The notes beneath the pieces are model-generated. The model ran no database searches. It saw only the letters and a list, made by a program, of their open reading frames with translations, and was not told where the DNA came from. Shown one piece after another: positions 1-64,000 of a stretch of 64,000 bases of DNA (the stretch's first letter is position 1; each line of letters opens with the position of its first letter). This stretch comes from a virus. Both the position numbers and the translations under genes were made by a program. The DNA lies in the IMG/VR virus record IMGVR_UViG_3300046167_000032, positions 1 through 64,000 of that record; one strand, 5' to 3'.

Positions 1-206
1 TCTGGGTCTTTTACTGTAGTATATCTATAGAGTAATCCATTTATATCTACACCACCAATACTAGGTAAGATAGAATCCATAGACCAACCTAATGCACCTG
101 ATGCCGCATTACCTGTAGCTCCATACGTATATGGTTCAGAGTAGGAGTAAGAAGGCAAGAGTACTAAAGATAACACCCAAGCCAATCTTAGTTTCACTGT
201 TCTCAT
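1..206 (-). CDS. Secreted protein of unknown function, N-terminal part (cut by window start)
   Basis: This is the N-terminal 68 residues of the homologue of the 290-aa protein at 53904-54773. The start is ATG at 206; a TTG lies one codon upstream. The protein opens with a Sec-type signal peptide: an Arg/Lys-containing start, a hydrophobic stretch, and a small-residue cleavage zone around SYS. The first 70 bases overlap the 3' end of the next gene (136-693) in another frame, as in copy B. The rest of the gene lies outside the window. Function is unknown. Confidence 0.75.
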   Translation of the reverse strand, partial: MRTVKLRLAWVLSLVLLPSYSYSEPYTYGATGNAASGALGWSMDSILPSIGGVDINGLLYRYTTVKDP

Positions 207-693
207 CAAACATCTTTCTGATTACATTATTTTGATCTCGTTCGATCTCATCTTTAACTGCTTCCATATCCCATGCTAGTCTAGCTTGATCACCAACTAA
301 TCCATCTTTAGGACATGGTGTACCTGCATTCATCATAGCATCGAACACTCTTTCGTCTTGACACATTACTGATACTGCGGCTACCTTCATGCCCATGTCA
401 TACATAGTCTTAGCATTCTTGAGCTTCTCACAGTTCATGTCACGTACTGTACGACCTGCTGAGATACCTAGTATCTGTGTCTGTACCGCCCCTGCTACAC
501 CTACAGTACATAAGTCAGAGTTACTTGCACTTATCTGTGGAGATATGGCTGATGGTGGTGGGCTATTGATTGTAGTATCCATAGACCCATTAGATGTTAT
601 AGTACTGTTTGTATCAGTATATATTGTGTCATCATCATTGGCATATACAGTACTGCCAATTAGTAGGGTAAGTAATATAAGTAAGAGTTTCAT
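136..693 (-). CDS. Secreted, C-terminally anchored conserved phage protein (copy A)
   Basis: 185 aa. A cleavable signal peptide (MKLLLILLTLLIGSTVYA) is followed by a Ser/Thr/Asn-rich linker (about 20-55). A conserved globular part has four cysteines (the first at DLCTVG, the others at MNCEK, VMCQD and TPCPK). The protein ends in a hydrophobic stretch (about residues 168-185) that could anchor it in a membrane. I recall close relatives in other marine phages, always of unknown function. The start overlaps the stop of the 88-aa gene (ATGA), so translation is probably coupled. The copy B homologue is 54703-55257. Confidence 0.8.
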   Translation of the reverse strand: MKLLLILLTLLIGSTVYANDDDTIYTDTNSTITSNGSMDTTINSPPPSAISPQISASNSDLCTVGVAGAVQTQILGISAGRTVRDMNCEKLKNAKTMYDMGMKVAAVSVMCQDERVFDAMMNAGTPCPKDGLVGDQARLAWDMEAVKDEIERDQNNVIRKMFDENSETKIGLGVIFSTLAFLLLL

Positions 694-956
694 TTATTAT
701 CTTGTTCTGCCATTCTCTCTACTAGGTTACGAATAGCTTTAATGTTTTCATCAATACGACCTAGAGAGACAGCTTGCATTTGTACTGTTTTCTCTAGTGT
801 ATTTATACGAGTTTCTTGACGAACTAAATCACGAGCATTATTTTTGACGGAAGAGTCTAATGAAGACACATACCATACAAGTGATATAGTTTGTAGTACG
901 ATAGCTACGATTAACGTAACTGGTACTGACTTAGAAAGATGCCAACTCTCGGTCAT
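690..956 (-). CDS. Small membrane-anchored coiled-coil protein (copy A)
   Basis: 88 aa. Residues about 10-33 form one N-terminal transmembrane helix. The remainder is a charged heptad-like helix (about 35-85), predicting an N-in anchored coiled coil. Such proteins occur near lysis or tail genes in marine phages and could act as a spanin- or holin-like factor, but nothing in the sequence proves this. It lies downstream of the fibre gene and overlaps the next gene by ATGA. The copy B protein (55254-55520) is identical in sequence despite several silent base changes. Confidence 0.75.
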   Translation of the reverse strand: MTESWHLSKSVPVTLIVAIVLQTISLVWYVSSLDSSVKNNARDLVRQETRINTLEKTVQMQAVSLGRIDENIKAIRNLVERMAEQDNK

Positions 957-976
957 GGTTTAATATAATCCCCTCA

Positions 977-3334
977 TTAAGATATTCTGACCCATATTCC
1001 ACCCGGATATCGACCACTGATATTTGTAGTCATACTTGACATAAACCGCCAAGTACCTGAAGGTGCGCTTTCGACACCATGCCATACACCACCATTTACA
1101 GAACGTTCATTACCGTCTCCGCCAGTGTTCCAACCTAAACCTGCAGGTCTTAAAGTAGAGCCAGCTTTTGTAGCACCGCCCGAAATAGTTCCGTTATTCT
1201 GCAAATGATATCCAAATATATAAGTACCAACAGCACCATAAGATGTACTACCGCCAACACCTGTTAGGTTAGAGCCATCGCCTGTGTATGACGTTGCGGC
1301 TACTGTGCCTGTTACTGTGACACCACTTGATGTTGTTTCAAGTTTCTTAGAACCATTATGGTATAAGTCACACGAGCCATTTCTCTTAAATGCAGCAATA
1401 ATTTCGGAAAAATCACCGTTTGCAATCGTTAACCCACTCCCACTCATGGGCATGTTAAGCCAACCAGAGGTTAATGCATGTTTTATATAAGAGTTACTAC
1501 CATCATGGTAAATCTCTAAATCGTCATGTGTTCCGCAAATTAACTTATCGTTATCTGTTAAATTTACTCCGCCATTAAAAGATGCACCAGCATTGAAATA
1601 AGCACGACCTGCATTTGACATATCAAGGGTAAGGGCTGTGATAGTTGAACCACCATCGTTACCCATAAAGACTATATCTTTATCTTGCTGTCCTGCAACA
1701 AGTCTAAAATCATTAGCTCCTGAATTCTGCAAGAAACCTATGTTAGTTCCACCATCTTTAAAATAAATACCTCCACCATCAGCATCAAGGGTAATGTTTC
1801 CTGCAACGTCTAGTGTTAGGTCGCCAGATGGACTAGCTATAGAGCCATCTAAGTAGAAGTCTTTAAAACGGCGGCTTGTACTCCCTAAATCAACAGTATT
1901 ATTTGATGTAGTGCCATAATTGTTAGTTGGTATGATATTGCCATATCCGAAAGACAAACCAACATGATTTGTAGTTGATGAATGTATTACAAGGTCATCA
2001 GATTTAGTCCCAATACTACCTACAGTTGCGCCGTCTTTGCGGAAGTCTACAATATCACCATCGTTTGTTTGTCTATTAAAAAAAGCAACTTGCCCACCGC
2101 TTCTTGCAACGGATAAGGTAGTAGGAGAAATCTGAATGCCCTGAACACTACTAGAAGATGCAACACCTGCAGTAGTAGTACCCACCAACACGTTGCCTGA
2201 TGAGTCTATGCGCATACGTTCTGTAGATCCACCTGTACCAAGAATGGTATGTGTACCCACTGCGCCTATAAAAGCACCTCCCGAAGAACCACTATCTTTT
2301 ATAACAATATATGCGTTTGCATCACCACTGCTTTGAAAAGTAGCTACTGTATCTACTGTACCTGAGTCCACAGTCAGCCCATCGCTGGTCACTGTGCCTG
2401 TTACATCAATGCCTAAATCTGTTGTCTCAAAGCGTTTACTGTCATTATAATTAAGCTGTACTTTACCGCCTTCAGTAAACATAGCATAAGTTGCGTTAAC
2501 TGCACTATTAACAAATCGCATATTAGATGCGCCGCCAATGTATAAATCACCATTGCCGTTTTCTATTATTTTACTATCGTTACCATCATGGTAAATCTGT
2601 AAATCAGACCCAGCACCAAACTTAGCTTTGACGTTATCATTATACAGTACATCGCCTGTCATTGTGCCACCAGCTAAAGGTAACTTAGTAGCCAATGCTG
2701 TTGTGAGTGTAGAGTTATAATTAGCATCATCATTGATAGCCGCCGCTAACTCATTCAAGTCATTGAGTGTACTAGGTGCGCCACCAATAAGTGTTGTAAT
2801 TTTATCTGTAACGTAAGCTGTTGTAGCTACTTTAGTACTATCATCAGACTCAGCTTGTGTAGTTGCTGTAGTAGTAGATGCTATAGCACCACTAAGTGTA
2901 CCGCTAAGTGAACCACTGATAGTACCTGTAGCTGTTATGTTACGGAAGCCTGTTATATCTTTGTTTGTATTGACTACGACAGCTTTAGATGCTGATACTG
3001 TACCTGCAGTAATACCATCAATACTCTCTAAGTCATTCTCATTAATATCAGCACTACCTATTACAAAGCTACCACCTGTTATAGCACCTGTAGTTGTTAT
3101 AGTAGATGAGCCATTGTCTATATTACCAAAGCCTGACGTTATGCTACCACTATTCAATGCACCTGTAGAGGTTATGTTAGTTGTAGTGATACCATCGACG
3201 TATGCTTTGATAGACTGCTGACTAGCTATACCAGTAGCAGAGTCACTAGCAAGATTATCCTCATCAAGGAAGCTCTTACCATCTAAGATGTTTATCTCTT
3301 GAGCACTATCTGCTAAGTCTCTTGCCTTACTCAT
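977..3334 (-). CDS. Tail fibre / adhesin 1, variant A
   Basis: 785 aa. The N-terminal ~230 residues match variant B (55781-57718) almost exactly. They contain the ADSAQEINILDG opening and a repeated fibre motif of the form LNELAAAINDDANYNSTL...ATKLPLAGGTMTGD. The middle is built of short cassettes typical of marine phage fibres, including ERMRIDSSGNVLVGT and a block with RFKDFYLDGSIASPSGDL. The latter is nearly identical in DNA (1800-1930) to part of fibre 2 of variant B (60299-60425). The C-terminus (GDGSNLTGVGG ... IWVRIS) is shared with fibre 2 of variant A. It probably forms a trimeric host-binding fibre. The receptor is unknown. Confidence 0.85.
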   Translation of the reverse strand: MSKARDLADSAQEINILDGKSFLDEDNLASDSATGIASQQSIKAYVDGITTTNITSTGALNSGSITSGFGNIDNGSSTITTTGAITGGSFVIGSADINENDLESIDGITAGTVSASKAVVVNTNKDITGFRNITATGTISGSLSGTLSGAIASTTTATTQAESDDSTKVATTAYVTDKITTLIGGAPSTLNDLNELAAAINDDANYNSTLTTALATKLPLAGGTMTGDVLYNDNVKAKFGAGSDLQIYHDGNDSKIIENGNGDLYIGGASNMRFVNSAVNATYAMFTEGGKVQLNYNDSKRFETTDLGIDVTGTVTSDGLTVDSGTVDTVATFQSSGDANAYIVIKDSGSSGGAFIGAVGTHTILGTGGSTERMRIDSSGNVLVGTTTAGVASSSSVQGIQISPTTLSVARSGGQVAFFNRQTNDGDIVDFRKDGATVGSIGTKSDDLVIHSSTTNHVGLSFGYGNIIPTNNYGTTSNNTVDLGSTSRRFKDFYLDGSIASPSGDLTLDVAGNITLDADGGGIYFKDGGTNIGFLQNSGANDFRLVAGQQDKDIVFMGNDGGSTITALTLDMSNAGRAYFNAGASFNGGVNLTDNDKLICGTHDDLEIYHDGSNSYIKHALTSGWLNMPMSGSGLTIANGDFSEIIAAFKRNGSCDLYHNGSKKLETTSSGVTVTGTVAATSYTGDGSNLTGVGGSTSYGAVGTYIFGYHLQNNGTISGGATKAGSTLRPAGLGWNTGGDGNERSVNGGVWHGVESAPSGTWRFMSSMTTNISGRYPGGIWVRIS

Positions 3335-3345
3335 ATTTTATATCC

Positions 3346-3762
3346 TTATGTTGGCTTTGTAGGCCATGTTACTGTATTCGGAAAACCTGCTTGATCTGGT
3401 AGGTTTAGCAAGTCAGTTCGGTATTGTGTCCACTCTGCTTGTTTAACATCTGTAAGTTCAGCCCAACGTAGAGGGTTAGTTACTATAGGGTCTACTTCTT
3501 CTACTAACCTTTGGTCACGCTGACCTCTTAGGTTTGCCGCTAGTTCTGCATCTAGCTCTGCTTGAGTAGGTGCTACATAAGCCGCATAGTCTGAACCGAT
3601 AAGTTCAAGCAATACGCTGTTGTCTACAGTATTATCTGTATCATCAGGCATTAATGAATAAGGTATCCAATCAAACTCTGGATGGTTAATTTCTAGTTCA
3701 AATGCAGTATTCTCTGCGTTTAATGATTGTGCGTTACGCACTTCTGTTATTGTTATTGTCAT
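3346..3762 (-). CDS. Tail-fibre assembly chaperone-like protein (Phage_tail_APC type), variant A
   Basis: 138 aa, starting at ATG 3762, preceded by AGGAAAT; a longer in-frame extension into fibre 2 has no ribosome site. The C-terminal ~60 residues match the phage tail assembly chaperone-like (APC) family: a VDP segment, then RW..LTD, a W..YR..L element and the terminal WPTKPT. The same domain ends the 75-aa gene 55534-55761 of copy B. Here it sits between the two fibre genes. In copy B it sits after fibre 1, so the accessory gene has moved. A role in folding or attaching fibres is inferred from the family. Confidence 0.75.
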   Translation of the reverse strand: MTITITEVRNAQSLNAENTAFELEINHPEFDWIPYSLMPDDTDNTVDNSVLLELIGSDYAAYVAPTQAELDAELAANLRGQRDQRLVEEVDPIVTNPLRWAELTDVKQAEWTQYRTDLLNLPDQAGFPNTVTWPTKPT

Positions 3763-3773
3763 TTTTATTTCCT

Positions 3774-6700
3774 TTACGATATTCTGACCCAAAGTGTTGG
3801 TGCTCTTACACCAAACTGCGCACCTGTAGCCGTACCGCCCATGTTTCTCCATGTACCTGAAAGACCACAACTTGCTGCACCATTAAAATCTGTAGCTAAT
3901 GGTCGTTGGTGTGTAGAGCTATAGTAATCTGTTACAAGCGTATTACCTGCCGCAGTAGCCCCAGCCGCTATAGATGTGCTGTTACTATTAGACGTAGCAC
4001 CTACAGTATAAGTACCAACATCGCCACGGGTTGTACTACCTCCAACACCTGTTAGGTTAGAGCCATCGCCGTAATATGTTACAGCGTGTACTTCTTTAAA
4101 ACGACCTCCTGTATAACCAAGCTTAACAGCATTATCTCTTGTTGCTCCAACTTCTGTCGAAGGAAACACTAGGTCGTCAGTAGCAAAGAAACCTAAACCT
4201 GTATCTCCCTGCCCAACACCAAGTGAACCACTGGTAACACCAATACTACCTACATCTGCCCCGCCTTTGCGGAGTTGTATAATAGTGCCATCATTAGTAA
4301 GTCTATCAAAGAAAGCCGCCGCACCACTTGCTCGTCTTGCTTGCACAAAACCTGCTTGACCTATTGTAACAGCATTTTGTGAGCCTTGTAATGTAGAGCC
4401 AATTACAACATAGCCATTTGAGTCTATGCGCATACGTTCTGATGCTGAAGTGCTAAAATGCATATGGTCATCAGAGTGGTCGTAGGTAATAATACCTCTA
4501 TTTGGTGCATTTCCAGTTGTTCCATCAGCAAAATGTATTGAACCATTACTAGCAGTACCAGTTCTAATGGTCATACCAAAATCTCCACCACTATTACCAA
4601 TAACTAAATCATCAGCAGCAGTGTTAAAATCTCCCGGTGTATCTTGTGCTATACCAACTCGCCCTGACGAGTCGATGCGCATACGTTCTGTGTTGTTAGT
4701 GCCTAGTATTAAGTGGCTGTTTGACCTGTTAAACATCCCAACGCCAGTGCCTGAGTAAAGTTCCATCGTGTCTGCTGAGGTTGCGTCTAACCAGATACGT
4801 GCATCGGAAGTGTCTGCAACGTGCAAATCAGCAATAGCGTTAGGTGAACTCGTCCCAATACCAACATTACCTGATGCGTCTATGCGCATGGCTTCTGTGC
4901 CGTTAGGTCTAAACACAATAGGATTGTTGTCTGTGTGTAACAACAAGTCATTAGCTGAATAACTACCAGATATAGAAGCCCCATCACCAACGTAAACTTC
5001 TGTGTTATAACGGGTAAAACCACTGAGGTAGAGGTCTTTCCAACGTACATTTGATGCACCTAAATTTACATTTGCATCGTTAAAAGCACCAGAGTTTGTC
5101 GCTGGGAGTAGAGCATCGGTAATTTTAATACCTTTACCAGATGTGCCGTGAGAACCAATATAAGGGTATGAGCCATTAGCACCAATACTACCTACAGTTG
5201 TGTTGTCTTTTCGGAACTGTGCAATAGTGCCATCAGAAGTTGTTCTGTTAAGGGTTAAAGGTTGTGCAGACGCACGAGTTGATATTAAATCTCCGTTTGG
5301 ACGCATTTCTGCGCCTACAGTAGAAGCTCCTACAGCACTCGTCTTACCCACCAACAAGTTACCTGATGAGTCTATACGCATGGCTTCTGTGTTGTTTGTT
5401 CGTAAAATTAAGGGTTGGTTAGTTTTAGAACCTACAAATGTACCTGTGTTGTCTGCATACAAACGCCCATATGCTGTTGTTACATCTCCAAAATCAATAG
5501 TACCATTTGAACCACTATCCACAGTCAGCCCAGTAGTTGTAAGCGCACCCGTCATTGTACCACCAGCTAGTGGTAGTTTAGTAGCAATAGAGTTTGTTAT
5601 AGTAGTACTAAATGATGCATCATCGTTTAAAGCTGCGGCTAACTCATTAAGTGTATCAAGAGAACCCGGTGAGCTATCTACAAGGTTAGCAATAGCTGTG
5701 TCTGTATAAGCTTTGATAGACTGTTGTGTGGCTAGTGCTGTTGCACTGTTAGATGCCATGTTATCTTCATCAAGTATGTTTGTAATAGACACAGAGCCTG
5801 TACCAGATAAACTATCAAACTCAACTGATCCACCAACGTCTAAGTTACCTGTCATAGTACCGCCAGATAAGTTTAGTTTTTCTGTATCATTAGCTAATGG
5901 AATCCAGTTACCTGCATGTGCGAAGTAACCTTTACCTGTTGCATGAACATGAGCAAACATACCGTGATAAGTTGATGCACTTGGTAGGTCTGATAATTGA
6001 GAATATACGTTACCGAATAAAACTTTATTGCCGTTACCATCAATGTCACCTGTCATAGTGCCACCAGCTAGACCTAAGAACCTAGCATCTGCCGCAGTCT
6101 TACTGTAGTGATCTGCAAGTTGGAATGTACCATAACCTACGATGTCAATAATATCACCAGCAGTAGCACCTGCACTTAGTACTACAGTAGAACCACTTGT
6201 AGCTGTTACGTCTGTACCAACTAAAAGTTTTACACCATTAAGATATACATCTACATAGCCTACATCATATGTTGCAGAGAACGTAGTCTGTCCTGATGTA
6301 GCAGTATATGTGTTACGACCAGATGTACCATTAACTGATGAACCTGCCGCTTGCCAACCACCCGATCCACTACGAACAAACATAATGTTACTTGTAGTGT
6401 TAAAATACAATGCACCTGCTATTAAAGCGTCACCGTCATTGTCTACTGAAGGAGCAGATGATTTAGCACCTAAGTATCTGTCGTCAAAGTCATCATAAGA
6501 ATTAGCGGCATTAGTAGCACTGGTAGCCGCAGCTGTTGCTGAGTTAGCTGAGTTTGTAGCTGATGTTGCCGCATTGGTAGCTGAAGTAGCCGCTTGAGTA
6601 GCACTTGCCGCCGCCGCAGTATTAGAACCTGCGATACTATCAACATAAGTTTTTGTAGCCGCATCAGTATTAGCAGTAGGTGTACCTAATCCAGTAATCT

Positions 6701-7787
6701 TATTGCCACCCATAGCTATAGCAGATGCCATAGTACCACCTGATTTTAGTAAGGCAGTTGTGTCAACGTAGTTCTTAGTAGCACCATCTTGGTTAGCAGT
6801 AGGATCACCTAGTCCAGTTATCTTACTTGTACCCATAGCTATAGCACCAGACATAGTGCCGCCTGATAAGTTTAACTTAGTAGCATCTTGTGCATCTACA
6901 TAACCTTTACGAGATAGCTCATCATTTGTTGCAGGGTTAGCTGTAGATGTTACAGCATTAGTACCCATTACAATGTCACCAGTTAGTGTTCCACCTGCAA
7001 GAGGTAACTTAGTAGCTATAGAATTAGTAATAGTAGTTGAGAAGTTTGCATCGTCATTGATTGCCGCAGCTAACTCGTTAAGAGTGTTTAGTGCATCAGG
7101 AGATGAGTCAACTAAAGCAGATACCTCAGTGTCTACATATCCCTTAGTAGCGGCATCTGTTGAAGCACTTGGAGCACCTAAGCCTGTTACTTTACTACCG
7201 CCCATAGCAATAGCACCTGACATAGTTCCACCAGACAGGTTAAGCTTTAGTGCATCTGCAGTATCTACATAGTTCTTTGTAGCCGCATCTTGAGCACTGG
7301 TTGGATCAGTAACATTAGCAATAGTTGTACCTGTAACATCTAGTGTACCGTTTACAGTTACATTGTTAAATGTAGATAAACCTGACCCTGCAGTTACATT
7401 ACCTGTTACATTGCCTGTAAGATTACCAGTAACGTTACCTGTGATATTACCTGTTACGTTACCTGTAAGTGGGCCTACAAGACTTGAACCTGTAATTGTT
7501 GTACCTGTGATTGCGGCTGTAGAAGAAGCACCAATAATAGTACCATCAATATTACCACCGTTTATATCTACAGTAGCTAACGTAGCCTGACCAGATGTAG
7601 AGACTGTAGTAAAGCTACCAGCAACGGCTGTTGATGCACCTATAACTGTATTGTCTATGTTACCTGCATTAATGTCTACAGTAGTTAGTGTTGATGTTCC
7701 TGTAGCAGTTAGGTCTGTCACAGTAGCAGGTGAAGCTGATGAAGCACCAATAGTTGTACCATCAATAGCACCTGCATTAATGTCCAC
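3774..7787 (-). CDS. Tail fibre / adhesin 2, variant A, main C-terminal part (frame broken near 7861)
   Basis: This is the bulk of a ~1540-aa fibre gene that starts at 8412. The real junction with the N-terminal frame is at the extra G at 7861/7862: copy B (63280-63300) reads CTATAGTTACG where copy A reads CTATAGGTTACG. The first two thirds (VDINAGNIDGT.IGAS repeats, TGNVTGN repeats, AATKNYVDT repeats, a long Ala/Ser/Thr stretch) match variant B. After an ATKLPLAGGTMTG motif the copies diverge. Variant A ends in GDGSNLTGVGG ... LWVRIS and lacks the S74 chaperone domain of variant B. Low-complexity, beta-rich, surface-exposed fibre; receptor unknown. Confidence 0.85.
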   Translation of the reverse strand: MDINAGAIDGTTIGASSASPATVTDLTATGTSTLTTVDINAGNIDNTVIGASTAVAGSFTTVSTSGQATLATVDINGGNIDGTIIGASSTAAITGTTITGSSLVGPLTGNVTGNITGNVTGNLTGNVTGNVTAGSGLSTFNNVTVNGTLDVTGTTIANVTDPTSAQDAATKNYVDTADALKLNLSGGTMSGAIAMGGSKVTGLGAPSASTDAATKGYVDTEVSALVDSSPDALNTLNELAAAINDDANFSTTITNSIATKLPLAGGTLTGDIVMGTNAVTSTANPATNDELSRKGYVDAQDATKLNLSGGTMSGAIAMGTSKITGLGDPTANQDGATKNYVDTTALLKSGGTMASAIAMGGNKITGLGTPTANTDAATKTYVDSIAGSNTAAAASATQAATSATNAATSATNSANSATAAATSATNAANSYDDFDDRYLGAKSSAPSVDNDGDALIAGALYFNTTSNIMFVRSGSGGWQAAGSSVNGTSGRNTYTATSGQTTFSATYDVGYVDVYLNGVKLLVGTDVTATSGSTVVLSAGATAGDIIDIVGYGTFQLADHYSKTAADARFLGLAGGTMTGDIDGNGNKVLFGNVYSQLSDLPSASTYHGMFAHVHATGKGYFAHAGNWIPLANDTEKLNLSGGTMTGNLDVGGSVEFDSLSGTGSVSITNILDEDNMASNSATALATQQSIKAYTDTAIANLVDSSPGSLDTLNELAAALNDDASFSTTITNSIATKLPLAGGTMTGALTTTGLTVDSGSNGTIDFGDVTTAYGRLYADNTGTFVGSKTNQPLILRTNNTEAMRIDSSGNLLVGKTSAVGASTVGAEMRPNGDLISTRASAQPLTLNRTTSDGTIAQFRKDNTTVGSIGANGSYPYIGSHGTSGKGIKITDALLPATNSGAFNDANVNLGASNVRWKDLYLSGFTRYNTEVYVGDGASISGSYSANDLLLHTDNNPIVFRPNGTEAMRIDASGNVGIGTSSPNAIADLHVADTSDARIWLDATSADTMELYSGTGVGMFNRSNSHLILGTNNTERMRIDSSGRVGIAQDTPGDFNTAADDLVIGNSGGDFGMTIRTGTASNGSIHFADGTTGNAPNRGIITYDHSDDHMHFSTSASERMRIDSNGYVVIGSTLQGSQNAVTIGQAGFVQARRASGAAAFFDRLTNDGTIIQLRKGGADVGSIGVTSGSLGVGQGDTGLGFFATDDLVFPSTEVGATRDNAVKLGYTGGRFKEVHAVTYYGDGSNLTGVGGSTTRGDVGTYTVGATSNSNSTSIAAGATAAGNTLVTDYYSSTHQRPLATDFNGAASCGLSGTWRNMGGTATGAQFGVRAPTLWVRIS

Positions 7788-8412
7788 AGTAGCCAGAGTA
7801 GCAGTTCCTGTAGCACTCAGTGTAGTAAATGAGCCAGCACCTGCAGTTGTACCACCTATAGGTTACGTTATCTATAGCACCAGAGTTAATGTCTACAGAA
7901 GTAATAACACCTGTAGTAATATTAGCTGTGCTTAGAGTAGTTGTTCCAGTAACACCTAATGTACTTCCTATAGTAAACGTACCTGCAACTGCACCATTAA
8001 TATCTACATCTAGTGTATCTATGTGTGCTGTACCATCTAAGTATAAATCTTTAAACTCTAAACCAGATGTACCTAAGTCTATATCATTAGTTATTACAGG
8101 TATAATAGCCCCATCAGAGAAGCGTATTTGTTCTACTGCGGCTGAAGATACCTCTACAAAGACACCTACTTGATTAGTAGCAGTGTTTATGACAACTTTG
8201 TTTAGTGCGTCAACATCACCAATAAGAGGAATGTAACCACCTTCTCCTATTGATCCATCGTGTTTGTGTCCACTTGACACTGCAAATGCATCACGGAGTT
8301 TGTTGTACTCGGCGTTAATAGGTGCTGCACGAAGTGTAGCTGTTGGTATTATGTCTGCTGAAGACTGTCTTACGTAACCTGCCAAAGTATTATCTCCTGT
8401 CGGCTGTCTCAT
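7777..8412 (-). CDS. Tail fibre / adhesin 2, variant A, N-terminal part (frameshifted)
   Basis: This is the N-terminal ~183 residues of fibre 2. It includes the virion-attachment part (RQPTGDNTLAGYVRQSSAD, GHKHDGS, then RFSDGAIIPVITNDIDLG and KDLYLDG). Past 7861 the reading frame is out of register and ends after about 27 meaningless residues. Removing the single extra G restores a continuous protein equal to the intact 1601-aa gene at 59035-63840 up to the variable region. It overlaps the stop of the upstream tail gene by 23 bp. Confidence 0.85.
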   Translation of the reverse strand: MRQPTGDNTLAGYVRQSSADIIPTATLRAAPINAEYNKLRDAFAVSSGHKHDGSIGEGGYIPLIGDVDALNKVVINTATNQVGVFVEVSSAAVEQIRFSDGAIIPVITNDIDLGTSGLEFKDLYLDGTAHIDTLDVDINGAVAGTFTIGSTLGVTGTTTLSTANITTGVITSVDINSGAIDNVTYRWYNCRCWLIYYTECYRNCYSGYCGH

Positions 8413-9931
8413 ACGTCAAGGCTACTGCCTGTATAGTATGACTTGCATTTGTATTATTCGTAACGTAACTTATCGAAACAGAGTTACCTGATCCAGATAT
8501 ATTTGTAAGTGTTTTAGGTGAGGGATTACCATCATATATACCACCTGCTCCATATATAGCTGTACCATAAATTGAAGCCGCACCCTCTGTAGTAAACTCA
8601 TAGTTAGTAGGGTTGCTTGTCCCTGTGTCATCGTAGTCATAAGAGACACCAACAAAAACTTCTGTATCACCCTCTGATTTTAAGTAAGTGTTTACTTTAT
8701 GTACTATCTTACGTACTTCTGGGTCTTCCATATAGTAATAGGGTGTTTGATATAAACTAAAGATAGAGTTACCACCAAAGCTATTACCTTTTTCTTGTCT
8801 ATGTACTCTACCAGAACCATCTCCATGTATTACATGTTCAAATTGTCCTATGTATCCACTAGCTACACAATTTGCTTCCATACCAGTAAGCTGACTATAC
8901 TCAAAAATACTCTGCTTATTCTGACTCTTACGTATACCACCTATTAAAGATAGAGAAGCATCGTTTTTAAAGAAGAATCTAAACTGTGACTTCTTCCTAA
9001 GTACTACAATAGCTATATCTTCTATTTGTTCTGATAGATAATAATTATCAAATATAGATTGTATCTCTTTAGATACAGTAGCAAGTTCAACATCACCAAT
9101 TTTATCAGTACCAGAAACAGGACGTATACCATCAGGTCCTAAGAAAAGTAAATCACCACCAAACTCTACCACAGAATCAGGTGCAAGGCAACCCATATTT
9201 GAAGTAACATTTTCTAATATAAAATTAGACGAATTATTACCTGTTAGTCTTTTAATATTATTAGAACCAAAAATATATAATTGATTACGAAACTTTTTAA
9301 CTGCTGTTATAGTATAGCCTACATTAATAACACCAGCACCATTAGCAGGGCTAAAATCAGAATAATTTAATGGAGCACTAAAGTATAGGTTGTATGGCTC
9401 AGAAGAATCCCCACACAAAAATAAATGAGATGCAAACTCTTCAGAATACTTAGGGTTGTTTGGAGCTTGTGCGTGTGTTATCTGTGTGTATGCAGTACCA
9501 TCATATGTTGCCGCAGGGTTGATACCATCTGTAAGTAGTATAACTTCTCCTGACCAGTTAAAACTAGTAAAACGAATCCTACTAACATTAGTCATGTCAG
9601 GATTACCAGCTTCTGGTATAGCTACCCAAGAACTATTAGAGTTCTGCCATCTATATAGATAGTCATGACCAGATGTAGGTTTTCTACAGGCAAATATACC
9701 ATCGTGTAAATTACCATTGACTGTAAGGCCAAGTATAGCACCTGTACCGGGAACAGTACCATAGTCGTTAGCATAACCACTGATACGACGATACCCACCC
9801 GAAAGGGCAGGTTCATAGTTAATCATTCTTATAGCACTACCCGATAAGTTAGTAGCTTGGGTTAGCGGGTCTATATTAGTGACCAACCCCCCAGCACAAA
9901 CTGATAAGTATGTACTTAGTCTATCTGCCAT
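8390..9931 (-). CDS. Tail stabilisation / tail tubular B-like protein (P22 gp10-like)
   Basis: 513 aa. N-terminal residues (TYLSVCAGGLVTNIDPLTQ...NLSGSAIRMINYEP) resemble the opening of P22 gp10 / tail-tubular-B-type proteins. Repeated beta-blade segments follow (VILLTDGINPAATYDG; HLFLCGD...LYFSAPLNYSDF; LYIFGSNNIKRLTG), consistent with a beta-propeller. It lies between the head-tail adaptor and the fibre genes, the usual place for a protein that closes the portal channel and holds the fibres. Family assignment is by pattern, not by search. A second, partial copy lies at 63818-64000. Confidence 0.7.
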   Translation of the reverse strand: MADRLSTYLSVCAGGLVTNIDPLTQATNLSGSAIRMINYEPALSGGYRRISGYANDYGTVPGTGAILGLTVNGNLHDGIFACRKPTSGHDYLYRWQNSNSSWVAIPEAGNPDMTNVSRIRFTSFNWSGEVILLTDGINPAATYDGTAYTQITHAQAPNNPKYSEEFASHLFLCGDSSEPYNLYFSAPLNYSDFSPANGAGVINVGYTITAVKKFRNQLYIFGSNNIKRLTGNNSSNFILENVTSNMGCLAPDSVVEFGGDLLFLGPDGIRPVSGTDKIGDVELATVSKEIQSIFDNYYLSEQIEDIAIVVLRKKSQFRFFFKNDASLSLIGGIRKSQNKQSIFEYSQLTGMEANCVASGYIGQFEHVIHGDGSGRVHRQEKGNSFGGNSIFSLYQTPYYYMEDPEVRKIVHKVNTYLKSEGDTEVFVGVSYDYDDTGTSNPTNYEFTTEGAASIYGTAIYGAGGIYDGNPSPKTLTNISGSGNSVSISYVTNNTNASHTIQAVALTYETADRR

Positions 9932-10642
9932 TTAAATAATATTCTTATATAAAGAGTTACCTGATCTATGTATTACAGTTGAACGTAAATAGTCTTTGCT
10001 ATCTACTAGTAATCTACGCATAGATTTAATGCCCGTTCTAAACTTAGCATCGTGTAACTGTGCTGATTGCTCATTAGACCTAAAGTGCATTAGGTACATC
10101 ATAGCACCGTCAAGTACTACATGTTTAAATCTATCGGGAATAATACACACATCAGTACTTAGCACTAGATCAGCAGGTACTTTCCAGTATCTGTATTCTA
10201 TAATGTAAGTATTATCTGGTACAGGTGAAACACCAAACTTATCTTCTTGTGTTTTATATACTACATCAGGTTTTTGATAACCATCTGTTCCAGCTACATC
10301 ATCAAGACTTCTTCTATCACTTATGTATGATTCATACGAAATGCTAGGCAGTTGTGTTGGATGTGCAGATTGTGCATTAGTTAAATAAAATGTTTCCCAA
10401 TCTGCTTTAGAATAGTCAGAAGGGAAGTCATAGGTCTTTGTGCCTACTGCAAGTGTTTGTTCGTAAGTTACTAATGTGAAAGGCCACTCTTGTGCCTCTT
10501 GTAGTATCTCACGTACTGAAGAATTAATAGAGTCTTTAGCTAGTGACTGTACATTTTTAGTTGTGGCAAAATCAGCCTCACCAATCTCAACCTCGTTAAG
10601 ACGACGAAGTAACTCATTCACTAGATTTATATACGAAGCCAT
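9932..10642 (-). CDS. Head-tail adaptor / tail tubular A-like protein
   Basis: 236 aa from ATG 10642 (MASYINLVNELLRRLNE), preceded by AGGA; an in-frame start further upstream runs into the intergenic hairpin and is not used. The N-terminal helix pattern, a W-P-F-T element (EWPFTLVTYEQTL) and the later DVVY...FGVSPVPD element are typical of tail-tubular-A/gp4-like connectors that dock under the portal. It directly follows the capsid gene and abuts the gp10-like gene (stop and start adjacent), supporting a head-completion role. Confidence 0.65.
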   Translation of the reverse strand: MASYINLVNELLRRLNEVEIGEADFATTKNVQSLAKDSINSSVREILQEAQEWPFTLVTYEQTLAVGTKTYDFPSDYSKADWETFYLTNAQSAHPTQLPSISYESYISDRRSLDDVAGTDGYQKPDVVYKTQEDKFGVSPVPDNTYIIEYRYWKVPADLVLSTDVCIIPDRFKHVVLDGAMMYLMHFRSNEQSAQLHDAKFRTGIKSMRRLLVDSKDYLRSTVIHRSGNSLYKNII

Positions 10643-10668
10643 ATTAATTCCTACTGTTACAGATATAA

Positions 10669-10690
10669 GTGGGCTAGTTTCCCAGCCCAC
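10669..10690 (-). promoter_or_regulatory. Hairpin between capsid and adaptor genes
   Basis: GTGGGCT and AGCCCAC (7 bp) enclose an 8-nt loop, 16 nt past the capsid stop codon in the transcription direction. No T-run follows on the minus strand, so it is a poor intrinsic terminator. It could protect the 3' end of capsid mRNA or be a processing site that raises capsid over adaptor expression. Confidence 0.5.
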
Positions 10691-10705
10691 CTACAGTATT
10701 TTATA

Positions 10706-11776
10706 TTATGCTAAGTTGTATTTAGCAGTGACTAATGCTTCTGGACGAAGAATCTTGCGTCCATATAGATGCATGCCACGAACAATATCAGCAAATGAGT
10801 CTGGATCACGGTATGATTCAGTTTTGTTGATTTGTTCCGCAGTTGCAACCGCAGAGTCATGACCAGCACAGATAACACCGTAGTTAGTGTTCTGGTTAGC
10901 CGCACCTGTTGTAGATGCACCAGTACCTACTGATGGTAAGTTGTTTGAAACGTATACACGGAAACCGTGGAAGTTGTTCAAGACTAGACCATTCTTTAGG
11001 CCATCACCACCAAAGTCAGCATTTAATAGACGTGAATCTTCATCACGAAGCACTTCCATCATCACCGGGTCAATTACGATCCAACGACCTTGAGTGTCTA
11101 CGTTTTGAACGTCTAACAAACGGCTCATACGTGCCACCAACATAGCTGGTGAAACAGTAGCTGTAGGTAACGCAGTAGCTCCCGGCAGACGTGCTGCAAC
11201 TGGAATCGAGTGATCGCCAGCAGAAGTTGTTGTGATGTTACCAAATGAACCTTTGATAAGCTTGTTCGCTGCAAGTAGTTCGTCTGAACCAGCTGCTGAG
11301 TTAGCTTTAGTACCATTTACTACATTGTTTACCGCACCAGCATTTGCATGTAATGCAGACTGTTTGTAACCAGATAAGTAACCAAGAACATCTTGGTCAT
11401 ACTGATCAGCCAAACGATATGCCGCACGATCCGAAGCCAAGCTTTGGAAGTTTACATGTGAGTGCGCTTCTTCGATGTCATCAACTTTAAATGCAAAGTA
11501 GTTTGCTTTGTCGATTGTTAGTGAAAAATCGTTGTCTGAAAGGTCCTGTGTTGAGATAGTAGTACCACGTAGATACGCAGTTACTGAAATCTCAGGTTCT
11601 TTTATGATTTTTACTGAGTCGCCCATTTGAGCGATTTCTCCGAAATAGTCAGAGTTAGTGATAGCTTCACAGATAGCAGATTTGCGAAATGCAAGTTGCA
11701 CCTGTTTGCTGTAAATAACGGGCGAGAAGTTACCGTTTGGTAAGTTTGTGTAGCCCGAAGCCTTTCCAAATGCCAT
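10706..11776 (-). CDS. Major capsid protein
   Basis: 356 aa. Position (portal, scaffold, this gene, adaptor) and character fit a HK97-fold capsid protein. An N-terminal segment (YSKQVQLAFRKSAICEAITN) is followed by FGEIAQMGDSVKI, then the central DQYDQDVLGYLSGY and the C-terminal WIVIDPVMMEVLRDEDSRL ... FHGFRVYVSNNLP strands seen in capsid proteins of this type. It has its own upstream promoter (11996-12023) and a long structured leader, which suits the most abundant virion protein. No cleavage site is evident. The fold is inferred, not shown. Confidence 0.85.
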   Translation of the reverse strand: MAFGKASGYTNLPNGNFSPVIYSKQVQLAFRKSAICEAITNSDYFGEIAQMGDSVKIIKEPEISVTAYLRGTTISTQDLSDNDFSLTIDKANYFAFKVDDIEEAHSHVNFQSLASDRAAYRLADQYDQDVLGYLSGYKQSALHANAGAVNNVVNGTKANSAAGSDELLAANKLIKGSFGNITTTSAGDHSIPVAARLPGATALPTATVSPAMLVARMSRLLDVQNVDTQGRWIVIDPVMMEVLRDEDSRLLNADFGGDGLKNGLVLNNFHGFRVYVSNNLPSVGTGASTTGAANQNTNYGVICAGHDSAVATAEQINKTESYRDPDSFADIVRGMHLYGRKILRPEALVTAKYNLA

Positions 11777-11943
11777 TTTAATTCTCCTTTAGCATTAGAT
11801 TACAGATGCAAACGACTATTCACTTATATAGAGGCTAAGTACTTGTAGGGTGCGTTACTATGAAAGTTGGCCTACCTTCAGTATAACGGGCCATAAGACA
11901 TTAGGTTGTCAAGAAGTATTTTGTTGTTTGCGTGGGTTTAGTC

Positions 11944-11980
11944 GTAGTGTGAGTAACCTGTGTCTTAGGGGTCACACTAC
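11944..11980 (-). promoter_or_regulatory. 5'-leader hairpin of capsid mRNA
   Basis: GTAGTGTGA and TCACACTAC form a perfect 9-bp stem around a 19-nt loop. It lies a few nucleotides downstream of the predicted start of the capsid transcript (about 11989) and about 170 nt before the capsid start codon. A 5'-terminal stem of this kind commonly stabilises phage late mRNA. It could also be a regulator site. The whole 11777-12028 gap holds no gene. Confidence 0.55.
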
Positions 11981-11995
11981 TACATTGTACATATA

Positions 11996-12023
11996 GTTAT
12001 ATCATAAATATATTATATGTCAA
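11996..12023 (-). promoter_or_regulatory. Sigma70-type promoter for the capsid gene
   Basis: Read on the minus strand: TTGACA (12023-12018), a 16-bp spacer, TATAAC (12001-11996). Five of six bases match the -10 consensus and all six match the -35. It lies in the only sizeable gap of the structural block and points at the capsid gene. The predicted transcript starts near 11989, giving a leader of about 210 nt. Confidence 0.7.
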
Positions 12024-12028
12024 TAGCT

Positions 12029-12901
12029 TTATCGAGCATTGCCCGACATATCGTAAATAAACTTACCAGTACGAATGGCTTCCATAATAGCGTCAGAAGC
12101 TTTTTCATACTGTTGTGCTGTCATCTTATTCACTTGTGATTCTTTAAATACATTCTTAGAATCATCTGAATCAGGTGTAGCGTTACTACGACTGTTTACT
12201 GAACGTGCGGCATCTTTATTGTTGCTCGCAGGTTTCTTTGTTTGAATATTCATATCAGCTTTATACAAATCAATTGCACGTGCGGCTGATCGTGAGTCAC
12301 TAGCATTCTCATATAGAGCATCCTGTACCCACTTAGGTTGTTCATCTACCCAATTATGAAACGCATCATCATCTCTAATCTCACCAAAGTCAGGGTGTGC
12401 AGTCATTAACTCTACTTCAGCTTTCTTGCGTGCCGCATCAGCTTTCATTTCATCAATTTCTTTTACACGTTCTTCTAATCCAGCAGCTTGTTCTTTTGCT
12501 TTTTTGATTGCAATAGTTTCTACTATAGCCGCTACATCTGGGTATTGTTCTGCCCAAGCTTCAATGTCTCCATCAGACTTAGGTAGTTTAATTTCTTGTT
12601 TAGTTGAGTCTTCAAGTTGACGTTGTAACGTTTTAAACTTGTCATCCCAATCTTTTTCTTTGTCTTGCATATGTCGTCTAAGATCACCGTAGCGTTTCTT
12701 AAAACTTTTTTCTTCAGCATTAATAGGTTCAGCTTCAGCTACTTCCTCTGTAGCTTCTGTTGTTTCACCTTTTTGTTCAGCAATAAGTTGTTCGAGTTCT
12801 TCCTCTTCCATCTTACGCTTATCTTCATTAGAGTATTTACGATTTGCAAATGCAACTTTAGTTTCTGGCTTTACTTCTTCTGCCATTATTTTATCATTCA
12901 T
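12029..12901 (-). CDS. Scaffolding protein
   Basis: 290 aa, acidic and Lys/Glu-rich with long helical, coiled-coil stretches (about 25-110 and 130-165). There is a short C-terminal helix-turn after a Ser/Asn-rich linker. A PDFGEIRDDDAF...W segment is typical of marine phage scaffolds. It lies immediately upstream of the capsid gene and is separated from it by the capsid promoter. It would be transiently incorporated in the procapsid. The start could also be the internal ATG at 12886; neither has a strong ribosome site. Confidence 0.7.
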   Translation of the reverse strand: MNDKIMAEEVKPETKVAFANRKYSNEDKRKMEEEELEQLIAEQKGETTEATEEVAEAEPINAEEKSFKKRYGDLRRHMQDKEKDWDDKFKTLQRQLEDSTKQEIKLPKSDGDIEAWAEQYPDVAAIVETIAIKKAKEQAAGLEERVKEIDEMKADAARKKAEVELMTAHPDFGEIRDDDAFHNWVDEQPKWVQDALYENASDSRSAARAIDLYKADMNIQTKKPASNNKDAARSVNSRSNATPDSDDSKNVFKESQVNKMTAQQYEKASDAIMEAIRTGKFIYDMSGNAR

Positions 12902-12979
12902 GTTTCAGTCTTTCATACTGGGGCCGCCGTAGCCTAGTGTTGGTAGGGGGATGGGTAGCCAGTTCAAATTTAGCAGAGG

Positions 12980-13189
12980 TTAAATAATTGGTGCTGCTAA
13001 TCCACGTCTTACAGGTGCTGTAGGTTGTTCTGTTTCTGGTGCACCTAAATCTAATAGTTCACTTCCTAGTATACTTATAATAGTTTGTCCTATAGGAGTT
13101 CTCATTAGTTCAATTATTTGTTGTTGATCTTCTTCTGCTAATGCATCAAACCTACTTGACACACTAAGTTTATATTCTTCAAAATCCAT
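12980..13189 (-). CDS. Small conserved structural-region protein
   Basis: 69 aa from ATG 13189 (MDFEEYKLSVSSRFDAL), with GGAAT upstream; a longer in-frame start overlaps the previous gene without a ribosome site. It is mostly helical: a DALAEEDQQQIIELMRTPIGQTIISILG helix pair, then a Pro-rich tail. It has no recognised domain. Its place between the large virion protein and the scaffold suggests a head-assembly role. Confidence 0.6.
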   Translation of the reverse strand: MDFEEYKLSVSSRFDALAEEDQQQIIELMRTPIGQTIISILGSELLDLGAPETEQPTAPVRRGLAAPII

Positions 13190-13190
13190 A

Positions 13191-16100
13191 TCATTTATTC
13201 CTAAACATTTTGTATGCACCTACTAAGTAACAGATTGGTTCTAATATAGCTCTATAGAAACGTCCTAACTTATCACGTTTTTTATTTTGCATCTCTGCTC
13301 TAAGGTCTGCAGTACGATGTCTCGCAATATTCTCTAGTGTTTTACGCACATACTTATAATCTTTTTGATATGCAAGTTCTACTAAAGGTAGGAATAATGT
13401 ATGGTATCCTACTTCATGTTCTTTTGTCAAGTTATTATTTGAGTATTTTAACCACACAGCCTGACGGTATGAACCAAAGCCATAAGACTCATTCATAGCA
13501 GTACATACTATTTTACTACTACTACTATTTCCTTTATTACCACTATCTTTATTGCTTTTTGTTTTTGTTACAGGTGCTGCTTTAGTTTCTTTCTTTGGGA
13601 ATGTACGAGTTAATACATTAGTTCCCGGTTGACTAGTCCATACTGCACCTGCCATATTAGGATCACCACCACTAGCATCTGTACCAATTTTAGCTTTAGC
13701 AGTTTTAGATAACTGATTCTTTTTAGCTGGTGTGACAGCAGTTTTCTTATTCGTACTTGCAATACTTGCTTCTTTGTCATTAAACTTACCAGCAGGTTTA
13801 TATTTATCAGCACCTTCAAATACTCTTTCGTAAACTGTAGATTTAACTACTGGTACATCATAATCATCATTTCTATAAACAACTCTATTTTCTGCATTGC
13901 GTAATGCAAACCCTTCTTTATCTGCATACACACCTTGTGATTTACCATCGGTAATAGCACCAACAGCATAACCATCTACTGCAGTACCACCCGTTGTTGC
14001 ATACCTTCTGTTTAAGTCAGCGGCTTGTGCTAAATTTGCGTCTGGTAAGTTTTGCCATGCTGTAGCTTGATTAGAATCACCAGCTTTATATGTTTGAGCA
14101 GGTGTAGATGTTTTAGAACCTAAACCACTTGGGCGCATCTTAGGTGTTGCTGATGTAATACTTAAAGGTATTTCTGAAGCATTAGTTCTAGCTGCACGAT
14201 CCGCATCTGTAGTATCTACTAATGAAAAATTAGTTCTAGCGGCTTTTTCATCCTCAGTGTTAATTTGTGGAAATGGGCTATATCCATCATCTGCTGTTAC
14301 TTGAGATGGGTCTGCGCCTCTTGGTGGTATAGGTGCTGTATAACCTTCACCATAGTTAGAAGCAGAACCACCACCAACAGTAGCTGTTGTCGGAAATACC
14401 TGAGAGTTTCTTTGTAAATCAGTAGGTGTATATGTACCTGCTCTGGGGTCTGAAGCAGTAAATGCAGGATTTGTAGCGTCTGTTGGGAAGTTATATACTT
14501 GATCTGGAAAAACATCAGGTTGTTGATCTGCTCTTGGTGGTAGCATATCGTTATTAAAAAATTTATTAGTGGCTTCTAAGTCTTGTGTGGGAGGTAATAA
14601 ACTATCTATATAATTATCTTTACGTGTTACACCCCTAGTTAAATTAAAAACATCTGTACCCATTATATTATCTGCAGTTGGTTTTTTACCAGCTAATTGA
14701 TTTTTAAGGGCTTCATTAACACTATTAGTTGGTAGTTGTGTAACTGGGAAAGTACTAGTTTCACTAGGGTCATTACTGGCATTTGTAAATGGTAAAGTAC
14801 TGGTTGCACTAGGATCACCGTATGCGTCAGTACGTATAGGTGGAGTTGGTCTATAACCATCATCTGCTGTTTGGGGTGGTGGTAAAAACCTATCTTTTTC
14901 ACTACTTGCTAGTGTGTAAGGATCAGGTGTAGATGTAACTATAGGAGCTTCTAATTGTTCTAAACCAGTTAACTCTGGTGTAATAATAGGCGTAGTAGTA
15001 CCTGTTGGTAGTTTAGCACCCACACCTGCTACAGATACTGTAGATGCACGTTTGGCTTGTTCTTCTGGTGACATATCTCTGTAAGTTGTAAGTGGAGTAC
15101 CTTGCAATGCTTTAACAGCACCTACTGGTGCAACATCAGCCATTGCTTCTCTAGCTAAGTCATAATCATCTGGAAGAACACCTCCAGTTGGTGCAAAGAC
15201 TGCATCTGATAAAGCTTGTCGTTGCTCTTCTGTGACATTGCCCCTTACTTTATTTGTAAGCATCTCTGTCATTTGTTGATCTGTAGTAGTTGCAGGTACA
15301 TCTTTCAATACGGATTCTACAGCATCTTGTACAGAAACAGTAAGTTCAGTAGCACCTGACGTTGGGTTTACTCTAAATATTGGAAGATCAGTACTTGTTT
15401 TCTTATCTACTTCAACACTAGTCTTTTTAGCAGCTTCAATCTCTTCTGGTGTTTTGCCTAATAAACCACCTATAAAATCTACTACACCACCAATTAATCC
15501 ACCAGAACCTTTTGCTAACAGACCAAGAACCTCTGTAAACTCACCCTTTAAATCCTTTCCAATAATACCAGAGGCTATTCGTTTATTAATAGTATCTTGT
15601 ATTTTTTTACTTTGATGTGACATAGCCATCATACCAAAAATACCTAAAGGTCCCATAAAACCCATTGCAACTTTTACAAGAGTACCCTTTGTACCCGTTT
15701 GATCTTGCGCAAGTTTTAACAACTCTTCATTACTAATATTATCATAATCAACAGGTTTAGGGGCTACTGCAACGTCAGTACGATCATCACTACCTCTTGA
15801 ACGTATTTCTTGCGTAGCGGCATTAGTATCTGCGACTATATCATCGGTTGGTGTAGTACCTGTACCTACAGAACCTTCACCTGTATACAAGAAGTACCCA
15901 TCTGGAATAGGGAATGTAGCTACACCACCTATGAATGGTATCATAATATTATTACCAGCTGCATTACGATATTCTTTGTATTCAATAGCAGCTTCACCCA
16001 TAAGTTTCTTGAAGTCTATTGTAGTACGTACAGGTTGTGTAATCTCTGGTGTGAGTCTACGAGTAGCTGTTGTAGTAGGTGCAACAGGTTGTCCACCAGT

Positions 16101-16529
16101 ATATACAGGTTCTTGTCCAGTACGTACAACATTTGTAGTACCAGTAGTTAAACCACCAACAGCCATGTTAAGTTCACCACCATCATCATCAGGTTCACCA
16201 CTAGCTACAATAATTAAATCATCCATACCAAAAGGTAAATCGTCTGGCATTGTAGCTTCATCACTATTACCCATTTGTCCCATAGCTTCCATTTTCTTTA
16301 GACCCATCTTAGCTTCTTGTCGTAAGTTCATAAGCTTCTCAAGCCCGTGGTATCTTGTAACCTCTTCAGATAGAATAAACTCACCTTTACTTACGTTAGC
16401 TTCAATATCATCACGAACACCTTCACGAGTTCCACCAATAGGAACTTCATTACCAGACTCTTCGTCAATCATACCGCCCTCATCTTTTAAGCCACCACGT
16501 GCGAATAGTTCCATTTGTTTTTCCATCAT
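13191..16529 (-). CDS. Large virion-associated protein of unknown function
   Basis: 1112 aa. The N-terminus (ARGGLKDEGGMIDEESGNEVP...) with EANVSKGEFILSEEVTRYHG and an acidic FGMDDLIIVASGEPDDDGG segment recurs in proteins beside portal genes of marine podoviruses. The middle is disordered, rich in Thr/Pro/Asp, with imperfect SATSTLPFTNASNDPSETST repeats (about residues 570-600). The C-terminal ~100 residues form a compact, conserved domain (VCTAMNESYGFGSYRQAVW, HEVGYHTLFLPLVELAY, RHRTADLRAEMQ). The shape suggests a protein with two structured ends and a flexible linker, possibly ejected or internal. No enzymatic motif was recognised. Confidence 0.7.
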   Translation of the reverse strand: MMEKQMELFARGGLKDEGGMIDEESGNEVPIGGTREGVRDDIEANVSKGEFILSEEVTRYHGLEKLMNLRQEAKMGLKKMEAMGQMGNSDEATMPDDLPFGMDDLIIVASGEPDDDGGELNMAVGGLTTGTTNVVRTGQEPVYTGGQPVAPTTTATRRLTPEITQPVRTTIDFKKLMGEAAIEYKEYRNAAGNNIMIPFIGGVATFPIPDGYFLYTGEGSVGTGTTPTDDIVADTNAATQEIRSRGSDDRTDVAVAPKPVDYDNISNEELLKLAQDQTGTKGTLVKVAMGFMGPLGIFGMMAMSHQSKKIQDTINKRIASGIIGKDLKGEFTEVLGLLAKGSGGLIGGVVDFIGGLLGKTPEEIEAAKKTSVEVDKKTSTDLPIFRVNPTSGATELTVSVQDAVESVLKDVPATTTDQQMTEMLTNKVRGNVTEEQRQALSDAVFAPTGGVLPDDYDLAREAMADVAPVGAVKALQGTPLTTYRDMSPEEQAKRASTVSVAGVGAKLPTGTTTPIITPELTGLEQLEAPIVTSTPDPYTLASSEKDRFLPPPQTADDGYRPTPPIRTDAYGDPSATSTLPFTNASNDPSETSTFPVTQLPTNSVNEALKNQLAGKKPTADNIMGTDVFNLTRGVTRKDNYIDSLLPPTQDLEATNKFFNNDMLPPRADQQPDVFPDQVYNFPTDATNPAFTASDPRAGTYTPTDLQRNSQVFPTTATVGGGSASNYGEGYTAPIPPRGADPSQVTADDGYSPFPQINTEDEKAARTNFSLVDTTDADRAARTNASEIPLSITSATPKMRPSGLGSKTSTPAQTYKAGDSNQATAWQNLPDANLAQAADLNRRYATTGGTAVDGYAVGAITDGKSQGVYADKEGFALRNAENRVVYRNDDYDVPVVKSTVYERVFEGADKYKPAGKFNDKEASIASTNKKTAVTPAKKNQLSKTAKAKIGTDASGGDPNMAGAVWTSQPGTNVLTRTFPKKETKAAPVTKTKSNKDSGNKGNSSSSKIVCTAMNESYGFGSYRQAVWLKYSNNNLTKEHEVGYHTLFLPLVELAYQKDYKYVRKTLENIARHRTADLRAEMQNKKRDKLGRFYRAILEPICYLVGAYKMFRNK

Positions 16530-16540
16530 AGGATGTTTCC

Positions 16541-16759
16541 TTATTTGTGTTTTAATACTTCGTCACGTAATAATTTTATTCTACGTAATTGAAAGATCGC
16601 ACCTTGTGCTCGGTATATGATCTTATCATTGTCAGCTTGTTCCATAGTTCTGTGCTGTTGAGCTATTAGAGAATCTATATAACTATTGAACTGTTCCCAT
16701 TGCTGGTGGTTGCTGACCATTGCCTTGAGCTTGCTCAGGTGCTCCTTGTCCTTCTGCAT
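16541..16759 (-). CDS. Small helical protein downstream of portal
   Basis: 72 aa, fully helical, with a conserved look in phages of this type (SNHQQWEQFNSYIDSL...; AQGAIFQLRRIKLLRDEVL). It overlaps the portal stop by 77 bp if started at 16759, or 38 bp if started at the internal ATG 16720. Both have AAGG-type ribosome sites. Function is unknown. Position suggests a small head protein. Confidence 0.6.
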   Translation of the reverse strand: MQKDKEHLSKLKAMVSNHQQWEQFNSYIDSLIAQQHRTMEQADNDKIIYRAQGAIFQLRRIKLLRDEVLKHK

Positions 16760-18833
16760 TTCCGCTAAATCCTTGTTCTTGTGGTAGAGGTGCTTGTCCT
16801 GTACCTATGTTTCCACCACCTGCGCCTGTAGGGTCTGCTGGGTTAGCACCTGCTGGTGCACCTTGCTGATCTGTTGGCTGTTGTGGTTGTTGAAAACCTT
16901 TCATGAGTTCAGCTTGAATAGCTGCCTCGTCCATATTGTTAGTAACCTTATCTGGGTCTAACTCAAGAGACTTTGCAATCTCCCGTATAATATACTGAAA
17001 TTTTGCAAAAGGTGCAAGGGCTGGACTAGAAGAAATTTGCATAAACTGCATTAATCTTTGGCTACGTACTTCATTAGCCATCAAGCTTTCTGTACCACGA
17101 GCCTTAACCTCTAAATCACCTTTGATCTTAGGATCATAATCAAACTGCATATTGAATCTAAATAAGTTCTCACCTAGTGGACGCAATAGGTAGTCATCAA
17201 TATTCTTGATAACATTCTTAATGCCACCTTGTGCAGCACCCATTAACATACTAATACCAGAAGCGGTACGACCTACACCTGACACACCTGTCTGACCATG
17301 TGCGAAAGATGGAAATCCTGTAGACTCATCTGCAAGGACACGTGCCTTGTCAAAGAGTTGCAAGTTCTCCTGAGCAACATTAGGAAACTTAGTTCCAAAA
17401 ATGCTTTGTCCGGGTGCACCACCTTGGCGACGAAAGACTTTGCCGGGATACACGGACATATCCTGTCCCGGTACTAAGTTAGTTTCGTCTACCTCTATCA
17501 ACAAGTTTCCTGATAGTACAGCATTGTCTACAGCCATACGCATGAAACCATTCATTAGTGTTTGTGTATCATCCATGTTCTCAGCAATACCTACACCAAA
17601 GAAGCTGTAAGGATTGAGTTCGTATGGTACAGCCATGTAAGGGATACGTGCAGGTTTAAACGGATTCATAACCATGCGTAGTAGTTTACCATTACAAATC
17701 CATACATTAGCTTGTAACTCATCTACATTAGATAATTCATCTGGTATATCTACACCTTGCTCTATCAGCATTTCGACATCTACCATGCCCCAATACTCTA
17801 GTACTTCAAAGCGTTCAATACCATGCTCAGGTGCATAATCAGATAAATCATCTTCCCAATGTTCTTTACTATAGTTTTCACCTAGTGAGATAGCTTCATC
17901 AATTACAGATGAACGGAAGTGTGGTCTACGTTTAAGTGAACGTAACTGTGTCCTTGACATCTTATGACGTTCAATAACAAACTGTGCTTCATCCATATTA
18001 GTAGCATCAGGATCAGGATAAAAGTTCCATACTGATACGTGAGATACTTGTGGGATTGTTTTCATTACTGGTGAATACTCACCATCTTCATCCCAGTTAG
18101 GGTATTCTTTATCTACTGCGAATGGTCCTTTCATTACGCCAGTACCAAACAGTGCCATCTCAAATGCTGTACTACGTAAATGTTTACTAGCACTAGACTC
18201 TTCTAACTGATCATGTATTTTCTTTTGCATCATCTTAGCCGCTATCATAGCAGGGCTAAATGTAACAGATGTAGGAGTTTTACCTACACCCTCACGGACA
18301 TTATCAATCTCACCTAATTTATCTTTGAGTGGTCCAATACTATCAAGTAATGTTTTAGCAGTAGCACCTGCAGGTAAGTCTTTACCATCACCAGCAAAAC
18401 CATATGGGTTTACTTCTTCGTTTAGTTCTGACTCACGTAATTGCTCAGGTTCTTTAGGATCGAAGTGTACATCAGATACTACGCCTTCTGGTAGTTCGGT
18501 AGGATCAACTGTTAACGGAAACTTCTGCCCAGCAAATAGTACATCTACTATCTGACCATAAGCAGCAAGTGTCTTAGTTTTAGTTACTTTAATAAATACT
18601 CTTGACTTCTCAGCCTCAGTAAACTGTACATCAGGACTATATAAACCACGATAGTTACGATATGCTTGTAACCAACGTTGTTCATCTTGTTGTCTGTAGT
18701 CATCAGCACGATTGTACTTCTCCATAATAAATGGAATTATCTTTGCTGTATCTGCATCATCAACCGTAGAGTCATCAGTATCCTCTAGGATAATTGCATC
18801 ATCTTCGATAAAGCCTTCGTTTTCTTCTGCCAT
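16683..18833 (-). CDS. Portal protein
   Basis: 716 aa, in the range for podovirus portals. After an acidic N-terminus comes the YNRADDYRQQDEQRWLQAYRNYRG helix. A long core contains FYPDPDATNMDEAQFVIERHKMSRTQLRSL and PYMAVPYELNPYSFFGVGIAENM, a pattern typical of portals of marine T7-like and P22-like phages. The last ~75 residues are a Gln/Gly/Pro-rich disordered tail. It lies directly after the large terminase gene. The dodecamer forms the packaging vertex (family knowledge). Confidence 0.85.
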   Translation of the reverse strand: MAEENEGFIEDDAIILEDTDDSTVDDADTAKIIPFIMEKYNRADDYRQQDEQRWLQAYRNYRGLYSPDVQFTEAEKSRVFIKVTKTKTLAAYGQIVDVLFAGQKFPLTVDPTELPEGVVSDVHFDPKEPEQLRESELNEEVNPYGFAGDGKDLPAGATAKTLLDSIGPLKDKLGEIDNVREGVGKTPTSVTFSPAMIAAKMMQKKIHDQLEESSASKHLRSTAFEMALFGTGVMKGPFAVDKEYPNWDEDGEYSPVMKTIPQVSHVSVWNFYPDPDATNMDEAQFVIERHKMSRTQLRSLKRRPHFRSSVIDEAISLGENYSKEHWEDDLSDYAPEHGIERFEVLEYWGMVDVEMLIEQGVDIPDELSNVDELQANVWICNGKLLRMVMNPFKPARIPYMAVPYELNPYSFFGVGIAENMDDTQTLMNGFMRMAVDNAVLSGNLLIEVDETNLVPGQDMSVYPGKVFRRQGGAPGQSIFGTKFPNVAQENLQLFDKARVLADESTGFPSFAHGQTGVSGVGRTASGISMLMGAAQGGIKNVIKNIDDYLLRPLGENLFRFNMQFDYDPKIKGDLEVKARGTESLMANEVRSQRLMQFMQISSSPALAPFAKFQYIIREIAKSLELDPDKVTNNMDEAAIQAELMKGFQQPQQPTDQQGAPAGANPADPTGAGGGNIGTGQAPLPQEQGFSGNAEGQGAPEQAQGNGQQPPAMGTVQ

Positions 18834-18843
18834 TTATTTGTCC

Positions 18844-20424
18844 TTAATATCCAAACGTGGAATCTGCTACATTCATACCACCTGATGGTCGCCCATTTGG
18901 ATCATAATCAAATATGCTAAACCGTGGTCTTGACATGATACCATAACGTAATGCATCGTACAAGTGATCTTCTGAGGTAGTATCTATATCTTCTGGGTTT
19001 CTTTTGTCTATGGGTAACGCAGGTAATTGAGCTACCATGTTAGTACATGTATCAAAGAATACTAAGCGTGGTTCTTCGGTATATTCATCTACCTGTAACC
19101 TTCTATGTATCTCATTCTTACCTGCTACACGTGAACCTTTTGATCTATCTGATGGTCGCCATCTGCAACCTCTTTGAACCATTTGTTCTGCTAGGGAAGG
19201 TCCTGTATCACCACGCTTGTGCCATAGTGAGCTATCAAGTACTCCATACTTAATATTACCATCTCCAGCTTCTAAGTCAAGTACTTGATCAGCTAAATCT
19301 GCGGCTAATACTTTACTTACATATAACTCACGATATACTATTAGTTGTTCACTAGGTGATACCGCAAACCATACTACACCAGATTTACTACCATATCCAT
19401 AATCACACGCTCTAAACTTAACCCAGTTACTTGGTATATCGAATGGTTCAATTACGTGTTTAGTTCTATCGAACTCAGTAAACGCTGCACCTTCTTTGAT
19501 ATCCCAATCACCTTCTAGTAATTGTCTTCTTTGCTGTTCTGGTAGTGATAGAAGCATTGCTTCGTAATCACCTTGTTCAGCTAAGTATGGATTATCTGAT
19601 AATCTTGCAGGTATAAATTTACGTTTGAATAAAGCTTTACCAGCTTTCTCGTGACCTGCAGGGTATCTTAATACTTCAGTTGTTTCAATATCAGTAGCAT
19701 CAAATGATTTATTATGAGGTGCTGGATCAATAAACATCTTCTTAACCCAATGATGACCTCTACCACCGGGGTTAGTCGTAGCCCTCATGTATACAGGTAA
19801 ATCACTTGCAGTAGATCGTAAACGTGAGCGCATGTAGTTCCAAGCAAATGGTGTAGGCCACTGTGTAAGTTCGTCAAAGCCTATCCAACTAAATGCTAAA
19901 CCTTGGTATCTTAATACATCATCCTCTTTATCTAGGTATGACATCCACAGTCTTGCACCTGATGGTGCTGTCCATTGCATCTTACGTTCTGACCATTTGA
20001 TACCCGGCCATATTTTAGGATACATTTCTTGAGACTTAAATATAAGTTCTCTTAGTTCTTCTGTAGTATGTCTTAGTAGCAACCCTGAGAATGATGGGTG
20101 TCCCATGAAACGTAGTGGATCAGCTAACATAGCATATGATTTACCACCACCAGCACTGCCACCATATAGTACTTCACGTTCACCTGCGGCAAGGAAGTCA
20201 GTCTGTGGTCCAGCATTAGGTTTAAATATTACATTATGCTGTTCTTCAACTTTAGCTAAATCATGATCAACTAAAACTTTAGGCGGCTCTGGTTTCTTCT
20301 GTGTCTTCTTTTTCTTTTGCACCGAGTCTTGTGCGCTCGATTTCTTCCGCTTTGGCGATTGCCTTTTTCGCATAGTCTGCCCATCTGCGAAGGCTTCCAG
20401 CTTTGTTTTTTCTTTGTCGCTCAT
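18844..20424 (-). CDS. terL: Terminase large subunit
   Basis: 526 aa. The ATPase has a Walker A loop GGSAGGGKS at residues 88-96 and a Walker B IGFDE at 181-185. The C-terminal RNase H-like nuclease starts at RACDYGYGSKSG with further acidic residues (GVLDSSLW; EDHLYDALRYG). It translocates and cuts DNA during packaging. The first ~45 residues are Lys-rich and overlap the upstream gene by 146 bp, so the true start may be the internal ATG at 20373. Either choice leaves the catalytic parts intact. Confidence 0.93.
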   Translation of the reverse strand: MSDKEKTKLEAFADGQTMRKRQSPKRKKSSAQDSVQKKKKTQKKPEPPKVLVDHDLAKVEEQHNVIFKPNAGPQTDFLAAGEREVLYGGSAGGGKSYAMLADPLRFMGHPSFSGLLLRHTTEELRELIFKSQEMYPKIWPGIKWSERKMQWTAPSGARLWMSYLDKEDDVLRYQGLAFSWIGFDELTQWPTPFAWNYMRSRLRSTASDLPVYMRATTNPGGRGHHWVKKMFIDPAPHNKSFDATDIETTEVLRYPAGHEKAGKALFKRKFIPARLSDNPYLAEQGDYEAMLLSLPEQQRRQLLEGDWDIKEGAAFTEFDRTKHVIEPFDIPSNWVKFRACDYGYGSKSGVVWFAVSPSEQLIVYRELYVSKVLAADLADQVLDLEAGDGNIKYGVLDSSLWHKRGDTGPSLAEQMVQRGCRWRPSDRSKGSRVAGKNEIHRRLQVDEYTEEPRLVFFDTCTNMVAQLPALPIDKRNPEDIDTTSEDHLYDALRYGIMSRPRFSIFDYDPNGRPSGGMNVADSTFGY

Positions 20425-20707
20425 TATCTAACCGTTTCTTTAAACCTACATGAGAAATAGTTCTACCAGTATTTCTAGTCAACCAGTTAGCAACTTCTCG
20501 ATATGAATACTGTTTTAAGTATTTCTGTGCTTGCTCAAGCATATCAAGTTCTGCACTGATTGGCAAGAGTATTCCTTTATCTTTTGGGTCTAATTCATAA
20601 CCAAAGGGAATTGTTCTTGCTACACGTGGGATTGCTACCCATCTACTATTTTCTTTAAGGTCTGTCGGTTGCGGTAATTTCCATTTACCTAATGGTTTAG
20701 TCATCAT
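20279..20707 (-). CDS. Conserved HTH-type protein next to terminase
   Basis: 142 aa. It opens GKWKLPQPTDLKENSRWVAIPRVARTIPFGYELDP and then has a helix-turn-helix-like region (SYREVANWLTRNTGRTISHVGLKKRL) followed by a basic helical tail. I recall this protein beside terminase genes in many marine phages. It may be a DNA-recognition partner of the packaging motor. It overlaps the small-terminase gene by 11 bp and the large-terminase gene by 146 bp, an unusually long dual-coding stretch. Confidence 0.7.
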   Translation of the reverse strand: MMTKPLGKWKLPQPTDLKENSRWVAIPRVARTIPFGYELDPKDKGILLPISAELDMLEQAQKYLKQYSYREVANWLTRNTGRTISHVGLKKRLDNERQRKNKAGSLRRWADYAKKAIAKAEEIERTRLGAKEKEDTEETRAA

Positions 20708-21071
20708 CTTCCTGTGCTTTTTTAGCTGGCATCAACATAACACCACCCTTAGCTTCTACTTGCATCTTCTCAGTTTTAACTAAGCCAGTACGATCAAGTA
20801 GTTCTTTTGCTGCAGTCATCTTATCACGTATACCTAACTCAGTAGGATCGTATAGTGCACCTACCATAGCCATAGCCGCTTTAGGTACATTACGTGCTAA
20901 GTAGCTGTGAGTAACATCAATGATTTCTTCTTTGAGACTATTCGTTATTTCTGTGTTAGAAGTATTAGCTGAATAACCTGCAATGATCTTAGCACTGGTA
21001 ATATCTCCACCAGCTTCATCCATAAGGACTGCTAAGAACTTCTTCTGTCTATCTGTTAACTCACGTGCCAT
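20697..21071 (-). CDS. Terminase small subunit-like protein
   Basis: 124 aa from ATG 21071 (MARELTDRQKKFL), preceded by GGTGGAA; a longer in-frame start would overlap the endolysin gene. It begins with a helix-turn-helix typical of small terminases (TDRQKKFLAVLMDEAGGDITSAKIIAGYS). A helical oligomerisation part follows (RDKMTAAKELLDRTGLVKTEKMQ), with an acidic tail. It lies just upstream of the large-subunit pair. It would recognise phage DNA at the start of packaging. Confidence 0.7.
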   Translation of the reverse strand: MARELTDRQKKFLAVLMDEAGGDITSAKIIAGYSANTSNTEITNSLKEEIIDVTHSYLARNVPKAAMAMVGALYDPTELGIRDKMTAAKELLDRTGLVKTEKMQVEAKGGVMLMPAKKAQEDDD

Positions 21072-21075
21072 ATTA

Positions 21076-21588
21076 TTATTCCACCATGTGTAATGCTTGT
21101 TCAAGCGTTTCTTTGTTACGCCTAGACCAACCACGTCCAAATGTTTTGTACGTATCTAATCCTTCATAGAACCCTTGTCTTACTGTATATACATAATCAA
21201 TAATATACTTAGGGTCTTTCTCCATAACAAGTTGTAGTGTCTTAGGACCAATAGCACCATCTGCTGTAGCACCTACTGCACGTTGTATAGCTTTAGCAGG
21301 TCTACCACTACCACTATTAACAGCCCAATCGAATGCACACCAATCTACCCCCGATGGAAGTTGATCACCTTTGACTCTATCCCAATAGTTCTGTTTATAT
21401 ATTGGGGCTACATCTTCTGGTGTTAAATCACGCATCTCTTCTTCTGTAGACTCACGACCAATCCATTCGTCATATACACGTTTAGTTACACCAAGATTAG
21501 TCATGCCACCGGGATCACTAGGATGATTAACGTAACCACCCTCGTGTTCCAGTAGCATTTCTAAACATTCATTAAAATTACTCTTCAT
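21076..21588 (-). CDS. Endolysin, GH108 N-acetylmuramidase type
   Basis: 170 aa. It matches the GH108/DUF847 lysozyme pattern: catalytic Glu16 in EHEGGYVNHPSDPGG, then TNLGVT, and a C-terminal peptidoglycan-binding half (AIQRAVGATADGAIGPKTLQLV). It cleaves murein glycan strands at lysis. No signal peptide is seen, so release needs a holin; membrane proteins encoded directly downstream (21591-21950, 21950-22279) are candidates. Confidence 0.9.
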   Translation of the reverse strand: MKSNFNECLEMLLEHEGGYVNHPSDPGGMTNLGVTKRVYDEWIGRESTEEEMRDLTPEDVAPIYKQNYWDRVKGDQLPSGVDWCAFDWAVNSGSGRPAKAIQRAVGATADGAIGPKTLQLVMEKDPKYIIDYVYTVRQGFYEGLDTYKTFGRGWSRRNKETLEQALHMVE

Positions 21589-21590
21589 TA

Positions 21591-21950
21591 TTATTTTTTC
21601 CCACCGAAGAACTTACTTACGCCACGCATACCAATGCTGGCACTAACGATTCCACCTAAAGAGTACTGATACCAATCAGGCATAACCTCTAACGCAGTAA
21701 AACCTGCTTGTACTATTTCATTACCCCAATCACCACAGAAGGCTAAAATCAAAGGAATGGAAAACAATAAAGTAATCCATTCATCTTTCCAGCTATTCTG
21801 TGTGGCTTTCATAGCCTCAATATCCCAGTCTATTTCACCTGTGGCTATCTTCATTTTTGTTTCAGCTTCTGCTTTCTTTACAGCAGTCTTGCCTTCTATA
21901 ACTGTACCAGCAAGATTAGCTACTTGACCTATTAAGTTTAGTCCTAACAT
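21591..21950 (-). CDS. Holin-like membrane protein
   Basis: 119 aa. An amphipathic N-terminus is followed by two hydrophobic segments (about 59-75, ITLLFSIPLILAFCG, and about 95-112, YSLGGIVSASIGMRG) and a basic C-terminus. DEWITLLFSIPLILAF is typical of three-helix phage holins of the marine groups. It lies 2 bp from the endolysin gene and overlaps the next membrane protein by 1 bp, as expected for a lysis cassette. Confidence 0.7.
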   Translation of the reverse strand: MLGLNLIGQVANLAGTVIEGKTAVKKAEAETKMKIATGEIDWDIEAMKATQNSWKDEWITLLFSIPLILAFCGDWGNEIVQAGFTALEVMPDWYQYSLGGIVSASIGMRGVSKFFGGKK

Positions 21951-22279
21951 TATCCGTTGTTACCTTTCACTTCTTTCTTGCTCATGTTAGTTACTCCGAA
22001 GAATACACCAACTATACCAGCTACAGATAAGAAATATATAGAGGCCATAGAGCCAATGATGTCAGCGGCTTGATCAGCACCTACAATAGTACATAGCAAT
22101 ACTAGAAATGGATATGCAAGCATACCAACTAAGCAGAACCATGCCATACGTCTTTGTGCATCTCTCTGAGCATCTTCATCATCGAGTCTACGTCTACGAT
22201 CTTCTAACGCTAAAGCATCCCACTCAGTCTTGTCTATAGAGCCATTGTTGTCTACATCTACTTCTTCAAAGCTAGTCAT
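21950..22279 (-). CDS. EF-hand membrane protein
   Basis: 109 aa. Residues 8-19 (DVDNNGSIDKTE) form a complete EF-hand Ca2+-binding loop with Asp at 1, 3 and Glu at 12. A basic helix follows (about 28-44), then two transmembrane helices (about 45-68 and 76-97). It overlaps the holin-like gene by one base. It may be a second holin or antiholin gated by calcium; that role is inferred. The family recurs in marine phages. Confidence 0.7.
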   Translation of the reverse strand: MTSFEEVDVDNNGSIDKTEWDALALEDRRRRLDDEDAQRDAQRRMAWFCLVGMLAYPFLVLLCTIVGADQAADIIGSMASIYFLSVAGIVGVFFGVTNMSKKEVKGNNG

Positions 22280-22281
22280 TC

Positions 22282-22539
22282 TTAGACTTTCCTATACCTT
22301 TTAGAAGTTTTAGCAGCGCCTTTAGGCTGTTTAGAAAACTGTTTACCAGCTTTAGTATCTTTACGCTTTTTTGCAGTAGTAGCTGCGTACTGCGAACTAG
22401 ACATCGCTTTAAGAGCTGCAGCAGGTAAATAACGTTCCCCTGTAGCTTTACTACCTTGAGTCGAAGGTTTTCCACTTTTAGTCCCCCACTTTTGACGAGT
22501 CCATTTATTAAGACTCTTTTGTGATTTGGAAAGGGCCAT
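22282..22539 (-). CDS. Basic protein, DUF5872-like
   Basis: 85 aa, highly basic (Lys/Arg/Ser). The pattern NKWTRQKWGTKSGKPS...TGERYLPAAALKAMSS...YAATTAKKRKDTKAGKQFSKQPK fits what I recall of DUF5872, widespread in large DNA viruses and marine phages. A DNA- or RNA-binding role is plausible from charge alone. It overlaps the next gene by one base. Confidence 0.65.
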   Translation of the reverse strand: MALSKSQKSLNKWTRQKWGTKSGKPSTQGSKATGERYLPAAALKAMSSSQYAATTAKKRKDTKAGKQFSKQPKGAAKTSKRYRKV

Positions 22540-22724
22540 TATTTATAGCCCCCACCTGCAGCTTTATAGGCTTTAGCGAGCATCTGTGCTTTACGTGCGG
22601 ACCATTGATTGGCCTTGCCCCCCTTAGTTCCCCGTTTAATACGTTCAAACAAACGCTTCCGCATAGTAGGCTTAGTATAATTTCCTGCCTCATTTACCTT
22701 TGACTTTGCTTTCGATTTCGCCAC
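22539..22724 (-). CDS. Small basic conserved phage protein
   Basis: 61 aa, basic. It ends in a characteristic segment (GKANQWSARKAQMLAKAYKAAGGGYK) that I recall in many marine phage proteins of unknown function. It starts inside the DUF1127 gene (35-bp overlap in another frame), suggesting coupled translation. Confidence 0.65.
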   Translation of the reverse strand: MAKSKAKSKVNEAGNYTKPTMRKRLFERIKRGTKGGKANQWSARKAQMLAKAYKAAGGGYK

Positions 22725-22833
22725 GAGTAATACCTATATCTCTCAAATCTTTATCAGACATATTATTTAGTAACCATAAGTCGGCACTTGCTTGTCTGCT
22801 ACGCTCTATGCGCTTGAATAATCTTTTAAACAT
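22690..22833 (-). CDS. DUF1127 family small protein
   Basis: 47 aa, read directly from the sequence. The motif LNNMSDKDLRDIGITRGEIE (residues 22-41) is the DUF1127 signature: a LxxLsdxxLrDIGltRgei pattern. The preceding basic helix (FKRLFKRIERSRQAS) also fits. Cellular DUF1127 proteins of Alphaproteobacteria affect RNA turnover and growth-phase physiology. The phage copy was probably taken from a host and may alter host metabolism (inference). Its ribosome site (GGAG) is buried in a hairpin ending 2 nt before the ATG. Confidence 0.8.
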   Translation of the reverse strand: MFKRLFKRIERSRQASADLWLLNNMSDKDLRDIGITRGEIESKVKGK

Positions 22834-22835
22834 TT

Positions 22836-22886
22836 TAACTATCTCCGTTATGTTAGTAAGGCTTGTTTACCTTACAGAGATAGTTA
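22836..22886 (-). promoter_or_regulatory. Compound hairpin masking the DUF1127 ribosome site
   Basis: On the minus strand TAACTATCTC (22886-22877) pairs with GAGATAGTTA (22845-22836), a perfect 10-bp stem. Inside it GTAAGG and CCTTAC (22870-22875 and 22856-22861) form a second 6-bp stem. The outer right arm contains most of the GGAG Shine-Dalgarno and ends 2 nt before the DUF1127 ATG (22833). Such a structure should repress translation until it is opened by a protein, a ribosome or a processing event. Confidence 0.65.
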
Positions 22887-22897
22887 TACCATACTTA

Positions 22898-22926
22898 GTT
22901 ATATCATAATACAGATAATAATGCAA
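22898..22926 (-). promoter_or_regulatory. Possible promoter upstream of DUF1127 and lysis genes
   Basis: Minus-strand TTGCAT (22926-22921), 17-bp spacer, TATAAC (22903-22898). The -10 is good and the -35 weak. The transcript would begin near 22891, just before the compound hairpin, and lead into DUF1127, the small basic proteins, holin and endolysin. Confidence 0.45.
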
Positions 22927-22931
22927 CCCCG

Positions 22932-23303
22932 TTATGCATTCCTAGCAGGGTCATAGTATTCTTCTAGTGAAACCATTACATCAATTGTGTTAGTAGTCTC
23001 ACCATATGCTAATAGCTTATCACCAGCGTGCAGGTTAAAGTAACCACCATTAACTAAGTTATCTACAGAGTGACCTGCCATACTTAATCCATTAGCTATA
23101 TAATGATATGCATTATCTTCTTTGTGATAGAATTGTACGTATACCTTTTTAGTTGAGTTACTATTATTACTCAAGTGTAGATATCGTACTATAGCACTGA
23201 AGTTATTAGGGCATGTGTACAACACAGTAGCACTTGCATCTGCAGCAGTAGCGGATACAAGATAACCTTGTGTGTGAAACTTGGCGTTGTTTAAATTAGC
23301 CAT
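22932..23303 (-). CDS. Probable virion surface protein
   Basis: 123 aa, beta-rich (ATVLYTCPNNFSAIVRYLHLSNNSN...VYVQFYH...YFNLHAGDKLLAYGE). The alternating hydrophobic pattern suggests a jelly-roll or Ig-like decoration domain. I recall such proteins in marine phage structural regions. No signal peptide. Its start overlaps the stop of the 30-aa Cys protein (TAATG), so the two are probably translated together. Confidence 0.65.
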   Translation of the reverse strand: MANLNNAKFHTQGYLVSATAADASATVLYTCPNNFSAIVRYLHLSNNSNSTKKVYVQFYHKEDNAYHYIANGLSMAGHSVDNLVNGGYFNLHAGDKLLAYGETTNTIDVMVSLEEYYDPARNA

Positions 23304-23395
23304 TACTTACCTGCGTCTTGACACTTACCTGTGGCAGAACAGTTAGCTGGTGTAGTACAGCCCTTACATGTTTTAAATTTACCTGTAGAATACAT
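23303..23395 (-). CDS. 30-aa four-cysteine microprotein
   Basis: Read directly: 30 aa with cysteines at 10, 13, 19 and 25 (C-x2-C-x5-C-x5-C) in a Lys/Gly background (KTCKGCTTPANCSATGKC). The stop codon overlaps the next start as TAATG, and the length and frame are clean. The spacing suggests a small zinc or disulphide knot. Similar short KTCKGC proteins occur in related phages as far as I recall. Function is unknown. Confidence 0.65.
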   Translation of the reverse strand: MYSTGKFKTCKGCTTPANCSATGKCQDAGK

Positions 23396-23409
23396 TTATA
23401 TTTTTCCTA

Positions 23410-23703
23410 TTACCATTTAACTTTGTGTGACCAGTACTTAGCACTTAGCTTACTAGTCGGTTTACCTTGAGCATTATGTCTAGCATAGTAACTCTTCTTA
23501 CGAGCTTTATCTTTAGCTGATGTAGGATTCTTACCTGCACCACGTACACCCTGTTGTCCAAAGCGAATAAACTTATACGTGTCCCCTTCTTTAGCCATCA
23601 CACAGTGAGACTTCTTAGGGTGACTAGGTGTCCTCTTAGGCTTGTTTACACCCTTGAGTCCTTCCTCTTTCATTTTATTCTTGACTCGCTCAGGTATTGC
23701 CAT
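23410..23703 (-). CDS. Conserved basic phage protein
   Basis: 97 aa, strongly basic. It contains the segments HPKKSHCVMAKEGDTYKFIRFGQQGVRGAG and SAKDKARKKSYYARH...SAKYWSHKVKW, which recur in many marine phages and some giant viruses without known function. It overlaps the preceding gene by 14 bp. Charge suggests nucleic-acid binding. Confidence 0.7.
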   Translation of the reverse strand: MAIPERVKNKMKEEGLKGVNKPKRTPSHPKKSHCVMAKEGDTYKFIRFGQQGVRGAGKNPTSAKDKARKKSYYARHNAQGKPTSKLSAKYWSHKVKW

Positions 23704-23902
23704 CTGTCCAACCTTCTTTTTTCATTGCCCACTCTACGTGTTCTAAAGTAAACTTACGACCATAGTAGGCTTCCACTGCAGTTCTTACGTAGAATACATC
23801 ACTGTGAGGGATATGTAAGTTCTTTAAATTACCATCAAGTAAATGATCGTAGAATTGTTTAAGAACATCGTCTGTATATAGTTTTACTGATTTCTTTGCC
23901 AT
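23690..23902 (-). CDS. First gene of the leftward transcription unit, unknown function
   Basis: 70 aa from ATG 23902 (MAKKSVKLYTDDVL); a TTG two codons upstream is less likely. It is helical, with a compact middle (FYVRTAVEAYYGRKFTLEHVEWAMKKEGW) that resembles a small helix-turn-helix fold. As the first gene after the control region it could be regulatory. No known family was recognised. Confidence 0.55.
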   Translation of the reverse strand: MAKKSVKLYTDDVLKQFYDHLLDGNLKNLHIPHSDVFYVRTAVEAYYGRKFTLEHVEWAMKKEGWTDGNT

Positions 23903-24069
23903 TGTCAATAGTTAATTGCACAAAGTCCTCGCCTAAGAAGGCGATTTCTATGTACGTACATACCTCATTGCTATTGCTTATCACTGTACATGTATACTTA
24001 TATGTTTATATAGTTTAAGTATTATATAATTATAAGTATATATCATAGTACATGTATACTGTACGTGTA

Positions 24070-24082
24070 TCACTTATAGTGA
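24070..24082. promoter_or_regulatory. Operator-like site TCACTTATAGTGA, copy 1
   Basis: Inverted repeat TCACT-TAT-AGTGA. It lies 20-30 bp downstream of the predicted start of the leftward transcript from 24110-24137, a position where a bound repressor would block elongation. A second, slightly longer copy lies at 24444-24458. Confidence 0.5.
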
Positions 24083-24109
24083 CCCTACCCGGAATATACT
24101 ATATACATA

Positions 24110-24137
24110 GTTTTACACACTCTGTACCCCATGTCAA
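24110..24137 (-). promoter_or_regulatory. Candidate leftward promoter of the late block
   Basis: Minus strand: TTGACA (24137-24132), 16-bp spacer, TAAAAC (24115-24110). The -35 is perfect and the -10 matches four of six bases. It points to the gene at 23690-23902 and the structural block beyond. Confidence 0.4.
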
Positions 24138-24443
24138 CCCCTAATCGTACATTGGTAACAAACTGTGATGATATTGTAATATATTGTAACATATAGTGAT
24201 AGTATTTTGTGATCACAAATATACCCTGCACGTATACATAACACCATATCTGTATAGTGGTTAACACTCTCATATTTCTGATCTGTGTAATTGTACATAT
24301 CATACTAACGTACACCCCCCGTATGCCCCCTGCCCACCCTAGCTTGAGGTCGTTTGCGTGCGCCCACAGGCACATGTACACGCATGGTGAGAGCATAATG
24401 CATAGGCACATACACCACACACGAGGAATATTCCACAATAACA

Positions 24444-24458
24444 ATCACTTATAGTGAT
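24444..24458. promoter_or_regulatory. Operator-like site ATCACTTATAGTGAT, copy 2
   Basis: A 15-bp inverted repeat containing the same 13 bases as 24070-24082. Two identical palindromes 375 bp apart within a control region suggest a dimeric phage regulator that may loop the DNA. Confidence 0.5.
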
Positions 24459-24686
24459 ATGACAACTGTTATACAATCAGTTGCCTTCACATATGGTGCA
24501 AGCATAGGCATGCTACGAGCAAGTGACGTGTGTTGCGCAGTTGATGCACATATACACCCACCCATAGGCATGACCTACACATCACGTGCATCACACGCTC
24601 GGCTGCCTACACGTATACGCATGCGCACTCGCACTGAGAGCTGATTCGTTTTGCCCTCCAAAAAGTGATTCGTTTTTACCCTAACA

Positions 24687-24702
24687 AGTCCCACATTGGA
24701 CT
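24687..24702. promoter_or_regulatory. AGTCC-N6-GGACT palindrome, copy 1 (degenerate)
   Basis: AGTCCCACATTGGACT, two bases off the family consensus AGTCCAAYGTTGGACT. It lies upstream of the first early promoter, unlike the other copies, which precede ribosome sites. Confidence 0.5.
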
Positions 24703-24719
24703 TAATTTGCTCCATATAC

Positions 24720-24769
24720 TACTACGTAGTAAAATAGGTGTTGACACCATCGGATTTATCTGATCTAAC
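24720..24769 (+). promoter_or_regulatory. Early promoter/operator cassette, copy 1
   Basis: A perfect 12-bp palindrome TACTACGTAGTA (24720-24731), 9 bp, then TTGACA (24741-24746) and a conserved TTATCTGAT segment. No good -10 is present at 17 bp (TCTAAC). The whole arrangement recurs at 26710-26759 with the same spacings. A weak -10 next to a palindrome suggests activation or repression by a phage protein. It drives the gene at 24819. Confidence 0.6.
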
Positions 24770-24818
24770 TGATTGCATCGAAACGGCGAACTTGCCAAAC
24801 TCAAAAAGGAAAAATCTT

Positions 24819-25430
24819 ATGACAAATACAAACACAGCTAACACCGACACAAACACAGCAGTACTTGCTACACTTGAGCTACAAGGTGCTGACATAGCTC
24901 GACAATGGAAAGCTATCACCAAAGGTGACAAAGCACGCTTCACTCAGCATACACAAGCCAATGGCTTCGACATGCAGTTAGGCAAGCTTATGGTTGCACT
25001 TTCAGAAGAGTGTGAAGGTCGTATCAAGTCAACTAGACTTGCTGATTGTGGCATCAACATAGTTGATAAGAGAAGACGTAGCGAAGCTAAATGGTTCGTT
25101 GAAAACGAAGTTGAATGCCGTGAGTTTATTGCTAAAAGCAAGAAAGGCTTCACATCACTTACAGCATTGCAAAGTGCAATGTCAAAAGCCAACAAGCAAG
25201 CATCATCTACTGATGATAAAGCGTCAACAGGTAAATCTAGCAAAGCTAGTGCAACACCAACTGAGGCTACTAGCGAAGCTAAACCTGCAACTAAAGAGAC
25301 AATCTTTAAAGAGTTGCTTGCCATATGTAAGGCTAGTGATGTGAACATCATGGACATTGCAGAGATGCTTATGCTTGAAGCAGAAATGCTTACACCAGAA
25401 GAATTAGCAGATGAAAAAAAGGTAGCATAA
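24819..25430 (+). CDS. First early gene, unknown function
   Basis: 203 aa from ATG 24819, with AAAAGGA 9 nt upstream. The N-terminus is Thr/Asn-rich. A central basic helical part (LGKLMVALSEECEGRIKSTRLADCGINIVDKRRRSEAKWFV) is followed by a low-complexity Ser/Thr/Lys/Ala linker (about 125-160) and an acidic C-terminal helix pair. It could be a host-takeover or DNA-binding protein by position. It is the only gene between the early promoter and the strong hairpin at 25441-25491, so it can be expressed as a single-gene transcript. No family was recognised. Confidence 0.7.
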   Translation: MTNTNTANTDTNTAVLATLELQGADIARQWKAITKGDKARFTQHTQANGFDMQLGKLMVALSEECEGRIKSTRLADCGINIVDKRRRSEAKWFVENEVECREFIAKSKKGFTSLTALQSAMSKANKQASSTDDKASTGKSSKASATPTEATSEAKPATKETIFKELLAICKASDVNIMDIAEMLMLEAEMLTPEELADEKKVA

Positions 25431-25440
25431 TATAAGTTTA

Positions 25441-25491
25441 CTTATAGGTTACATCTGGCTCTCTCTCCCTAGCTAGGTGTAACTTTATAAG
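25441..25491 (+). promoter_or_regulatory. Long stem-loop after first early gene
   Basis: CTTATA (25441) pairs with TATAAG (to 25491), GTTACA with TGTAAC, and CTGGCT with AGCTAG including one G-U pair. This gives about 19-20 pairs with one small bulge and a pyrimidine 10-nt loop. It starts 10 nt after the stop codon. No T-run follows, so RNase III-type processing or mRNA protection is more likely than termination. Confidence 0.6.
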
Positions 25492-25497
25492 TTAACT

Positions 25498-25513
25498 AGT
25501 CCAACGTTGGACT
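25498..25513. promoter_or_regulatory. AGTCCAAYGTTGGACT palindrome, copy 2
   Basis: AGTCCAACGTTGGACT, a perfect 16-bp palindrome ending 22 nt before the start codon at 25536, with GAAAGGA between. Confidence 0.75.
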
Positions 25514-25535
25514 TACATATGAAAGGAAATGTCAA

Positions 25536-25670
25536 ATGGCATACAGAACATCAAGGCAACGTAAGCGTCAAGAACAGCTACGTGAAGCATTCAAGCACAC
25601 AGTCATGGGTGCAATGATGGGTTTTATTTTGGGTAGTGCTTTATTTCTACCATTTTTATTGAAAGGTTAA
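25536..25670 (+). CDS. 44-aa single-span membrane protein
   Basis: Read directly: 44 aa with a basic N-terminal half (RTSRQRKRQEQLREAF) and one C-terminal transmembrane helix (MGAMMGFILGSALFLPFLL). A GAAAGGA ribosome site lies 5' of ATG 25536, and a regulatory palindrome lies 22 nt upstream. Small early membrane proteins often modify the host envelope or exclude other phages. No homology was recognised. Confidence 0.65.
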   Translation: MAYRTSRQRKRQEQLREAFKHTVMGAMMGFILGSALFLPFLLKG

Positions 25671-25674
25671 TGTT

Positions 25675-25869
25675 ATGTTAATTGAACGTAAATCAATTTA
25701 TTCTGGCACTATAAGTGCAATGGATATTGATGTAACACCAACGCAGATTAATGCATGGTACTGGCAGGGTGAGCTTATCCAAAATGCTATGCCTAACATA
25801 TCTGCACAAGAACGTGAGTTCATTGCTACAGGTATCACACCCACAGAGTGGGACGAAATGTTTAACTAG
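25675..25869 (+). CDS. Conserved small early protein
   Basis: 64 aa. The form ERKSIYSGTISAMDIDVTPTQINAWYWQGELIQNAMPNISAQEREFIATGITPTEWDEMF recurs, as I recall, in phages of several types with unknown function. Its TAG stop codon overlaps the first bases of the next palindrome. Confidence 0.65.
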   Translation: MLIERKSIYSGTISAMDIDVTPTQINAWYWQGELIQNAMPNISAQEREFIATGITPTEWDEMFN

Positions 25870-25883
25870 TCCAATGTTGGACT
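25868..25883. promoter_or_regulatory. AGTCCAAYGTTGGACT palindrome, copy 3
   Basis: AGTCCAATGTTGGACT. It overlaps the upstream stop codon (TAG) and ends 22 nt before the next start at 25906. Confidence 0.75.
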
Positions 25884-25905
25884 TATATCTTGAAAGGATA
25901 TTAAA

Positions 25906-26133
25906 ATGATTAAAGTAATCAATGCTGATAAGGCTGTAACAATTGCGTTTGAAAAAAGAACTAAGTATCTTAAAGACGTATTAGAACTTGCTATAAGTGA
26001 GGGCAGAAATGCTTTGAGTGTTTCATCACACAAAACTAATTCTGTAGATGTGGCACAATTGCGTGAGTATGGCTACGATGTTTGGGTAAATCCAGACAAT
26101 GGTGATGCAGTCATAAGTTGGGGTATTGTATAA
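25906..26133 (+). CDS. Small early protein, unknown
   Basis: 75 aa, a mixed alpha/beta pattern (VLELAISEGRNALSVSS...LREYGYDVWVNPDNGDAVISWG) like a small phage regulatory or metabolic fold. A GAAAGGA ribosome site follows palindrome copy 3. The stop overlaps the next start as TAATG, so the next protein is coupled. Confidence 0.65.
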   Translation: MIKVINADKAVTIAFEKRTKYLKDVLELAISEGRNALSVSSHKTNSVDVAQLREYGYDVWVNPDNGDAVISWGIV

Positions 26134-26465
26134 TGGGTAATCGAGCGACACTTGAAGTAATAAATCAAGACTATTCTTGGCAAGAAACACCTTGCTACAT
26201 ATATGTACACTGGTCAGGTAGCCCTGAGACTGTGACTGAACTAGTAAAAGGTGCATCATCTAACATGCGTAAGTCTGATGTTAACTATGCTACTGCTAGA
26301 CTAATAGCTCACATATGTAACTATGTGGAGGGTGGTTTGTCTGTAGGTGTACAAAAGAACAAAGAAGATTGGGATAATGGACACTATGTCATAGATATGA
26401 GTAATGGTAATATCAAGAATGATGATACGCTTATAGCTGAAGGCATACAGTTTGGTAATTTTTAA
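26133..26465 (+). CDS. Conserved early protein, unknown
   Basis: 110 aa from ATG 26133 (MGNRATLEVIN), in a TAATG overlap; an earlier in-frame ATG lies inside the previous gene. The sequence (GNRATLEVINQ...YIYVHWSGSPETVTELVKGA...YATARLIAHICNYVEGGLSVGV) has the look of phage homologues of plasmid or host proteins that begin GNRA..., with unknown function. It ends just before palindrome copy 4. Confidence 0.65.
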   Translation: MGNRATLEVINQDYSWQETPCYIYVHWSGSPETVTELVKGASSNMRKSDVNYATARLIAHICNYVEGGLSVGVQKNKEDWDNGHYVIDMSNGNIKNDDTLIAEGIQFGNF

Positions 26466-26468
26466 CTT

Positions 26469-26484
26469 AGTCCAATGTTGGACT
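26469..26484. promoter_or_regulatory. AGTCCAAYGTTGGACT palindrome, copy 4
   Basis: AGTCCAATGTTGGACT, ending 21 nt before the start at 26506, again followed by GAAAGGA. Confidence 0.75.
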
Positions 26485-26505
26485 TAATATTATGAAAGGA
26501 TTTAT

Positions 26506-26703
26506 ATGAAATTTAAATTGCATACAAACACACATTACACCATGCCAAAGCCTAGTCGTGCAGATCGTATAGCTCGGCTGCGAGCACGTATTGAGTTACA
26601 GCGTAAGTGTGCTTCACCTGTTGTCGATGTAGTGTATGACAACAAAAATAATGTAGTAGAGTTTGTGAGTGACTCAGGTTGGAAAACCTACAGCAAATCA
26701 TAA
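26506..26703 (+). CDS. Small basic early protein, unknown
   Basis: 65 aa with a strongly basic helix (KPSRADRIARLRARIELQRK) followed by a short beta hairpin (VVDVVYDNKNNVVEFVSDSGWKTY). A nucleic-acid or protein binder is possible. The second promoter/operator cassette begins just after its stop. Confidence 0.6.
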   Translation: MKFKLHTNTHYTMPKPSRADRIARLRARIELQRKCASPVVDVVYDNKNNVVEFVSDSGWKTYSKS

Positions 26704-26709
26704 TACTAC

Positions 26710-26759
26710 TACTACGTAGTAAAATAGTGCTTGACAACAGGTTGGTTATCTGATTTGTT
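26710..26759 (+). promoter_or_regulatory. Early promoter/operator cassette, copy 2
   Basis: TACTACGTAGTA (26710-26721), 9 bp, TTGACA (26731-26736) and a TTATCTGAT segment, as in 24720-24769. The 15 bases TACTACGTAGTAAAA are identical in both. Palindrome copy 5 lies 17 bp beyond the cassette, near the predicted transcript start. Confidence 0.6.
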
Positions 26760-26775
26760 GTTAAGCATCGGAACT

Positions 26776-26791
26776 AGTCCAACGTTGGACT
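26776..26791. promoter_or_regulatory. AGTCCAAYGTTGGACT palindrome, copy 5
   Basis: AGTCCAACGTTGGACT, about +10 of the transcript expected from the promoter cassette at 26710-26759 and 23 nt before the start at 26815. Confidence 0.75.
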
Positions 26792-26814
26792 TCACATAAA
26801 AAGGATTACATACA

Positions 26815-26991
26815 ATGAAAAAGAATAACATGTTCAACACTCCTGATTCAGTTGATCAGATACCTGCATTGATAAAGAACGTAATAAAGTTTATTGAAGC
26901 ACCTAAAGGTAAAGGTGATACAGTTGAAGCAATAGTTTCAATCATGATGATAAATAATTTTATTGCAGATAACAATGGGGATACACAGTAA
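26815..26991 (+). CDS. 58-aa early protein, unknown
   Basis: Read directly: 58 aa, helical and amphipathic (TPDSVDQIPALIKNVIKFIEAPKG...DTVEAIVSIMMINNFI). AAAAGGA lies upstream of ATG 26815. The stop codon overlaps the next start as TAATG. First gene after the second promoter cassette. No family was recognised. Confidence 0.65.
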   Translation: MKKNNMFNTPDSVDQIPALIKNVIKFIEAPKGKGDTVEAIVSIMMINNFIADNNGDTQ

Positions 26992-27611
26992 TGTATAGTC
27001 GTGATGTAAGAGAAATCAAATCGTTTGTCCGTTGGGGTGGTACAGATGCATTTGTAAACACTGGCCTGTTTGTATTGCTAACGATACAAGCAGGTTTATC
27101 CACAGTAAAAGGTAGCATGGAAAAAGTAAGCATAGATGGTGTGAAAGCTAATTGCTTATGGGGCAAGAAAGGTGAAGGTTACAAGTACCTTATCAAGCAT
27201 GGTGACTACTTACGTGGTGAGATGTACAAGATTGCAGATGCAAAAGGCTACAAAAGTGTTGAAGCTTGTGCTGATGTTGTTGAGTTATTTATGCAAGTAC
27301 CTAACTTGGGTATGGTCAAGGCATCTTTCCTTGCTCAATGCCTAGGTTTCAATGTAGCTTGTATTGATGGACACAATGTCAAGCGACTAGGTATCAATCC
27401 CAACGCTGTAAAGACACCACCAAAGGCTATGAAGCCAGAGACTGCACGTCGAAAGGTTGAAGAGTACATAGTACTTACTCAACGTGCTGGTTCAAAGTAT
27501 TGGTGGAACACATGGTGCGAGTATGTTGCAGGTAACAAAGCTAATCGTAAGCTTACTACAGGCAATGTCGTATCTAAATTTCATGTAGAATGTATAACAT
27601 ACGGGAGGTAA
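26991..27611 (+). CDS. Conserved early protein with HhH-like segment
   Basis: 206 aa. A segment PNLGMVKASFLAQCLGFNVACIDGHNVKRLG (about 105-135) resembles a helix-hairpin-helix with a following catalytic-like D-G-H-N, as in base-excision glycosylase-like proteins, but no full family match is claimed. The rest is helical and basic, with W-rich C-terminal YWWNTWCEY. Translation is coupled to the preceding gene. A DNA-related role is plausible. Confidence 0.65.
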   Translation: MYSRDVREIKSFVRWGGTDAFVNTGLFVLLTIQAGLSTVKGSMEKVSIDGVKANCLWGKKGEGYKYLIKHGDYLRGEMYKIADAKGYKSVEACADVVELFMQVPNLGMVKASFLAQCLGFNVACIDGHNVKRLGINPNAVKTPPKAMKPETARRKVEEYIVLTQRAGSKYWWNTWCEYVAGNKANRKLTTGNVVSKFHVECITYGR

Positions 27612-27630
27612 CATATGAATGCAGTATACT

Positions 27631-27792
27631 ATGAAGAACTTTATTAAGTTCACTAAGTCCAATGTTGGACTAACTACTAAGAAGAAGAAGCCTAAGCGTG
27701 ATGATTGGAAGCGTGAGCGTTCAACAGCACGTAAGATTAAAACTAATATGCAAAGAGGCATAACAGATTACAAACCAAAACGTATAGCATAA
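27631..27792 (+). CDS. 53-aa very basic protein carrying a regulatory palindrome in its codons
   Basis: Read directly: 53 aa with 20 Lys/Arg (KKKKPKRDDWKRERSTARK). ATG 27631 is preceded only loosely by GGAGG at 27604. The palindrome AGTCCAATGTTGGACT (27656-27671) is translated here as KSNVGL. It could bind nucleic acid. The gene call is less certain because start signals are weak, and the palindrome may be the reason this segment is conserved. Confidence 0.45.
   Translation: MKNFIKFTKSNVGLTTKKKKPKRDDWKRERSTARKIKTNMQRGITDYKPKRIA
27656..27671. promoter_or_regulatory. AGTCCAAYGTTGGACT palindrome, copy 6 (inside a small gene)
   Basis: AGTCCAATGTTGGACT. Unlike the others it is not just upstream of a start codon; the next start is 135 nt away. 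Confidence 0.7.
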
Positions 27793-27806
27793 GGAGCTAA
27801 CATAAA

Positions 27807-28133
27807 ATGACTACTATTTCAAAACCACTAGTAAAGAACACTAACCCAGAACTATATGTGAAGCACACAGCACACATGTCAAGAGCAGGTATTCATACCT
27901 ACAACTATGCGTCTGTTGATGATTACATTCTACAGAACTGGAGAGTGTCTACTATAAAACAGATTGCATCTGACTTAAACGAATACCCTAATCGTATTGT
28001 ATATAGGGTACAAGTACTACAATCTGTAGGTTTAATAGGTAGCAAGTACACTACTAAGCGTGCTACATTGAAGACACAACAAAAGATGCTTGTCACTTGG
28101 TTGGCAGATATCAAACAACAATTGGAGGCGTAA
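27807..28133 (+). CDS. Winged-helix/HTH-like early protein
   Basis: 108 aa. The part NWRVSTIKQIASDLNEYPNRIVYRVQVLQSVGLIGSK (about 45-85) reads as a helix-turn-helix with a wing, so DNA binding is likely. AAGGAG precedes ATG 27807. Sitting among palindromic sites, it is a candidate regulator of them. No named family was recognised. Confidence 0.6.
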   Translation: MTTISKPLVKNTNPELYVKHTAHMSRAGIHTYNYASVDDYILQNWRVSTIKQIASDLNEYPNRIVYRVQVLQSVGLIGSKYTTKRATLKTQQKMLVTWLADIKQQLEA

Positions 28134-28138
28134 TAACA

Positions 28139-28378
28139 ATGTCAAATAAAACACAAGCACAGTGGAAAGCTGAACGTATGGCTAGGTATAAGGTAAATAA
28201 AAAGTTATTGGCTAGTATGTCTAAGGAACAGCGTGAAGCTATCGAAGAAGCTCAAGAGGTTTTGCGTGACACGTATTCTATGGCTACAGAAGCGCATGAT
28301 CTATACATGTCAGACATAGGTAAGATTGAGTCAGCTTGGTATTCACTGAGGTTTGCATTCAAAACTGAGGAAGAGTAA
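28139..28378 (+). CDS. Small helical early protein
   Basis: 79 aa from ATG 28139 (MSNKTQAQWKAERMARYK), with GGAGG upstream in the preceding gene's tail. It is all-helical with a Lys/Arg N-terminal half and an acidic C-terminal half. Function is unknown. Confidence 0.6.
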   Translation: MSNKTQAQWKAERMARYKVNKKLLASMSKEQREAIEEAQEVLRDTYSMATEAHDLYMSDIGKIESAWYSLRFAFKTEEE

Positions 28379-28381
28379 CGT

Positions 28382-28618
28382 ATGCCTGTTATGGCATATG
28401 AAGTCACGTTAGCCATTGACAGTGAGAATACTATCGTTAAGTTAGATGATACGTATCCTTCTGTAAGTGACTGGCGTACAGCTTCGGAGTTTGCTATTCA
28501 TATGATGATGCGTAGCAAACCTGATTCACGAGTTGAGTTTGTCGATTGTAGTGAGAGAGTACATGAGGTATACTCATCATGGGGATACATAAGTGAAACC
28601 CCACCATCAATTCAATAA
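28382..28618 (+). CDS. Small early protein, unknown
   Basis: 78 aa, alpha/beta (YEVTLAIDSENTIVKLDDTYPSVSDWRTASEFAIHMM...SRVEFVDCSERVHEVYSSWG). Its stop codon TAA touches palindrome copy 7. Function is unknown. Confidence 0.6.
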   Translation: MPVMAYEVTLAIDSENTIVKLDDTYPSVSDWRTASEFAIHMMMRSKPDSRVEFVDCSERVHEVYSSWGYISETPPSIQ

Positions 28619-28633
28619 GTCCAACGTTGGACT
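28618..28633. promoter_or_regulatory. AGTCCAAYGTTGGACT palindrome, copy 7
   Basis: AGTCCAACGTTGGACT, overlapping the upstream stop codon and ending 21 nt before the start at 28655, with GAAAGGA between. Confidence 0.75.
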
Positions 28634-28654
28634 AACCATGAAAGGAAATATAAA

Positions 28655-28963
28655 ATGCATTGGGATACATACTTAGTTGATTTAGATATACCAAAAGAAT
28701 GGAAGTGTACAAGCCATCATCATGATGAACTACCAAGCTACCAAGTAAATGGTCTACACATATGGATGGGCAGCCATGATGCAAATGTGCGTGAGGCTGA
28801 TGCAAAAAACATTTGGGGTACAGATTGGGGTATGTTTACACGTTTCATAGTTCAATTGGCAAGCACCTACAATGGTGAGTCAGATGATCATGCATGGCTA
28901 TGTAGTACTGATAGCTTTGAAGAGCTACAACAATTTGTAAAGGAATATAACAATGAAGATTAG
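28655..28963 (+). CDS. Early protein, unknown
   Basis: 102 aa, acidic, with a His cluster (TSHHHDELPSYQV) and W-rich middle (IWMGSHDANVREADAKNIWGTDWGMFTRFIVQLA). It overlaps the start of the methyltransferase by 11 bp. No family was recognised. Confidence 0.6.
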   Translation: MHWDTYLVDLDIPKEWKCTSHHHDELPSYQVNGLHIWMGSHDANVREADAKNIWGTDWGMFTRFIVQLASTYNGESDDHAWLCSTDSFEELQQFVKEYNNED

Positions 28964-29117
28964 AACACAACTATCCTTATGTGATGGCTTATCAGGTGGT
29001 CAGATAGCAGGTGATAAGATAGGCTTACGTGCTGATACTTATATAGCTAGTGAGATAGACCCACATGCTATTAAAATTACACAGAAAAATTATCCTGAAC
29101 ACTGTACAAGTAGGTGA
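28953..29117 (+). pseudogene. C5 DNA methyltransferase, N-terminal fragment (before frameshift 1)
   Basis: 54 aa from ATG 28953. It carries motif I of cytosine-5 methyltransferases (LSLCDGLSGGQIAGDKIG, the S-adenosylmethionine site) and the following acidic strand (ASEIDPHAIKITQKNYP). The frame then runs off and stops at 29117. Dropping one base at about 29100 joins it to the next fragment as NYPE-TVQVGDMTEW, the expected motif II/III sequence. Confidence 0.75.
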
Positions 29118-29520
29118 TATGACTGAGTGGAGATCATGGGATATTGATTGGTCTAAAGTTGATCTAGTTACAGCAGGTTTCCCGTGTCAGGCATGGTCAG
29201 TTGCAGGTCAACAGAAGGGTGATCGTGATCCACGAGGTCAATTGTTTTGGGTAGTACTAGACATCATGCAACATGTGCTAGAGCACAACCCTAATGCTAA
29301 GTATCTAATGGAGAATGTTAGAATGTCGAATGCTTTTGAGGAGTACATCACGTATCACACTGAGCAAGCATTGCCTAATGTAAACAAGTACCTAATCAAC
29401 AGTGCGCTAGTGTCTGCACAGAATAGGAAACGTTTCTATTGGACTAACATCGAAGGTATTCAACAGCCAGAAGACAAAGGTATAGTATTGAAAGATATAC
29501 TCGAAGGATGGTTTGACTGA
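29065..29520 (+). pseudogene. C5 DNA methyltransferase, catalytic fragment
   Basis: This frame is meaningful from about 29100. It contains the catalytic motif IV AGFPCQAWSVAG with the nucleophilic Cys, motif VI-type ENVRMS and the motif VIII-like QNRKRFYW. Together with the flanking fragments it makes a complete Dcm-like enzyme of about 365 aa that would methylate cytosine and shield phage DNA from restriction. The apparent ATG 29065 is in the out-of-frame part and is not a real start. Frame 2 is lost at the GG at 29506-29507. Confidence 0.8.
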
Positions 29521-30058
29521 CAGAACTAAGTCACATTGTCTTGATGCTAACTATTTCAAGGGTGGTAATCTCAAGTCATACTTCGAGAAGCATCGCAGAC
29601 AGTTGGTGTTTAGTCCTAGTGGTATGTGCCACGTAGGTGACGCTGATTTGAATGGCAATCAGTCTATCAAGCGTGTGTATGCAGCCGAAGGTAAAGCACC
29701 TACCTTGACTACTATGGGTGGTGGACACAGAGAACCTAAAGTATTGGTGAAGGGTGGACGTATGGTTGGGCGTAGACTAGATGCTAATGGTACTCGTAAA
29801 GACTATGACACATCTATACCAATCAAACAGATGATTGAAGTTAGAGAAGATGATAAAACTAATTGTCTAACTACAGTGACTAAGGACAGTATCTTGATTG
29901 AGGATATGTCTTGGCGTAAGCTAACACCATTAGAATGTGAACGCTTACAAACAATACCAGATGGGTACACTGAAGGTGTATCAAACACACAGCGTTACAA
30001 GATGCTCGGTAATGGGTGGACTGTAGACGTGATAGCACACATATTGAAAGGGTTATGA
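29513..30058 (+). pseudogene. C5 DNA methyltransferase, C-terminal fragment
   Basis: Target-recognition part plus motifs IX and X (WRKLTPLECERLQTIPDGYT; YKMLGNGWTVDVIAHIL). Removing one G at 29506/29507 gives ILEDGLTDRTKSHCLDANYF across the join, typical of this enzyme class. No good independent start is present (TTG at 29513). The three fragments together span 28953-30058. Whether the shifts are real decides if the phage makes an active enzyme. Confidence 0.8.
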
Positions 30059-30059
30059 T

Positions 30060-30233
30060 ATGACAATTAAAGAGCTAATACTGCAACTTGAACAAGCACT
30101 AGAGTCTCACTATTCAGATGAACTTGTGTGTATTTATGATCAAGATACAGGTGAGCGTATAGATATAGAAATTGTAGATGATACAATTGATGGTGAAGTA
30201 CAACTAAATGTAAAGGAGTTTTACAATGACTGA
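30060..30233 (+). CDS. 57-aa acidic early protein
   Basis: Read directly: 57 aa, acidic, helix then beta pattern (IKELILQLEQALESHYSDELVCIYDQDTGERIDIEIVDD). ATG 30060 lies 1 bp after the methyltransferase stop, with AAAGGG upstream. It overlaps the next gene by 8 bp. Function is unknown. Confidence 0.6.
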   Translation: MTIKELILQLEQALESHYSDELVCIYDQDTGERIDIEIVDDTIDGEVQLNVKEFYND

Positions 30234-30411
30234 TGAAATACAAACATATAGTGTATCCAAAGCTTTAAGGGCTTATGCAGAAGGTTATGCAGTATACATA
30301 GCACACCCTCTTGATGAAGACCCAGATGATAGACTGTTTAGCGCAGATGAAATCATGAGAGCTGATGGACATTTATTTATAATAAAAGAAGTAGTGTTTG
30401 AGTACACATAA
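30226..30411 (+). CDS. Small acidic early protein
   Basis: 61 aa with AAGGAG upstream. An alpha/beta pattern (KALRAYAEGYAVYIAHPLDEDPDDRLFSADEIMRADGHLFIIKEV). Acidic small early proteins often mimic DNA or inhibit host enzymes, but nothing specific is visible here. Confidence 0.6.
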   Translation: MTDEIQTYSVSKALRAYAEGYAVYIAHPLDEDPDDRLFSADEIMRADGHLFIIKEVVFEYT

Positions 30412-30432
30412 ATATATTAAAAGGAGAAACAA

Positions 30433-30609
30433 ATGACACAATATAAACCATACTACAGAAGTAAACCTGTAACAGTACAAGCACGCAAAGAGAAACGTGA
30501 TGCAACTATAATGACTATAGCTGTAGTAATATTCACAGCATTTGCTATGTTAGGTATTGGCTTTGCCTTCTCAGTATTAGTTCGCTATGTAACTGGTTTG
30601 ATATTATGA
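30433..30609 (+). CDS. 58-aa single-span membrane protein
   Basis: Read directly: 58 aa, a basic N-terminus (KPYYRSKPVTVQARKEKRDA) and one transmembrane helix (IMTIAVVIFTAFAMLGIGFAF). AAGGAG lies upstream of ATG 30433. The design resembles the 44-aa protein at 25536-25670, though the sequences are unrelated. Confidence 0.6.
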   Translation: MTQYKPYYRSKPVTVQARKEKRDATIMTIAVVIFTAFAMLGIGFAFSVLVRYVTGLIL

Positions 30610-30672
30610 AGCATTGACATTACTATACAAACATGGCACAGTTGCCACATACTTAAACAAATGGAGAATAAT

Positions 30673-31500
30673 ATGACTTATATACCTGATCACCTAGACT
30701 TCAAAGTAGCATTTGAACCAACAAAAATGCACGATAAGAAGTACGTTATCAATGAAGATACAGGTGAATACCTTGGCATTGTGGGTAATACATTCCAGTG
30801 TGCAGCACATGGTGATTTCTTTCGTGGTGTAATGGACACTGCTACACAAGAGCTAGGTGCTGATGCATTAGATGGTGCAGTCAATCAGTTTAGAACAGCA
30901 CGTAATGGTGCATGGGCTATGCTTGACGTGACACTACCTAACATCAAGACTAAAATTACAACTGACAAAGCTGAGACTGAGATTGGTAACAGGATCATCA
31001 GCTTACATGGTATTGATGGATCATGTAGTAACCAAGTATTCTTTGGTGCTATAGATTTCTTCTGTACTAACGGCATGATTACAGGTGATCACGACAAGGT
31101 GCGTAAGAAGAACACATCTAACTTTACTATGGATAGTTTTATCTACGAACTAAATCGTGCTCGTACTGACTTCTTTGATCAAGCTAAGAGGATGCAAGTG
31201 TGGGCAGAGACTAGCCTCAAGTTCATCAATGTAAAAGATTTGATTGAGAGTATCATTAGTTCTAAGACTAAGGCTGAGAAGATGTTCAGCTTGTATAATG
31301 CTGAGGCTAGTGTGCGTGGACACAACAAGTTTGCACTGTATTCTGCCTTCACTAACTACGCTAGTTATGCTGATGAACGTAATGGTTTCAACCTACGTAA
31401 CACGGGACATGACACACAAGCTATCAACATGTGGTCACGTGAGCAAGAGGTATCCAAGTGGGTAAGCAGTAATCAGTTTCGTGTATTGGATGTTGCTTAA
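30673..31500 (+). CDS. DUF932-like protein
   Basis: 275 aa from ATG 30673, with GGAG 6-9 nt upstream (an ATG at 30661 is also in frame). The pattern (GEYLGIVGNTFQCAAHGDFFRGVMD...; VDLTLPN-type strand; GSCSNQVFFGAIDFFCTNGMI) fits the phage/plasmid DUF932 family. These lie next to replication genes and may act with single-stranded DNA, unproven. The stop overlaps the recombinase start (TAATG). Confidence 0.7.
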   Translation: MTYIPDHLDFKVAFEPTKMHDKKYVINEDTGEYLGIVGNTFQCAAHGDFFRGVMDTATQELGADALDGAVNQFRTARNGAWAMLDVTLPNIKTKITTDKAETEIGNRIISLHGIDGSCSNQVFFGAIDFFCTNGMITGDHDKVRKKNTSNFTMDSFIYELNRARTDFFDQAKRMQVWAETSLKFINVKDLIESIISSKTKAEKMFSLYNAEASVRGHNKFALYSAFTNYASYADERNGFNLRNTGHDTQAINMWSREQEVSKWVSSNQFRVLDVA

Positions 31501-31898
31501 TGCCTAAGCTACCTAGATATGTACAAGAGAGAGTATCACCTCACGGGGTGATCTCTTACAGATTTAATCCGCCGCAGAACTTAGTGGATGAGGGTGTGGT
31601 ATCACGTCAAGAGTATGGCACTGATCTCAAGGAAGTGCGTAGTATTGTGAAGGAGTTGAACGCAGACATTGACCATTGGCGTGAACAAAAAGCGACAGTG
31701 GTACAGATAAAGCCATCAAGTAAGGTGACAGATTTGATTAACTACTACTATCAATCTAATGATTTCAATATGTTACGAGACACAACTAAGGTGGATTACA
31801 GATACTTCCTAACCATACTCCATCAGACTATGGGTGGTAAGAAGTACGACAGTGTAACAACTAAGGTTGCCAAGCAAGCATATGAAGGAGTGGGTTAA
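31500..31898 (+). pseudogene. int: Tyrosine recombinase (integrase), N-terminal fragment before frameshift
   Basis: 132 aa. It holds the arm-binding start and the SAM-like core-binding domain (SSKVTDLINYYYQSNDFNMLRDTTKVDYRYFLTILHQTMGGKKYDSV). It ends soon after an extra G at 31887/31888; removing it reads KQAYEEWVKRGISFANHAATC without a break into the next frame. Translation is coupled to the DUF932-like gene. Confidence 0.75.
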
Positions 31899-32622
31899 GC
31901 GTGGTATTAGTTTCGCTAATCATGCTGCAACATGTGCAAGTAGGGTATACAACTACGCTATTGACATGGAACATGCCACACAAAATCCTTGGACTAGCAT
32001 CAAGCGTAAGGCATTGCCACAGCGTAAGGTTGTATGGTCACATGGTGATGTTGTCAGGTTTCTTGATTATTCGTACAGCGATTTTGACTACAGGAATGTG
32101 GGATTGATTGTGCACATGGCATATGAATGGTGTCAACGTCTAGGTGACATGCGTACACTGAAGTGGGAGAACATTGACTTGCGTACACAGCGACTAGAGT
32201 TAGAGCAGAGTAAGCGTAGGGCAGATGTATCACTACCAATATCAGATGATCTATGCCACATGCTGAATGAACAGCGTAATGACTTTGGCTTTCAAGATTA
32301 TGTAGCACCACACCCACGACCAATGGGCGGTAAGTACCAACCATATGCAATGGAACGTTTGTCTAAGGTAGGTAGACGTGTCATGAGATTAGCTAAGTTA
32401 CCAGAAGAGTTACGTCTAATGGACTTACGTAGAACAGGTGTGACACAGATGGTTGATGCAGGTGTACCAATTGGACAAGTGATGTCTGTTACTGGACACA
32501 ATCATGTGTCTTCTGTGCAACCATATATGAAACATACATATGATTCTGCAAATAATGCCTTGACACAGAGAAATGTAAGTGTACAATCGAGTGCAGCGAG
32601 TAACATAGAAAGTGATACATAA
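31867..32622 (+). pseudogene. int: Tyrosine recombinase (integrase), catalytic fragment
   Basis: The catalytic domain of a tyrosine recombinase. Arg in WCQRLGDMRTLKW, Lys in the beta-hairpin (QSKRRADVSLPI), Arg in LMDLRRTGVTQM, His in VTGHNHVSS and nucleophile Tyr in QPYMKHT are all visible. The His normally preceding DLRRT is Met here. An in-frame ATG at 31882 could start a catalytic-only protein but lacks a good ribosome site. The full gene would be about 373 aa and would allow integration if the frame is intact in nature. Confidence 0.8.
32560..32587 (+). promoter_or_regulatory. Sigma70-type promoter before primase
   Basis: TTGACA (32560-32565), 16-bp spacer, TACAAT (32582-32587), lying in the last codons of the recombinase. 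Transcription would start near 32594, 28 nt before the primase ATG, so the replication genes can be expressed separately from the recombinase. Confidence 0.6.
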
Positions 32623-33386
32623 TGAATATACTTAGTATTATAAATGATTTGTCACTTACTAATGGTGAAACAAAGCGTATGACATGTCCTATGTGTAATA
32701 CTAAGAATACATTTACTGTCACAAACAATATGGGTTCTATTGTATGGAACTGTTACAAAGCTAGTTGTACAGCTAGTGGCGGTACTCGTACTACACTTAC
32801 TGCTGAGGACATACGTAAGTCATTAGGACGTGTTGCAGAAGAGACACATGCTATAAGTTTCTCAAAACCTGAGTGGTTTGTACGAGATTACGAAAGCATA
32901 TCAGGCTTCTGTGATACGTGGGGTCTTGATGCACAACATCTAGGTCTATTATATGATGTGAAGGAACATCGTGTGGTGTTCCCTGTTGTACACAATGGAG
33001 TTATGGTAGATGCTACAGGCAGATCACTTGGAAAACGTATACCTAAGTGGAAGAGATATGGTAAGAGTGACTTGCCATATGCATTTGGATGTGGTAAAAC
33101 TGCTGTAGTTGTTGAGGACTGCGTAAGTGCTGCCGTTGTAAGTGAGAGTGGTGTATATGTCGGGGTTGCAGTGTTGGGTACGTCATTATCTAATGGACAC
33201 AAGAGGTACTTGTCGCAGTTCTCATCAGCAATAGTTGCATTAGACCCCGATGCATTACCGAAGACACTGCAATTTGCAAAAGATTTACGTGGTTACATTG
33301 ATGATGTCAAAGTACTACGACTAGAAGACGACCTTAAATATAGACTGCCATCCGACATGGCTAACCTTTCAACACTAGGAGAATAA
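32622..33386 (+). CDS. DNA primase (zinc finger plus Toprim)
   Basis: 254 aa. An N-terminal zinc ribbon uses C22-x2-C25 and C44-x4-C49. A Toprim domain follows, with the acidic VVVEDCVSAAVV strand and IVALDPDA, the T7 gp4-like metal-binding pattern. It lays RNA primers on the lagging strand. It is separate from the helicase gene encoded next, unlike the fused T7 protein. The start overlaps the recombinase stop as TAATG. Confidence 0.85.
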   Translation: MNILSIINDLSLTNGETKRMTCPMCNTKNTFTVTNNMGSIVWNCYKASCTASGGTRTTLTAEDIRKSLGRVAEETHAISFSKPEWFVRDYESISGFCDTWGLDAQHLGLLYDVKEHRVVFPVVHNGVMVDATGRSLGKRIPKWKRYGKSDLPYAFGCGKTAVVVEDCVSAAVVSESGVYVGVAVLGTSLSNGHKRYLSQFSSAIVALDPDALPKTLQFAKDLRGYIDDVKVLRLEDDLKYRLPSDMANLSTLGE

Positions 33387-33391
33387 AACAT

Positions 33392-34615
33392 ATGGAACTA
33401 TCCCTCATACGTAGCTTGATGGACAAAGATTTCTATGATGATCACAAGGGCGCACGTTGCCCAGACAGATTGTTTAGTAAAGATGTTCGCAAGATCAAGC
33501 AAGCAATTGATGCAGCCATGAATACATACGAGCGTAGTATTACACCTGCTGAGATTGAGGCATTGTTTATGTCTAACAACCCAACGCTTACAACTGCACA
33601 GCGTCAAGCATACAGTGCATTGTTTCGTCAGGTAAACAAAGAACAACCAATGGGTAGTGATGTAGCACAAGAGGTGTTATCAAAACTATTCCAACAGGTA
33701 ATTGGTGAGGACATTGCTAACCTTGGCTTTGATTATGTCAATGGTAGTAAGTCTAGCTTAGAACCTTTACGTCAAATGCTTGAACAGTATGGTGACGACT
33801 TCACACCTAATCTAAAGGTTGAGTGGGAAGACATTGACCTTGATACTATCATTGCTATGACTGACCTTGAGTCACAGTGGACGTTCAACATACCCACACT
33901 CACACGTAAGGTGGAAGGTATCAATGCAGGTCACTTGATTGAAGTAGGTGCTAGACCTAATACTGGTAAGACTTCTTTCCATGCGTCACTTGTTGCAGGT
34001 CCTAATGGGTTTGCGTGGCAGGGTGCTAAGACAGTTGTGCTATGTAATGAGGAAGGATACCATCGTGTAGCACACAGATACATTACTGCTGCAACTGGTA
34101 TGGACAAGCATGAGATCGTTAAGAATAGAGCGCATGCTATGGCTACGTTTGCTAAGATACGACCTAACATCATGTTCAAAGATGCAACAGGACGTGATAT
34201 GAATTGGGTTGAGTCAGTATGTAAGTCATACAAACCTGATGTAGTTATACTAGACATGGGTGACAAGTTTGCACGCACTTCAGGTTTCTCACGTCCTGAT
34301 GAAGCACTCAAGGCCAACGCAATACAAGCTAGGCAGATAGCTAAACAACAGGACTGTGCAGTATTCTATATGTCTCAGCTATCAGCCGAGGCAGAAGGTA
34401 AGGTTGTACTCAACCAAGCTATGATGGAAGGCTCACGTACAGGTAAAGCAGCAGAAGCTGACTTGATGATTATGATTAGTAAGAACCCAACTGTAGAAGG
34501 ACAAGAAGAAGAAGACAATCAACGACACATCAATATAGTTAAGAACAAACTATCTGGATGGCATGGCATTGTACACACCGACCTTGAGTACAAGATTGCT
34601 AGGTACGTATGTTGA
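33392..34615 (+). CDS. Replicative DNA helicase (DnaB/RecA-fold type)
   Basis: 407 aa. Walker A lies in GARPNTGKTSF (about residues 186-196) and Walker B in DVVILDMGDKF. A sensor-type AVFYMSQLSAEAEGK and a terminal KNKLSGWHG segment complete the RecA fold. A ring helicase loaded at forks, working with the primase six bases upstream. The overlap with the next gene is 7 bp. Confidence 0.85.
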   Translation: MELSLIRSLMDKDFYDDHKGARCPDRLFSKDVRKIKQAIDAAMNTYERSITPAEIEALFMSNNPTLTTAQRQAYSALFRQVNKEQPMGSDVAQEVLSKLFQQVIGEDIANLGFDYVNGSKSSLEPLRQMLEQYGDDFTPNLKVEWEDIDLDTIIAMTDLESQWTFNIPTLTRKVEGINAGHLIEVGARPNTGKTSFHASLVAGPNGFAWQGAKTVVLCNEEGYHRVAHRYITAATGMDKHEIVKNRAHAMATFAKIRPNIMFKDATGRDMNWVESVCKSYKPDVVILDMGDKFARTSGFSRPDEALKANAIQARQIAKQQDCAVFYMSQLSAEAEGKVVLNQAMMEGSRTGKAAEADLMIMISKNPTVEGQEEEDNQRHINIVKNKLSGWHGIVHTDLEYKIARYVC

Positions 34616-34818
34616 TAACGTGGTTAGATGTATCATTACTGGGGTTGGTTGCAATACTTGCATTCAATCTCTGGGAACAGAATAGACAAAGAGCATTACT
34701 TGAGAATATACTACGTGATGTATATGATTTAGTAAACAAACATAACTCATTGGCAGATGCCTTCGTAGAATTGGCTAATGACTTTGACGAACAACAGGAG
34801 ATTAATAATAATGGCTAA
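34609..34818 (+). CDS. Small membrane-anchored helical protein
   Basis: 69 aa: one N-terminal transmembrane helix (TWLDVSLLGLVAILAFNLW) and a charged helix. It starts inside the helicase stop (ATGTTGA). It may tether replication factors to the membrane or be unrelated; no family was recognised. Confidence 0.55.
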   Translation: MLITWLDVSLLGLVAILAFNLWEQNRQRALLENILRDVYDLVNKHNSLADAFVELANDFDEQQEINNNG

Positions 34819-35080
34819 GTGGAAAGAGTTTGAAATAATGAAAGAGCATCATGTGTTTGATCCTGTTGAGCGACCTGCACATTACAATCAAGATGGTATT
34901 GAATGTATAGATTATATACGTCAGGTGTTAGGAATAGATGGGTTCATTGCATATTGTCATGGTAACATGATCAAGTATCAGCATCGGTATCGTTACAAAG
35001 GTAATGGTGTAGAGGACATGAAGAAAGCTGAGTGGTATGTAAAGAGAATGAATGAGGCATTAGGGGAGAAACATAAATGA
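34811..35080 (+). CDS. DUF3310 family protein
   Basis: 89 aa from ATG 34811 (MAKWKEFE). The DUF3310 pattern is clear: PAHYNQDGIECIDYIRQVLG...FIAYCHGNMIKYQHRYRYKGNGVEDMKKAEWYVKRM. The family is common in phages, near nucleotide-metabolism genes, with unproven function. It overlaps the preceding gene by 8 bp and the next by ATGA. Confidence 0.85.
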   Translation: MAKWKEFEIMKEHHVFDPVERPAHYNQDGIECIDYIRQVLGIDGFIAYCHGNMIKYQHRYRYKGNGVEDMKKAEWYVKRMNEALGEKHK

Positions 35081-35607
35081 AATGTAATAGATGTGACGTA
35101 GTATTAACAGAAGAAAATCAACCACCTTCATGGAGAAAAACAAACAGATCATCCTGTAAAAACTGTTCGAAAGAAAATAATCAATCAAGTAATCCAGATA
35201 GAATGTTTATCAATGGTAAGTATATACCTAAGACGCATCCTTTACACAAGGCAGGTAACTACAAATCATTTGGTGATCTAGCCTTTGGTTCTCTTAACAA
35301 CTACAAACAAATAAAAGAAGGTTATGTGTATGCAATTAGTAACTCCGCATGGCCTGATTGGATCAAGATAGGTATGGCTATTGATGCAGAAGATAGACTG
35401 AGTAGCTACCAAACAAGCTCACCTATGCGTAACTACAGATTAGTACACTCTGTATACTGTAAAGATCGCAGTGAGTCTGAGCGTTCAGCACATATACTTG
35501 CAGCACGTAAGGCGAATACACCTTGGAGTAAACAAGACAATGGTGAGTGGTTTAATATAACTGAGTCAGAAGCTGTTGATATACTAAAGGAGATTGCAGT
35601 TGATTGA
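35077..35607 (+). CDS. GIY-YIG superfamily protein (T5orf172 type) with zinc finger
   Basis: 176 aa. The N-terminus has two CxxC pairs (CNRCDVVL; CKNCSKEN), the second in a phage HNH/GIY-type zinc knuckle. From about residue 85 comes a T5orf172/MUG113-like domain: GYVYAISNSAWPDWIKIGMAIDAEDRLSSYQTSSP...YRLVHSV, then Glu in RSESERSAH. Such free-standing nucleases may be homing enzymes; adjacency to thyX, a frequent target of intron and homing elements, fits. Overlaps thyX. Confidence 0.75.
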   Translation: MKCNRCDVVLTEENQPPSWRKTNRSSCKNCSKENNQSSNPDRMFINGKYIPKTHPLHKAGNYKSFGDLAFGSLNNYKQIKEGYVYAISNSAWPDWIKIGMAIDAEDRLSSYQTSSPMRNYRLVHSVYCKDRSESERSAHILAARKANTPWSKQDNGEWFNITESEAVDILKEIAVD

Positions 35608-36256
35608 AGCAACATACATAGATCATATGGGTAATGACTTGTCTGTAGTTAATGCAGCTCGTGTTAGCTTCGGTAAGAAACACACAAAGTTTATTGATGC
35701 GGATAGTAATTTGATACGCTATCTTGCGGAACACAAACACATGTCACCCTTTGGGCATTGCTTTGCATCCTTCCACATTAACGCACCAATCTTTGTGGCA
35801 CGTCAGTTAGTTAAACATAAGTTTCTACGTTGGAATGAGATTAGTAGAAGGTATGTAGATGAAGATGTTGATCTGTATTACCCACCTAATGACGTATGGC
35901 GTGGACGTAGTGAGGATAAAAAACAGGGATCAGATGGTGAAGTAGACCTAAAGTACCCTGCAATGAATGGGTTCTTGCTTGACGATTTAATAGAAGAAAA
36001 CGAATCGCAGCGATTATTATATAGAAACCTATTGAAAGCTGGAGTAGCTCCAGAGCAAGCACGTATGGTACTACCACAAAGTACAATGACTGAGTGGTAT
36101 TGGTCTGGTAGCTTAGATGCCTTTGCTGATATGTGTAACTTACGTTGCAAGAATGACACACAATATGAAACAAGAGTAGTTGCTAACAAGATTAGTAAAA
36201 AACTTCTTGACTTGTTTCCTGTTTCATGGGAAGCATTAAAGGAGAATGATAGATAG
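35600..36256 (+). CDS. thyX: Flavin-dependent thymidylate synthase
   Basis: 218 aa from TTG 35600, with AAGGAG 8 nt upstream; a TTG at 35594 is too close to that site. The ThyX fold is evident: YIDHMGNDLSVVNAARVSFGK, HMSPFGHCFASFHINAPIFVARQ and the signature KHKFLRWNEISRRYV. The canonical RHR of the motif is KHK here, a variant I recall in phage ThyX. It makes dTMP using FAD and NADPH, supplying thymidine for an AT-rich genome. Confidence 0.9.
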   Translation: MIEATYIDHMGNDLSVVNAARVSFGKKHTKFIDADSNLIRYLAEHKHMSPFGHCFASFHINAPIFVARQLVKHKFLRWNEISRRYVDEDVDLYYPPNDVWRGRSEDKKQGSDGEVDLKYPAMNGFLLDDLIEENESQRLLYRNLLKAGVAPEQARMVLPQSTMTEWYWSGSLDAFADMCNLRCKNDTQYETRVVANKISKKLLDLFPVSWEALKENDR

Positions 36257-36268
36257 ATTGGAGTTGGT

Positions 36269-38314
36269 ATGATACTTACCTTAGATGTAGAGAACACAGT
36301 AGTAAAAAGAAATGGTAAGCTTCACCTTGACCCATTCGAGCCTGAGAACACACTTGTTATGGTGGGTATGCTAGATGATAACAATAACGAAACTATTATT
36401 ACATTCGATCATTCAGAGCAAACACCAACTGCAAATGGACGAGCTATTGTTCAAGATAAATTGGACAAGACTCGTCTGCTTGTAGCACACAATGCACCCC
36501 ATGATCTACTGTGGTTGTGGGAGTCAGGCTTTACATACGATGGTGATGTATTCGACACTATGCTTGGCGAGTACGTATTACAACGTGGTCAGAAGCAACC
36601 ACTATCCCTTGAGGCATGTGCAGAACGTTACATGCTAGAGACACAGAAGCAAGACTCATTGAAGGAGTGGCTCAAGGCAGGTAAGTCAGTACGTGACATG
36701 AATCACGCTGAGTTATCAGAGTACTTGTCTGCTGACCTTCATGCTACACAGCAATTGTATGATCGTTTGCGGATATCATACGAGGGATGCAGTACACTAG
36801 AACCAACCATCAAGCTGACTAATCAGTTAGCTGTACACCTAGCACGTATATACCAACGTGGTTTGAAGGTTGATATGAATGCACTAAACTCTGTTAGAGA
36901 AGAGTTCGAACAAGAACGTAATCAACTAACAGTTTCACTTGAGCAGCAGACTGCAGAGCTAATGGGTGACAGACCTATTAACCTCAACAGTCCAGAGCAA
37001 TTGTCTTGGGTTATATATAGTCGTAAGCCACATGATAAGAAGTTCTGGAAAGAATTGTTTGATGATCGTATGCCTGACGCAGAATACAAACGTAATGTAA
37101 ATGCGTACAGTAGTAAGTTATTCAAACAGAAAGCTAGTCAATGCCGTACATGTAATGGCACTGGCAAAACATGGAAACAAAAGAAGGATGGTACACCATA
37201 TGCTAAACCAAATAGATGCGTTAGTTGTGACGCTACAGGATATAGTTTTACTGATATTGATAGTAGGGTGGCTGGGCTAAAGTTCACACCACCTACTGCT
37301 AAGTGGATCAGTGCCAATGGTTTTGGTACAGGCAAGGACAATCTATTATTCCTTGAAGGTATTGCAAGATCAAGAGGTATGAAAGAAGCTGAGACATTCT
37401 TACGTAATGTACGTAGGTTGTCTGCAGTTGAGACTTACCTCAGCAGTTTTGTTGAGGGCATTGCTAACTTCGTCAAGCCTGATGGCCTACTGCATGTACG
37501 TTTATTACAGCATCGTACAGGTACAGGCAGACTATCAGGTGCTGACCCTAACATGCAGAACATGCCACGTGGTGGTACATTCCCTGTTAAGAAGGTGTTT
37601 GTGTCACGTTGGAAAGGTGGACAGATCATGGAAGCTGACTTCGCACAGCTTGAGTTCAGAGTTGCTGCATACTTATCACAAGATATGACTGCCATTGACG
37701 AGGTGACTACAGGCTTTGATGTGCATAGCTATACAGCTAAGGTTATCAGTGATGCAGGTCAACCTATGTCACGTCAAGAAGCCAAGGCACACACATTTGC
37801 TCCTCTATATGGGGCGAGTGGTTTCGGTAGATCACAAGCAGAAGCTGCGTACTACAAACAGTTCACTACTAAGTATGCAGGTATTGCTAAGTGGCATACT
37901 GCACTTGCCAAAGAAGCACTAAACACTGGCAAGATAACAACTCCATCAGGGCGTGAGTTTGCATTCCCTGATGTACAGCGTAGACGATTCGGGGGTGTGA
38001 CATATTTCACACAGATTAAAAATTATCCTGTACAATCGTTTGCTACAGCAGACATCGTACCTATCTCACTGATATACATAGATAAGTTATTGATGGCTAA
38101 CAAGTTACACAGTTGTGTTGTGAACACAGTCCACGATTCAATTGTAATTGACATACACCCAGATGAAGAGGAAATAGTATTGAAGATCATACAGGTAGCC
38201 AACGACAAGTTGATACCTATAGTAAATAAGAAGTGGTCACTGGACTTTAACATACCACTATTATTAGAAGCAAAAATTGGCCCTAACTGGCTTGACACAA
38301 AAGACGTAGTGTGA
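36269..38314 (+). CDS. Family A DNA polymerase with DnaJ-type zinc-finger insert
   Basis: 681 aa. The 3'-5' exonuclease has Exo I D6/E8 (LDVEN), Exo II D79 (AHNAPHD) and Exo III Y152/D156. The polymerase part has motif A D457 (DFAQLEFR), motif B (RQEAKAHTFAPLYG) and motif C D623 (VHDS, with Ser where Glu is usual). Between the exonuclease and thumb, residues 292-325 hold two CxxCxGxG-like pairs (C292/C295 and C317/C320, CRTCNGTGK and CVSCDATGY), like the DnaJ central domain. This insert marks the HMO-2011 group; it may bind a processivity partner, as the thioredoxin loop does in T7 polymerase (inference). Confidence 0.93.
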   Translation: MILTLDVENTVVKRNGKLHLDPFEPENTLVMVGMLDDNNNETIITFDHSEQTPTANGRAIVQDKLDKTRLLVAHNAPHDLLWLWESGFTYDGDVFDTMLGEYVLQRGQKQPLSLEACAERYMLETQKQDSLKEWLKAGKSVRDMNHAELSEYLSADLHATQQLYDRLRISYEGCSTLEPTIKLTNQLAVHLARIYQRGLKVDMNALNSVREEFEQERNQLTVSLEQQTAELMGDRPINLNSPEQLSWVIYSRKPHDKKFWKELFDDRMPDAEYKRNVNAYSSKLFKQKASQCRTCNGTGKTWKQKKDGTPYAKPNRCVSCDATGYSFTDIDSRVAGLKFTPPTAKWISANGFGTGKDNLLFLEGIARSRGMKEAETFLRNVRRLSAVETYLSSFVEGIANFVKPDGLLHVRLLQHRTGTGRLSGADPNMQNMPRGGTFPVKKVFVSRWKGGQIMEADFAQLEFRVAAYLSQDMTAIDEVTTGFDVHSYTAKVISDAGQPMSRQEAKAHTFAPLYGASGFGRSQAEAAYYKQFTTKYAGIAKWHTALAKEALNTGKITTPSGREFAFPDVQRRRFGGVTYFTQIKNYPVQSFATADIVPISLIYIDKLLMANKLHSCVVNTVHDSIVIDIHPDEEEIVLKIIQVANDKLIPIVNKKWSLDFNIPLLLEAKIGPNWLDTKDVV

Positions 38315-38320
38315 TATAAC
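38292..38320 (+). promoter_or_regulatory. Sigma70-type promoter before the SSB-like gene
   Basis: TTGACA (38292-38297), 17-bp spacer, TATAAC (38315-38320). Start near 38327, 33 nt before the next ATG. It lies in the last codons of the polymerase gene and should boost the abundant SSB-like protein and the genes after it. Confidence 0.7.
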
Positions 38321-38359
38321 TACCTTTCGTCTGATAAACATATATAGGAGATAAGACAT

Positions 38360-39253
38360 ATGAACACAGTAACAACAGTAGACACAAACAACTTTGCAGA
38401 GATGGCACAAGCTATGGGTATGGGTGCTGACTCACCTAAGACTAGCAAGTCAGCTAGTACATTGGCACGTCTACGCATTCATCACACACCCATCATGGGT
38501 CAGCAAGAGATTGCAGGTAAGATGAAGAACGTAGAAGTCATTGGCGGCGGTGCATATAAACTAGAGATACCAGATGGTCCTACGTACTACGCTGATCAAG
38601 TATCTATCCGACCATTCCTACAGCGATTCATGTATAAGAAGTTCGTCAAGGGTAGTGATAAGACACCTAACAAGTTCGTCAAGACTGTCATGGCTAATGA
38701 TCTTAACAGTGACATGAAGGACAACGATGGTGGCTTCAACTGTGGTAAACCTGCAGGGTTCATCAAGGATTGGGCATCACTACCTGACAGTATGAAAGAC
38801 TTAATCAAGTCAATCAAACGTGTGCGTGCATTGTTTGGTACAGTAGAGTTGGTTAATCCTACTGATGCTGATGGTAATCCTGTTGATGTAGATACTACTG
38901 CATTCATCTGGGAGATTGATAATCGTGATGCATTCAAAACATTAGGTGAACAGTTTGCCAAGTTATCTAAGATGCGTAGGCTACCACCACAGCATTACAT
39001 TACCTCTACTACTAAGGAAGTACCACTACCAAATGGTAGCAGTTTCTATGTACCAGAGACTGACATTGACTTGTCTAACACACTAGACATGGACAATGAG
39101 TCGCAAGCAGTCTTTGCTAACTTTGTTGCGTGGATTGAGAACTACAATACATACATTCTCAATGCATGGAATGAGAACATGCACAAGAATGAAGAGGTAG
39201 ACACAGATACTGTCGAAGCCTTTGTGGACATTGACGCAGAGGACTTCGTATAA
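38360..39253 (+). CDS. Probable single-stranded DNA-binding protein
   Basis: 297 aa, acidic C-terminus (EAFVDIDAEDFV). The middle is beta-rich with basic and aromatic residues (YKLEIPDGPTYYADQVSIRPFLQRFMYKKFVKG). Position after the polymerase, own promoter and the acidic tail fit an SSB. I cannot show an OB fold, so the call rests on context. Stop overlaps the next start (TAATG). Confidence 0.6.
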   Translation: MNTVTTVDTNNFAEMAQAMGMGADSPKTSKSASTLARLRIHHTPIMGQQEIAGKMKNVEVIGGGAYKLEIPDGPTYYADQVSIRPFLQRFMYKKFVKGSDKTPNKFVKTVMANDLNSDMKDNDGGFNCGKPAGFIKDWASLPDSMKDLIKSIKRVRALFGTVELVNPTDADGNPVDVDTTAFIWEIDNRDAFKTLGEQFAKLSKMRRLPPQHYITSTTKEVPLPNGSSFYVPETDIDLSNTLDMDNESQAVFANFVAWIENYNTYILNAWNENMHKNEEVDTDTVEAFVDIDAEDFV

Positions 39254-40107
39254 TGAACCACCCTGCTGAACTGGCGATAAATCAGTATCTTGAAGATGCT
39301 ACATCTGGTAAATCTAGTATGTCTGAAGAGACTATACAACAGATTGGTAAGGATGTAATGGATTCAGTACGCCGCCAGTTCGGTGGGGGCAACAGTCGTG
39401 ATGAGTTTCGTTTACGTATGTCTAACATAGGTAAGCCTACTTGTCAGCTTTGGTTTGCTAAGAACAAGCCAGAGAAAGCGTTGCCCAAACCGACAACTTT
39501 CGTGATGAACATGTTACTTGGAGACATAGTCGAAGCTGCATTTAAAGGTATCATTACCGAAGCAGGTGTAGCCTATGAAGACGAAGATAACTTTGTTCAA
39601 CTTGAATTAAACGAAGATACAATACATGGGTCATACGATCTTATTATGGATGGTGCATTAGATGATGTTAAGTCAGCATCTGATTGGTCATATCGTAACA
39701 AGTTTGAATCGTATGATACACTCAGTAAGGGTGATTCATTTGGTTACATTGGTCAGCTTGCAGGTTATGCAAAGGCTACTGGTAAGAAAGCTGGTGGTTG
39801 GTGGGTAGTCAACAAGGCTAATGGTAACATCAAGTATGTACCTGCCGATGGACTTGACTTGGATACAGAGATAGCTAAGATACAAGACACTGTAGACACA
39901 GTTAATAAGAATGAGTTTAAAAGATGTTTCAATCCCGTACCAGAAACGTTTCGGGGTAAGCCATCAGGTAATACTATTCTAAATCCTAACTGTAAGTTCT
40001 GTGACTTTAGGTTTGAATGCTTTCCAGAACTACAAGAGTTACCATCTAAGGTATCACAAGCTAGAGTTAAACCAACAGTAAGTTATATTACTGTAAACGA
40101 GGGTTAA
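39253..40107 (+). CDS. PD-(D/E)XK exonuclease, Cas4/RecB-like
   Basis: 284 aa. An early SNIGKPTCQLW segment precedes the catalytic core IHGSYDLIMDG...DDVKSAS (Asp, then D-x-K). A C-terminal Cys cluster (C..CDFRFEC) may hold an Fe-S cluster as in Cas4/AddB-type nucleases. It probably trims DNA ends in recombination-dependent replication. Its start overlaps the SSB-like stop. Confidence 0.8.
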   Translation: MNHPAELAINQYLEDATSGKSSMSEETIQQIGKDVMDSVRRQFGGGNSRDEFRLRMSNIGKPTCQLWFAKNKPEKALPKPTTFVMNMLLGDIVEAAFKGIITEAGVAYEDEDNFVQLELNEDTIHGSYDLIMDGALDDVKSASDWSYRNKFESYDTLSKGDSFGYIGQLAGYAKATGKKAGGWWVVNKANGNIKYVPADGLDLDTEIAKIQDTVDTVNKNEFKRCFNPVPETFRGKPSGNTILNPNCKFCDFRFECFPELQELPSKVSQARVKPTVSYITVNEG

Positions 40108-40110
40108 ACC

Positions 40111-40563
40111 ATGAAGGCAAAGCAGTACGCTGCCGCAAGGAAGCATGGGTATAGGAGTGGGTTAGAGGTCAGGACAAGAGACTATCTAATTGAGCATGAG
40201 ATGCCATTCAAATATGAGGAGATCAAGATTGAATGGGAAGACCTTATGTACCGCACCTATACCCCTGACTTTGTATTGAAGAACGGCATTATAATTGAGA
40301 CAAAAGGAATGTTCAAAGCTGAAGATCGCCGTAAACATCTATTAATAAAGAAGCAACACCCTAAGTTAGACATACGATTTGTATTTACTAACAGTCGTTC
40401 TAAGATAAGTAAGGGTGCTAAAACTAGCTATGGACAATGGTGTGAGAAAAATGGTATACAGTATCATGATCGTATCATTCCATTGGAGTGGCTGAAAGAA
40501 AAAGGCAAAGACAAACATCCAGATTTAATTAACTGCCCATACAAAAAGATAAAGAGAGGATAG
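40111..40563 (+). CDS. T7 endonuclease I-like Holliday junction resolvase
   Basis: 150 aa, the usual length. It matches the T7 gp3 pattern: RSGLEVRTRDYLIEH (catalytic Glu), YTPDFVLKNGIIIETKG (Asp, Glu, Lys) and DRRKHLLIKKQHP. It resolves branched DNA before packaging and can break host DNA. The gene starts 3 bp after the exonuclease gene. Confidence 0.9.
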   Translation: MKAKQYAAARKHGYRSGLEVRTRDYLIEHEMPFKYEEIKIEWEDLMYRTYTPDFVLKNGIIIETKGMFKAEDRRKHLLIKKQHPKLDIRFVFTNSRSKISKGAKTSYGQWCEKNGIQYHDRIIPLEWLKEKGKDKHPDLINCPYKKIKRG

Positions 40564-40570
40564 CGCAGAC

Positions 40571-40924
40571 ATGAATGAAGAGAATGTATTAATAGATTTC
40601 CATCCTAATGATTATATTATCAAGCTATCTCCATTTTTAGATGAGAAGGGTAACTGGACAGGAGAGTTGATGGTAGGCACTATATCTACAGAAGATAATG
40701 TGATGAATGATAATGATCACTACCAACTCACACATCTAACTCAGATGATTTGTGCCTCTATACCTGCTATGGAAGAGAGTGCAGAAGTTCGTGATCTACT
40801 AAGTGAGATAGTAGAGGAAGCTAAGAATGAAGGTATCTTAACAGAGTTACCAGAAGAGAAAACTAAAAAGAAACCAGATATAACCAGTGTAGATAAAAAT
40901 ATAATCAACGTTAAGTTTCATTAA
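40571..40924 (+). CDS. Conserved early protein, unknown
   Basis: 117 aa, acidic: a beta part (LIDFHPNDYIIKLSPFLDEKGNWTGELMVG) and a helical C-terminal half. It resembles small proteins found next to the resolvase in related phages; function is unknown. Confidence 0.6.
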   Translation: MNEENVLIDFHPNDYIIKLSPFLDEKGNWTGELMVGTISTEDNVMNDNDHYQLTHLTQMICASIPAMEESAEVRDLLSEIVEEAKNEGILTELPEEKTKKKPDITSVDKNIINVKFH

Positions 40925-40937
40925 GGGGGACAATGAT

Positions 40938-41096
40938 ATGATAGTAAAAATATTTCTAACTCTTGATTTAGATGAAGATGAGTATCCTGTACCTGTAGAT
41001 GGAAAGATACACGATGAAGTAGAAGACGCATTAAAAGAGTTTATATATGATGTTGACGGGATGGAAATCCAATCAATCAAAACAATAGTGGAGTAG
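40938..41096 (+). CDS. 52-aa acidic protein before RNR
   Basis: Read directly: 52 aa, beta-alpha-beta pattern (VKIFLTLDLDEDEYPVPVDGKIHDEVEDALKEFIYDVDG). ATG 40938 is preceded by GGGGGA. The end is 1 bp from the ribonucleotide reductase start. Such short acidic proteins are conserved in this phage type as far as I recall. Function is unknown. Confidence 0.6.
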   Translation: MIVKIFLTLDLDEDEYPVPVDGKIHDEVEDALKEFIYDVDGMEIQSIKTIVE

Positions 41097-41097
41097 T

Positions 41098-43011
41098 ATG
41101 AATATGAATAACCATTTACCAACTGACTATCAATCTTTCATACACAAGTCACGTTATGCACGTTGGCTTGAGGAAGAAGGCCGTAGAGAAACGTGGTCAG
41201 AAACAGTAGGACGATACATGACGAACCTAGTGCAACCAGCATTAGGTGATAACCCTAAACAGATAGCAGAGATTGAACGGGCTATACTAGGACTAGAAGT
41301 GATGCCTTCTATGCGAGCATTAATGACTGCTGGTCCAGCTTTAGCTCGTGACAATACAGCAGGTTACAATTGCTCGTATCTAGCAGTAGACGATGTTAAA
41401 TCTTTTGATGAAGCTATGTTTATTCTGTTGTGTGGTACAGGTGTTGGGTTCTCAGTTGAACGTCAATCTGTGACTAAACTACCAGAAGTACCAGAGCATA
41501 TGTATGATAGTGAAACTACTATTGTAGTTAAAGATAGCAAAGAAGGTTGGGCTAAAGCATTACGTCAGATGATTGCACTACTATATAGTGGTGAGATACC
41601 AAGATGGGATGTGTCTAAGGTACGACCTGCAGGTGCAAAGCTAAAGACATTTGGTGGTAGAGCATCAGGTCCTATGCCTTTGATTGATCTGTTTAACTTT
41701 GTTATCAAGACATTTAAAGATGCCAAAGGACGTAAGCTATCGTCACTAGAGTGTCACGACATCATGTGTAAGATAGGTGAGGTAGTAGTCGTAGGTGGAG
41801 TACGCCGTAGTGCTATGATTTCATTGAGTAATTTATCAGATGATAGAATGCGACATGCTAAGTCAGGCTCATGGTGGGACAATGATCCTCAACGTGCATT
41901 GGCTAACAACTCTGTGTCATACACTGAGAAGCCTGATAGTTTATCTTTCATGCGTGAGTGGATGGCGTTAGTTGAGTCAGGCTCAGGTGAACGTGGTATC
42001 TTCAACAGACAAGCATCTAAGAAACAAGCGGCTAAGAATGGAAGACGTGACCCTAACTATGAGTTCGGAACTAACCCATGCAGCGAGATAATTTTGAGGA
42101 AGAATCAATTCTGTAATCTAACAGAGGTAGTTGTAAGAGCTACTGATAGTACAGAAGACTTAGAACGTAAGGTACGTATAGCTACAATACTAGGTACAAT
42201 ACAATCATCATTCACTAAGTTCCCATACTTACGTAAGTCATGGCAAACTAATACAGAAGAAGAAAGATTACTTGGTGTATCTATGACAGGTATCATGGAT
42301 AACCCATTGACTACAAAAGCTAACAAAGGATTGGAGAAAACTCTTGAACACCTCAAACAAATCGCCGTTGCTACTAATGCTAAGTGGGCTGAACGCCTTG
42401 ATATCCCTGTCAGTACTGCTATCAGCTGTGTTAAACCAAGCGGTACTGTCAGCCAACTGGTTGACTCTAGCAGTGGCATACACGCTCGTCACTCAGCCTA
42501 TTATATTCGCACTGTACGTGGAGACAACAAAGACCCGTTGACACAGTTCATGATTGATCAAGGTATACCTAACGAGCCAGATGTAATGAAGCCTGATCAG
42601 ACTACAGTGTTCAGCTTCCCTATGAAAGCTCCACAAGGTGCAACAGTTACTGCTGACATGACTGCTATAGAACAGCTAGAGATGTGGTTAGCCTATCAGA
42701 GATCATGGTGTGAACACAAACCATCTGTTACGATTAATGTAAAGAATAACGAGTGGTTTGAGGTAGGTGCATTTGTGTATAAACATTTTGATGAGATGTC
42801 AGGTGTATCATTCTTACCATTCAATGAACACACTTATCAGCAAGCACCTTACCAAGATGTAGAAGAGAAGACATACCTAGAGTTACTAGGGTCTATGCCT
42901 TCATCTATTGATTGGAGTGAACTATCTGAGTACGAACAGGAAGACAACACAGCAGGTAGCCAGACACTAGCATGTTCTGGAGATAGCTGTGAGATTGTTG
43001 ACTTAGTATAA
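41098..43011 (+). CDS. Class II (B12-dependent) ribonucleoside-triphosphate reductase, monomeric type
   Basis: 637 aa, shorter than the 739-aa Lactobacillus leichmannii enzyme. The five key Cys match its spacing: C92 (YNCSYL), C328 (NPCSEI, the thiyl site), C339 (QFCNL), and C626/C631 near the C-terminus (LACSGDSCEIV). The 11- and 5-residue spacings equal C408/C419 and C731/C736. It reduces ribonucleotides with adenosylcobalamin, so the phage depends on cell cobalamin. Glutaredoxin, encoded next in a TAATG overlap, is the likely reductant. Confidence 0.93.
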   Translation: MNMNNHLPTDYQSFIHKSRYARWLEEEGRRETWSETVGRYMTNLVQPALGDNPKQIAEIERAILGLEVMPSMRALMTAGPALARDNTAGYNCSYLAVDDVKSFDEAMFILLCGTGVGFSVERQSVTKLPEVPEHMYDSETTIVVKDSKEGWAKALRQMIALLYSGEIPRWDVSKVRPAGAKLKTFGGRASGPMPLIDLFNFVIKTFKDAKGRKLSSLECHDIMCKIGEVVVVGGVRRSAMISLSNLSDDRMRHAKSGSWWDNDPQRALANNSVSYTEKPDSLSFMREWMALVESGSGERGIFNRQASKKQAAKNGRRDPNYEFGTNPCSEIILRKNQFCNLTEVVVRATDSTEDLERKVRIATILGTIQSSFTKFPYLRKSWQTNTEEERLLGVSMTGIMDNPLTTKANKGLEKTLEHLKQIAVATNAKWAERLDIPVSTAISCVKPSGTVSQLVDSSSGIHARHSAYYIRTVRGDNKDPLTQFMIDQGIPNEPDVMKPDQTTVFSFPMKAPQGATVTADMTAIEQLEMWLAYQRSWCEHKPSVTINVKNNEWFEVGAFVYKHFDEMSGVSFLPFNEHTYQQAPYQDVEEKTYLELLGSMPSSIDWSELSEYEQEDNTAGSQTLACSGDSCEIVDLV

Positions 43012-43250
43012 TGTTTGTGGTAATATCCAGAGACAATTGTAGCTTTTGTAATATGTCAAAAGATTTAATATATCTTTACAATCAAAGTTACAGAGAGTAT
43101 AATGTGGAATCAGGCAGTTCAAAATGGATACTGTCTTTATTAAAAAAGGCAGGGTACAAAACTGTACCTCAAATATATGCTCCCGATGGCTCATACATCG
43201 GGGGTTATGAATCACTACTAACCTATATGAAGGAGAATCACAATGGCTAA
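43011..43250 (+). CDS. Glutaredoxin
   Basis: 79 aa with the CSFC redox motif (C10/C13), the cis-Pro loop (TVPQIY) and GGYESL, the standard glutaredoxin pattern. It would regenerate the C-terminal thiols of the adjacent ribonucleotide reductase. The start overlaps the reductase stop (TAATG) and the stop overlaps the next gene by 8 bp. Confidence 0.9.
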   Translation: MFVVISRDNCSFCNMSKDLIYLYNQSYREYNVESGSSKWILSLLKKAGYKTVPQIYAPDGSYIGGYESLLTYMKENHNG

Positions 43251-43455
43251 AGTAACGATAGATGAGGTTGAATATGAATCAGATGATTTTACAGATACTC
43301 AGAAGAATCTTTTACAAGAGATCACAATCAATAACAATATCCAATCACAAAAGAACTACGAGATACACTGTCTCAAGTTCACTAATGAAACACTGGTGGC
43401 TAAACTAAAGGAAGAGTTAAACGCACCAGAAGCTGAAGAACCTAAGAAGGAATAA
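43243..43455 (+). CDS. DUF6447-like small protein
   Basis: 70 aa, helical and acidic: AKVTIDEVEYESDDFTDTQKNLLQEI...IHCLKFTNETLVAKLKEEL. Similar proteins are frequent in marine phages next to redox or structural genes. The family name is from memory. Function is unknown. Confidence 0.6.
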   Translation: MAKVTIDEVEYESDDFTDTQKNLLQEITINNNIQSQKNYEIHCLKFTNETLVAKLKEELNAPEAEEPKKE

Positions 43456-43470
43456 CATAGGATAATCCTT

Positions 43471-43728
43471 ATGATTAAACGTACAAGAGAATCACGTGGT
43501 CTGGGTAAGTATGACGCACCGCTAAAGCTACAACATCAAATGGGATACAGTAGTTTTAAACGTGGTAGTACTAAGAACCCATTCAGTGAAGATACTATGC
43601 AGTATCGTGAGTGGAATAGAGGGTATAGTAAAGCCTTCTATGATAATTTAAAACGGGTAACTACCGATGAACTTAGAACAAGAAGCCGAGCAATTTATGA
43701 AGGAGAAGTACAACATGGTAGAGTTTAA
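43471..43728 (+). CDS. Small conserved protein, unknown
   Basis: 85 aa, basic (RGLGKYDAPLKLQHQMGYSSFKRGSTKNPFSEDTMQYREWNRGYSKAF). The central NPF...YREWNRGYSKAF element suggests the ribosome-modulation-factor-like W-x-x-G-Y motif often seen in phage proteins. It overlaps mazG by 14 bp. Confidence 0.6.
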   Translation: MIKRTRESRGLGKYDAPLKLQHQMGYSSFKRGSTKNPFSEDTMQYREWNRGYSKAFYDNLKRVTTDELRTRSRAIYEGEVQHGRV

Positions 43729-44044
43729 CGTGTACCAAACTACCGCATCTGATACTGCTATATATGACGATCAGTACAAAATCCTATACCCTGCTCTTGG
43801 TTTAGCAGGTGAAGCAGGTGAGATTGCAAATAAGGTGAAGAAACTAATACGTGACGGACCAGTTAACAGGCCACCAGATTGGCGTGAACAAATATCTGAT
43901 GAGCTAGGAGATGTTCTATGGTATTGTGCTGCACTAGCTACTGATCTTAATCTGACATTGGGTAAGGTTGCAGGTGATAACATAAACAAACTTGCTGCAC
44001 GTAAAGAAGCTGGCACTATAGGTGGTAGCGGAGACAAACGATAG
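43715..44044 (+). CDS. mazG: MazG-like nucleotide pyrophosphohydrolase
   Basis: 109 aa from ATG 43715, preceded by AAGGAG at 8 nt; an ATG at 43667 would add 16 residues. The MazG-like metal site is seen in LAGEAGEIANKVKK (ExxE) and SDELGDVLWYCAAL (ExxD). Phage MazG proteins hydrolyse nucleotides such as dGTP or alarmones and may support phage nucleotide supply. It is the last gene of the rightward block and ends just before the terminator. Confidence 0.9.
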   Translation: MVEFNVYQTTASDTAIYDDQYKILYPALGLAGEAGEIANKVKKLIRDGPVNRPPDWREQISDELGDVLWYCAALATDLNLTLGKVAGDNINKLAARKEAGTIGGSGDKR

Positions 44045-44046
44045 AC

Positions 44047-44080
44047 AAAAAAGAAGGGGCTTAATTGCCCCTTTTTCTTA
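44047..44080. terminator. Bidirectional intrinsic terminator
   Basis: AAGGGGC (44054-44060), loop TTAATT, GCCCCTT (44067-44073), preceded by an A-run and followed by TTTTTCTTA. The A-rich left side acts as the U-run for minus-strand transcription. It lies between convergent genes: mazG ending at 44044 and the large virion gene ending at 44101. Confidence 0.85.
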
Positions 44081-44100
44081 TTCATTGTTTTGATACACTC

Positions 44101-47100
44101 TTACATAGCTTTACCATATCCAATCAACTCTATTAAGTTGTCAATAGCTGTATCAACTTCTTCTTCAGTGCTACCTGATATACTAGGTTCATGATTATTA
44201 CTATCGAAGAACTCACTACTAGCAAATCTACGTTGAGCTTTAGTTAGTTTGGCATACTGTGATCGTAACATTGCTAACTCACTTGTGTCTTCAGACATAT
44301 CCATAGATACACTACTCTTTAAGTTATTTATTTCTTTCTGTAGCTTACCTCTTAACGTATTATTTATATATTGATCTTCTGTATATTTCTTTTTAAATGG
44401 ATCGTCACTTGGGCGTTTATTATATTCTTTACGTAAACCTACTTCTAATCCTTTAAAAATATCTACTATACTAGGTAAAAACTCTTGTAAAATTTTGTTT
44501 TCTGCCCTACGTGTACTAGACATACGTGATCTACTACCCAGTTCAAACTCTGTAAATCCTTTATCTGTTAAGTATTCTCCATACTCTTCATCCTTAGTAA
44601 ATTTTGTTATACCAAGTAACAAACTACTCATCAAACCTTTACGTTCTTTATCGGGAGAGAATACAAACTCTCTTTCAGTTTCATCAAACTCTTCGCTTGG
44701 TCTGAATATATTACTAACACCACGTTGCGCAAACCCACGTTTAATTTCACCTAATATAGAAGGAGCTTCATCAGTAGATTTATCTATATATGTAGAGGGT
44801 CTGTAACCAGTAACCCTCTGTGCTTCTACCACCTGAGTTATGGGTATAGCCCACGTAGTCAAGTAATCTGCTATCAACCTACCTGCTGCCTTTTGTAACT
44901 TTTCTTCGCCAACAAGATCACCACCATCAGAAAGTATATTTGAAATCTCATTTATAAAAACATTTGATGCGCCCGTTCTAGCCGAAGCACCTAAGAAAGT
45001 TTCGGATGCTTCTTTAGCATCAAACCAATCCATAAATGTACCTGTACCCGTATCTTCTTCTTTCCTACCCATAAGAGAACCAATTTTATTTGCTACCACA
45101 ACTCTAGGTATATATTTTTGAGCGTCAGGGTCTAATCTTTTAGCTGCTTCTGCCATCCATAAAAATTGTCTCATCGGATACTGTGCTGTAACATCTATAA
45201 CATTACCTTCTTCAGCATTAATCTCTTTATATTCGGCAGGTGCATCTTCTGATGTGCGGTACTGATAGGCGGCAGTAAAAGCCACAATACCACTAATATT
45301 ACGTGATATATTCTGTCTATCTTTAGCGTCTAACGGACCTTTCTTAGCACGAGTCACTCGTTGTATTGCTGGCATAAACGCACCACCAGAGTACTGTCCC
45401 ATTAATTCTATTGAGTTAAACATAAACCTTGGGAATGGTGTAGTGAATGCAGTTAAACCATTACGTGTTAAAAAGTTAGCTGTTTCTCTAAACAAAGGTA
45501 CGTCAGGCGCTTTTGCATATGTAACATCTAACGCTTTACGTGTACTATCTTCTATCAATTGAGCAAACTGAGGTGTACCTTTAGGTCTATACTTACTAGA
45601 GTTAGACATCAACTCATTCAAGTCACCTTTCTTTAAGACATCCATTAATTCTACACCATAGTCTCTTAACACTAGGCGTTCAAGCTCACCCATAAATACA
45701 CCACGGCGAATAACAAACTCCTGTATTCTGTTAGGTACATTTAACATATTGACTACGTCTTCACCTCTACTCAATACAAAATCTGTAACACCACCCTTGC
45801 CTCTACCTGTAGCAGTTTGATATTCATTTATATTATCAAATAAAGCTGTGAATTGATTACTAAACTCAGGTCTGTCTAGCAAATAGTCTGTTATTTCTTT
45901 AGCCTGTATTGGATTTGCGTACATTCTTTTTAGTGCTCGTGTACTACCCTTCCAATTACTAGGAGATACAAAAGTTTTAGCACCCGTAGCCATTGCCTTA
46001 GCACCTGCTAATACCTTACCACTACCTGTGGTATCAGCAAACTCTTGAGACATTTTGTAAAGTGTTGTATCAAAGACGTTCTCTAACGCTTCCATAGGAG
46101 TTCTTATCATAGCAGATTGAAAGTTACGTGCTGCAGTTTTTATCATAGAAACCATAGTACCACGGCGCATATTCTCTACTCTACGCCATGCCTTTACTAT
46201 TTCACTTTGCCCTTTTTCAATCATGCGCTCTTGTGCGTTTGCTATTTCATCTAAAGAACCTGCACGCCTTATTTGAGACAACTTGTTTAATATCTTACCA
46301 GCCTCAGAACCAGAACCTACAACTGTAAGAACATAATCATCAAAAGTTAATCCATATTTAGCCAAAGAGTCTGCTAAATCCTGACTCTCAACAAGTTTAT
46401 CATCTACAGTTAATCTAAATAAACTGTCAACAATACTCTCGCCTTTTTTAAACTCATTTGGATTTGCTTTTTTAAAGTCTGAAGCAACTGCTACAATAGC
46501 ATCAAATTTTTCTGGTATAAGTAGTGGGCTAACTAAGTCATCAACCTCATCTGCCATACCACTGTATGCCTGTGCCTCACTTACACCTGTCTCTCTGTAC
46601 AGGGCATCTTTTTCTCTTTGTTTACGTAGTCTTTCATTCTTAGATATATTATTGCCAGAAATACCAGAGTTTTCAATCTTTGCATATCTCTCAGCTATAG
46701 ATGTTTGTAGTTCAACTACATCTTTAGACACTTCTTTACCTGCTACACGAGCCAGATCACCATCTATTACTTTATTACCTTCTTTACCAGTAGATATAAC
46801 TTTACCTGTAGACTCTTCAAACTCTTTTATTAACTGCTGTGATAGAGCCTTATTATCTTCAGCCACTTTCTTGGCTGCAAGCCTCTTAGCTGCAATAGTT
46901 TCTGCATCAGCTTTAAGTATGCTAGTCATTTGTTCACTAACACCACCCTTGAGAAATTTTGTACCCTTACGTACTACTGTACCAGTACCTAATGCGGAGG
47001 CAACCATTTCAACTGTGTTTATACCTACATACTTAGCGGCCTCACCGTATTCACCACGATCATAGAACAATTTAGCTTGCCTAAAATTTTCTGGTACATC

Positions 47101-47760
47101 CATTAGACCCATAGCCGCACCAAGAAATGGTGTAAACTCTACGCCATTTATAATAGCATTAATGTCTGTAGCTTTCATGCCTTTGTCTAGCATAGCACTA
47201 GCCATACTTGAGCGTATAACATTAGGGCCATTAAGCATATTATTAACGTCACTAACAGCATCTTTAAAGTGTTGACCACGTGTCTCGGCTAATGTACTTG
47301 TAAGCTCTGTACCTTGTGGCTTAGGCATTGTCAGTGCTGTTTGTGTCCCATACTTCTCATCGTATGCTTTCGCATTTGCAAATCGTATATTGTAGTTATC
47401 TATCTGTGCTTGTGCGTCTTTCATAGCATCATCTTGATATGCCTGTGCATCACCTAAACCTTGATCAATTTGTGAGGCTAGACGTGGGTCAAGTTCTGAA
47501 ACCTCACCATCATCATTTAAAGTTTCCCTAACTACATTCTCAGTACCCACAACAGATGGTGCTTCAAGACCCCCTATAGTTGGCAGTTTACTTGCACTAG
47601 AAAATATACTTTCTTCATCTGTATCTATAGTAACAGCTTCTTCTTCTTCTTCTGGTATTTCCACATTTAGTAGTTCTTCATTTTCTTCTGAAGAAGTTTC
47701 TGCATCACCAATAGTAGGAAGTTCATTTATATTAGAAAATATACTTGTTTCTTCTTCCAT
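44101..47760 (-). CDS. Large internal-virion-type protein
   Basis: 1219 aa. An acidic N-terminus (repeats of SIFS....LPTIG at about 6 and 51) is followed by long helical regions rich in Lys/Glu/Ala (about 280-520), then a mostly helical core with RGTMVSMIKTAARNFQSAMIRTPMEALENVFD and FPRFMFNSIELMGQYSGGAFMP. I recall the same order in marine podoviruses as an ejected inner-capsid or DNA-ejection protein. No lytic transglycosylase motif was recognised. It is the last gene of the leftward block. Confidence 0.65.
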   Translation of the reverse strand: MEEETSIFSNINELPTIGDAETSSEENEELLNVEIPEEEEEAVTIDTDEESIFSSASKLPTIGGLEAPSVVGTENVVRETLNDDGEVSELDPRLASQIDQGLGDAQAYQDDAMKDAQAQIDNYNIRFANAKAYDEKYGTQTALTMPKPQGTELTSTLAETRGQHFKDAVSDVNNMLNGPNVIRSSMASAMLDKGMKATDINAIINGVEFTPFLGAAMGLMDVPENFRQAKLFYDRGEYGEAAKYVGINTVEMVASALGTGTVVRKGTKFLKGGVSEQMTSILKADAETIAAKRLAAKKVAEDNKALSQQLIKEFEESTGKVISTGKEGNKVIDGDLARVAGKEVSKDVVELQTSIAERYAKIENSGISGNNISKNERLRKQREKDALYRETGVSEAQAYSGMADEVDDLVSPLLIPEKFDAIVAVASDFKKANPNEFKKGESIVDSLFRLTVDDKLVESQDLADSLAKYGLTFDDYVLTVVGSGSEAGKILNKLSQIRRAGSLDEIANAQERMIEKGQSEIVKAWRRVENMRRGTMVSMIKTAARNFQSAMIRTPMEALENVFDTTLYKMSQEFADTTGSGKVLAGAKAMATGAKTFVSPSNWKGSTRALKRMYANPIQAKEITDYLLDRPEFSNQFTALFDNINEYQTATGRGKGGVTDFVLSRGEDVVNMLNVPNRIQEFVIRRGVFMGELERLVLRDYGVELMDVLKKGDLNELMSNSSKYRPKGTPQFAQLIEDSTRKALDVTYAKAPDVPLFRETANFLTRNGLTAFTTPFPRFMFNSIELMGQYSGGAFMPAIQRVTRAKKGPLDAKDRQNISRNISGIVAFTAAYQYRTSEDAPAEYKEINAEEGNVIDVTAQYPMRQFLWMAEAAKRLDPDAQKYIPRVVVANKIGSLMGRKEEDTGTGTFMDWFDAKEASETFLGASARTGASNVFINEISNILSDGGDLVGEEKLQKAAGRLIADYLTTWAIPITQVVEAQRVTGYRPSTYIDKSTDEAPSILGEIKRGFAQRGVSNIFRPSEEFDETEREFVFSPDKERKGLMSSLLLGITKFTKDEEYGEYLTDKGFTEFELGSRSRMSSTRRAENKILQEFLPSIVDIFKGLEVGLRKEYNKRPSDDPFKKKYTEDQYINNTLRGKLQKEINNLKSSVSMDMSEDTSELAMLRSQYAKLTKAQRRFASSEFFDSNNHEPSISGSTEEEVDTAIDNLIELIGYGKAM

Positions 47761-47764
47761 TTAA

Positions 47765-48880
47765 TTACTCCGCATTAAAAAATTTAGCATCTACATTAGC
47801 CGCATTTAGATAACTTGGTATGCCTAAATCTTTGTATGTACTACCAACGTATGTACCTATTAAGTAACCGCCTTCGGGATTAGCAACTGCATAAACAGAA
47901 CCTATAGGCAATGCACCACTAGCTGCGGCTTCTTTCATAAGAGTTTCACTCTCAAACATTTTATACGTGTCTTCATCTTTTGATAATATTTTACTCTGTG
48001 CGTAATTGTCTAAAGTAACCTTAGCATTTTTTGCTATAGCTTTAATTTCACCATATAGAGATTCTTCTTTTGCAACAACATCGTTTTGATTTTGTAGCAT
48101 AATTGCTGTATCTAACTCTGCCATACCTAGCTTATTAGTACCTTTATACTTGCCTACTAATTGTCCCATAGAACCCACAGATAAATCTAAAGTATTTCGT
48201 GCTATAGTACGTTGATTCTTTATTAACTCTAATCTTTGAGAAGGGCTATAAAACTCTTTTATACCATCTACATCATCTGGCTTACGCTTGGCATCCTCTA
48301 ACTTAGAAGCCTGTGCAAAAAACTGTCTTTCTTTTTCATCTACAATAGCAATTTTATCGGGATCATCACCTGCATCAATACGTTCTTGTAATAGTGCTAC
48401 CTGAAAGGCTGCTATAGTTTTAAACTCTTTCGTTGGTTTTATTGGTGTAAATCTACTAGCAAAACTATCAATACCCATTCCTTCTGGAACATCTGCTGTT
48501 TTAGATATTTCACCAATACTTGTTGTATTTGCTGTGTCTATACTAGCAATATCATTATTAGGCATAGTATACATAGAGGAAGCAGACATACCTTTTTCAT
48601 CATAAAACTTTCCTTTACTTACAGCATGTGCAACAGCAATTTTACCCCTTGGTACTATGTCTTCTATTTGCTCAGGTGTAAAATACAAAGATAAACTTTC
48701 TACTAAGTTATCTGCTATCTCTTGTTCTTCATCACGTTTGGCTTGTTTAGCTAACCTCTGACGTGTTGCAATCATAGCTTCATCGTCTGCTAACTTGTTT
48801 ATACGATCTCGTTTATCATCTAAATCTTCAGTAAGTTTTTTAGCAAAACCAGCACCAAATGCTTGTAAGTTAAATGCCAT
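47765..48880 (-). CDS. Virion-associated protein, unknown
   Basis: 371 aa. A helical Lys/Asp/Glu-rich N-terminus (GAGFAKKLTEDLDDKRDRINKLADDEAMIATRQRLAKQAKR) suggests a long coiled coil like ejection proteins. The C-terminus is compact (ASGALPIGSVYAVANPEGGYLIGTYVG). It lies 4 bp upstream of the 1219-aa gene and overlaps the preceding gene by 1 bp. A particle component is likely. Confidence 0.65.
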   Translation of the reverse strand: MAFNLQAFGAGFAKKLTEDLDDKRDRINKLADDEAMIATRQRLAKQAKRDEEQEIADNLVESLSLYFTPEQIEDIVPRGKIAVAHAVSKGKFYDEKGMSASSMYTMPNNDIASIDTANTTSIGEISKTADVPEGMGIDSFASRFTPIKPTKEFKTIAAFQVALLQERIDAGDDPDKIAIVDEKERQFFAQASKLEDAKRKPDDVDGIKEFYSPSQRLELIKNQRTIARNTLDLSVGSMGQLVGKYKGTNKLGMAELDTAIMLQNQNDVVAKEESLYGEIKAIAKNAKVTLDNYAQSKILSKDEDTYKMFESETLMKEAAASGALPIGSVYAVANPEGGYLIGTYVGSTYKDLGIPSYLNAANVDAKFFNAE

Positions 48881-49404
48881 TATACTCTCCTTGCCATAAG
48901 ACCACTAGGCTGTGGCTCTTCATCAACTGTATCTTCCATAGGCATATCAGATTTTTCATCAACTTTAATATTGTCTATTGCTTTAGGTAATCTTTCACGC
49001 ATCTTTTTCATGGCTATTGCAATCTTAGACTCACTAATTTTATCTTCGTCAACAGCTTTTTCAGTACCTAATGTATATTCAATACCAGCTTCATCACCTA
49101 TAAATGCAAGCATCTCAATGATTACAGGCATAGCTAATATACCTACGTCTATTGTATGTAACCCCTGCATCACCGCCGTTGATTGCATTGAGTCTGCCAT
49201 AGTTGTTAGTGGTATACCCAGTTCCATACTGTCGAGTAGTGCATCGTAAACATCGTCAGATGTAAGTCTTGGTATATAAAACTCAAGTGCTTCTTCTACT
49301 GTGTTATACTTTGGTGGGTTCTGCCAAGGTCTACCGCCAACTTCAGCAGTCATGCCTTGTCCGGGAATAGGATAGTTAAAAGAGGGAGAAGGTTTATCGA
49401 CCAT
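48880..49404 (-). CDS. Conserved marine-phage virion protein
   Basis: 174 aa. The N-terminus DKPSPSFNYPIPGQGMTAEVGGRPWQNPP followed by TVEEALEFYIPRL is a pattern I recall from many marine phages, including cyanophage-type ones. A hydrophobic helix (about 85-110, HTIDVGILAMPVIIEMLAFIGDEAG) may interact with the membrane. Function is unknown. Confidence 0.7.
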   Translation of the reverse strand: MVDKPSPSFNYPIPGQGMTAEVGGRPWQNPPKYNTVEEALEFYIPRLTSDDVYDALLDSMELGIPLTTMADSMQSTAVMQGLHTIDVGILAMPVIIEMLAFIGDEAGIEYTLGTEKAVDEDKISESKIAIAMKKMRERLPKAIDNIKVDEKSDMPMEDTVDEEPQPSGLMARRV

Positions 49405-49609
49405 TGGTAAGTTGCTTTCTCTTTTTACGGATAGAGGTTACATAGTCTCGCACTCTATCAATTGGTTCATTTAATTTTTCTTTAGGTTCAGCTTCACGTT
49501 TACGAGATAGAAGACCCATACCCATAGAAGATTTCTTAGGCATATCTTCAAGTTCTGCATCTGTAATGTTTAAGTTTGAATATGCTGTAACTGCTGGGTT
49601 AATATTCAT
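49394..49609 (-). CDS. Small conserved protein of the virion block
   Basis: 71 aa, with a basic KKSSMGMGLLSRKRE segment and a helical tail. It overlaps the next gene by 11 bp. The KKSSMGxGLLSR pattern recurs beside the preceding family in other phages, to my recollection. Function is unknown. Confidence 0.6.
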   Translation of the reverse strand: MNINPAVTAYSNLNITDAELEDMPKKSSMGMGLLSRKREAEPKEKLNEPIDRVRDYVTSIRKKRKQLTNGR

Positions 49610-49621
49610 TATTGTATTCCT

Positions 49622-52048
49622 TTATCCTAAGATTGCACCTATACCCTTACCAAGTAAGGTATCGCCACCGATAGGTGATGTAAACATTGTAGCTACTAAA
49701 CCACCCCATGCAGATGCAGAGTTATAGTCAGCTTGTAGTGCCGCAATATCTGCTTTAGCATCTATCTGTAGTTTAATTGAAGCTAGATCAACAATACGTT
49801 GTCTTTCATTTTCAGCACTATTCCATGCCCACTCCATACTATCAGAGTAGTATGACCACAAATCATTGTATGCAGTATTAGATATGTCAAGTACATTCTG
49901 TGCATTGATTTCATTAGCACGATTGATTGCTACAGTATCTGCAGTAGCAACTTGTCTACGCCACTGTGCATTATTCTGATCAATAACTAATCTATTTTGT
50001 GCATTGAACTGATCACGTTGATTCATCATCTCTGCCGCAAATCTATTCTGTGCGTTCATCTCACCTGCATTAAACTGGTTCTGTGCATTAGTTTGTGCAG
50101 TATTAAACTGTGATGTTTGTGCGGCTAAGTTAGCAAAGAACTGATCGGTTTGATTTTGACTTGATGCATTAAACTGTGCCGCCGCATTAGTTGCCGCTTG
50201 ATCTGTAAACAAAGACTGTACTTGTTGTTGTGATTTAAACAACTCAGTTTGTTGTATGTTACTCAAGTTAGTTAAGTCCATTTGCATAAATGCTTGTGCA
50301 TTCATTACAGCCGCTTGTTGTCGATTACTTAGGTTAGCCATATCTAAGTTAGACAATGCCGCTGCTTCTGCCATTACCATAGCTTGTCTATTAGACAGGT
50401 TAGCTATATTAACAGTGTTAGCATTACGACTATTCTCCAAAGCAACCTGTTGTTCAGCAGTGAAGTTCATATTAGCTACGTCACTAATCTTACTGGCATT
50501 CATAACACGTGATTGGAATGCCTGATCAAACTCTTGACCCATGAATGTTGCACGTTGCTGTGCCGCAAGCATAGCACGTTGTTGTCTGTTTGACAAGTTC
50601 TGTGTTTCAAAGGATGCTTGTGTCTGTGCATCAGCCATTGCGATAGGTAATGCTGACTCCATAGCGGCCTGTACAATGGCTTGACCTGCCATACTACTAG
50701 CACCTAAGCCACGTGCCGCCATAGTCGCTGTAGCAGTCCTCATAGCCCCTGCAGCCCATGCTGGTGTAGCTCCACCCTCAAAGTTTGTCATTAATGTGTC
50801 AAGTTGCCCTGCCACAGTAGCTTTCTGAGATGGTGATGCAGTAGCCGCTTGCACTTCTTCTGTAAATTTAGCTGCAGTTTCAGCATTTGCTACACCACTT
50901 ATAAGTTCACCATTTTCAATCTTACGCTGTACTGGGTTCTCCATTAATATGGATGTACCTTGTGCCGCATCTAACTCACTTACACTAGTTGCAGTTGCAG
51001 TCTTAGCATCTACAATAGCTTGTGGATTAACTGTACCTGTAGCCGCTTGTGTTTGTGCCAGTGCTTTTGCTACTTCATCTGCCGATGTAGCCGCAGTCAT
51101 AGTAGCCGCATCTGTAGGTGCAACAGCACCAGCTTGTGCAACAGTAGCTGTAGTTACAGGAGTAGATATATTACCTTCAACCTGCCCACTACGAGGATCA
51201 ATTATCTGATCACTAGTTATCTGCGTACCTACAGGTTGTACTGTAGCACCATAGGCTAGTGATGGATCAATAGCTCTATTAGCAATTAACTCAGATACAG
51301 ATTGACCTTCATATGCACCTGTCTGTGGTACACCACCGACTGAAGTACTTGTACTTTGAGTACTGTTTGCGTTTATATTTGGCGTAGTATCACTGGGGCC
51401 GGGACCTCTTGCAATAGCATCTGCAATAGCCTTAGCTTCAGCAGGTGATTTTACATCACGTTGTGCCTGTCTACTGACAGCCTGATCATATGTGTAGTTA
51501 TATGTCTGTGGGCTTGTATTAATTGTACCCATATTACCTTGCGCATCTATAGGACCTGTACGTGGGTCTAAAGTTCCTGATTGTTTAGCTAAATAAGCTT
51601 CATATGCTTTATCTTGCGCCTTACCAATACTACCAGAACCCATCTGACCAAAGTAAGGGCTATAGTACATATCTTGAGTACCCATAGTATTACTATTTTT
51701 AAAGTCTGTGTACTCTTGTGAATTGAAAAAGTCTTGGTTTATTTCTGGTAATCGAGGGCGGTTTAATATACCATCAGTCTTTGAACCTTCACCTGCAAAC
51801 ATGTTAGGTCTAATATTCATTTGAGAACCAGTAGCTGATGTAGTCACACCACCAACAGCATAGCTAGGTTTCTTTACCATACCACCCTTAGCCATTTCCA
51901 TAGCTTTGTTTTGATACATATTCATCTTACTCATTTTATCAGGGTTCTGATTTAAGTAATCATTAAAGCCACTCATATCACCTTGATAACCTAAGTTACC
52001 TGCAATGCGTTGCATAGCCTGTGGTTTAAATCCTTTGAACTGCATCAT
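49622..52048 (-). CDS. Large virion protein with NLSNRQ repeats
   Basis: 808 aa. An N-terminal basic helix (QFKGFKPQAMQRIAGNLG) precedes KGGMVKKPSYAVGG, then a long Ala/Thr/Gln-rich stretch. At about residues 495-640, at least four NLSN(R/I)QQ units alternate with helices (LSNRQQRAML, LSNRQAMVM, LSNRQQAAV, LSNIQQTEL). Gln/Asn/Phe repeats follow, then a Trp-rich C-terminus (LWSYYSDSMEWAWNSAENERQ). It looks like a rod or sheath-like helical protein, possibly ejected. It has its own perfect promoter. Confidence 0.65.
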   Translation of the reverse strand: MMQFKGFKPQAMQRIAGNLGYQGDMSGFNDYLNQNPDKMSKMNMYQNKAMEMAKGGMVKKPSYAVGGVTTSATGSQMNIRPNMFAGEGSKTDGILNRPRLPEINQDFFNSQEYTDFKNSNTMGTQDMYYSPYFGQMGSGSIGKAQDKAYEAYLAKQSGTLDPRTGPIDAQGNMGTINTSPQTYNYTYDQAVSRQAQRDVKSPAEAKAIADAIARGPGPSDTTPNINANSTQSTSTSVGGVPQTGAYEGQSVSELIANRAIDPSLAYGATVQPVGTQITSDQIIDPRSGQVEGNISTPVTTATVAQAGAVAPTDAATMTAATSADEVAKALAQTQAATGTVNPQAIVDAKTATATSVSELDAAQGTSILMENPVQRKIENGELISGVANAETAAKFTEEVQAATASPSQKATVAGQLDTLMTNFEGGATPAWAAGAMRTATATMAARGLGASSMAGQAIVQAAMESALPIAMADAQTQASFETQNLSNRQQRAMLAAQQRATFMGQEFDQAFQSRVMNASKISDVANMNFTAEQQVALENSRNANTVNIANLSNRQAMVMAEAAALSNLDMANLSNRQQAAVMNAQAFMQMDLTNLSNIQQTELFKSQQQVQSLFTDQAATNAAAQFNASSQNQTDQFFANLAAQTSQFNTAQTNAQNQFNAGEMNAQNRFAAEMMNQRDQFNAQNRLVIDQNNAQWRRQVATADTVAINRANEINAQNVLDISNTAYNDLWSYYSDSMEWAWNSAENERQRIVDLASIKLQIDAKADIAALQADYNSASAWGGLVATMFTSPIGGDTLLGKGIGAILG

Positions 52049-52066
52049 TCTTCTATCTTCCTTATG

Positions 52067-52080
52067 TTGTCATGTGACAA
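52067..52080. promoter_or_regulatory. Inverted repeat at the transcription start of the 808-aa gene
   Basis: TTGTCA-TG-TGACAA, lying directly after the -10 box and covering the expected start (about 52074). That is where a repressor would block open-complex formation or where the RNA start could fold. Confidence 0.6.
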
Positions 52081-52109
52081 ATTATACTCTATCTTAATAT
52101 CTGTGTCAA
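52081..52109 (-). promoter_or_regulatory. Consensus sigma70 promoter for the virion block
   Basis: Minus strand TTGACA (52109-52104), exactly 17 bp, TATAAT (52086-52081): a perfect consensus promoter, pointing to 52048 and the genes down to 44101. It is the strongest promoter I can read in the window. Confidence 0.85.
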
Positions 52110-52117
52110 GCATTAAC

Positions 52118-52618
52118 TTAATCTGCTAGTGGATTATCTAGTGCACGTTGTAATTTAGTTACTAGTCTATCTTCTAGTTCTTTCATTTCTGAAGACTGTG
52201 ATGCCCTTACACGTTCTCGTTGATTCTCAAACCTTATTTCAGCATCATCTATCATAGTACGTACCTTGTCTTCATTGTCACGTACCATATCCTCAATACG
52301 ATCTGTCTGTTGTTCTATTCTTAACAGATCATCTTTCAGACCATTCTTAATATCTCTAGTGTACTCTACACTCTCTTCAACCTTCTCAGATATACCAGAC
52401 ACTTTAGCATCCATTACATCCATTTGTTGTTGATATGCACCTAAGTCTAACCCTGCAACTTCTTCTATCTTTTGGTATAGAGTGAAGCCACCATACAGAC
52501 CACCAACTACTGTAGACAAGAAAGCTATTATAGCTAGTACTGAACTTGCTGTTAGTTTTACACCACCAGCTTTTACTTCTTTATCTGCTAGGCTTTCAAC
52601 GTTTGTTAAATCTACCAT
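52118..52618 (-). CDS. Membrane-anchored coiled-coil protein
   Basis: 166 aa: an N-terminal segment with one transmembrane helix (about 24-44, LTASSVLAIIAFLSTVVGGLYGG), then about 115 residues of charged coiled coil. The design resembles the 88-aa protein (690-956) on a larger scale. Such proteins occur in many marine phages. It overlaps the preceding gene by one base. Function is unknown; a role in envelope penetration or lysis is possible. Confidence 0.7.
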   Translation of the reverse strand: MVDLTNVESLADKEVKAGGVKLTASSVLAIIAFLSTVVGGLYGGFTLYQKIEEVAGLDLGAYQQQMDVMDAKVSGISEKVEESVEYTRDIKNGLKDDLLRIEQQTDRIEDMVRDNEDKVRTMIDDAEIRFENQRERVRASQSSEMKELEDRLVTKLQRALDNPLAD

Positions 52619-53034
52619 TAGTTCTCAAAGTCCATACCACCTGTCTGTTGCAGGTTCTTTAATGCTTCTAGCTCATTACGTAGTTGTTGTATCTCTAGTC
52701 TACGTTGAGCTAACTCTACCTGATACAAGTCGTCACAATTAATACGAGACTTAGGTTTATCAAGAGGTATAACAACACGAGCATATAATCCTACATCTTT
52801 ACTTTGGTGTGCAAAACTTGATGGACTAAATGTACCACCTACATTGTTGACTACACCTGTAACACCAAACTCTAAGTTTACACCACCACCTACAGCATTA
52901 CTACAGTCTAAGTTACCTGCCCTAAATCTATCTGACTGATAGTTCATTGGTGGGTTAGGTAGTGTTAGAGCTAGGTTGTTACTCTCAGCTACTGCTGAAC
53001 TAGCTACGACACATAATGCCAATGCTAATCTCAT
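52618..53034 (-). CDS. Secreted conserved phage protein with two Cys
   Basis: 138 aa. A signal peptide (RLALALCVVASSAVAE) is followed by NLALTLPNPPMNYQSDRFRAGNLDCSNAVGG, a beta segment and a C-terminal coiled-coil helix (about 105-130). C44 and C102 could form a disulphide. I recall relatives in several marine phages, all unannotated. The last gene of the secreted run, overlapping the chaperone-like gene by 4 bp. Confidence 0.7.
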   Translation of the reverse strand: MRLALALCVVASSAVAESNNLALTLPNPPMNYQSDRFRAGNLDCSNAVGGGVNLEFGVTGVVNNVGGTFSPSSFAHQSKDVGLYARVVIPLDKPKSRINCDDLYQVELAQRRLEIQQLRNELEALKNLQQTGGMDFEN

Positions 53035-53417
53035 GCAGGTTCACCATCAATACGAGAGCATATCCTAGAGACAACCAAAGTTCTTGAGTCTGTCTTTTTT
53101 CTTACCTTTGATGTAGTACAAATATATGTAGCTTCATCTAAATCTAACTCACGTATATACACAATAAAATCTTTACGTTCTTTATAACCTACTTTAATGA
53201 TCCTATACTTAGATGAGAATGGTAGGTTTGTAAAGTTTAAATCAAATAAATCTATCTGATAATATTCTACATCTTCTCGTGAGTTAAACAAAGACATCTC
53301 TGCTTTAACTACACCTGCAACATACGTAGGTTTTAACATTGGGTAGGCTGGTGTCATTTCATGTGCAGAAACAACAGTAGCCCAACCCATAAACGCTATG
53401 ATTAGTTTATTTAGCAA
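53031..53417 (-). CDS. Secreted PapD-type chaperone-like protein (tentative)
   Basis: 128 aa from TTG 53417, which gives a good signal peptide (LNKLIIAFMGWATVVSA); ATG 53390 would leave a shorter one. The mature part (VKAEMSLFNSREDVEYYQIDLFDLNFTNLPFSSKYRIIKVGYKERKDFIVYIREL) resembles the N-terminal Ig domain of periplasmic pilus chaperones: a strand with N-x-x, then IKV and an F-x-V-Y-I-R strand. There is no second domain. Next to a pilin-like gene, it may hold that subunit in the periplasm. Assignment is by pattern only. Confidence 0.45.
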   Translation of the reverse strand: MLNKLIIAFMGWATVVSAHEMTPAYPMLKPTYVAGVVKAEMSLFNSREDVEYYQIDLFDLNFTNLPFSSKYRIIKVGYKERKDFIVYIRELDLDEATYICTTSKVRKKTDSRTLVVSRICSRIDGEPA

Positions 53418-53895
53418 TACAAGTAGCCTGTACAACTGCAGTGTACGTACCTCCCGGCAAAGGTTTAGCTGAACCGTAGACTGCACTTGATGCAGTAGAG
53501 AACCATGTTGAACCTGCAAGAGTTAGGTTAAAGATAGTGGTACTATCTACTACAACTTTTGCATCATTATAAGCTGACATTCCTGACACAGAAGTTTTAG
53601 TTACACTTGTACTTCCTGTCCATGCAAGTGTATCTGTAAGGTTGGGTGAAGAGCTAAAGGATGTAGGGTGAGTTATGTTTGCAGTGTATGAGTCTGCAAT
53701 AGATACATCAAACCTAATTACAGGTAGTACACCACCATCTGAAGGTGTTGTGCTTAACTTACTGGCAATAGGGTTGCCGTATACACCAGCTTTATCTGCT
53801 TGAATAACACACTTGGCGGCTACGCTTCCTGTAATATCTACAGTAGCAAATGCTGGTAATGCACAAAGTGATAGTAGTGCTGTTAAATATTTCAT
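53407..53895 (-). CDS. Secreted pilin / spore-coat-U-like subunit (tentative)
   Basis: 162 aa from ATG 53895, with GAGGAAT upstream. A signal peptide (KYLTALLSLCALPAFA) is followed by ITGSVAAKCVIQADKAGVYGNP, alternating beta strands and the C-terminal GGTYTAVVQATCIAK. Two Cys (mature ends) and the final GxYxxxVxxTC match the SCPU/major-pilin-like fold, in which a disulphide closes an Ig-like subunit. It would be exported to the envelope of the infected cell. No usher gene is present. Confidence 0.5.
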   Translation of the reverse strand: MKYLTALLSLCALPAFATVDITGSVAAKCVIQADKAGVYGNPIASKLSTTPSDGGVLPVIRFDVSIADSYTANITHPTSFSSSPNLTDTLAWTGSTSVTKTSVSGMSAYNDAKVVVDSTTIFNLTLAGSTWFSTASSAVYGSAKPLPGGTYTAVVQATCIAK

Positions 53896-53903
53896 TGTAT
53901 TCC

Positions 53904-54773
53904 TCATTTGTTATACTGCATGTCTACCATTTTTTCATGTAGTACTTGTTGGGCTAAATTGTTTCGTAAGGCTTTCTTATTGTCGGGTATAGTTCCATCT
54001 TTTAATCCAGCCGCATCGTTTAGTGTACCGCCGTTTATCTTTGCATTATAATACATATTGATATTAGTTTGTTTGTTTAGGGCTAATATTATATCGCTTT
54101 GATTCTGTGCCTTGAATAGTGTAAGAGCATTAGCAGAGGCAGTTAATCCCATCTCTATGCGTGTCTCCTCTTCTTCCTCTTCTTCATCTAGTATAAGTTT
54201 ACCATCTTCGTCATACTGAAACTCTTCAGCTTCTAGTGTATCTACAACTGCATCATCTTCTAGTGCATCATAGACTATAACCTCTGGTAATACTGGCATA
54301 GGCTTTACATAACCTACACAAGATGGGTCAGACTGTGGATCATAGCATTTGTCTAACCTGTAGTTGTATATTACAACAGCATCTTTAACAGTTCCTTCAC
54401 CCTCAACTTCAACAAACCCAGTACCCCATTTAGATGCTGGTATATTTGAAAGAGGGAAAGACTTAACAATAGTATTTCCGGGTACGCCAGACCAGTCATC
54501 AGTCTCTCTAAATGTATAACCATCTCCACTTGCGTTGTGATTACCTACATGTACCTTCATGTCAGCATCTGGGTCTTTTACTGTAGTGTACCTATATAGT
54601 AATCCATTTATATCTACACCACCGATACTAGGTAAGATAGAGTCCATAGCCCAACTTAATGCATTAGATGCCGCATTACCTGTAGCTCCATACGTATATG
54701 GTTCAGAGTAGGAGTAAGAAGGCAAGAGTACTAAAGATAACACCCAAGCCAATCTTAGTTTCACTGTTCTCAT
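53904..54773 (-). CDS. Secreted protein of unknown function (copy B)
   Basis: 289 aa, starting at ATG 54773 (TTG 54776 also possible). A signal peptide (RTVKLRLAWVLSLVLLPSYSYSE) precedes a beta-rich part (INGLLYRYTTVKDPDADMKVHVGNHNASGDGYTFRETDDWSGVPGN). Two cysteines (DKCYDPQSDPSCVGY) follow, then an acidic middle with a run of Glu (about 205-215) and a helical C-terminal half. I recall similar proteins in marine phages next to the 185-aa family. The start overlaps that gene by 71 bp. Function is unknown. Confidence 0.7.
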   Translation of the reverse strand: MRTVKLRLAWVLSLVLLPSYSYSEPYTYGATGNAASNALSWAMDSILPSIGGVDINGLLYRYTTVKDPDADMKVHVGNHNASGDGYTFRETDDWSGVPGNTIVKSFPLSNIPASKWGTGFVEVEGEGTVKDAVVIYNYRLDKCYDPQSDPSCVGYVKPMPVLPEVIVYDALEDDAVVDTLEAEEFQYDEDGKLILDEEEEEEETRIEMGLTASANALTLFKAQNQSDIILALNKQTNINMYYNAKINGGTLNDAAGLKDGTIPDNKKALRNNLAQQVLHEKMVDMQYNK

Positions 54774-55257
54774 CAAACATCTTTCTGATTACATCGTTTT
54801 GATCTCGTTCGATCTCATCTTTAACTGCTTCCATATCCCATGCTAGTCTAGCTTGATCACCAACTAATCCATCTTTAGGGCATGGTGTACCTGCATTCAT
54901 CATAGCATCAAACACTCTTTCGTCTTGACACATTACTGATACTGCGGCTACCTTCATGCCCATGTCATACATAGTCTTAGCATTCTTGAGCTTCTCACAG
55001 TTCATGTCACGTACTGTACGACCTGCTGAGATACCTAGTATCTGTGTCTGTACTGCCCCTGCTACACCTACAGTACATAAGTCAGAGTTACTTGCACTTA
55101 TCTGTGGAGATATAGCCGATGGTGGTGGGCTATTGATTGTAGTATCCATAGAACCATTTGAAGTTATAGTACTATTAGTGTCAGTCTTTATAACATCATC
55201 ATCGGCATGTGCAATACTACCGATTAGTAGGGTAAATAGTATAAGTAAGAGTTTCAT
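54703..55257 (-). CDS. Secreted, C-terminally anchored conserved phage protein (copy B)
   Basis: 184 aa, homologue of 136-693. The signal peptide (KLLLILFTLLIGSIAHA) and first Ser/Thr/Asn linker have several changes. The Cys-containing globular part and C-terminal hydrophobic anchor are nearly unchanged, so the linker and signal region evolve faster. It overlaps the 88-aa gene by ATGA and the 289-aa gene by 71 bp. Confidence 0.8.
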   Translation of the reverse strand: MKLLLILFTLLIGSIAHADDDVIKTDTNSTITSNGSMDTTINSPPPSAISPQISASNSDLCTVGVAGAVQTQILGISAGRTVRDMNCEKLKNAKTMYDMGMKVAAVSVMCQDERVFDAMMNAGTPCPKDGLVGDQARLAWDMEAVKDEIERDQNDVIRKMFDENSETKIGLGVIFSTLAFLLLL

Positions 55258-55520
55258 TTATTATCTTGTTCTGCCATTCTCTCTACTAGGTTACGAATAG
55301 CTTTAATGTTTTCATCAATACGTCCTAGAGAGACAGCTTGCATTTGTACTGTCTTCTCTAGTGTATTTATACGAGTTTCTTGGCGAACTAAATCACGAGC
55401 ATTATTTTTGACGGAAGAGTCTAATGAAGACACATACCATACAAGTGATATAGTTTGTAGTACGATAGCTACGATTAACGTAACTGGTACTGACTTAGAA
55501 AGATGCCAACTCTCAGTCAT
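55254..55520 (-). CDS. Small membrane-anchored coiled-coil protein (copy B)
   Basis: 88 aa, identical in sequence to copy A (690-956) although the DNA differs at several silent positions. That is a sign of purifying selection between two independent lineages. One N-terminal transmembrane helix and a charged coiled-coil helix. Confidence 0.75.
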   Translation of the reverse strand: MTESWHLSKSVPVTLIVAIVLQTISLVWYVSSLDSSVKNNARDLVRQETRINTLEKTVQMQAVSLGRIDENIKAIRNLVERMAEQDNK

Positions 55521-55533
55521 GGTTTAGTATTCC

Positions 55534-55761
55534 TTATTCTGGTTTAGTAGGCCATGTTATATTATTTGGGAAGCCATCTTGATCTGTAACGTCCAAAAGA
55601 GCTTGGCGATAATTTTTCCATGCAGTCTTCTGTTCATCAGATTTTGCTTCCCATTCAATAAATCTGCTAGGCATTGGGTCAACTTCAGTTTCTAAAAGTT
55701 GATCTCTTATTAACCTAACGGCGCTTTCCATTTGCTCTACTGAGTGTTCTTCACTAGACAT
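55534..55761 (-). CDS. Tail-fibre assembly chaperone-like protein, variant B
   Basis: 75 aa consisting almost only of the APC domain (LIRDQLLETEVDPMPS...EQKTAWKNYRQALLDVTDQDGFPNNITWPTKPE). Variant A (3346-3762) has the same terminal WPTKP and W..YR..L pattern but a longer N-terminus and a different place between the fibres. Here it lies after fibre 1. It probably assists assembly of the neighbouring fibre. Confidence 0.75.
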   Translation of the reverse strand: MSSEEHSVEQMESAVRLIRDQLLETEVDPMPSRFIEWEAKSDEQKTAWKNYRQALLDVTDQDGFPNNITWPTKPE

Positions 55762-55780
55762 TTTTAATACCTTTTTTTAA

Positions 55781-57718
55781 TTAAAGTGGGATTATAGCTA
55801 ATTGCATTGAGGAATCATACCATTGAAGATAGCCTTGGTTTTGAGTTTCATGTTCCCCAGCCGTAACTCTAATTTTCTGACCTGAAGAAAGATATGCACT
55901 ACTCCAACTGCCAAACGGATTACTGATACTGCCTGTACTTGAGCTAGGAGAACCGCCATAAAACGGATTTGTGCTATTAACGACATTACCATTAACATAT
56001 ACTCTATATGAGTAGCCATAATAACCACCTGTTGAAGTATAATACCTATATTTTAGTAGGGCACTTATCGCAAATACAAGACAATCAGAAGTTGCAGTAT
56101 ATTCCAGCAAATACTGACCAGCATTGTATTTTTCTAAAGCACCCTTGTCGTCATTATATGCCGCATTATTACCAGAAGTTATTGTAACAACGCTCGCTCC
56201 ACCAGCAGGGTCTGTCCATTGAGCAGTACCAGCAGATGCGTATGTAAGCAGTTGGTTTGCAGAACCGCCACTAGGGATGTGATTGTTACCATTACCTGTT
56301 GGGTGTGTGTAGTTATTAGCACTTGTTGCTATGCCATCAAGCTTAGAACCATCTGATGCTACATCACGTCCGTCTACTGTACCTGATACAGCTATATTGC
56401 CTGTTACGTCAACTCCGCTTGATGTTGTTTCAATTTTCTTTGAATTGTCGTAACGTAGATTTACAGCACCATCCTTACTAGCACCTATATAAACTTCACC
56501 TGATGAACTACCAATCTCAACATAATTATCATCTTGTATATACATATTACCAGTAGTATTAGTAACAAATGTATGTGAACCATTGTGATAAATCTGTAGG
56601 TCATCAGCATTACCAAATCTAGCTTTCTCATTATCTCCAAAGCTAATTGAGTGACCATTGACATCTAAAGCTCCACCTAGTTGTGGTGTAGTGTCACTCA
56701 CAATGTCTGTGCTTAGATTATCAAATGATGTTTTAAACGCTGCTATGTCTACACCATCTACTGTACCTGATACTGCAACGTTGCCTGTTACTGATATGCC
56801 TGTTGATGTTGTGGCTAGTTTAAGGTTGTTGTCGTAGTAAAGTTTTACTGCGCCATCTTTTATAAACTCAGACATTTTTCCGTTTGCGCCGCTACCATCA
56901 CTTACTAACTGTATCATTGAACCGTTAGTATCTATAGATAGTATGCCATCCCCCACATCTTCTATGTATGAGTTATTACCGTCATGGTATATTCTAAAAT
57001 CAGACCCAGCACCGAATATGGCTTTGTCGTTGTCACCGAATGACAAGTCACCTGTCATTGTGCCACCAGCTTTTGGTAACTTGGTAGCCAATGCTGTTGT
57101 GAGTGTAGAATTATAGTTAGCATCATCATTGATAGCCGCAGCTAACTCATTCAAATCATTGAGTGTGCTTGGTGCGCCACCTATAAGTGTTGTAATCTTA
57201 TCTGTAACGTAAGCTGTTGTAGCTACCTTAGTACTATCATCAGACTCAGCTTGTGTTGTTGCTGTAGTAGTAGATGATAGAGAACCGCTAAGTGTACCAC
57301 TGATAGTACCTGTAGCTGTTATGTTACGGAAACCTGTTATATCTTTGTTTGTATTGACTACGACAGCTTTAGATGCTGATACTGTACCTGCAGTAATACC
57401 ATCAATGCTCTCTAAGTCATTCTCATTAATATCAGCACTACCTATTACAAAGCTACCGCCTGAGATAGCACCTGTAGTTGTTATAGTAGATGAGCCGTTG
57501 TCTATATTACCAAAGCCTGACGTTATGCTACCACTATTCAATGAACCTGTAGAGGTGATGTTAGTTGTAGTGATACCATCGACGTATGCTTTGATAGACT
57601 GCTGACTAGCAATACCAGTAGCAGAGTCACTAGCAAGATTATCCTCATCAAGGAAGCTCTTACCATCTAAGATGTTTATCTCTTGAGCACTATCTGCTAA
57701 GTCTCTTGCCTTACTCAT
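55781..57718 (-). CDS. Tail fibre / adhesin 1, variant B
   Basis: 645 aa. The N-terminal ~230 residues match variant A (977-3334). From about residue 240 the sequence is different: it has LQIYHNGSHTFVTN and IDTNGSMIQLVSDG segments and repeated VTGNVAVSGTVDG units. The C-terminal domain (about residue 515 on, YDDKGALEKYNAGQYLLEYTATSDCLVFA...) ends MQLAIIPL and is unrelated to variant A. It would bind another receptor than variant A. Confidence 0.85.
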   Translation of the reverse strand: MSKARDLADSAQEINILDGKSFLDEDNLASDSATGIASQQSIKAYVDGITTTNITSTGSLNSGSITSGFGNIDNGSSTITTTGAISGGSFVIGSADINENDLESIDGITAGTVSASKAVVVNTNKDITGFRNITATGTISGTLSGSLSSTTTATTQAESDDSTKVATTAYVTDKITTLIGGAPSTLNDLNELAAAINDDANYNSTLTTALATKLPKAGGTMTGDLSFGDNDKAIFGAGSDFRIYHDGNNSYIEDVGDGILSIDTNGSMIQLVSDGSGANGKMSEFIKDGAVKLYYDNNLKLATTSTGISVTGNVAVSGTVDGVDIAAFKTSFDNLSTDIVSDTTPQLGGALDVNGHSISFGDNEKARFGNADDLQIYHNGSHTFVTNTTGNMYIQDDNYVEIGSSSGEVYIGASKDGAVNLRYDNSKKIETTSSGVDVTGNIAVSGTVDGRDVASDGSKLDGIATSANNYTHPTGNGNNHIPSGGSANQLLTYASAGTAQWTDPAGGASVVTITSGNNAAYNDDKGALEKYNAGQYLLEYTATSDCLVFAISALLKYRYYTSTGGYYGYSYRVYVNGNVVNSTNPFYGGSPSSSTGSISNPFGSWSSAYLSSGQKIRVTAGEHETQNQGYLQWYDSSMQLAIIPL

Positions 57719-57737
57719 GTTTGATCTCCTATGTAAA

Positions 57738-58046
57738 TCATTCTTCTACTAACATCCAAGATGTAATATCTTCATTCCAAATATATTTGTTTTCTATATC
57801 AGGTATTTCTACTGGTGCATTCCATTGACAAGTAGTTTCGTTTAATACCCATGAAGGGTATGGTTTTGGGTGTATAAAAGCGTCTCTAGTGCTATCGTAA
57901 GTACCACCTACACTAGCATAATTTTTTCTTATGTTGCTATTGTATGAGGTTTGTACCCACGTACCTTCAAGCTCACTAATATAATCTTCATCAGCAACAA
58001 TTACCTCTACAACTGTGCCTTCTATAATCTTTGCGTAATGTGCCAT
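57738..58046 (-). CDS. Conserved tail-associated protein, only in variant B
   Basis: 102 aa. The pattern AHYAKIIEGTVVEVIVADEDYI...GTWVQTSYNSNIRKNYASVGGTYDSTRDAFIHPKPYPSWVLNETTCQWNAP recurs in many marine myo- and podovirus tail regions, as I recall. It probably is a structural partner of the fibres. Copy A has no equivalent, so it belongs to the variable cassette. Confidence 0.75.
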   Translation of the reverse strand: MAHYAKIIEGTVVEVIVADEDYISELEGTWVQTSYNSNIRKNYASVGGTYDSTRDAFIHPKPYPSWVLNETTCQWNAPVEIPDIENKYIWNEDITSWMLVEE

Positions 58047-58059
58047 ATTTTATTTACCT

Positions 58060-59031
58060 TTAAGAGATAGCGTATCTAACAATAACAATTCCAGAACCGC
58101 CACCGCCACCATATCTAGTGCCATCGTAACCAAGAGATCGGCCACCACCGCCACCTCCACCTGTGTTAGCAGAAGCTGAAGGGGCATAGGGTTGGCTTCC
58201 ACTAGCACCATTTGCACCGCCACCAGACCCACCAGAACCACCTGAGTAATCCCAAGCACCACCACCTCCGCCACCAGCGTAGTAAGTTCCATTTAGCCAC
58301 TGAGAACCATTACCTCCAGCAGTACCATTAGAGCTACCATAACCTGTTTGATTAGTCCCAGATTGACTTGCGCCTCCACCGCCAGCACCAGCAGAATAAT
58401 AGCTGTTAGTTCTATTACCTCCACTATTACCTTGACCTGAAGTTCCTGAACCACCTGATTTATTATCTGGCCCACCTGATGCTCCACCACCAGAACCCCC
58501 AGAGTTACCATTATAGCCTTCACCACCACCGCCACCGCCGCCAGTTGAGGTCAAACCAAAGCCAGAACTGTTAGAACCATTGCTACCTGATGATAAATAA
58601 CCACCGCCGTTACCGCCAGCACCTATAGTAATACTATATCCTTGAGCAGAAGAGTTAGCAGAACCTGTCCTGTACCCTCCAGCACCACCACCGCCGCCGT
58701 GGGCTGTACCACCGCCTCCACCACCAGCTACTACAAGATACTGTAAAGTGTTTGAACCTGCGGCATTTCCAATAGAGCTGACAGTAAATGTACCTGACGA
58801 AGTAAAGACATGATATTTATAACCACCAGAAGTAGATGTTGTACCACCAGAGGCTGAAATATACTGTGCATTAGCCTTACCATGACCTTGAGACATAGCA
58901 ATTTGACCATCAGCATCATCAAATAGAGTTCTTACAGCACTGTCATTCATGGTGATTTGTGCTGTACCACTTAGGCCAAGCTCTACATTTACGTCATTTA
59001 AAGATATCTGTCCGCTAGATGGTAACGTCAT
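58060..59031 (-). CDS. Glycine-rich receptor-binding-type protein, only in variant B
   Basis: 323 aa. The N-terminus (SSGQISLNDVNVELGLSGTAQITMNDSAVR) is a virion-attachment domain typical of marine phage fibres. From about residue 95 it is a Gly-rich array of GGGGG, GGAGG and GGSGG runs with Ser/Asn/Tyr. It resembles the polyglycine-rich domains of T-even gp38-like adhesins, which form rigid tip structures. The Gly runs are simple repeats that can change length by slippage. Copy A lacks the gene. Confidence 0.75.
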   Translation of the reverse strand: MTLPSSGQISLNDVNVELGLSGTAQITMNDSAVRTLFDDADGQIAMSQGHGKANAQYISASGGTTSTSGGYKYHVFTSSGTFTVSSIGNAAGSNTLQYLVVAGGGGGGTAHGGGGGAGGYRTGSANSSAQGYSITIGAGGNGGGYLSSGSNGSNSSGFGLTSTGGGGGGGEGYNGNSGGSGGGASGGPDNKSGGSGTSGQGNSGGNRTNSYYSAGAGGGGASQSGTNQTGYGSSNGTAGGNGSQWLNGTYYAGGGGGGAWDYSGGSGGSGGGANGASGSQPYAPSASANTGGGGGGGRSLGYDGTRYGGGGGSGIVIVRYAIS

Positions 59032-59034
59032 GTG

Positions 59035-62000
59035 TTATCTCGCCTTTAGTTCTTCGATTTCAGCTTTAAGTTCTTTGATTGCTTCAATCATTAATCCATG
59101 AAGTTGATCATACTGCACTGTCTTGTATTCAGTCTCATCATCTTCACCCATCTTGAGAGGTAATGTACTTTCAGTAATTGCACTTGGCATTACCTTCTCG
59201 ACTTCTTGGGCGATAACACCAGCAGACTTTTTGCCATCGGCTAGGTATTCAAATGTGTAACCATTTAGCTGTGATACTTTATCTAAGGCATTGTCTATCT
59301 TCACGATGTCTTTCTTTAGACGCTCATCAGAGACTGTTGTAGAATAAGCAACAACGTTACCTTCAACGTGTAGGTCGCCATCATTCTCAAGGCGCATGTC
59401 TTCTGCACCATCTAAATACCACTTGTGAGTTGTCGTTCCAACAAGGTAGTAATCGTTAGTGTCACGACCCATGTAGAAAATCTCACCACGACAGTCGCCG
59501 CCGTTGATTGTGCCTGTTACTGTGACACCGCTTGATGTTGTTTCAAATTTCTTGGAGTTGTTGTGGTATAGCTCTACTGCTCCATTCGGTATAGCTTTAA
59601 TCATATTTTCGGATGCAGTTTTAATCTGGATTGGGTGGTCATTTACAGCAACAATCTGATTGAAGCCGCCAGCATCATGGTAAATCTTTAAATCATGTGA
59701 GTTACCAACTCTTAATTCTTTGTTATCTGCTAATTCAATGTGAGAACCAAATGTAGCAATCCCACCTTCAGACATATCAAGTGTGAGGGCTGTAATACCA
59801 GAACCGCCATCATTGCCTTTAAATACAATGTCTCCGTCTTGTTCCCCAGACCTTAACACAAAATTACTAGAAGCCTTTTCAACTACTCCGTAAATAGTTC
59901 CAGCGTCTTGAAAATAAACTGTACCACTATTATCAGCATCAAGTTTTATAACTCCTGCAACATCTAAGGTTAGGTCGCCGTTATCTGCAAAAATCCTACC
60001 GTTTGTTCCATCGCTGTTTATGGATAAATCTGCCCCTGCTCCCATCTTGACATAAGCGCCATCAGGAAAAGTTGCATCGTGATTAAAGATTGCTGTACCA
60101 GCATCAGACATATCAAGACGAAGGGCTTCTCTCTCTACGCCACCATCATTACCTCTAAAAATAATGTCTTTGTCTTCGATTATAGATTTAAAAACTGCAT
60201 CTTCACCATTCCTTCTAATACTTGCAAAGTGTAATCCACCATCCTTAAAAATGATATCAGCACCATCCGCATCAAGAATAATCTCCCCTGCGGAATCTAG
60301 TGTTAGGTCGCCAGATGGACTAGCTATAGAGCCATCTAAGTAGAAGTCTTTAAAACGGCGGCTTGTACTCCCTAGATCAACAGTATTATTTGATGTAGTA
60401 CCATAATTGTTAGTTGGTATGACACTGCCAGATGCGAAAGACAAACCAACATGATTTGTAGTTGATGAATATATTACAAGGTCATCAGATTTAGTCCCAA
60501 TATTACCTACAGTTGTGCTGTCTTTGCGGAAGTTGAGTATGTCGCCATCAGAGTTTAGCCTTCCAAAATATCCTGATGTCTGACCATCAGCCACAGCGGC
60601 TATTGCATCAAGGTCTGACCTAAGTTTTATACCTTGACTTACTGTTGCTTGGCTAGTAGTACCCACCAACAAGTTGCCTGATGAGTCTATACGCATTGTC
60701 TCCCCCGACCCACCAACATTTGTAAAAACAAGAGGTGCGGCAGAAGATGATGAGGTAGCAGTTCCACTTTGAATATAATTTACGCCGCCTGTGCTAACAA
60801 GCCGCATGGCAGAGTTACTGCTGGAAATATACTGCTCACCAGCGGTTGAGTTATAAACGTGCAAACCCCCACTAGGCGAACTCGTCCCAATACCAACTCG
60901 GCCTGACGAATCTAATGTCATAGCAGTGCTTGATGCATTATCATCAATACCTGTAGATTCAAAACCTGCAATAGTACCAGTCATAGTACCACCAGCTAGT
61001 GGTAGTTTAGTAGCAATAGAGTTTGTTATAGTAGTACTAAATGATGCATCATCGTTTAAAGCTGCGGCTAACTCATTAAGTGTATTAAGAGAACCCGGTG
61101 AGCTATCTACAAGGTTAGCAATAGCTGTGTCTGTATAAGCTTTGATAGACTGTTGTGTGGCTAGTGCTGTTGCACTGTTAGATGCCATATTATCTTCATC
61201 AAGTATGTTTGTAATAGACACAGAGCCTGTACCAGATAAACTATCAAACTCAACCGATCCACCAACGTCTAAGTTACCTGTCATAGTACCGCCAGATAAG
61301 TTTAGTTTTTCTGTATCATTAGCTAATGGAATCCAGTTACCTGCATGTGCGAAGTAACCTTTACCTGTTGCATGAACGTGAGCAAACATACCGTGATAAG
61401 TTGATGCACTTGGTAAGTCTGATAATTGAGAATATACGTTACCGAATAGAACTTTATTGCCGTTACCATCAATGTCACCTGTCATAGTGCCACCAGCTAG
61501 ACCTAAGAACCTAGCATCAGATGCTGTCTTACTATAGTGATCTGCAAGTTGGAATGTACCGTAACCTACGATGTCAATAATATCACCAGCAGTAGCACCT
61601 GCACTTAGTACTACAGTAGAACCGCTTGTAGCTGTTACGTCTGTACCGACTAAAAGTTTTACACCATTAAGATATACATCTACGTAGCCTACATCATATG
61701 TTGCAGAGAATGTAGTCTGTCCTGATGTAGCAGTATATGTGTTACGACCAGATGTACCATTAACTGATGAACCTGCCGCTTGCCAACCACCTGATCCACT
61801 ACGAACAAACATAATGTTACTTGTAGTGTTAAAATACAATGCACCTGCTATTAAAGCGTCACCATCATTGTCTACTGAAGGAGCAGATGATTTAGCACCT
61901 AAGTATCTGTCGTCAAAGTCATCATAAGAATTAGCGGCATTAGTAGCACTGGTAGCCGCAGCTGTTGCTGAGTTAGCTGAGTTTGTAGCTGATGTTGCCG

Positions 62001-63840
62001 CTTGAGTAGCTGAAGTAGCCGCTTGAGTAGCACTTGCCGCCGCCGCTGTATTAGAACCTGCGATACTATCAACATACAGTTTTGTTGCCGCATCAGTATT
62101 AACAGTAGGTGTACCTAATCCAGTAATCTTATTGCCACCCATAGCTATAGCAGATGCCATAGTACCACCTGATTTTAGTAAGGCAGTTGTGTCAACGTAG
62201 TTCTTAGTAGCACCATCTTGATTAGCAGTAGGATCACCTAGTCCAGTTATCTTACTTGTACCCATAGCTATAGCACCAGACATAGTGCCACCTGATAAGT
62301 TTAACTTAGTAGCATCTTGTGCATCTACATAACCTTTACGAGATAGCTCATCATTTGTTGCAGGGTTAGCTGTAGATGTTACAGCGTTAGTACCCATTAC
62401 AATGTCACCTGTTAGTGTTCCACCAGCTAGAGGTAACTTAGTAGCTATAGAATTAGTAATAGTAGTTGAGAAGTTTGCATCGTCATTGATTGCCGCAGCT
62501 AACTCGTTAAGAGTATTTAGGGCATCAGGAGATGAGTCAACTAAAGCAGACACCTCAGTGTCTACATATCCCTTAGTAGCGGCATCTGTTGAAGCACTTG
62601 GAGCACCTAAGCCTGTTACTTTACTACCGCCCATAGCAATAGCACCTGACATAGTTCCACCAGACAAGTTAAGCTTTAGTGCATCTGCAGTATCTACATA
62701 GTTCTTTGTAGCCGCATCTTGAGCACTGGTTGGATCAGTAACATTAGCAATAGTTGTACCTGTAACATCTAGTGTACCGTTTACAGTTACATTGTTAAAT
62801 GTAGATAAACCTGACCCTGCAGTTACATTACCCGTCACATTGCCTGTAAGATTACCAGTAACGTTACCTGTGATATTGCCTATTACGTTACCTGTAAGTG
62901 GGCCTACAAGACTTGAACCTGTAATTGTTGTACCTGTGATTGCGGCTGTAGAAGAAGCACCAATAATAGTACCATCAATATTACCACCGTTTATATCTAC
63001 AGTAGCTAACGTAGCCTGACCAGATGTAGAGACTGTAGTAAAGCTACCAGCAACGGCTGTTGATGCACCTATAACTGTATTGTCTATATTACCTGCATTA
63101 ATGTCTACAGTAGTTAATGTTGATGTTCCTGTAGCTGTTAGGTCTGTCACAGTAGCAGGTGAAGCTGATGAAGCACCAATAGTTGTACCATCAATAGAAC
63201 CTGCATTAATATCTACAGTAGCAAGAGTAGAAGTACCTGTAGCACTTAGTGTAGTAAATGAACCAGCACCAGCAGTTGTACCACCTATAGTTACGTTATC
63301 TATAGCACCAGAGTTTATGTCTACAGAAGTAATAACACCTGTAGTTATATTAGCTGTGCTTAGGGTAGTTGTTCCAGTAACACCTAATGTACTTCCTATA
63401 GTAAACGTACCTGCAACTGCACCATTAATATCTACATCTAGTGTATCTATGTGTGCTGTACCATCTAAGTATAAATCTTTAAACTCTAAACCAGATGTAC
63501 CTAAGTCTATATCATTAGTTATTACAGGTATAATAGCCCCATCAGAGAAGCGTATTTGTTCTACTGCGGCTGAAGATACCTCTACAAAGACACCTACTTG
63601 ATTAGTAGCAGTGTTTATGACGACTTTGTTTAGTGCGTCAACATCACCGATAAGAGGAATGTAACCACCTTCTCCTGTTGAGCCATCGTGCTTGTGTCCA
63701 CTTGATACAGCGAATGCATCACGGAGTTTGTTATACTCGGCGTTAATAGGCGCTGCACGAACTGTAGCTGTTGGTATTATGTCTGCTGAAGACTGTCTTA
63801 CGTAACCTGCCAAAGTATTATCTCCTGTCGGCTGTCTCAT
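59035..63840 (-). CDS. Tail fibre / adhesin 2, variant B, intact, with S74 chaperone
   Basis: 1601 aa. The first ~950 residues match variant A across the same repeats (including SAATSATQAATSATNSANS). The middle then has cassettes shared with fibre 1 of variant A (RRFKDFYLDGSIASPSGDL). The C-terminus is a peptidase S74 intramolecular chaperone: VSDERLKKDIVKIDNALDKV, GYTFEYLADGKKSAGVIAQEV and a terminal coiled coil. The Ser of SDERLKKDI is the self-cleavage residue; the chaperone folds the trimer and is released. This copy proves the true frame of the broken variant A gene. Confidence 0.9.
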   Translation of the reverse strand: MRQPTGDNTLAGYVRQSSADIIPTATVRAAPINAEYNKLRDAFAVSSGHKHDGSTGEGGYIPLIGDVDALNKVVINTATNQVGVFVEVSSAAVEQIRFSDGAIIPVITNDIDLGTSGLEFKDLYLDGTAHIDTLDVDINGAVAGTFTIGSTLGVTGTTTLSTANITTGVITSVDINSGAIDNVTIGGTTAGAGSFTTLSATGTSTLATVDINAGSIDGTTIGASSASPATVTDLTATGTSTLTTVDINAGNIDNTVIGASTAVAGSFTTVSTSGQATLATVDINGGNIDGTIIGASSTAAITGTTITGSSLVGPLTGNVIGNITGNVTGNLTGNVTGNVTAGSGLSTFNNVTVNGTLDVTGTTIANVTDPTSAQDAATKNYVDTADALKLNLSGGTMSGAIAMGGSKVTGLGAPSASTDAATKGYVDTEVSALVDSSPDALNTLNELAAAINDDANFSTTITNSIATKLPLAGGTLTGDIVMGTNAVTSTANPATNDELSRKGYVDAQDATKLNLSGGTMSGAIAMGTSKITGLGDPTANQDGATKNYVDTTALLKSGGTMASAIAMGGNKITGLGTPTVNTDAATKLYVDSIAGSNTAAAASATQAATSATQAATSATNSANSATAAATSATNAANSYDDFDDRYLGAKSSAPSVDNDGDALIAGALYFNTTSNIMFVRSGSGGWQAAGSSVNGTSGRNTYTATSGQTTFSATYDVGYVDVYLNGVKLLVGTDVTATSGSTVVLSAGATAGDIIDIVGYGTFQLADHYSKTASDARFLGLAGGTMTGDIDGNGNKVLFGNVYSQLSDLPSASTYHGMFAHVHATGKGYFAHAGNWIPLANDTEKLNLSGGTMTGNLDVGGSVEFDSLSGTGSVSITNILDEDNMASNSATALATQQSIKAYTDTAIANLVDSSPGSLNTLNELAAALNDDASFSTTITNSIATKLPLAGGTMTGTIAGFESTGIDDNASSTAMTLDSSGRVGIGTSSPSGGLHVYNSTAGEQYISSSNSAMRLVSTGGVNYIQSGTATSSSSAAPLVFTNVGGSGETMRIDSSGNLLVGTTSQATVSQGIKLRSDLDAIAAVADGQTSGYFGRLNSDGDILNFRKDSTTVGNIGTKSDDLVIYSSTTNHVGLSFASGSVIPTNNYGTTSNNTVDLGSTSRRFKDFYLDGSIASPSGDLTLDSAGEIILDADGADIIFKDGGLHFASIRRNGEDAVFKSIIEDKDIIFRGNDGGVEREALRLDMSDAGTAIFNHDATFPDGAYVKMGAGADLSINSDGTNGRIFADNGDLTLDVAGVIKLDADNSGTVYFQDAGTIYGVVEKASSNFVLRSGEQDGDIVFKGNDGGSGITALTLDMSEGGIATFGSHIELADNKELRVGNSHDLKIYHDAGGFNQIVAVNDHPIQIKTASENMIKAIPNGAVELYHNNSKKFETTSSGVTVTGTINGGDCRGEIFYMGRDTNDYYLVGTTTHKWYLDGAEDMRLENDGDLHVEGNVVAYSTTVSDERLKKDIVKIDNALDKVSQLNGYTFEYLADGKKSAGVIAQEVEKVMPSAITESTLPLKMGEDDETEYKTVQYDQLHGLMIEAIKELKAEIEELKAR

Positions 63841-64000
63841 ACGTCAAGGCTACTGCCTGTATAGTATGACTTGCATTTGTATTATTCGTAACATAACTTA
63901 TTGAAACAGAGTTACCTGATCCAGATATATTTGTAAGTGTTTTAGGTGAGGGATTACCATCATATATACCACCTGCTCCATATATAGCTGTACCATAAAT
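63818..64000 (-). CDS. Tail stabilisation (gp10-like) protein, C-terminal part (cut by window end)
   Basis: The last ~60 codons of the copy B homologue of 8390-9931. It overlaps the start of fibre 2 by 23 bp, as in copy A. The visible residues agree with copy A. The rest lies beyond the window, showing that the contig continues into more of the second genome copy. Confidence 0.8.
   Translation of the reverse strand: MYGTAIYGAGGIYDGNPSPKTLTNISGSGNSVSISYVTNNTNASHTIQAVALTYETADRR

Follow-up and report, generated by a model that had tools for sequence, protein, structure and literature searches.

The stretch of viral DNA analysed here (‘the window’) is 64,000 nucleotides long and corresponds to positions 1 to 64,000 of IMG/VR record IMGVR_UViG_3300046167_000032. 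The record comes from a marine podovirus of the HMO-2011 type. Its coat protein shares 85% identity with that of Roseobacter phage CRP-1; its terminase, portal, helicase, polymerase and ribonucleotide reductase match phage families; and, set against five isolates, its gene table shows the conserved genes in the known order within a unit of ~55 kb (group range ~53–56 kb). The whole record (80,374 bases) makes ~1.46 laps of this genome, window positions 1–13202 repeating positions 54568–68631 of the record. Since the repeated parts are only ~95% identical and carry different tail-fibre genes, the assembly joins two strains. DNA-metabolism genes occupy the plus strand and structural genes the minus strand. 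On the plus strand are also a tyrosine integrase (31867–32622; Pfam PF00589, E 6e-18) and a C-5 cytosine DNA methylase whose sequence is spread across three reading frames (28953–29117, 29065–29520 and 29513–30058), broken or frameshifted in the assembly.

A promoter and an inverted repeat before a structural-half gene

The feature under study lies within the minus-strand cluster, and is read on that strand. The –35 hexamer TTGACA (52104–52109) is separated by a 17-bp spacer (52087–52103) from the –10 hexamer TATAAT (52081–52086), which is followed directly by the inverted repeat TTGTCACATGACAA (52067–52080), whose arms TTGTCA and TGACAA flank a central CA. Next come a Shine–Dalgarno-like AAGGAAG (52057–52063) and, 18 bases downstream of the repeat, the ATG at 52048 of a gene for a protein of 808 aa (49622–52048). 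The earlier note on this DNA had reported the promoter and repeat without naming a strand; its positions and sequence were correct. Upstream, a gene for a 166-aa protein (52118–52618, minus strand), with one transmembrane segment and a coiled coil by eye, stops 8 bases before the –35 box, and no terminator intervenes. Downstream, four more genes, encoding 71, 174, 371 and 1219 aa (44101–49609, minus strand), complete the cluster. They run to a terminator-like hairpin at 44054–44073 (44051–44076 as a two-sided structure), where the plus- and minus-strand gene blocks meet. None of the five genes behind the promoter matched a Pfam family, and none of the four scanned, the 808-aa gene included, matched a PHROG. 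Homologues of the 808-aa protein occur in the structural half of HMO-2011-type phages. It is plausible that the gene is ‘late’, as the earlier note supposed, because it lies in this half, on the strand opposite to the replication genes.

The promoter is of the sigma70 type, matching the consensus hexamers at 12 of 12 letters with 17 bp between them. The window has one instance of TTGACA-N15..19-TATAAT, where shuffles lead one to expect 0.22. This is the sole perfect consensus match, the runner-up among intergenic candidates scoring 10/12. The repeat, too, is solitary. The window holds no second site within two mismatches of the 14-mer, and the 80,374-base record no second exact copy of TTGTC-N4-GACAA. 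Eighteen of 18 site-bearing contigs searched whole have one site each; the palindromic one can be read on both strands.

Conservation of the pair among relatives

Relatives of the 808-aa protein were gathered by protein homology only, and the 160 bases before each start codon were scored, for about 75 distinct upstream regions in all. The outcome was two-peaked. Nineteen distinct regions have a promoter at the start codon; the other regions, about 55, have a weak promoter or none, and at most 9/11 operator letters within the 160 bases. The earlier note had suggested a repressor at the repeat, and proposed asking whether the promoter is conserved where the repeat is not. The idea survived: all 19 start-codon promoters have the repeat, each with 11/11 operator letters, and no promoterless relative has it. 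In one of the other regions (L433), a 12/12 promoter-like match without the repeat is found 70 bases upstream of the gene, within an upstream reading frame. Two further groups (L019/L154; L090 with its copies) also retain the promoter, ahead of a protein that is longer or different. Added to the 19, they give the set of 21 distinct promoters used below. When sequence collections were scanned with the left arm left free, the matches at homologues of the 808-aa gene were all two-armed; with the right arm free, the same was true of those at such homologues among the matches listed.

In this set the –35 hexamer is TTGACA in 21/21, and the –10 hexamer is always TATAMT (TATACT in most relatives), at a spacing of 17 bp, or 16 bp in one group. 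The spacer is otherwise variable (1/17 positions invariant; mean 0.74 bit), only the A-G adjoining the –10 box being conserved, and the leader, with its Shine–Dalgarno-like motif, is variably conserved (1.09 bit). The operator has 11/14 positions invariant and a mean of 1.8 bit. A tree of the protein's conserved core (82 rows) requires at least six gains or losses of promoter and repeat, compared with ~21 for shuffled labels, and three of these are forced by well-supported branches; the two therefore came and went together, as one unit. In lineages without this module the gene usually follows directly after the previous gene. Joint conservation rules out a chance origin for the pair. The dyad alone is not very improbable, a 5+5 dyad being expected by chance somewhere in a random 16-base block in ~4% of cases, and so the evidence is the conservation rather than any single sequence. 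Because relatives keep both elements or have neither, the two probably form a genuine on/off switch.

The conserved unit, TTGTC-N-Y-ATG-R-CAA, is less symmetric than the window's own copy suggests. Its arms are 5 bp long (TTGTC at positions 1–5 and GRCAA at 10–14) around a 4-base centre in which position 6 is free, position 7 is always a pyrimidine, and positions 8 and 9 are always A and T. The 6-bp arms described by the earlier note are found only in the clade of the window and in a single further sequence (3/21). Four of the five conserved pairs hold in 21/21; the fifth, pair 4–11, holds in 17/21, and is broken in the other four, members of one clade, by a right arm of GGCAA, with G in place of A. 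No compensating, two-sided change at this pair occurs among the 21 sequences. To the right of the dyad, conservation extends into Y15 and A16. The fixed A-G before the –10 box, the A-T in the centre, and the Y-A after the dyad mean that symmetry is not the whole cause of the conservation. A pyrimidine and an A, seven and eight bases after the –10 box, are present in 21/21 sequences, and Y-A at that distance is a normal start site. From the alignment, transcription is predicted to start within the repeat, at the C/A of 52073–52074, and the conserved block would then be an operator laid over an initiator.

What might read the repeat

The best reading of the block, judged by its sequence and conservation, is a DNA operator over the start site. 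A dyad that overlaps a promoter and is conserved with it, as in repressor-controlled promoters, is present here, with one pair broken in 4/21. We give an even chance to the following, fuller account: that a promoter for host sigma70 serves the final gene block in the structural half, and is overlapped at its start by the operator TTGTC-N4-GACAA, to which a repressing protein binds. This protein, a DNA-binding dimer and most likely a phage product, would occupy the repeat and keep the host RNA polymerase from starting. When the protein was absent or released, the promoter, which would need no activator, would fire at full strength, and its output would add to, or replace, read-through from the distant start of the late cluster. 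We infer the start site, the binding of a protein, repression rather than some other effect, and the timing. The solitary copy in each genome counts against the operator reading, as phage repressors often have several operator copies; a multi-site operator is ruled out. A literature search for operators or repressors with a TTGTC/GACAA palindrome gave no obvious match, as judged from the result list.

The chief rival dispenses with a regulator. The block would be conserved for the needs of RNA polymerase (discriminator, start and first bases), or as the mRNA 5' end AUGRCAAYA, and the dyad would be coincidental. The asymmetric centre, the conservation that runs past the right arm, the modest improbability of a chance dyad, and the uncompensated change at pair 4–11 all agree with this. 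Against it, unrelated phage promoters have the same –35 and –10 boxes without the block, which is therefore not imposed by general requirements of the polymerase. We know, moreover, of no discriminator preference for TTGTC at –6 to –2. We regard this rival as a real possibility, though on the unlikely side.

That a host regulator reads the repeat, such that the phage gene follows the physiology of its alphaproteobacterial host, we consider quite improbable. The spacing of TTGNN-N4-NNCAA resembles that of FNR/CRP-family boxes, and roseobacters have many members of this family. The half-site, however, is invariably TTGTC/GRCAA, and differs from the TTGAT of the FNR/CRP-type box (TTGAT-N4-ATCAA). 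Sought in 84,980 bacterial and archaeal genomes, the complete promoter–operator was matched only once. The match lies in front of a LexA-like gene, has an SOS-like repeat of its own in the spacer, and is probably due to chance.

No better supported, to our minds, is action of the repeat as RNA, either because UUGUC-N4-GRCAA folds upstream of the ribosome site in read-through transcripts, or because the ATG at the start site opens a leaderless mini frame coupled to the gene. The broken DNA pair would become a tolerated U-G pair in RNA, and the transcript here would begin at AUG, like those from the many phage promoters with a leaderless ATG 7 bases after the –10 box. Such consensus promoters for leaderless messages occur in many unrelated phage contigs (e.g. 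L209, L224, L233 and L259), which have TTGACA-17-TATAAT with the ATG of a gene (MAKELTTI...) 7 bases on. But the predicted hairpin is weak (–3.1 kcal/mol for the 14-mer alone) and impossible in the transcript that starts at this promoter, and covariation is absent. The mini frame (ATG ACA ACA TAA in the window) varies from 3 to about 17 codons among relatives. A known RNA element was also sought, and Rfam gave no match.

Least probable is that the site binds an activator or architectural protein, or marks, for example, a recombination junction: the neighbouring genes just upstream of the promoter do vary between relatives, but a promoter that matches the consensus perfectly has no need of activation, and an activator site would be unusual if centred on the start.

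The earlier note had proposed a search for a phage helix-turn-helix (HTH) protein, and this yielded one candidate, a 108-aa protein of the early region (27807–28133, plus strand) identified by eye and by predicted structure. In the model (pLDDT 77) three helices follow one another in HTH order, and a core of ~44 residues aligns with regulators of the Lrp/AsnC and MntR types at 1.4–2.3 A, with E-values >0.4. Each contig that has the promoter and extends over the early region encodes the protein, but so do the operator-free CRP-1, CRP-345, G039, G043 and G045. Co-occurrence does not, therefore, tie it to the start-site operator, for which it is a weak candidate. The suggestion of a repressor at the repeat is supported as regards the DNA, in that repeat and promoter are conserved together and elsewhere absent together, which fits an operator, but is not strengthened by this candidate. 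Surveys of the small genes with Pfam and PHROG showed no regulator among the families listed. A 70-aa acidic protein (43243–43455, plus strand) is present in 11/11 operator-bearing, and 0/11 operator-free, genomes or fragments. As a regulator it was rejected: it does not resemble a DNA-binding protein, and shared ancestry can explain its distribution.

A second palindrome, and comparison with known systems

The early genes of the window have a palindrome of their own. Seven copies of AGTCC-N6-GGACT (24687–24702, 25498–25513, 25868–25883, 26469–26484, 26776–26791, 27656–27671 and 28618–28633) are found among them, six of which read AGTCCAAYRTTGGACT; five of the seven precede a start codon by 21–23 bases, next to the Shine–Dalgarno sequence on its upstream side. 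Arrays of GTCCRA-YR-TYGGAC, with 4–8 copies each, occur in CRP-1, CRP-345 and most of the relatives examined. The array of HMO-2011 is AGTCCGACAGCGGACT, also in 4–8 copies, and relative G041 has TGTAACGGCGTTACA instead. Copies in the same genome tend to agree at the variable letter, which is A or G according to the phage, and the partner base is matched. The off-centre bases of HMO-2011 are found in either orientation (ACAG and CTGT), which suggests that the array is recognised as DNA rather than as RNA. Two 48-base stretches in the same region (24717–24764 and 26707–26754) are copies of one another, 79% identical, of the form TACTACTACGTAGTAAAATAG..TTGACA..TATCTGAT; they are likely to be early promoters with a TACTACGTAGTA palindrome upstream.

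Of the 12 compared genomes with the GTCC early array, 11 encode the HTH-like protein, HMO-2011 being the exception; it was not found in compared genomes without the array. Because it correlates better with this multi-copy palindrome, the early array is a likelier target for it than the start-site operator. As a reader of the array's variable letter it was rejected: identical HTH proteins accompany AGTCCA and AGTCCG arrays, and so cannot tell these apart. The array may be an immunity-operator or stoperator-like array. It recalls the stoperators of cluster A mycobacteriophages in that many copies of a short site lie in small gaps beside start codons in integration-capable phages, but differs in being a palindrome; stoperators are asymmetric and bound by a monomer (PMC9283540). 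We think it unlikely, if conceivable, that the two kinds of site belong to one lysogeny circuit, in which a phage repressor would silence the early genes at the palindromes ~22 bases before their starts, and a second repressed site would hold the structural promoter. Were this so, the circuit would supply the regulator so far missing for integrase-carrying HMO-2011-type phages.

The HMO-2011 type ranks with the most abundant phages of the sea; many of its members have an integrase, and integration has been demonstrated for CRP-3 (PMC6918029, PMC9038755). The words ‘promoter’ and ‘repressor’ are absent from the main text of two main papers on these phages, and the literature we searched yielded no description of a regulator or repressor for them. 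The conserved promoter–operator pair offers a defined 14-base DNA target with which to find one. HMO-2011, CRP-1 and CRP-345 have coat, portal and terminase genes related to the window's, and the same gene order: a homologue of the 808-aa gene, three or four more genes, and a convergent mazG. The promoter and repeat, however, are missing from the CRP and HMO isolates checked, in which the homologous gene follows directly after the previous gene, or is fused upstream; a motif scan of these isolates found nothing except one unrelated, GGCAA-armed match in CRP-13. The pair also divides lineages with separate control of these structural genes from lineages that lack such control.

What lies at the locus is, then, a real, conserved and regulated-looking promoter of a known kind, for which we infer a repressor. 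Lambda PR and PL, and lac O1, likewise combine consensus –35 and –10 boxes with a dyad over the start, and by analogy with these, steric block of RNA polymerase would be the natural reading here. The present site differs from them in being a single, short one, with 5-bp arms and a 4-base centre, placed before a gene of the structural half.
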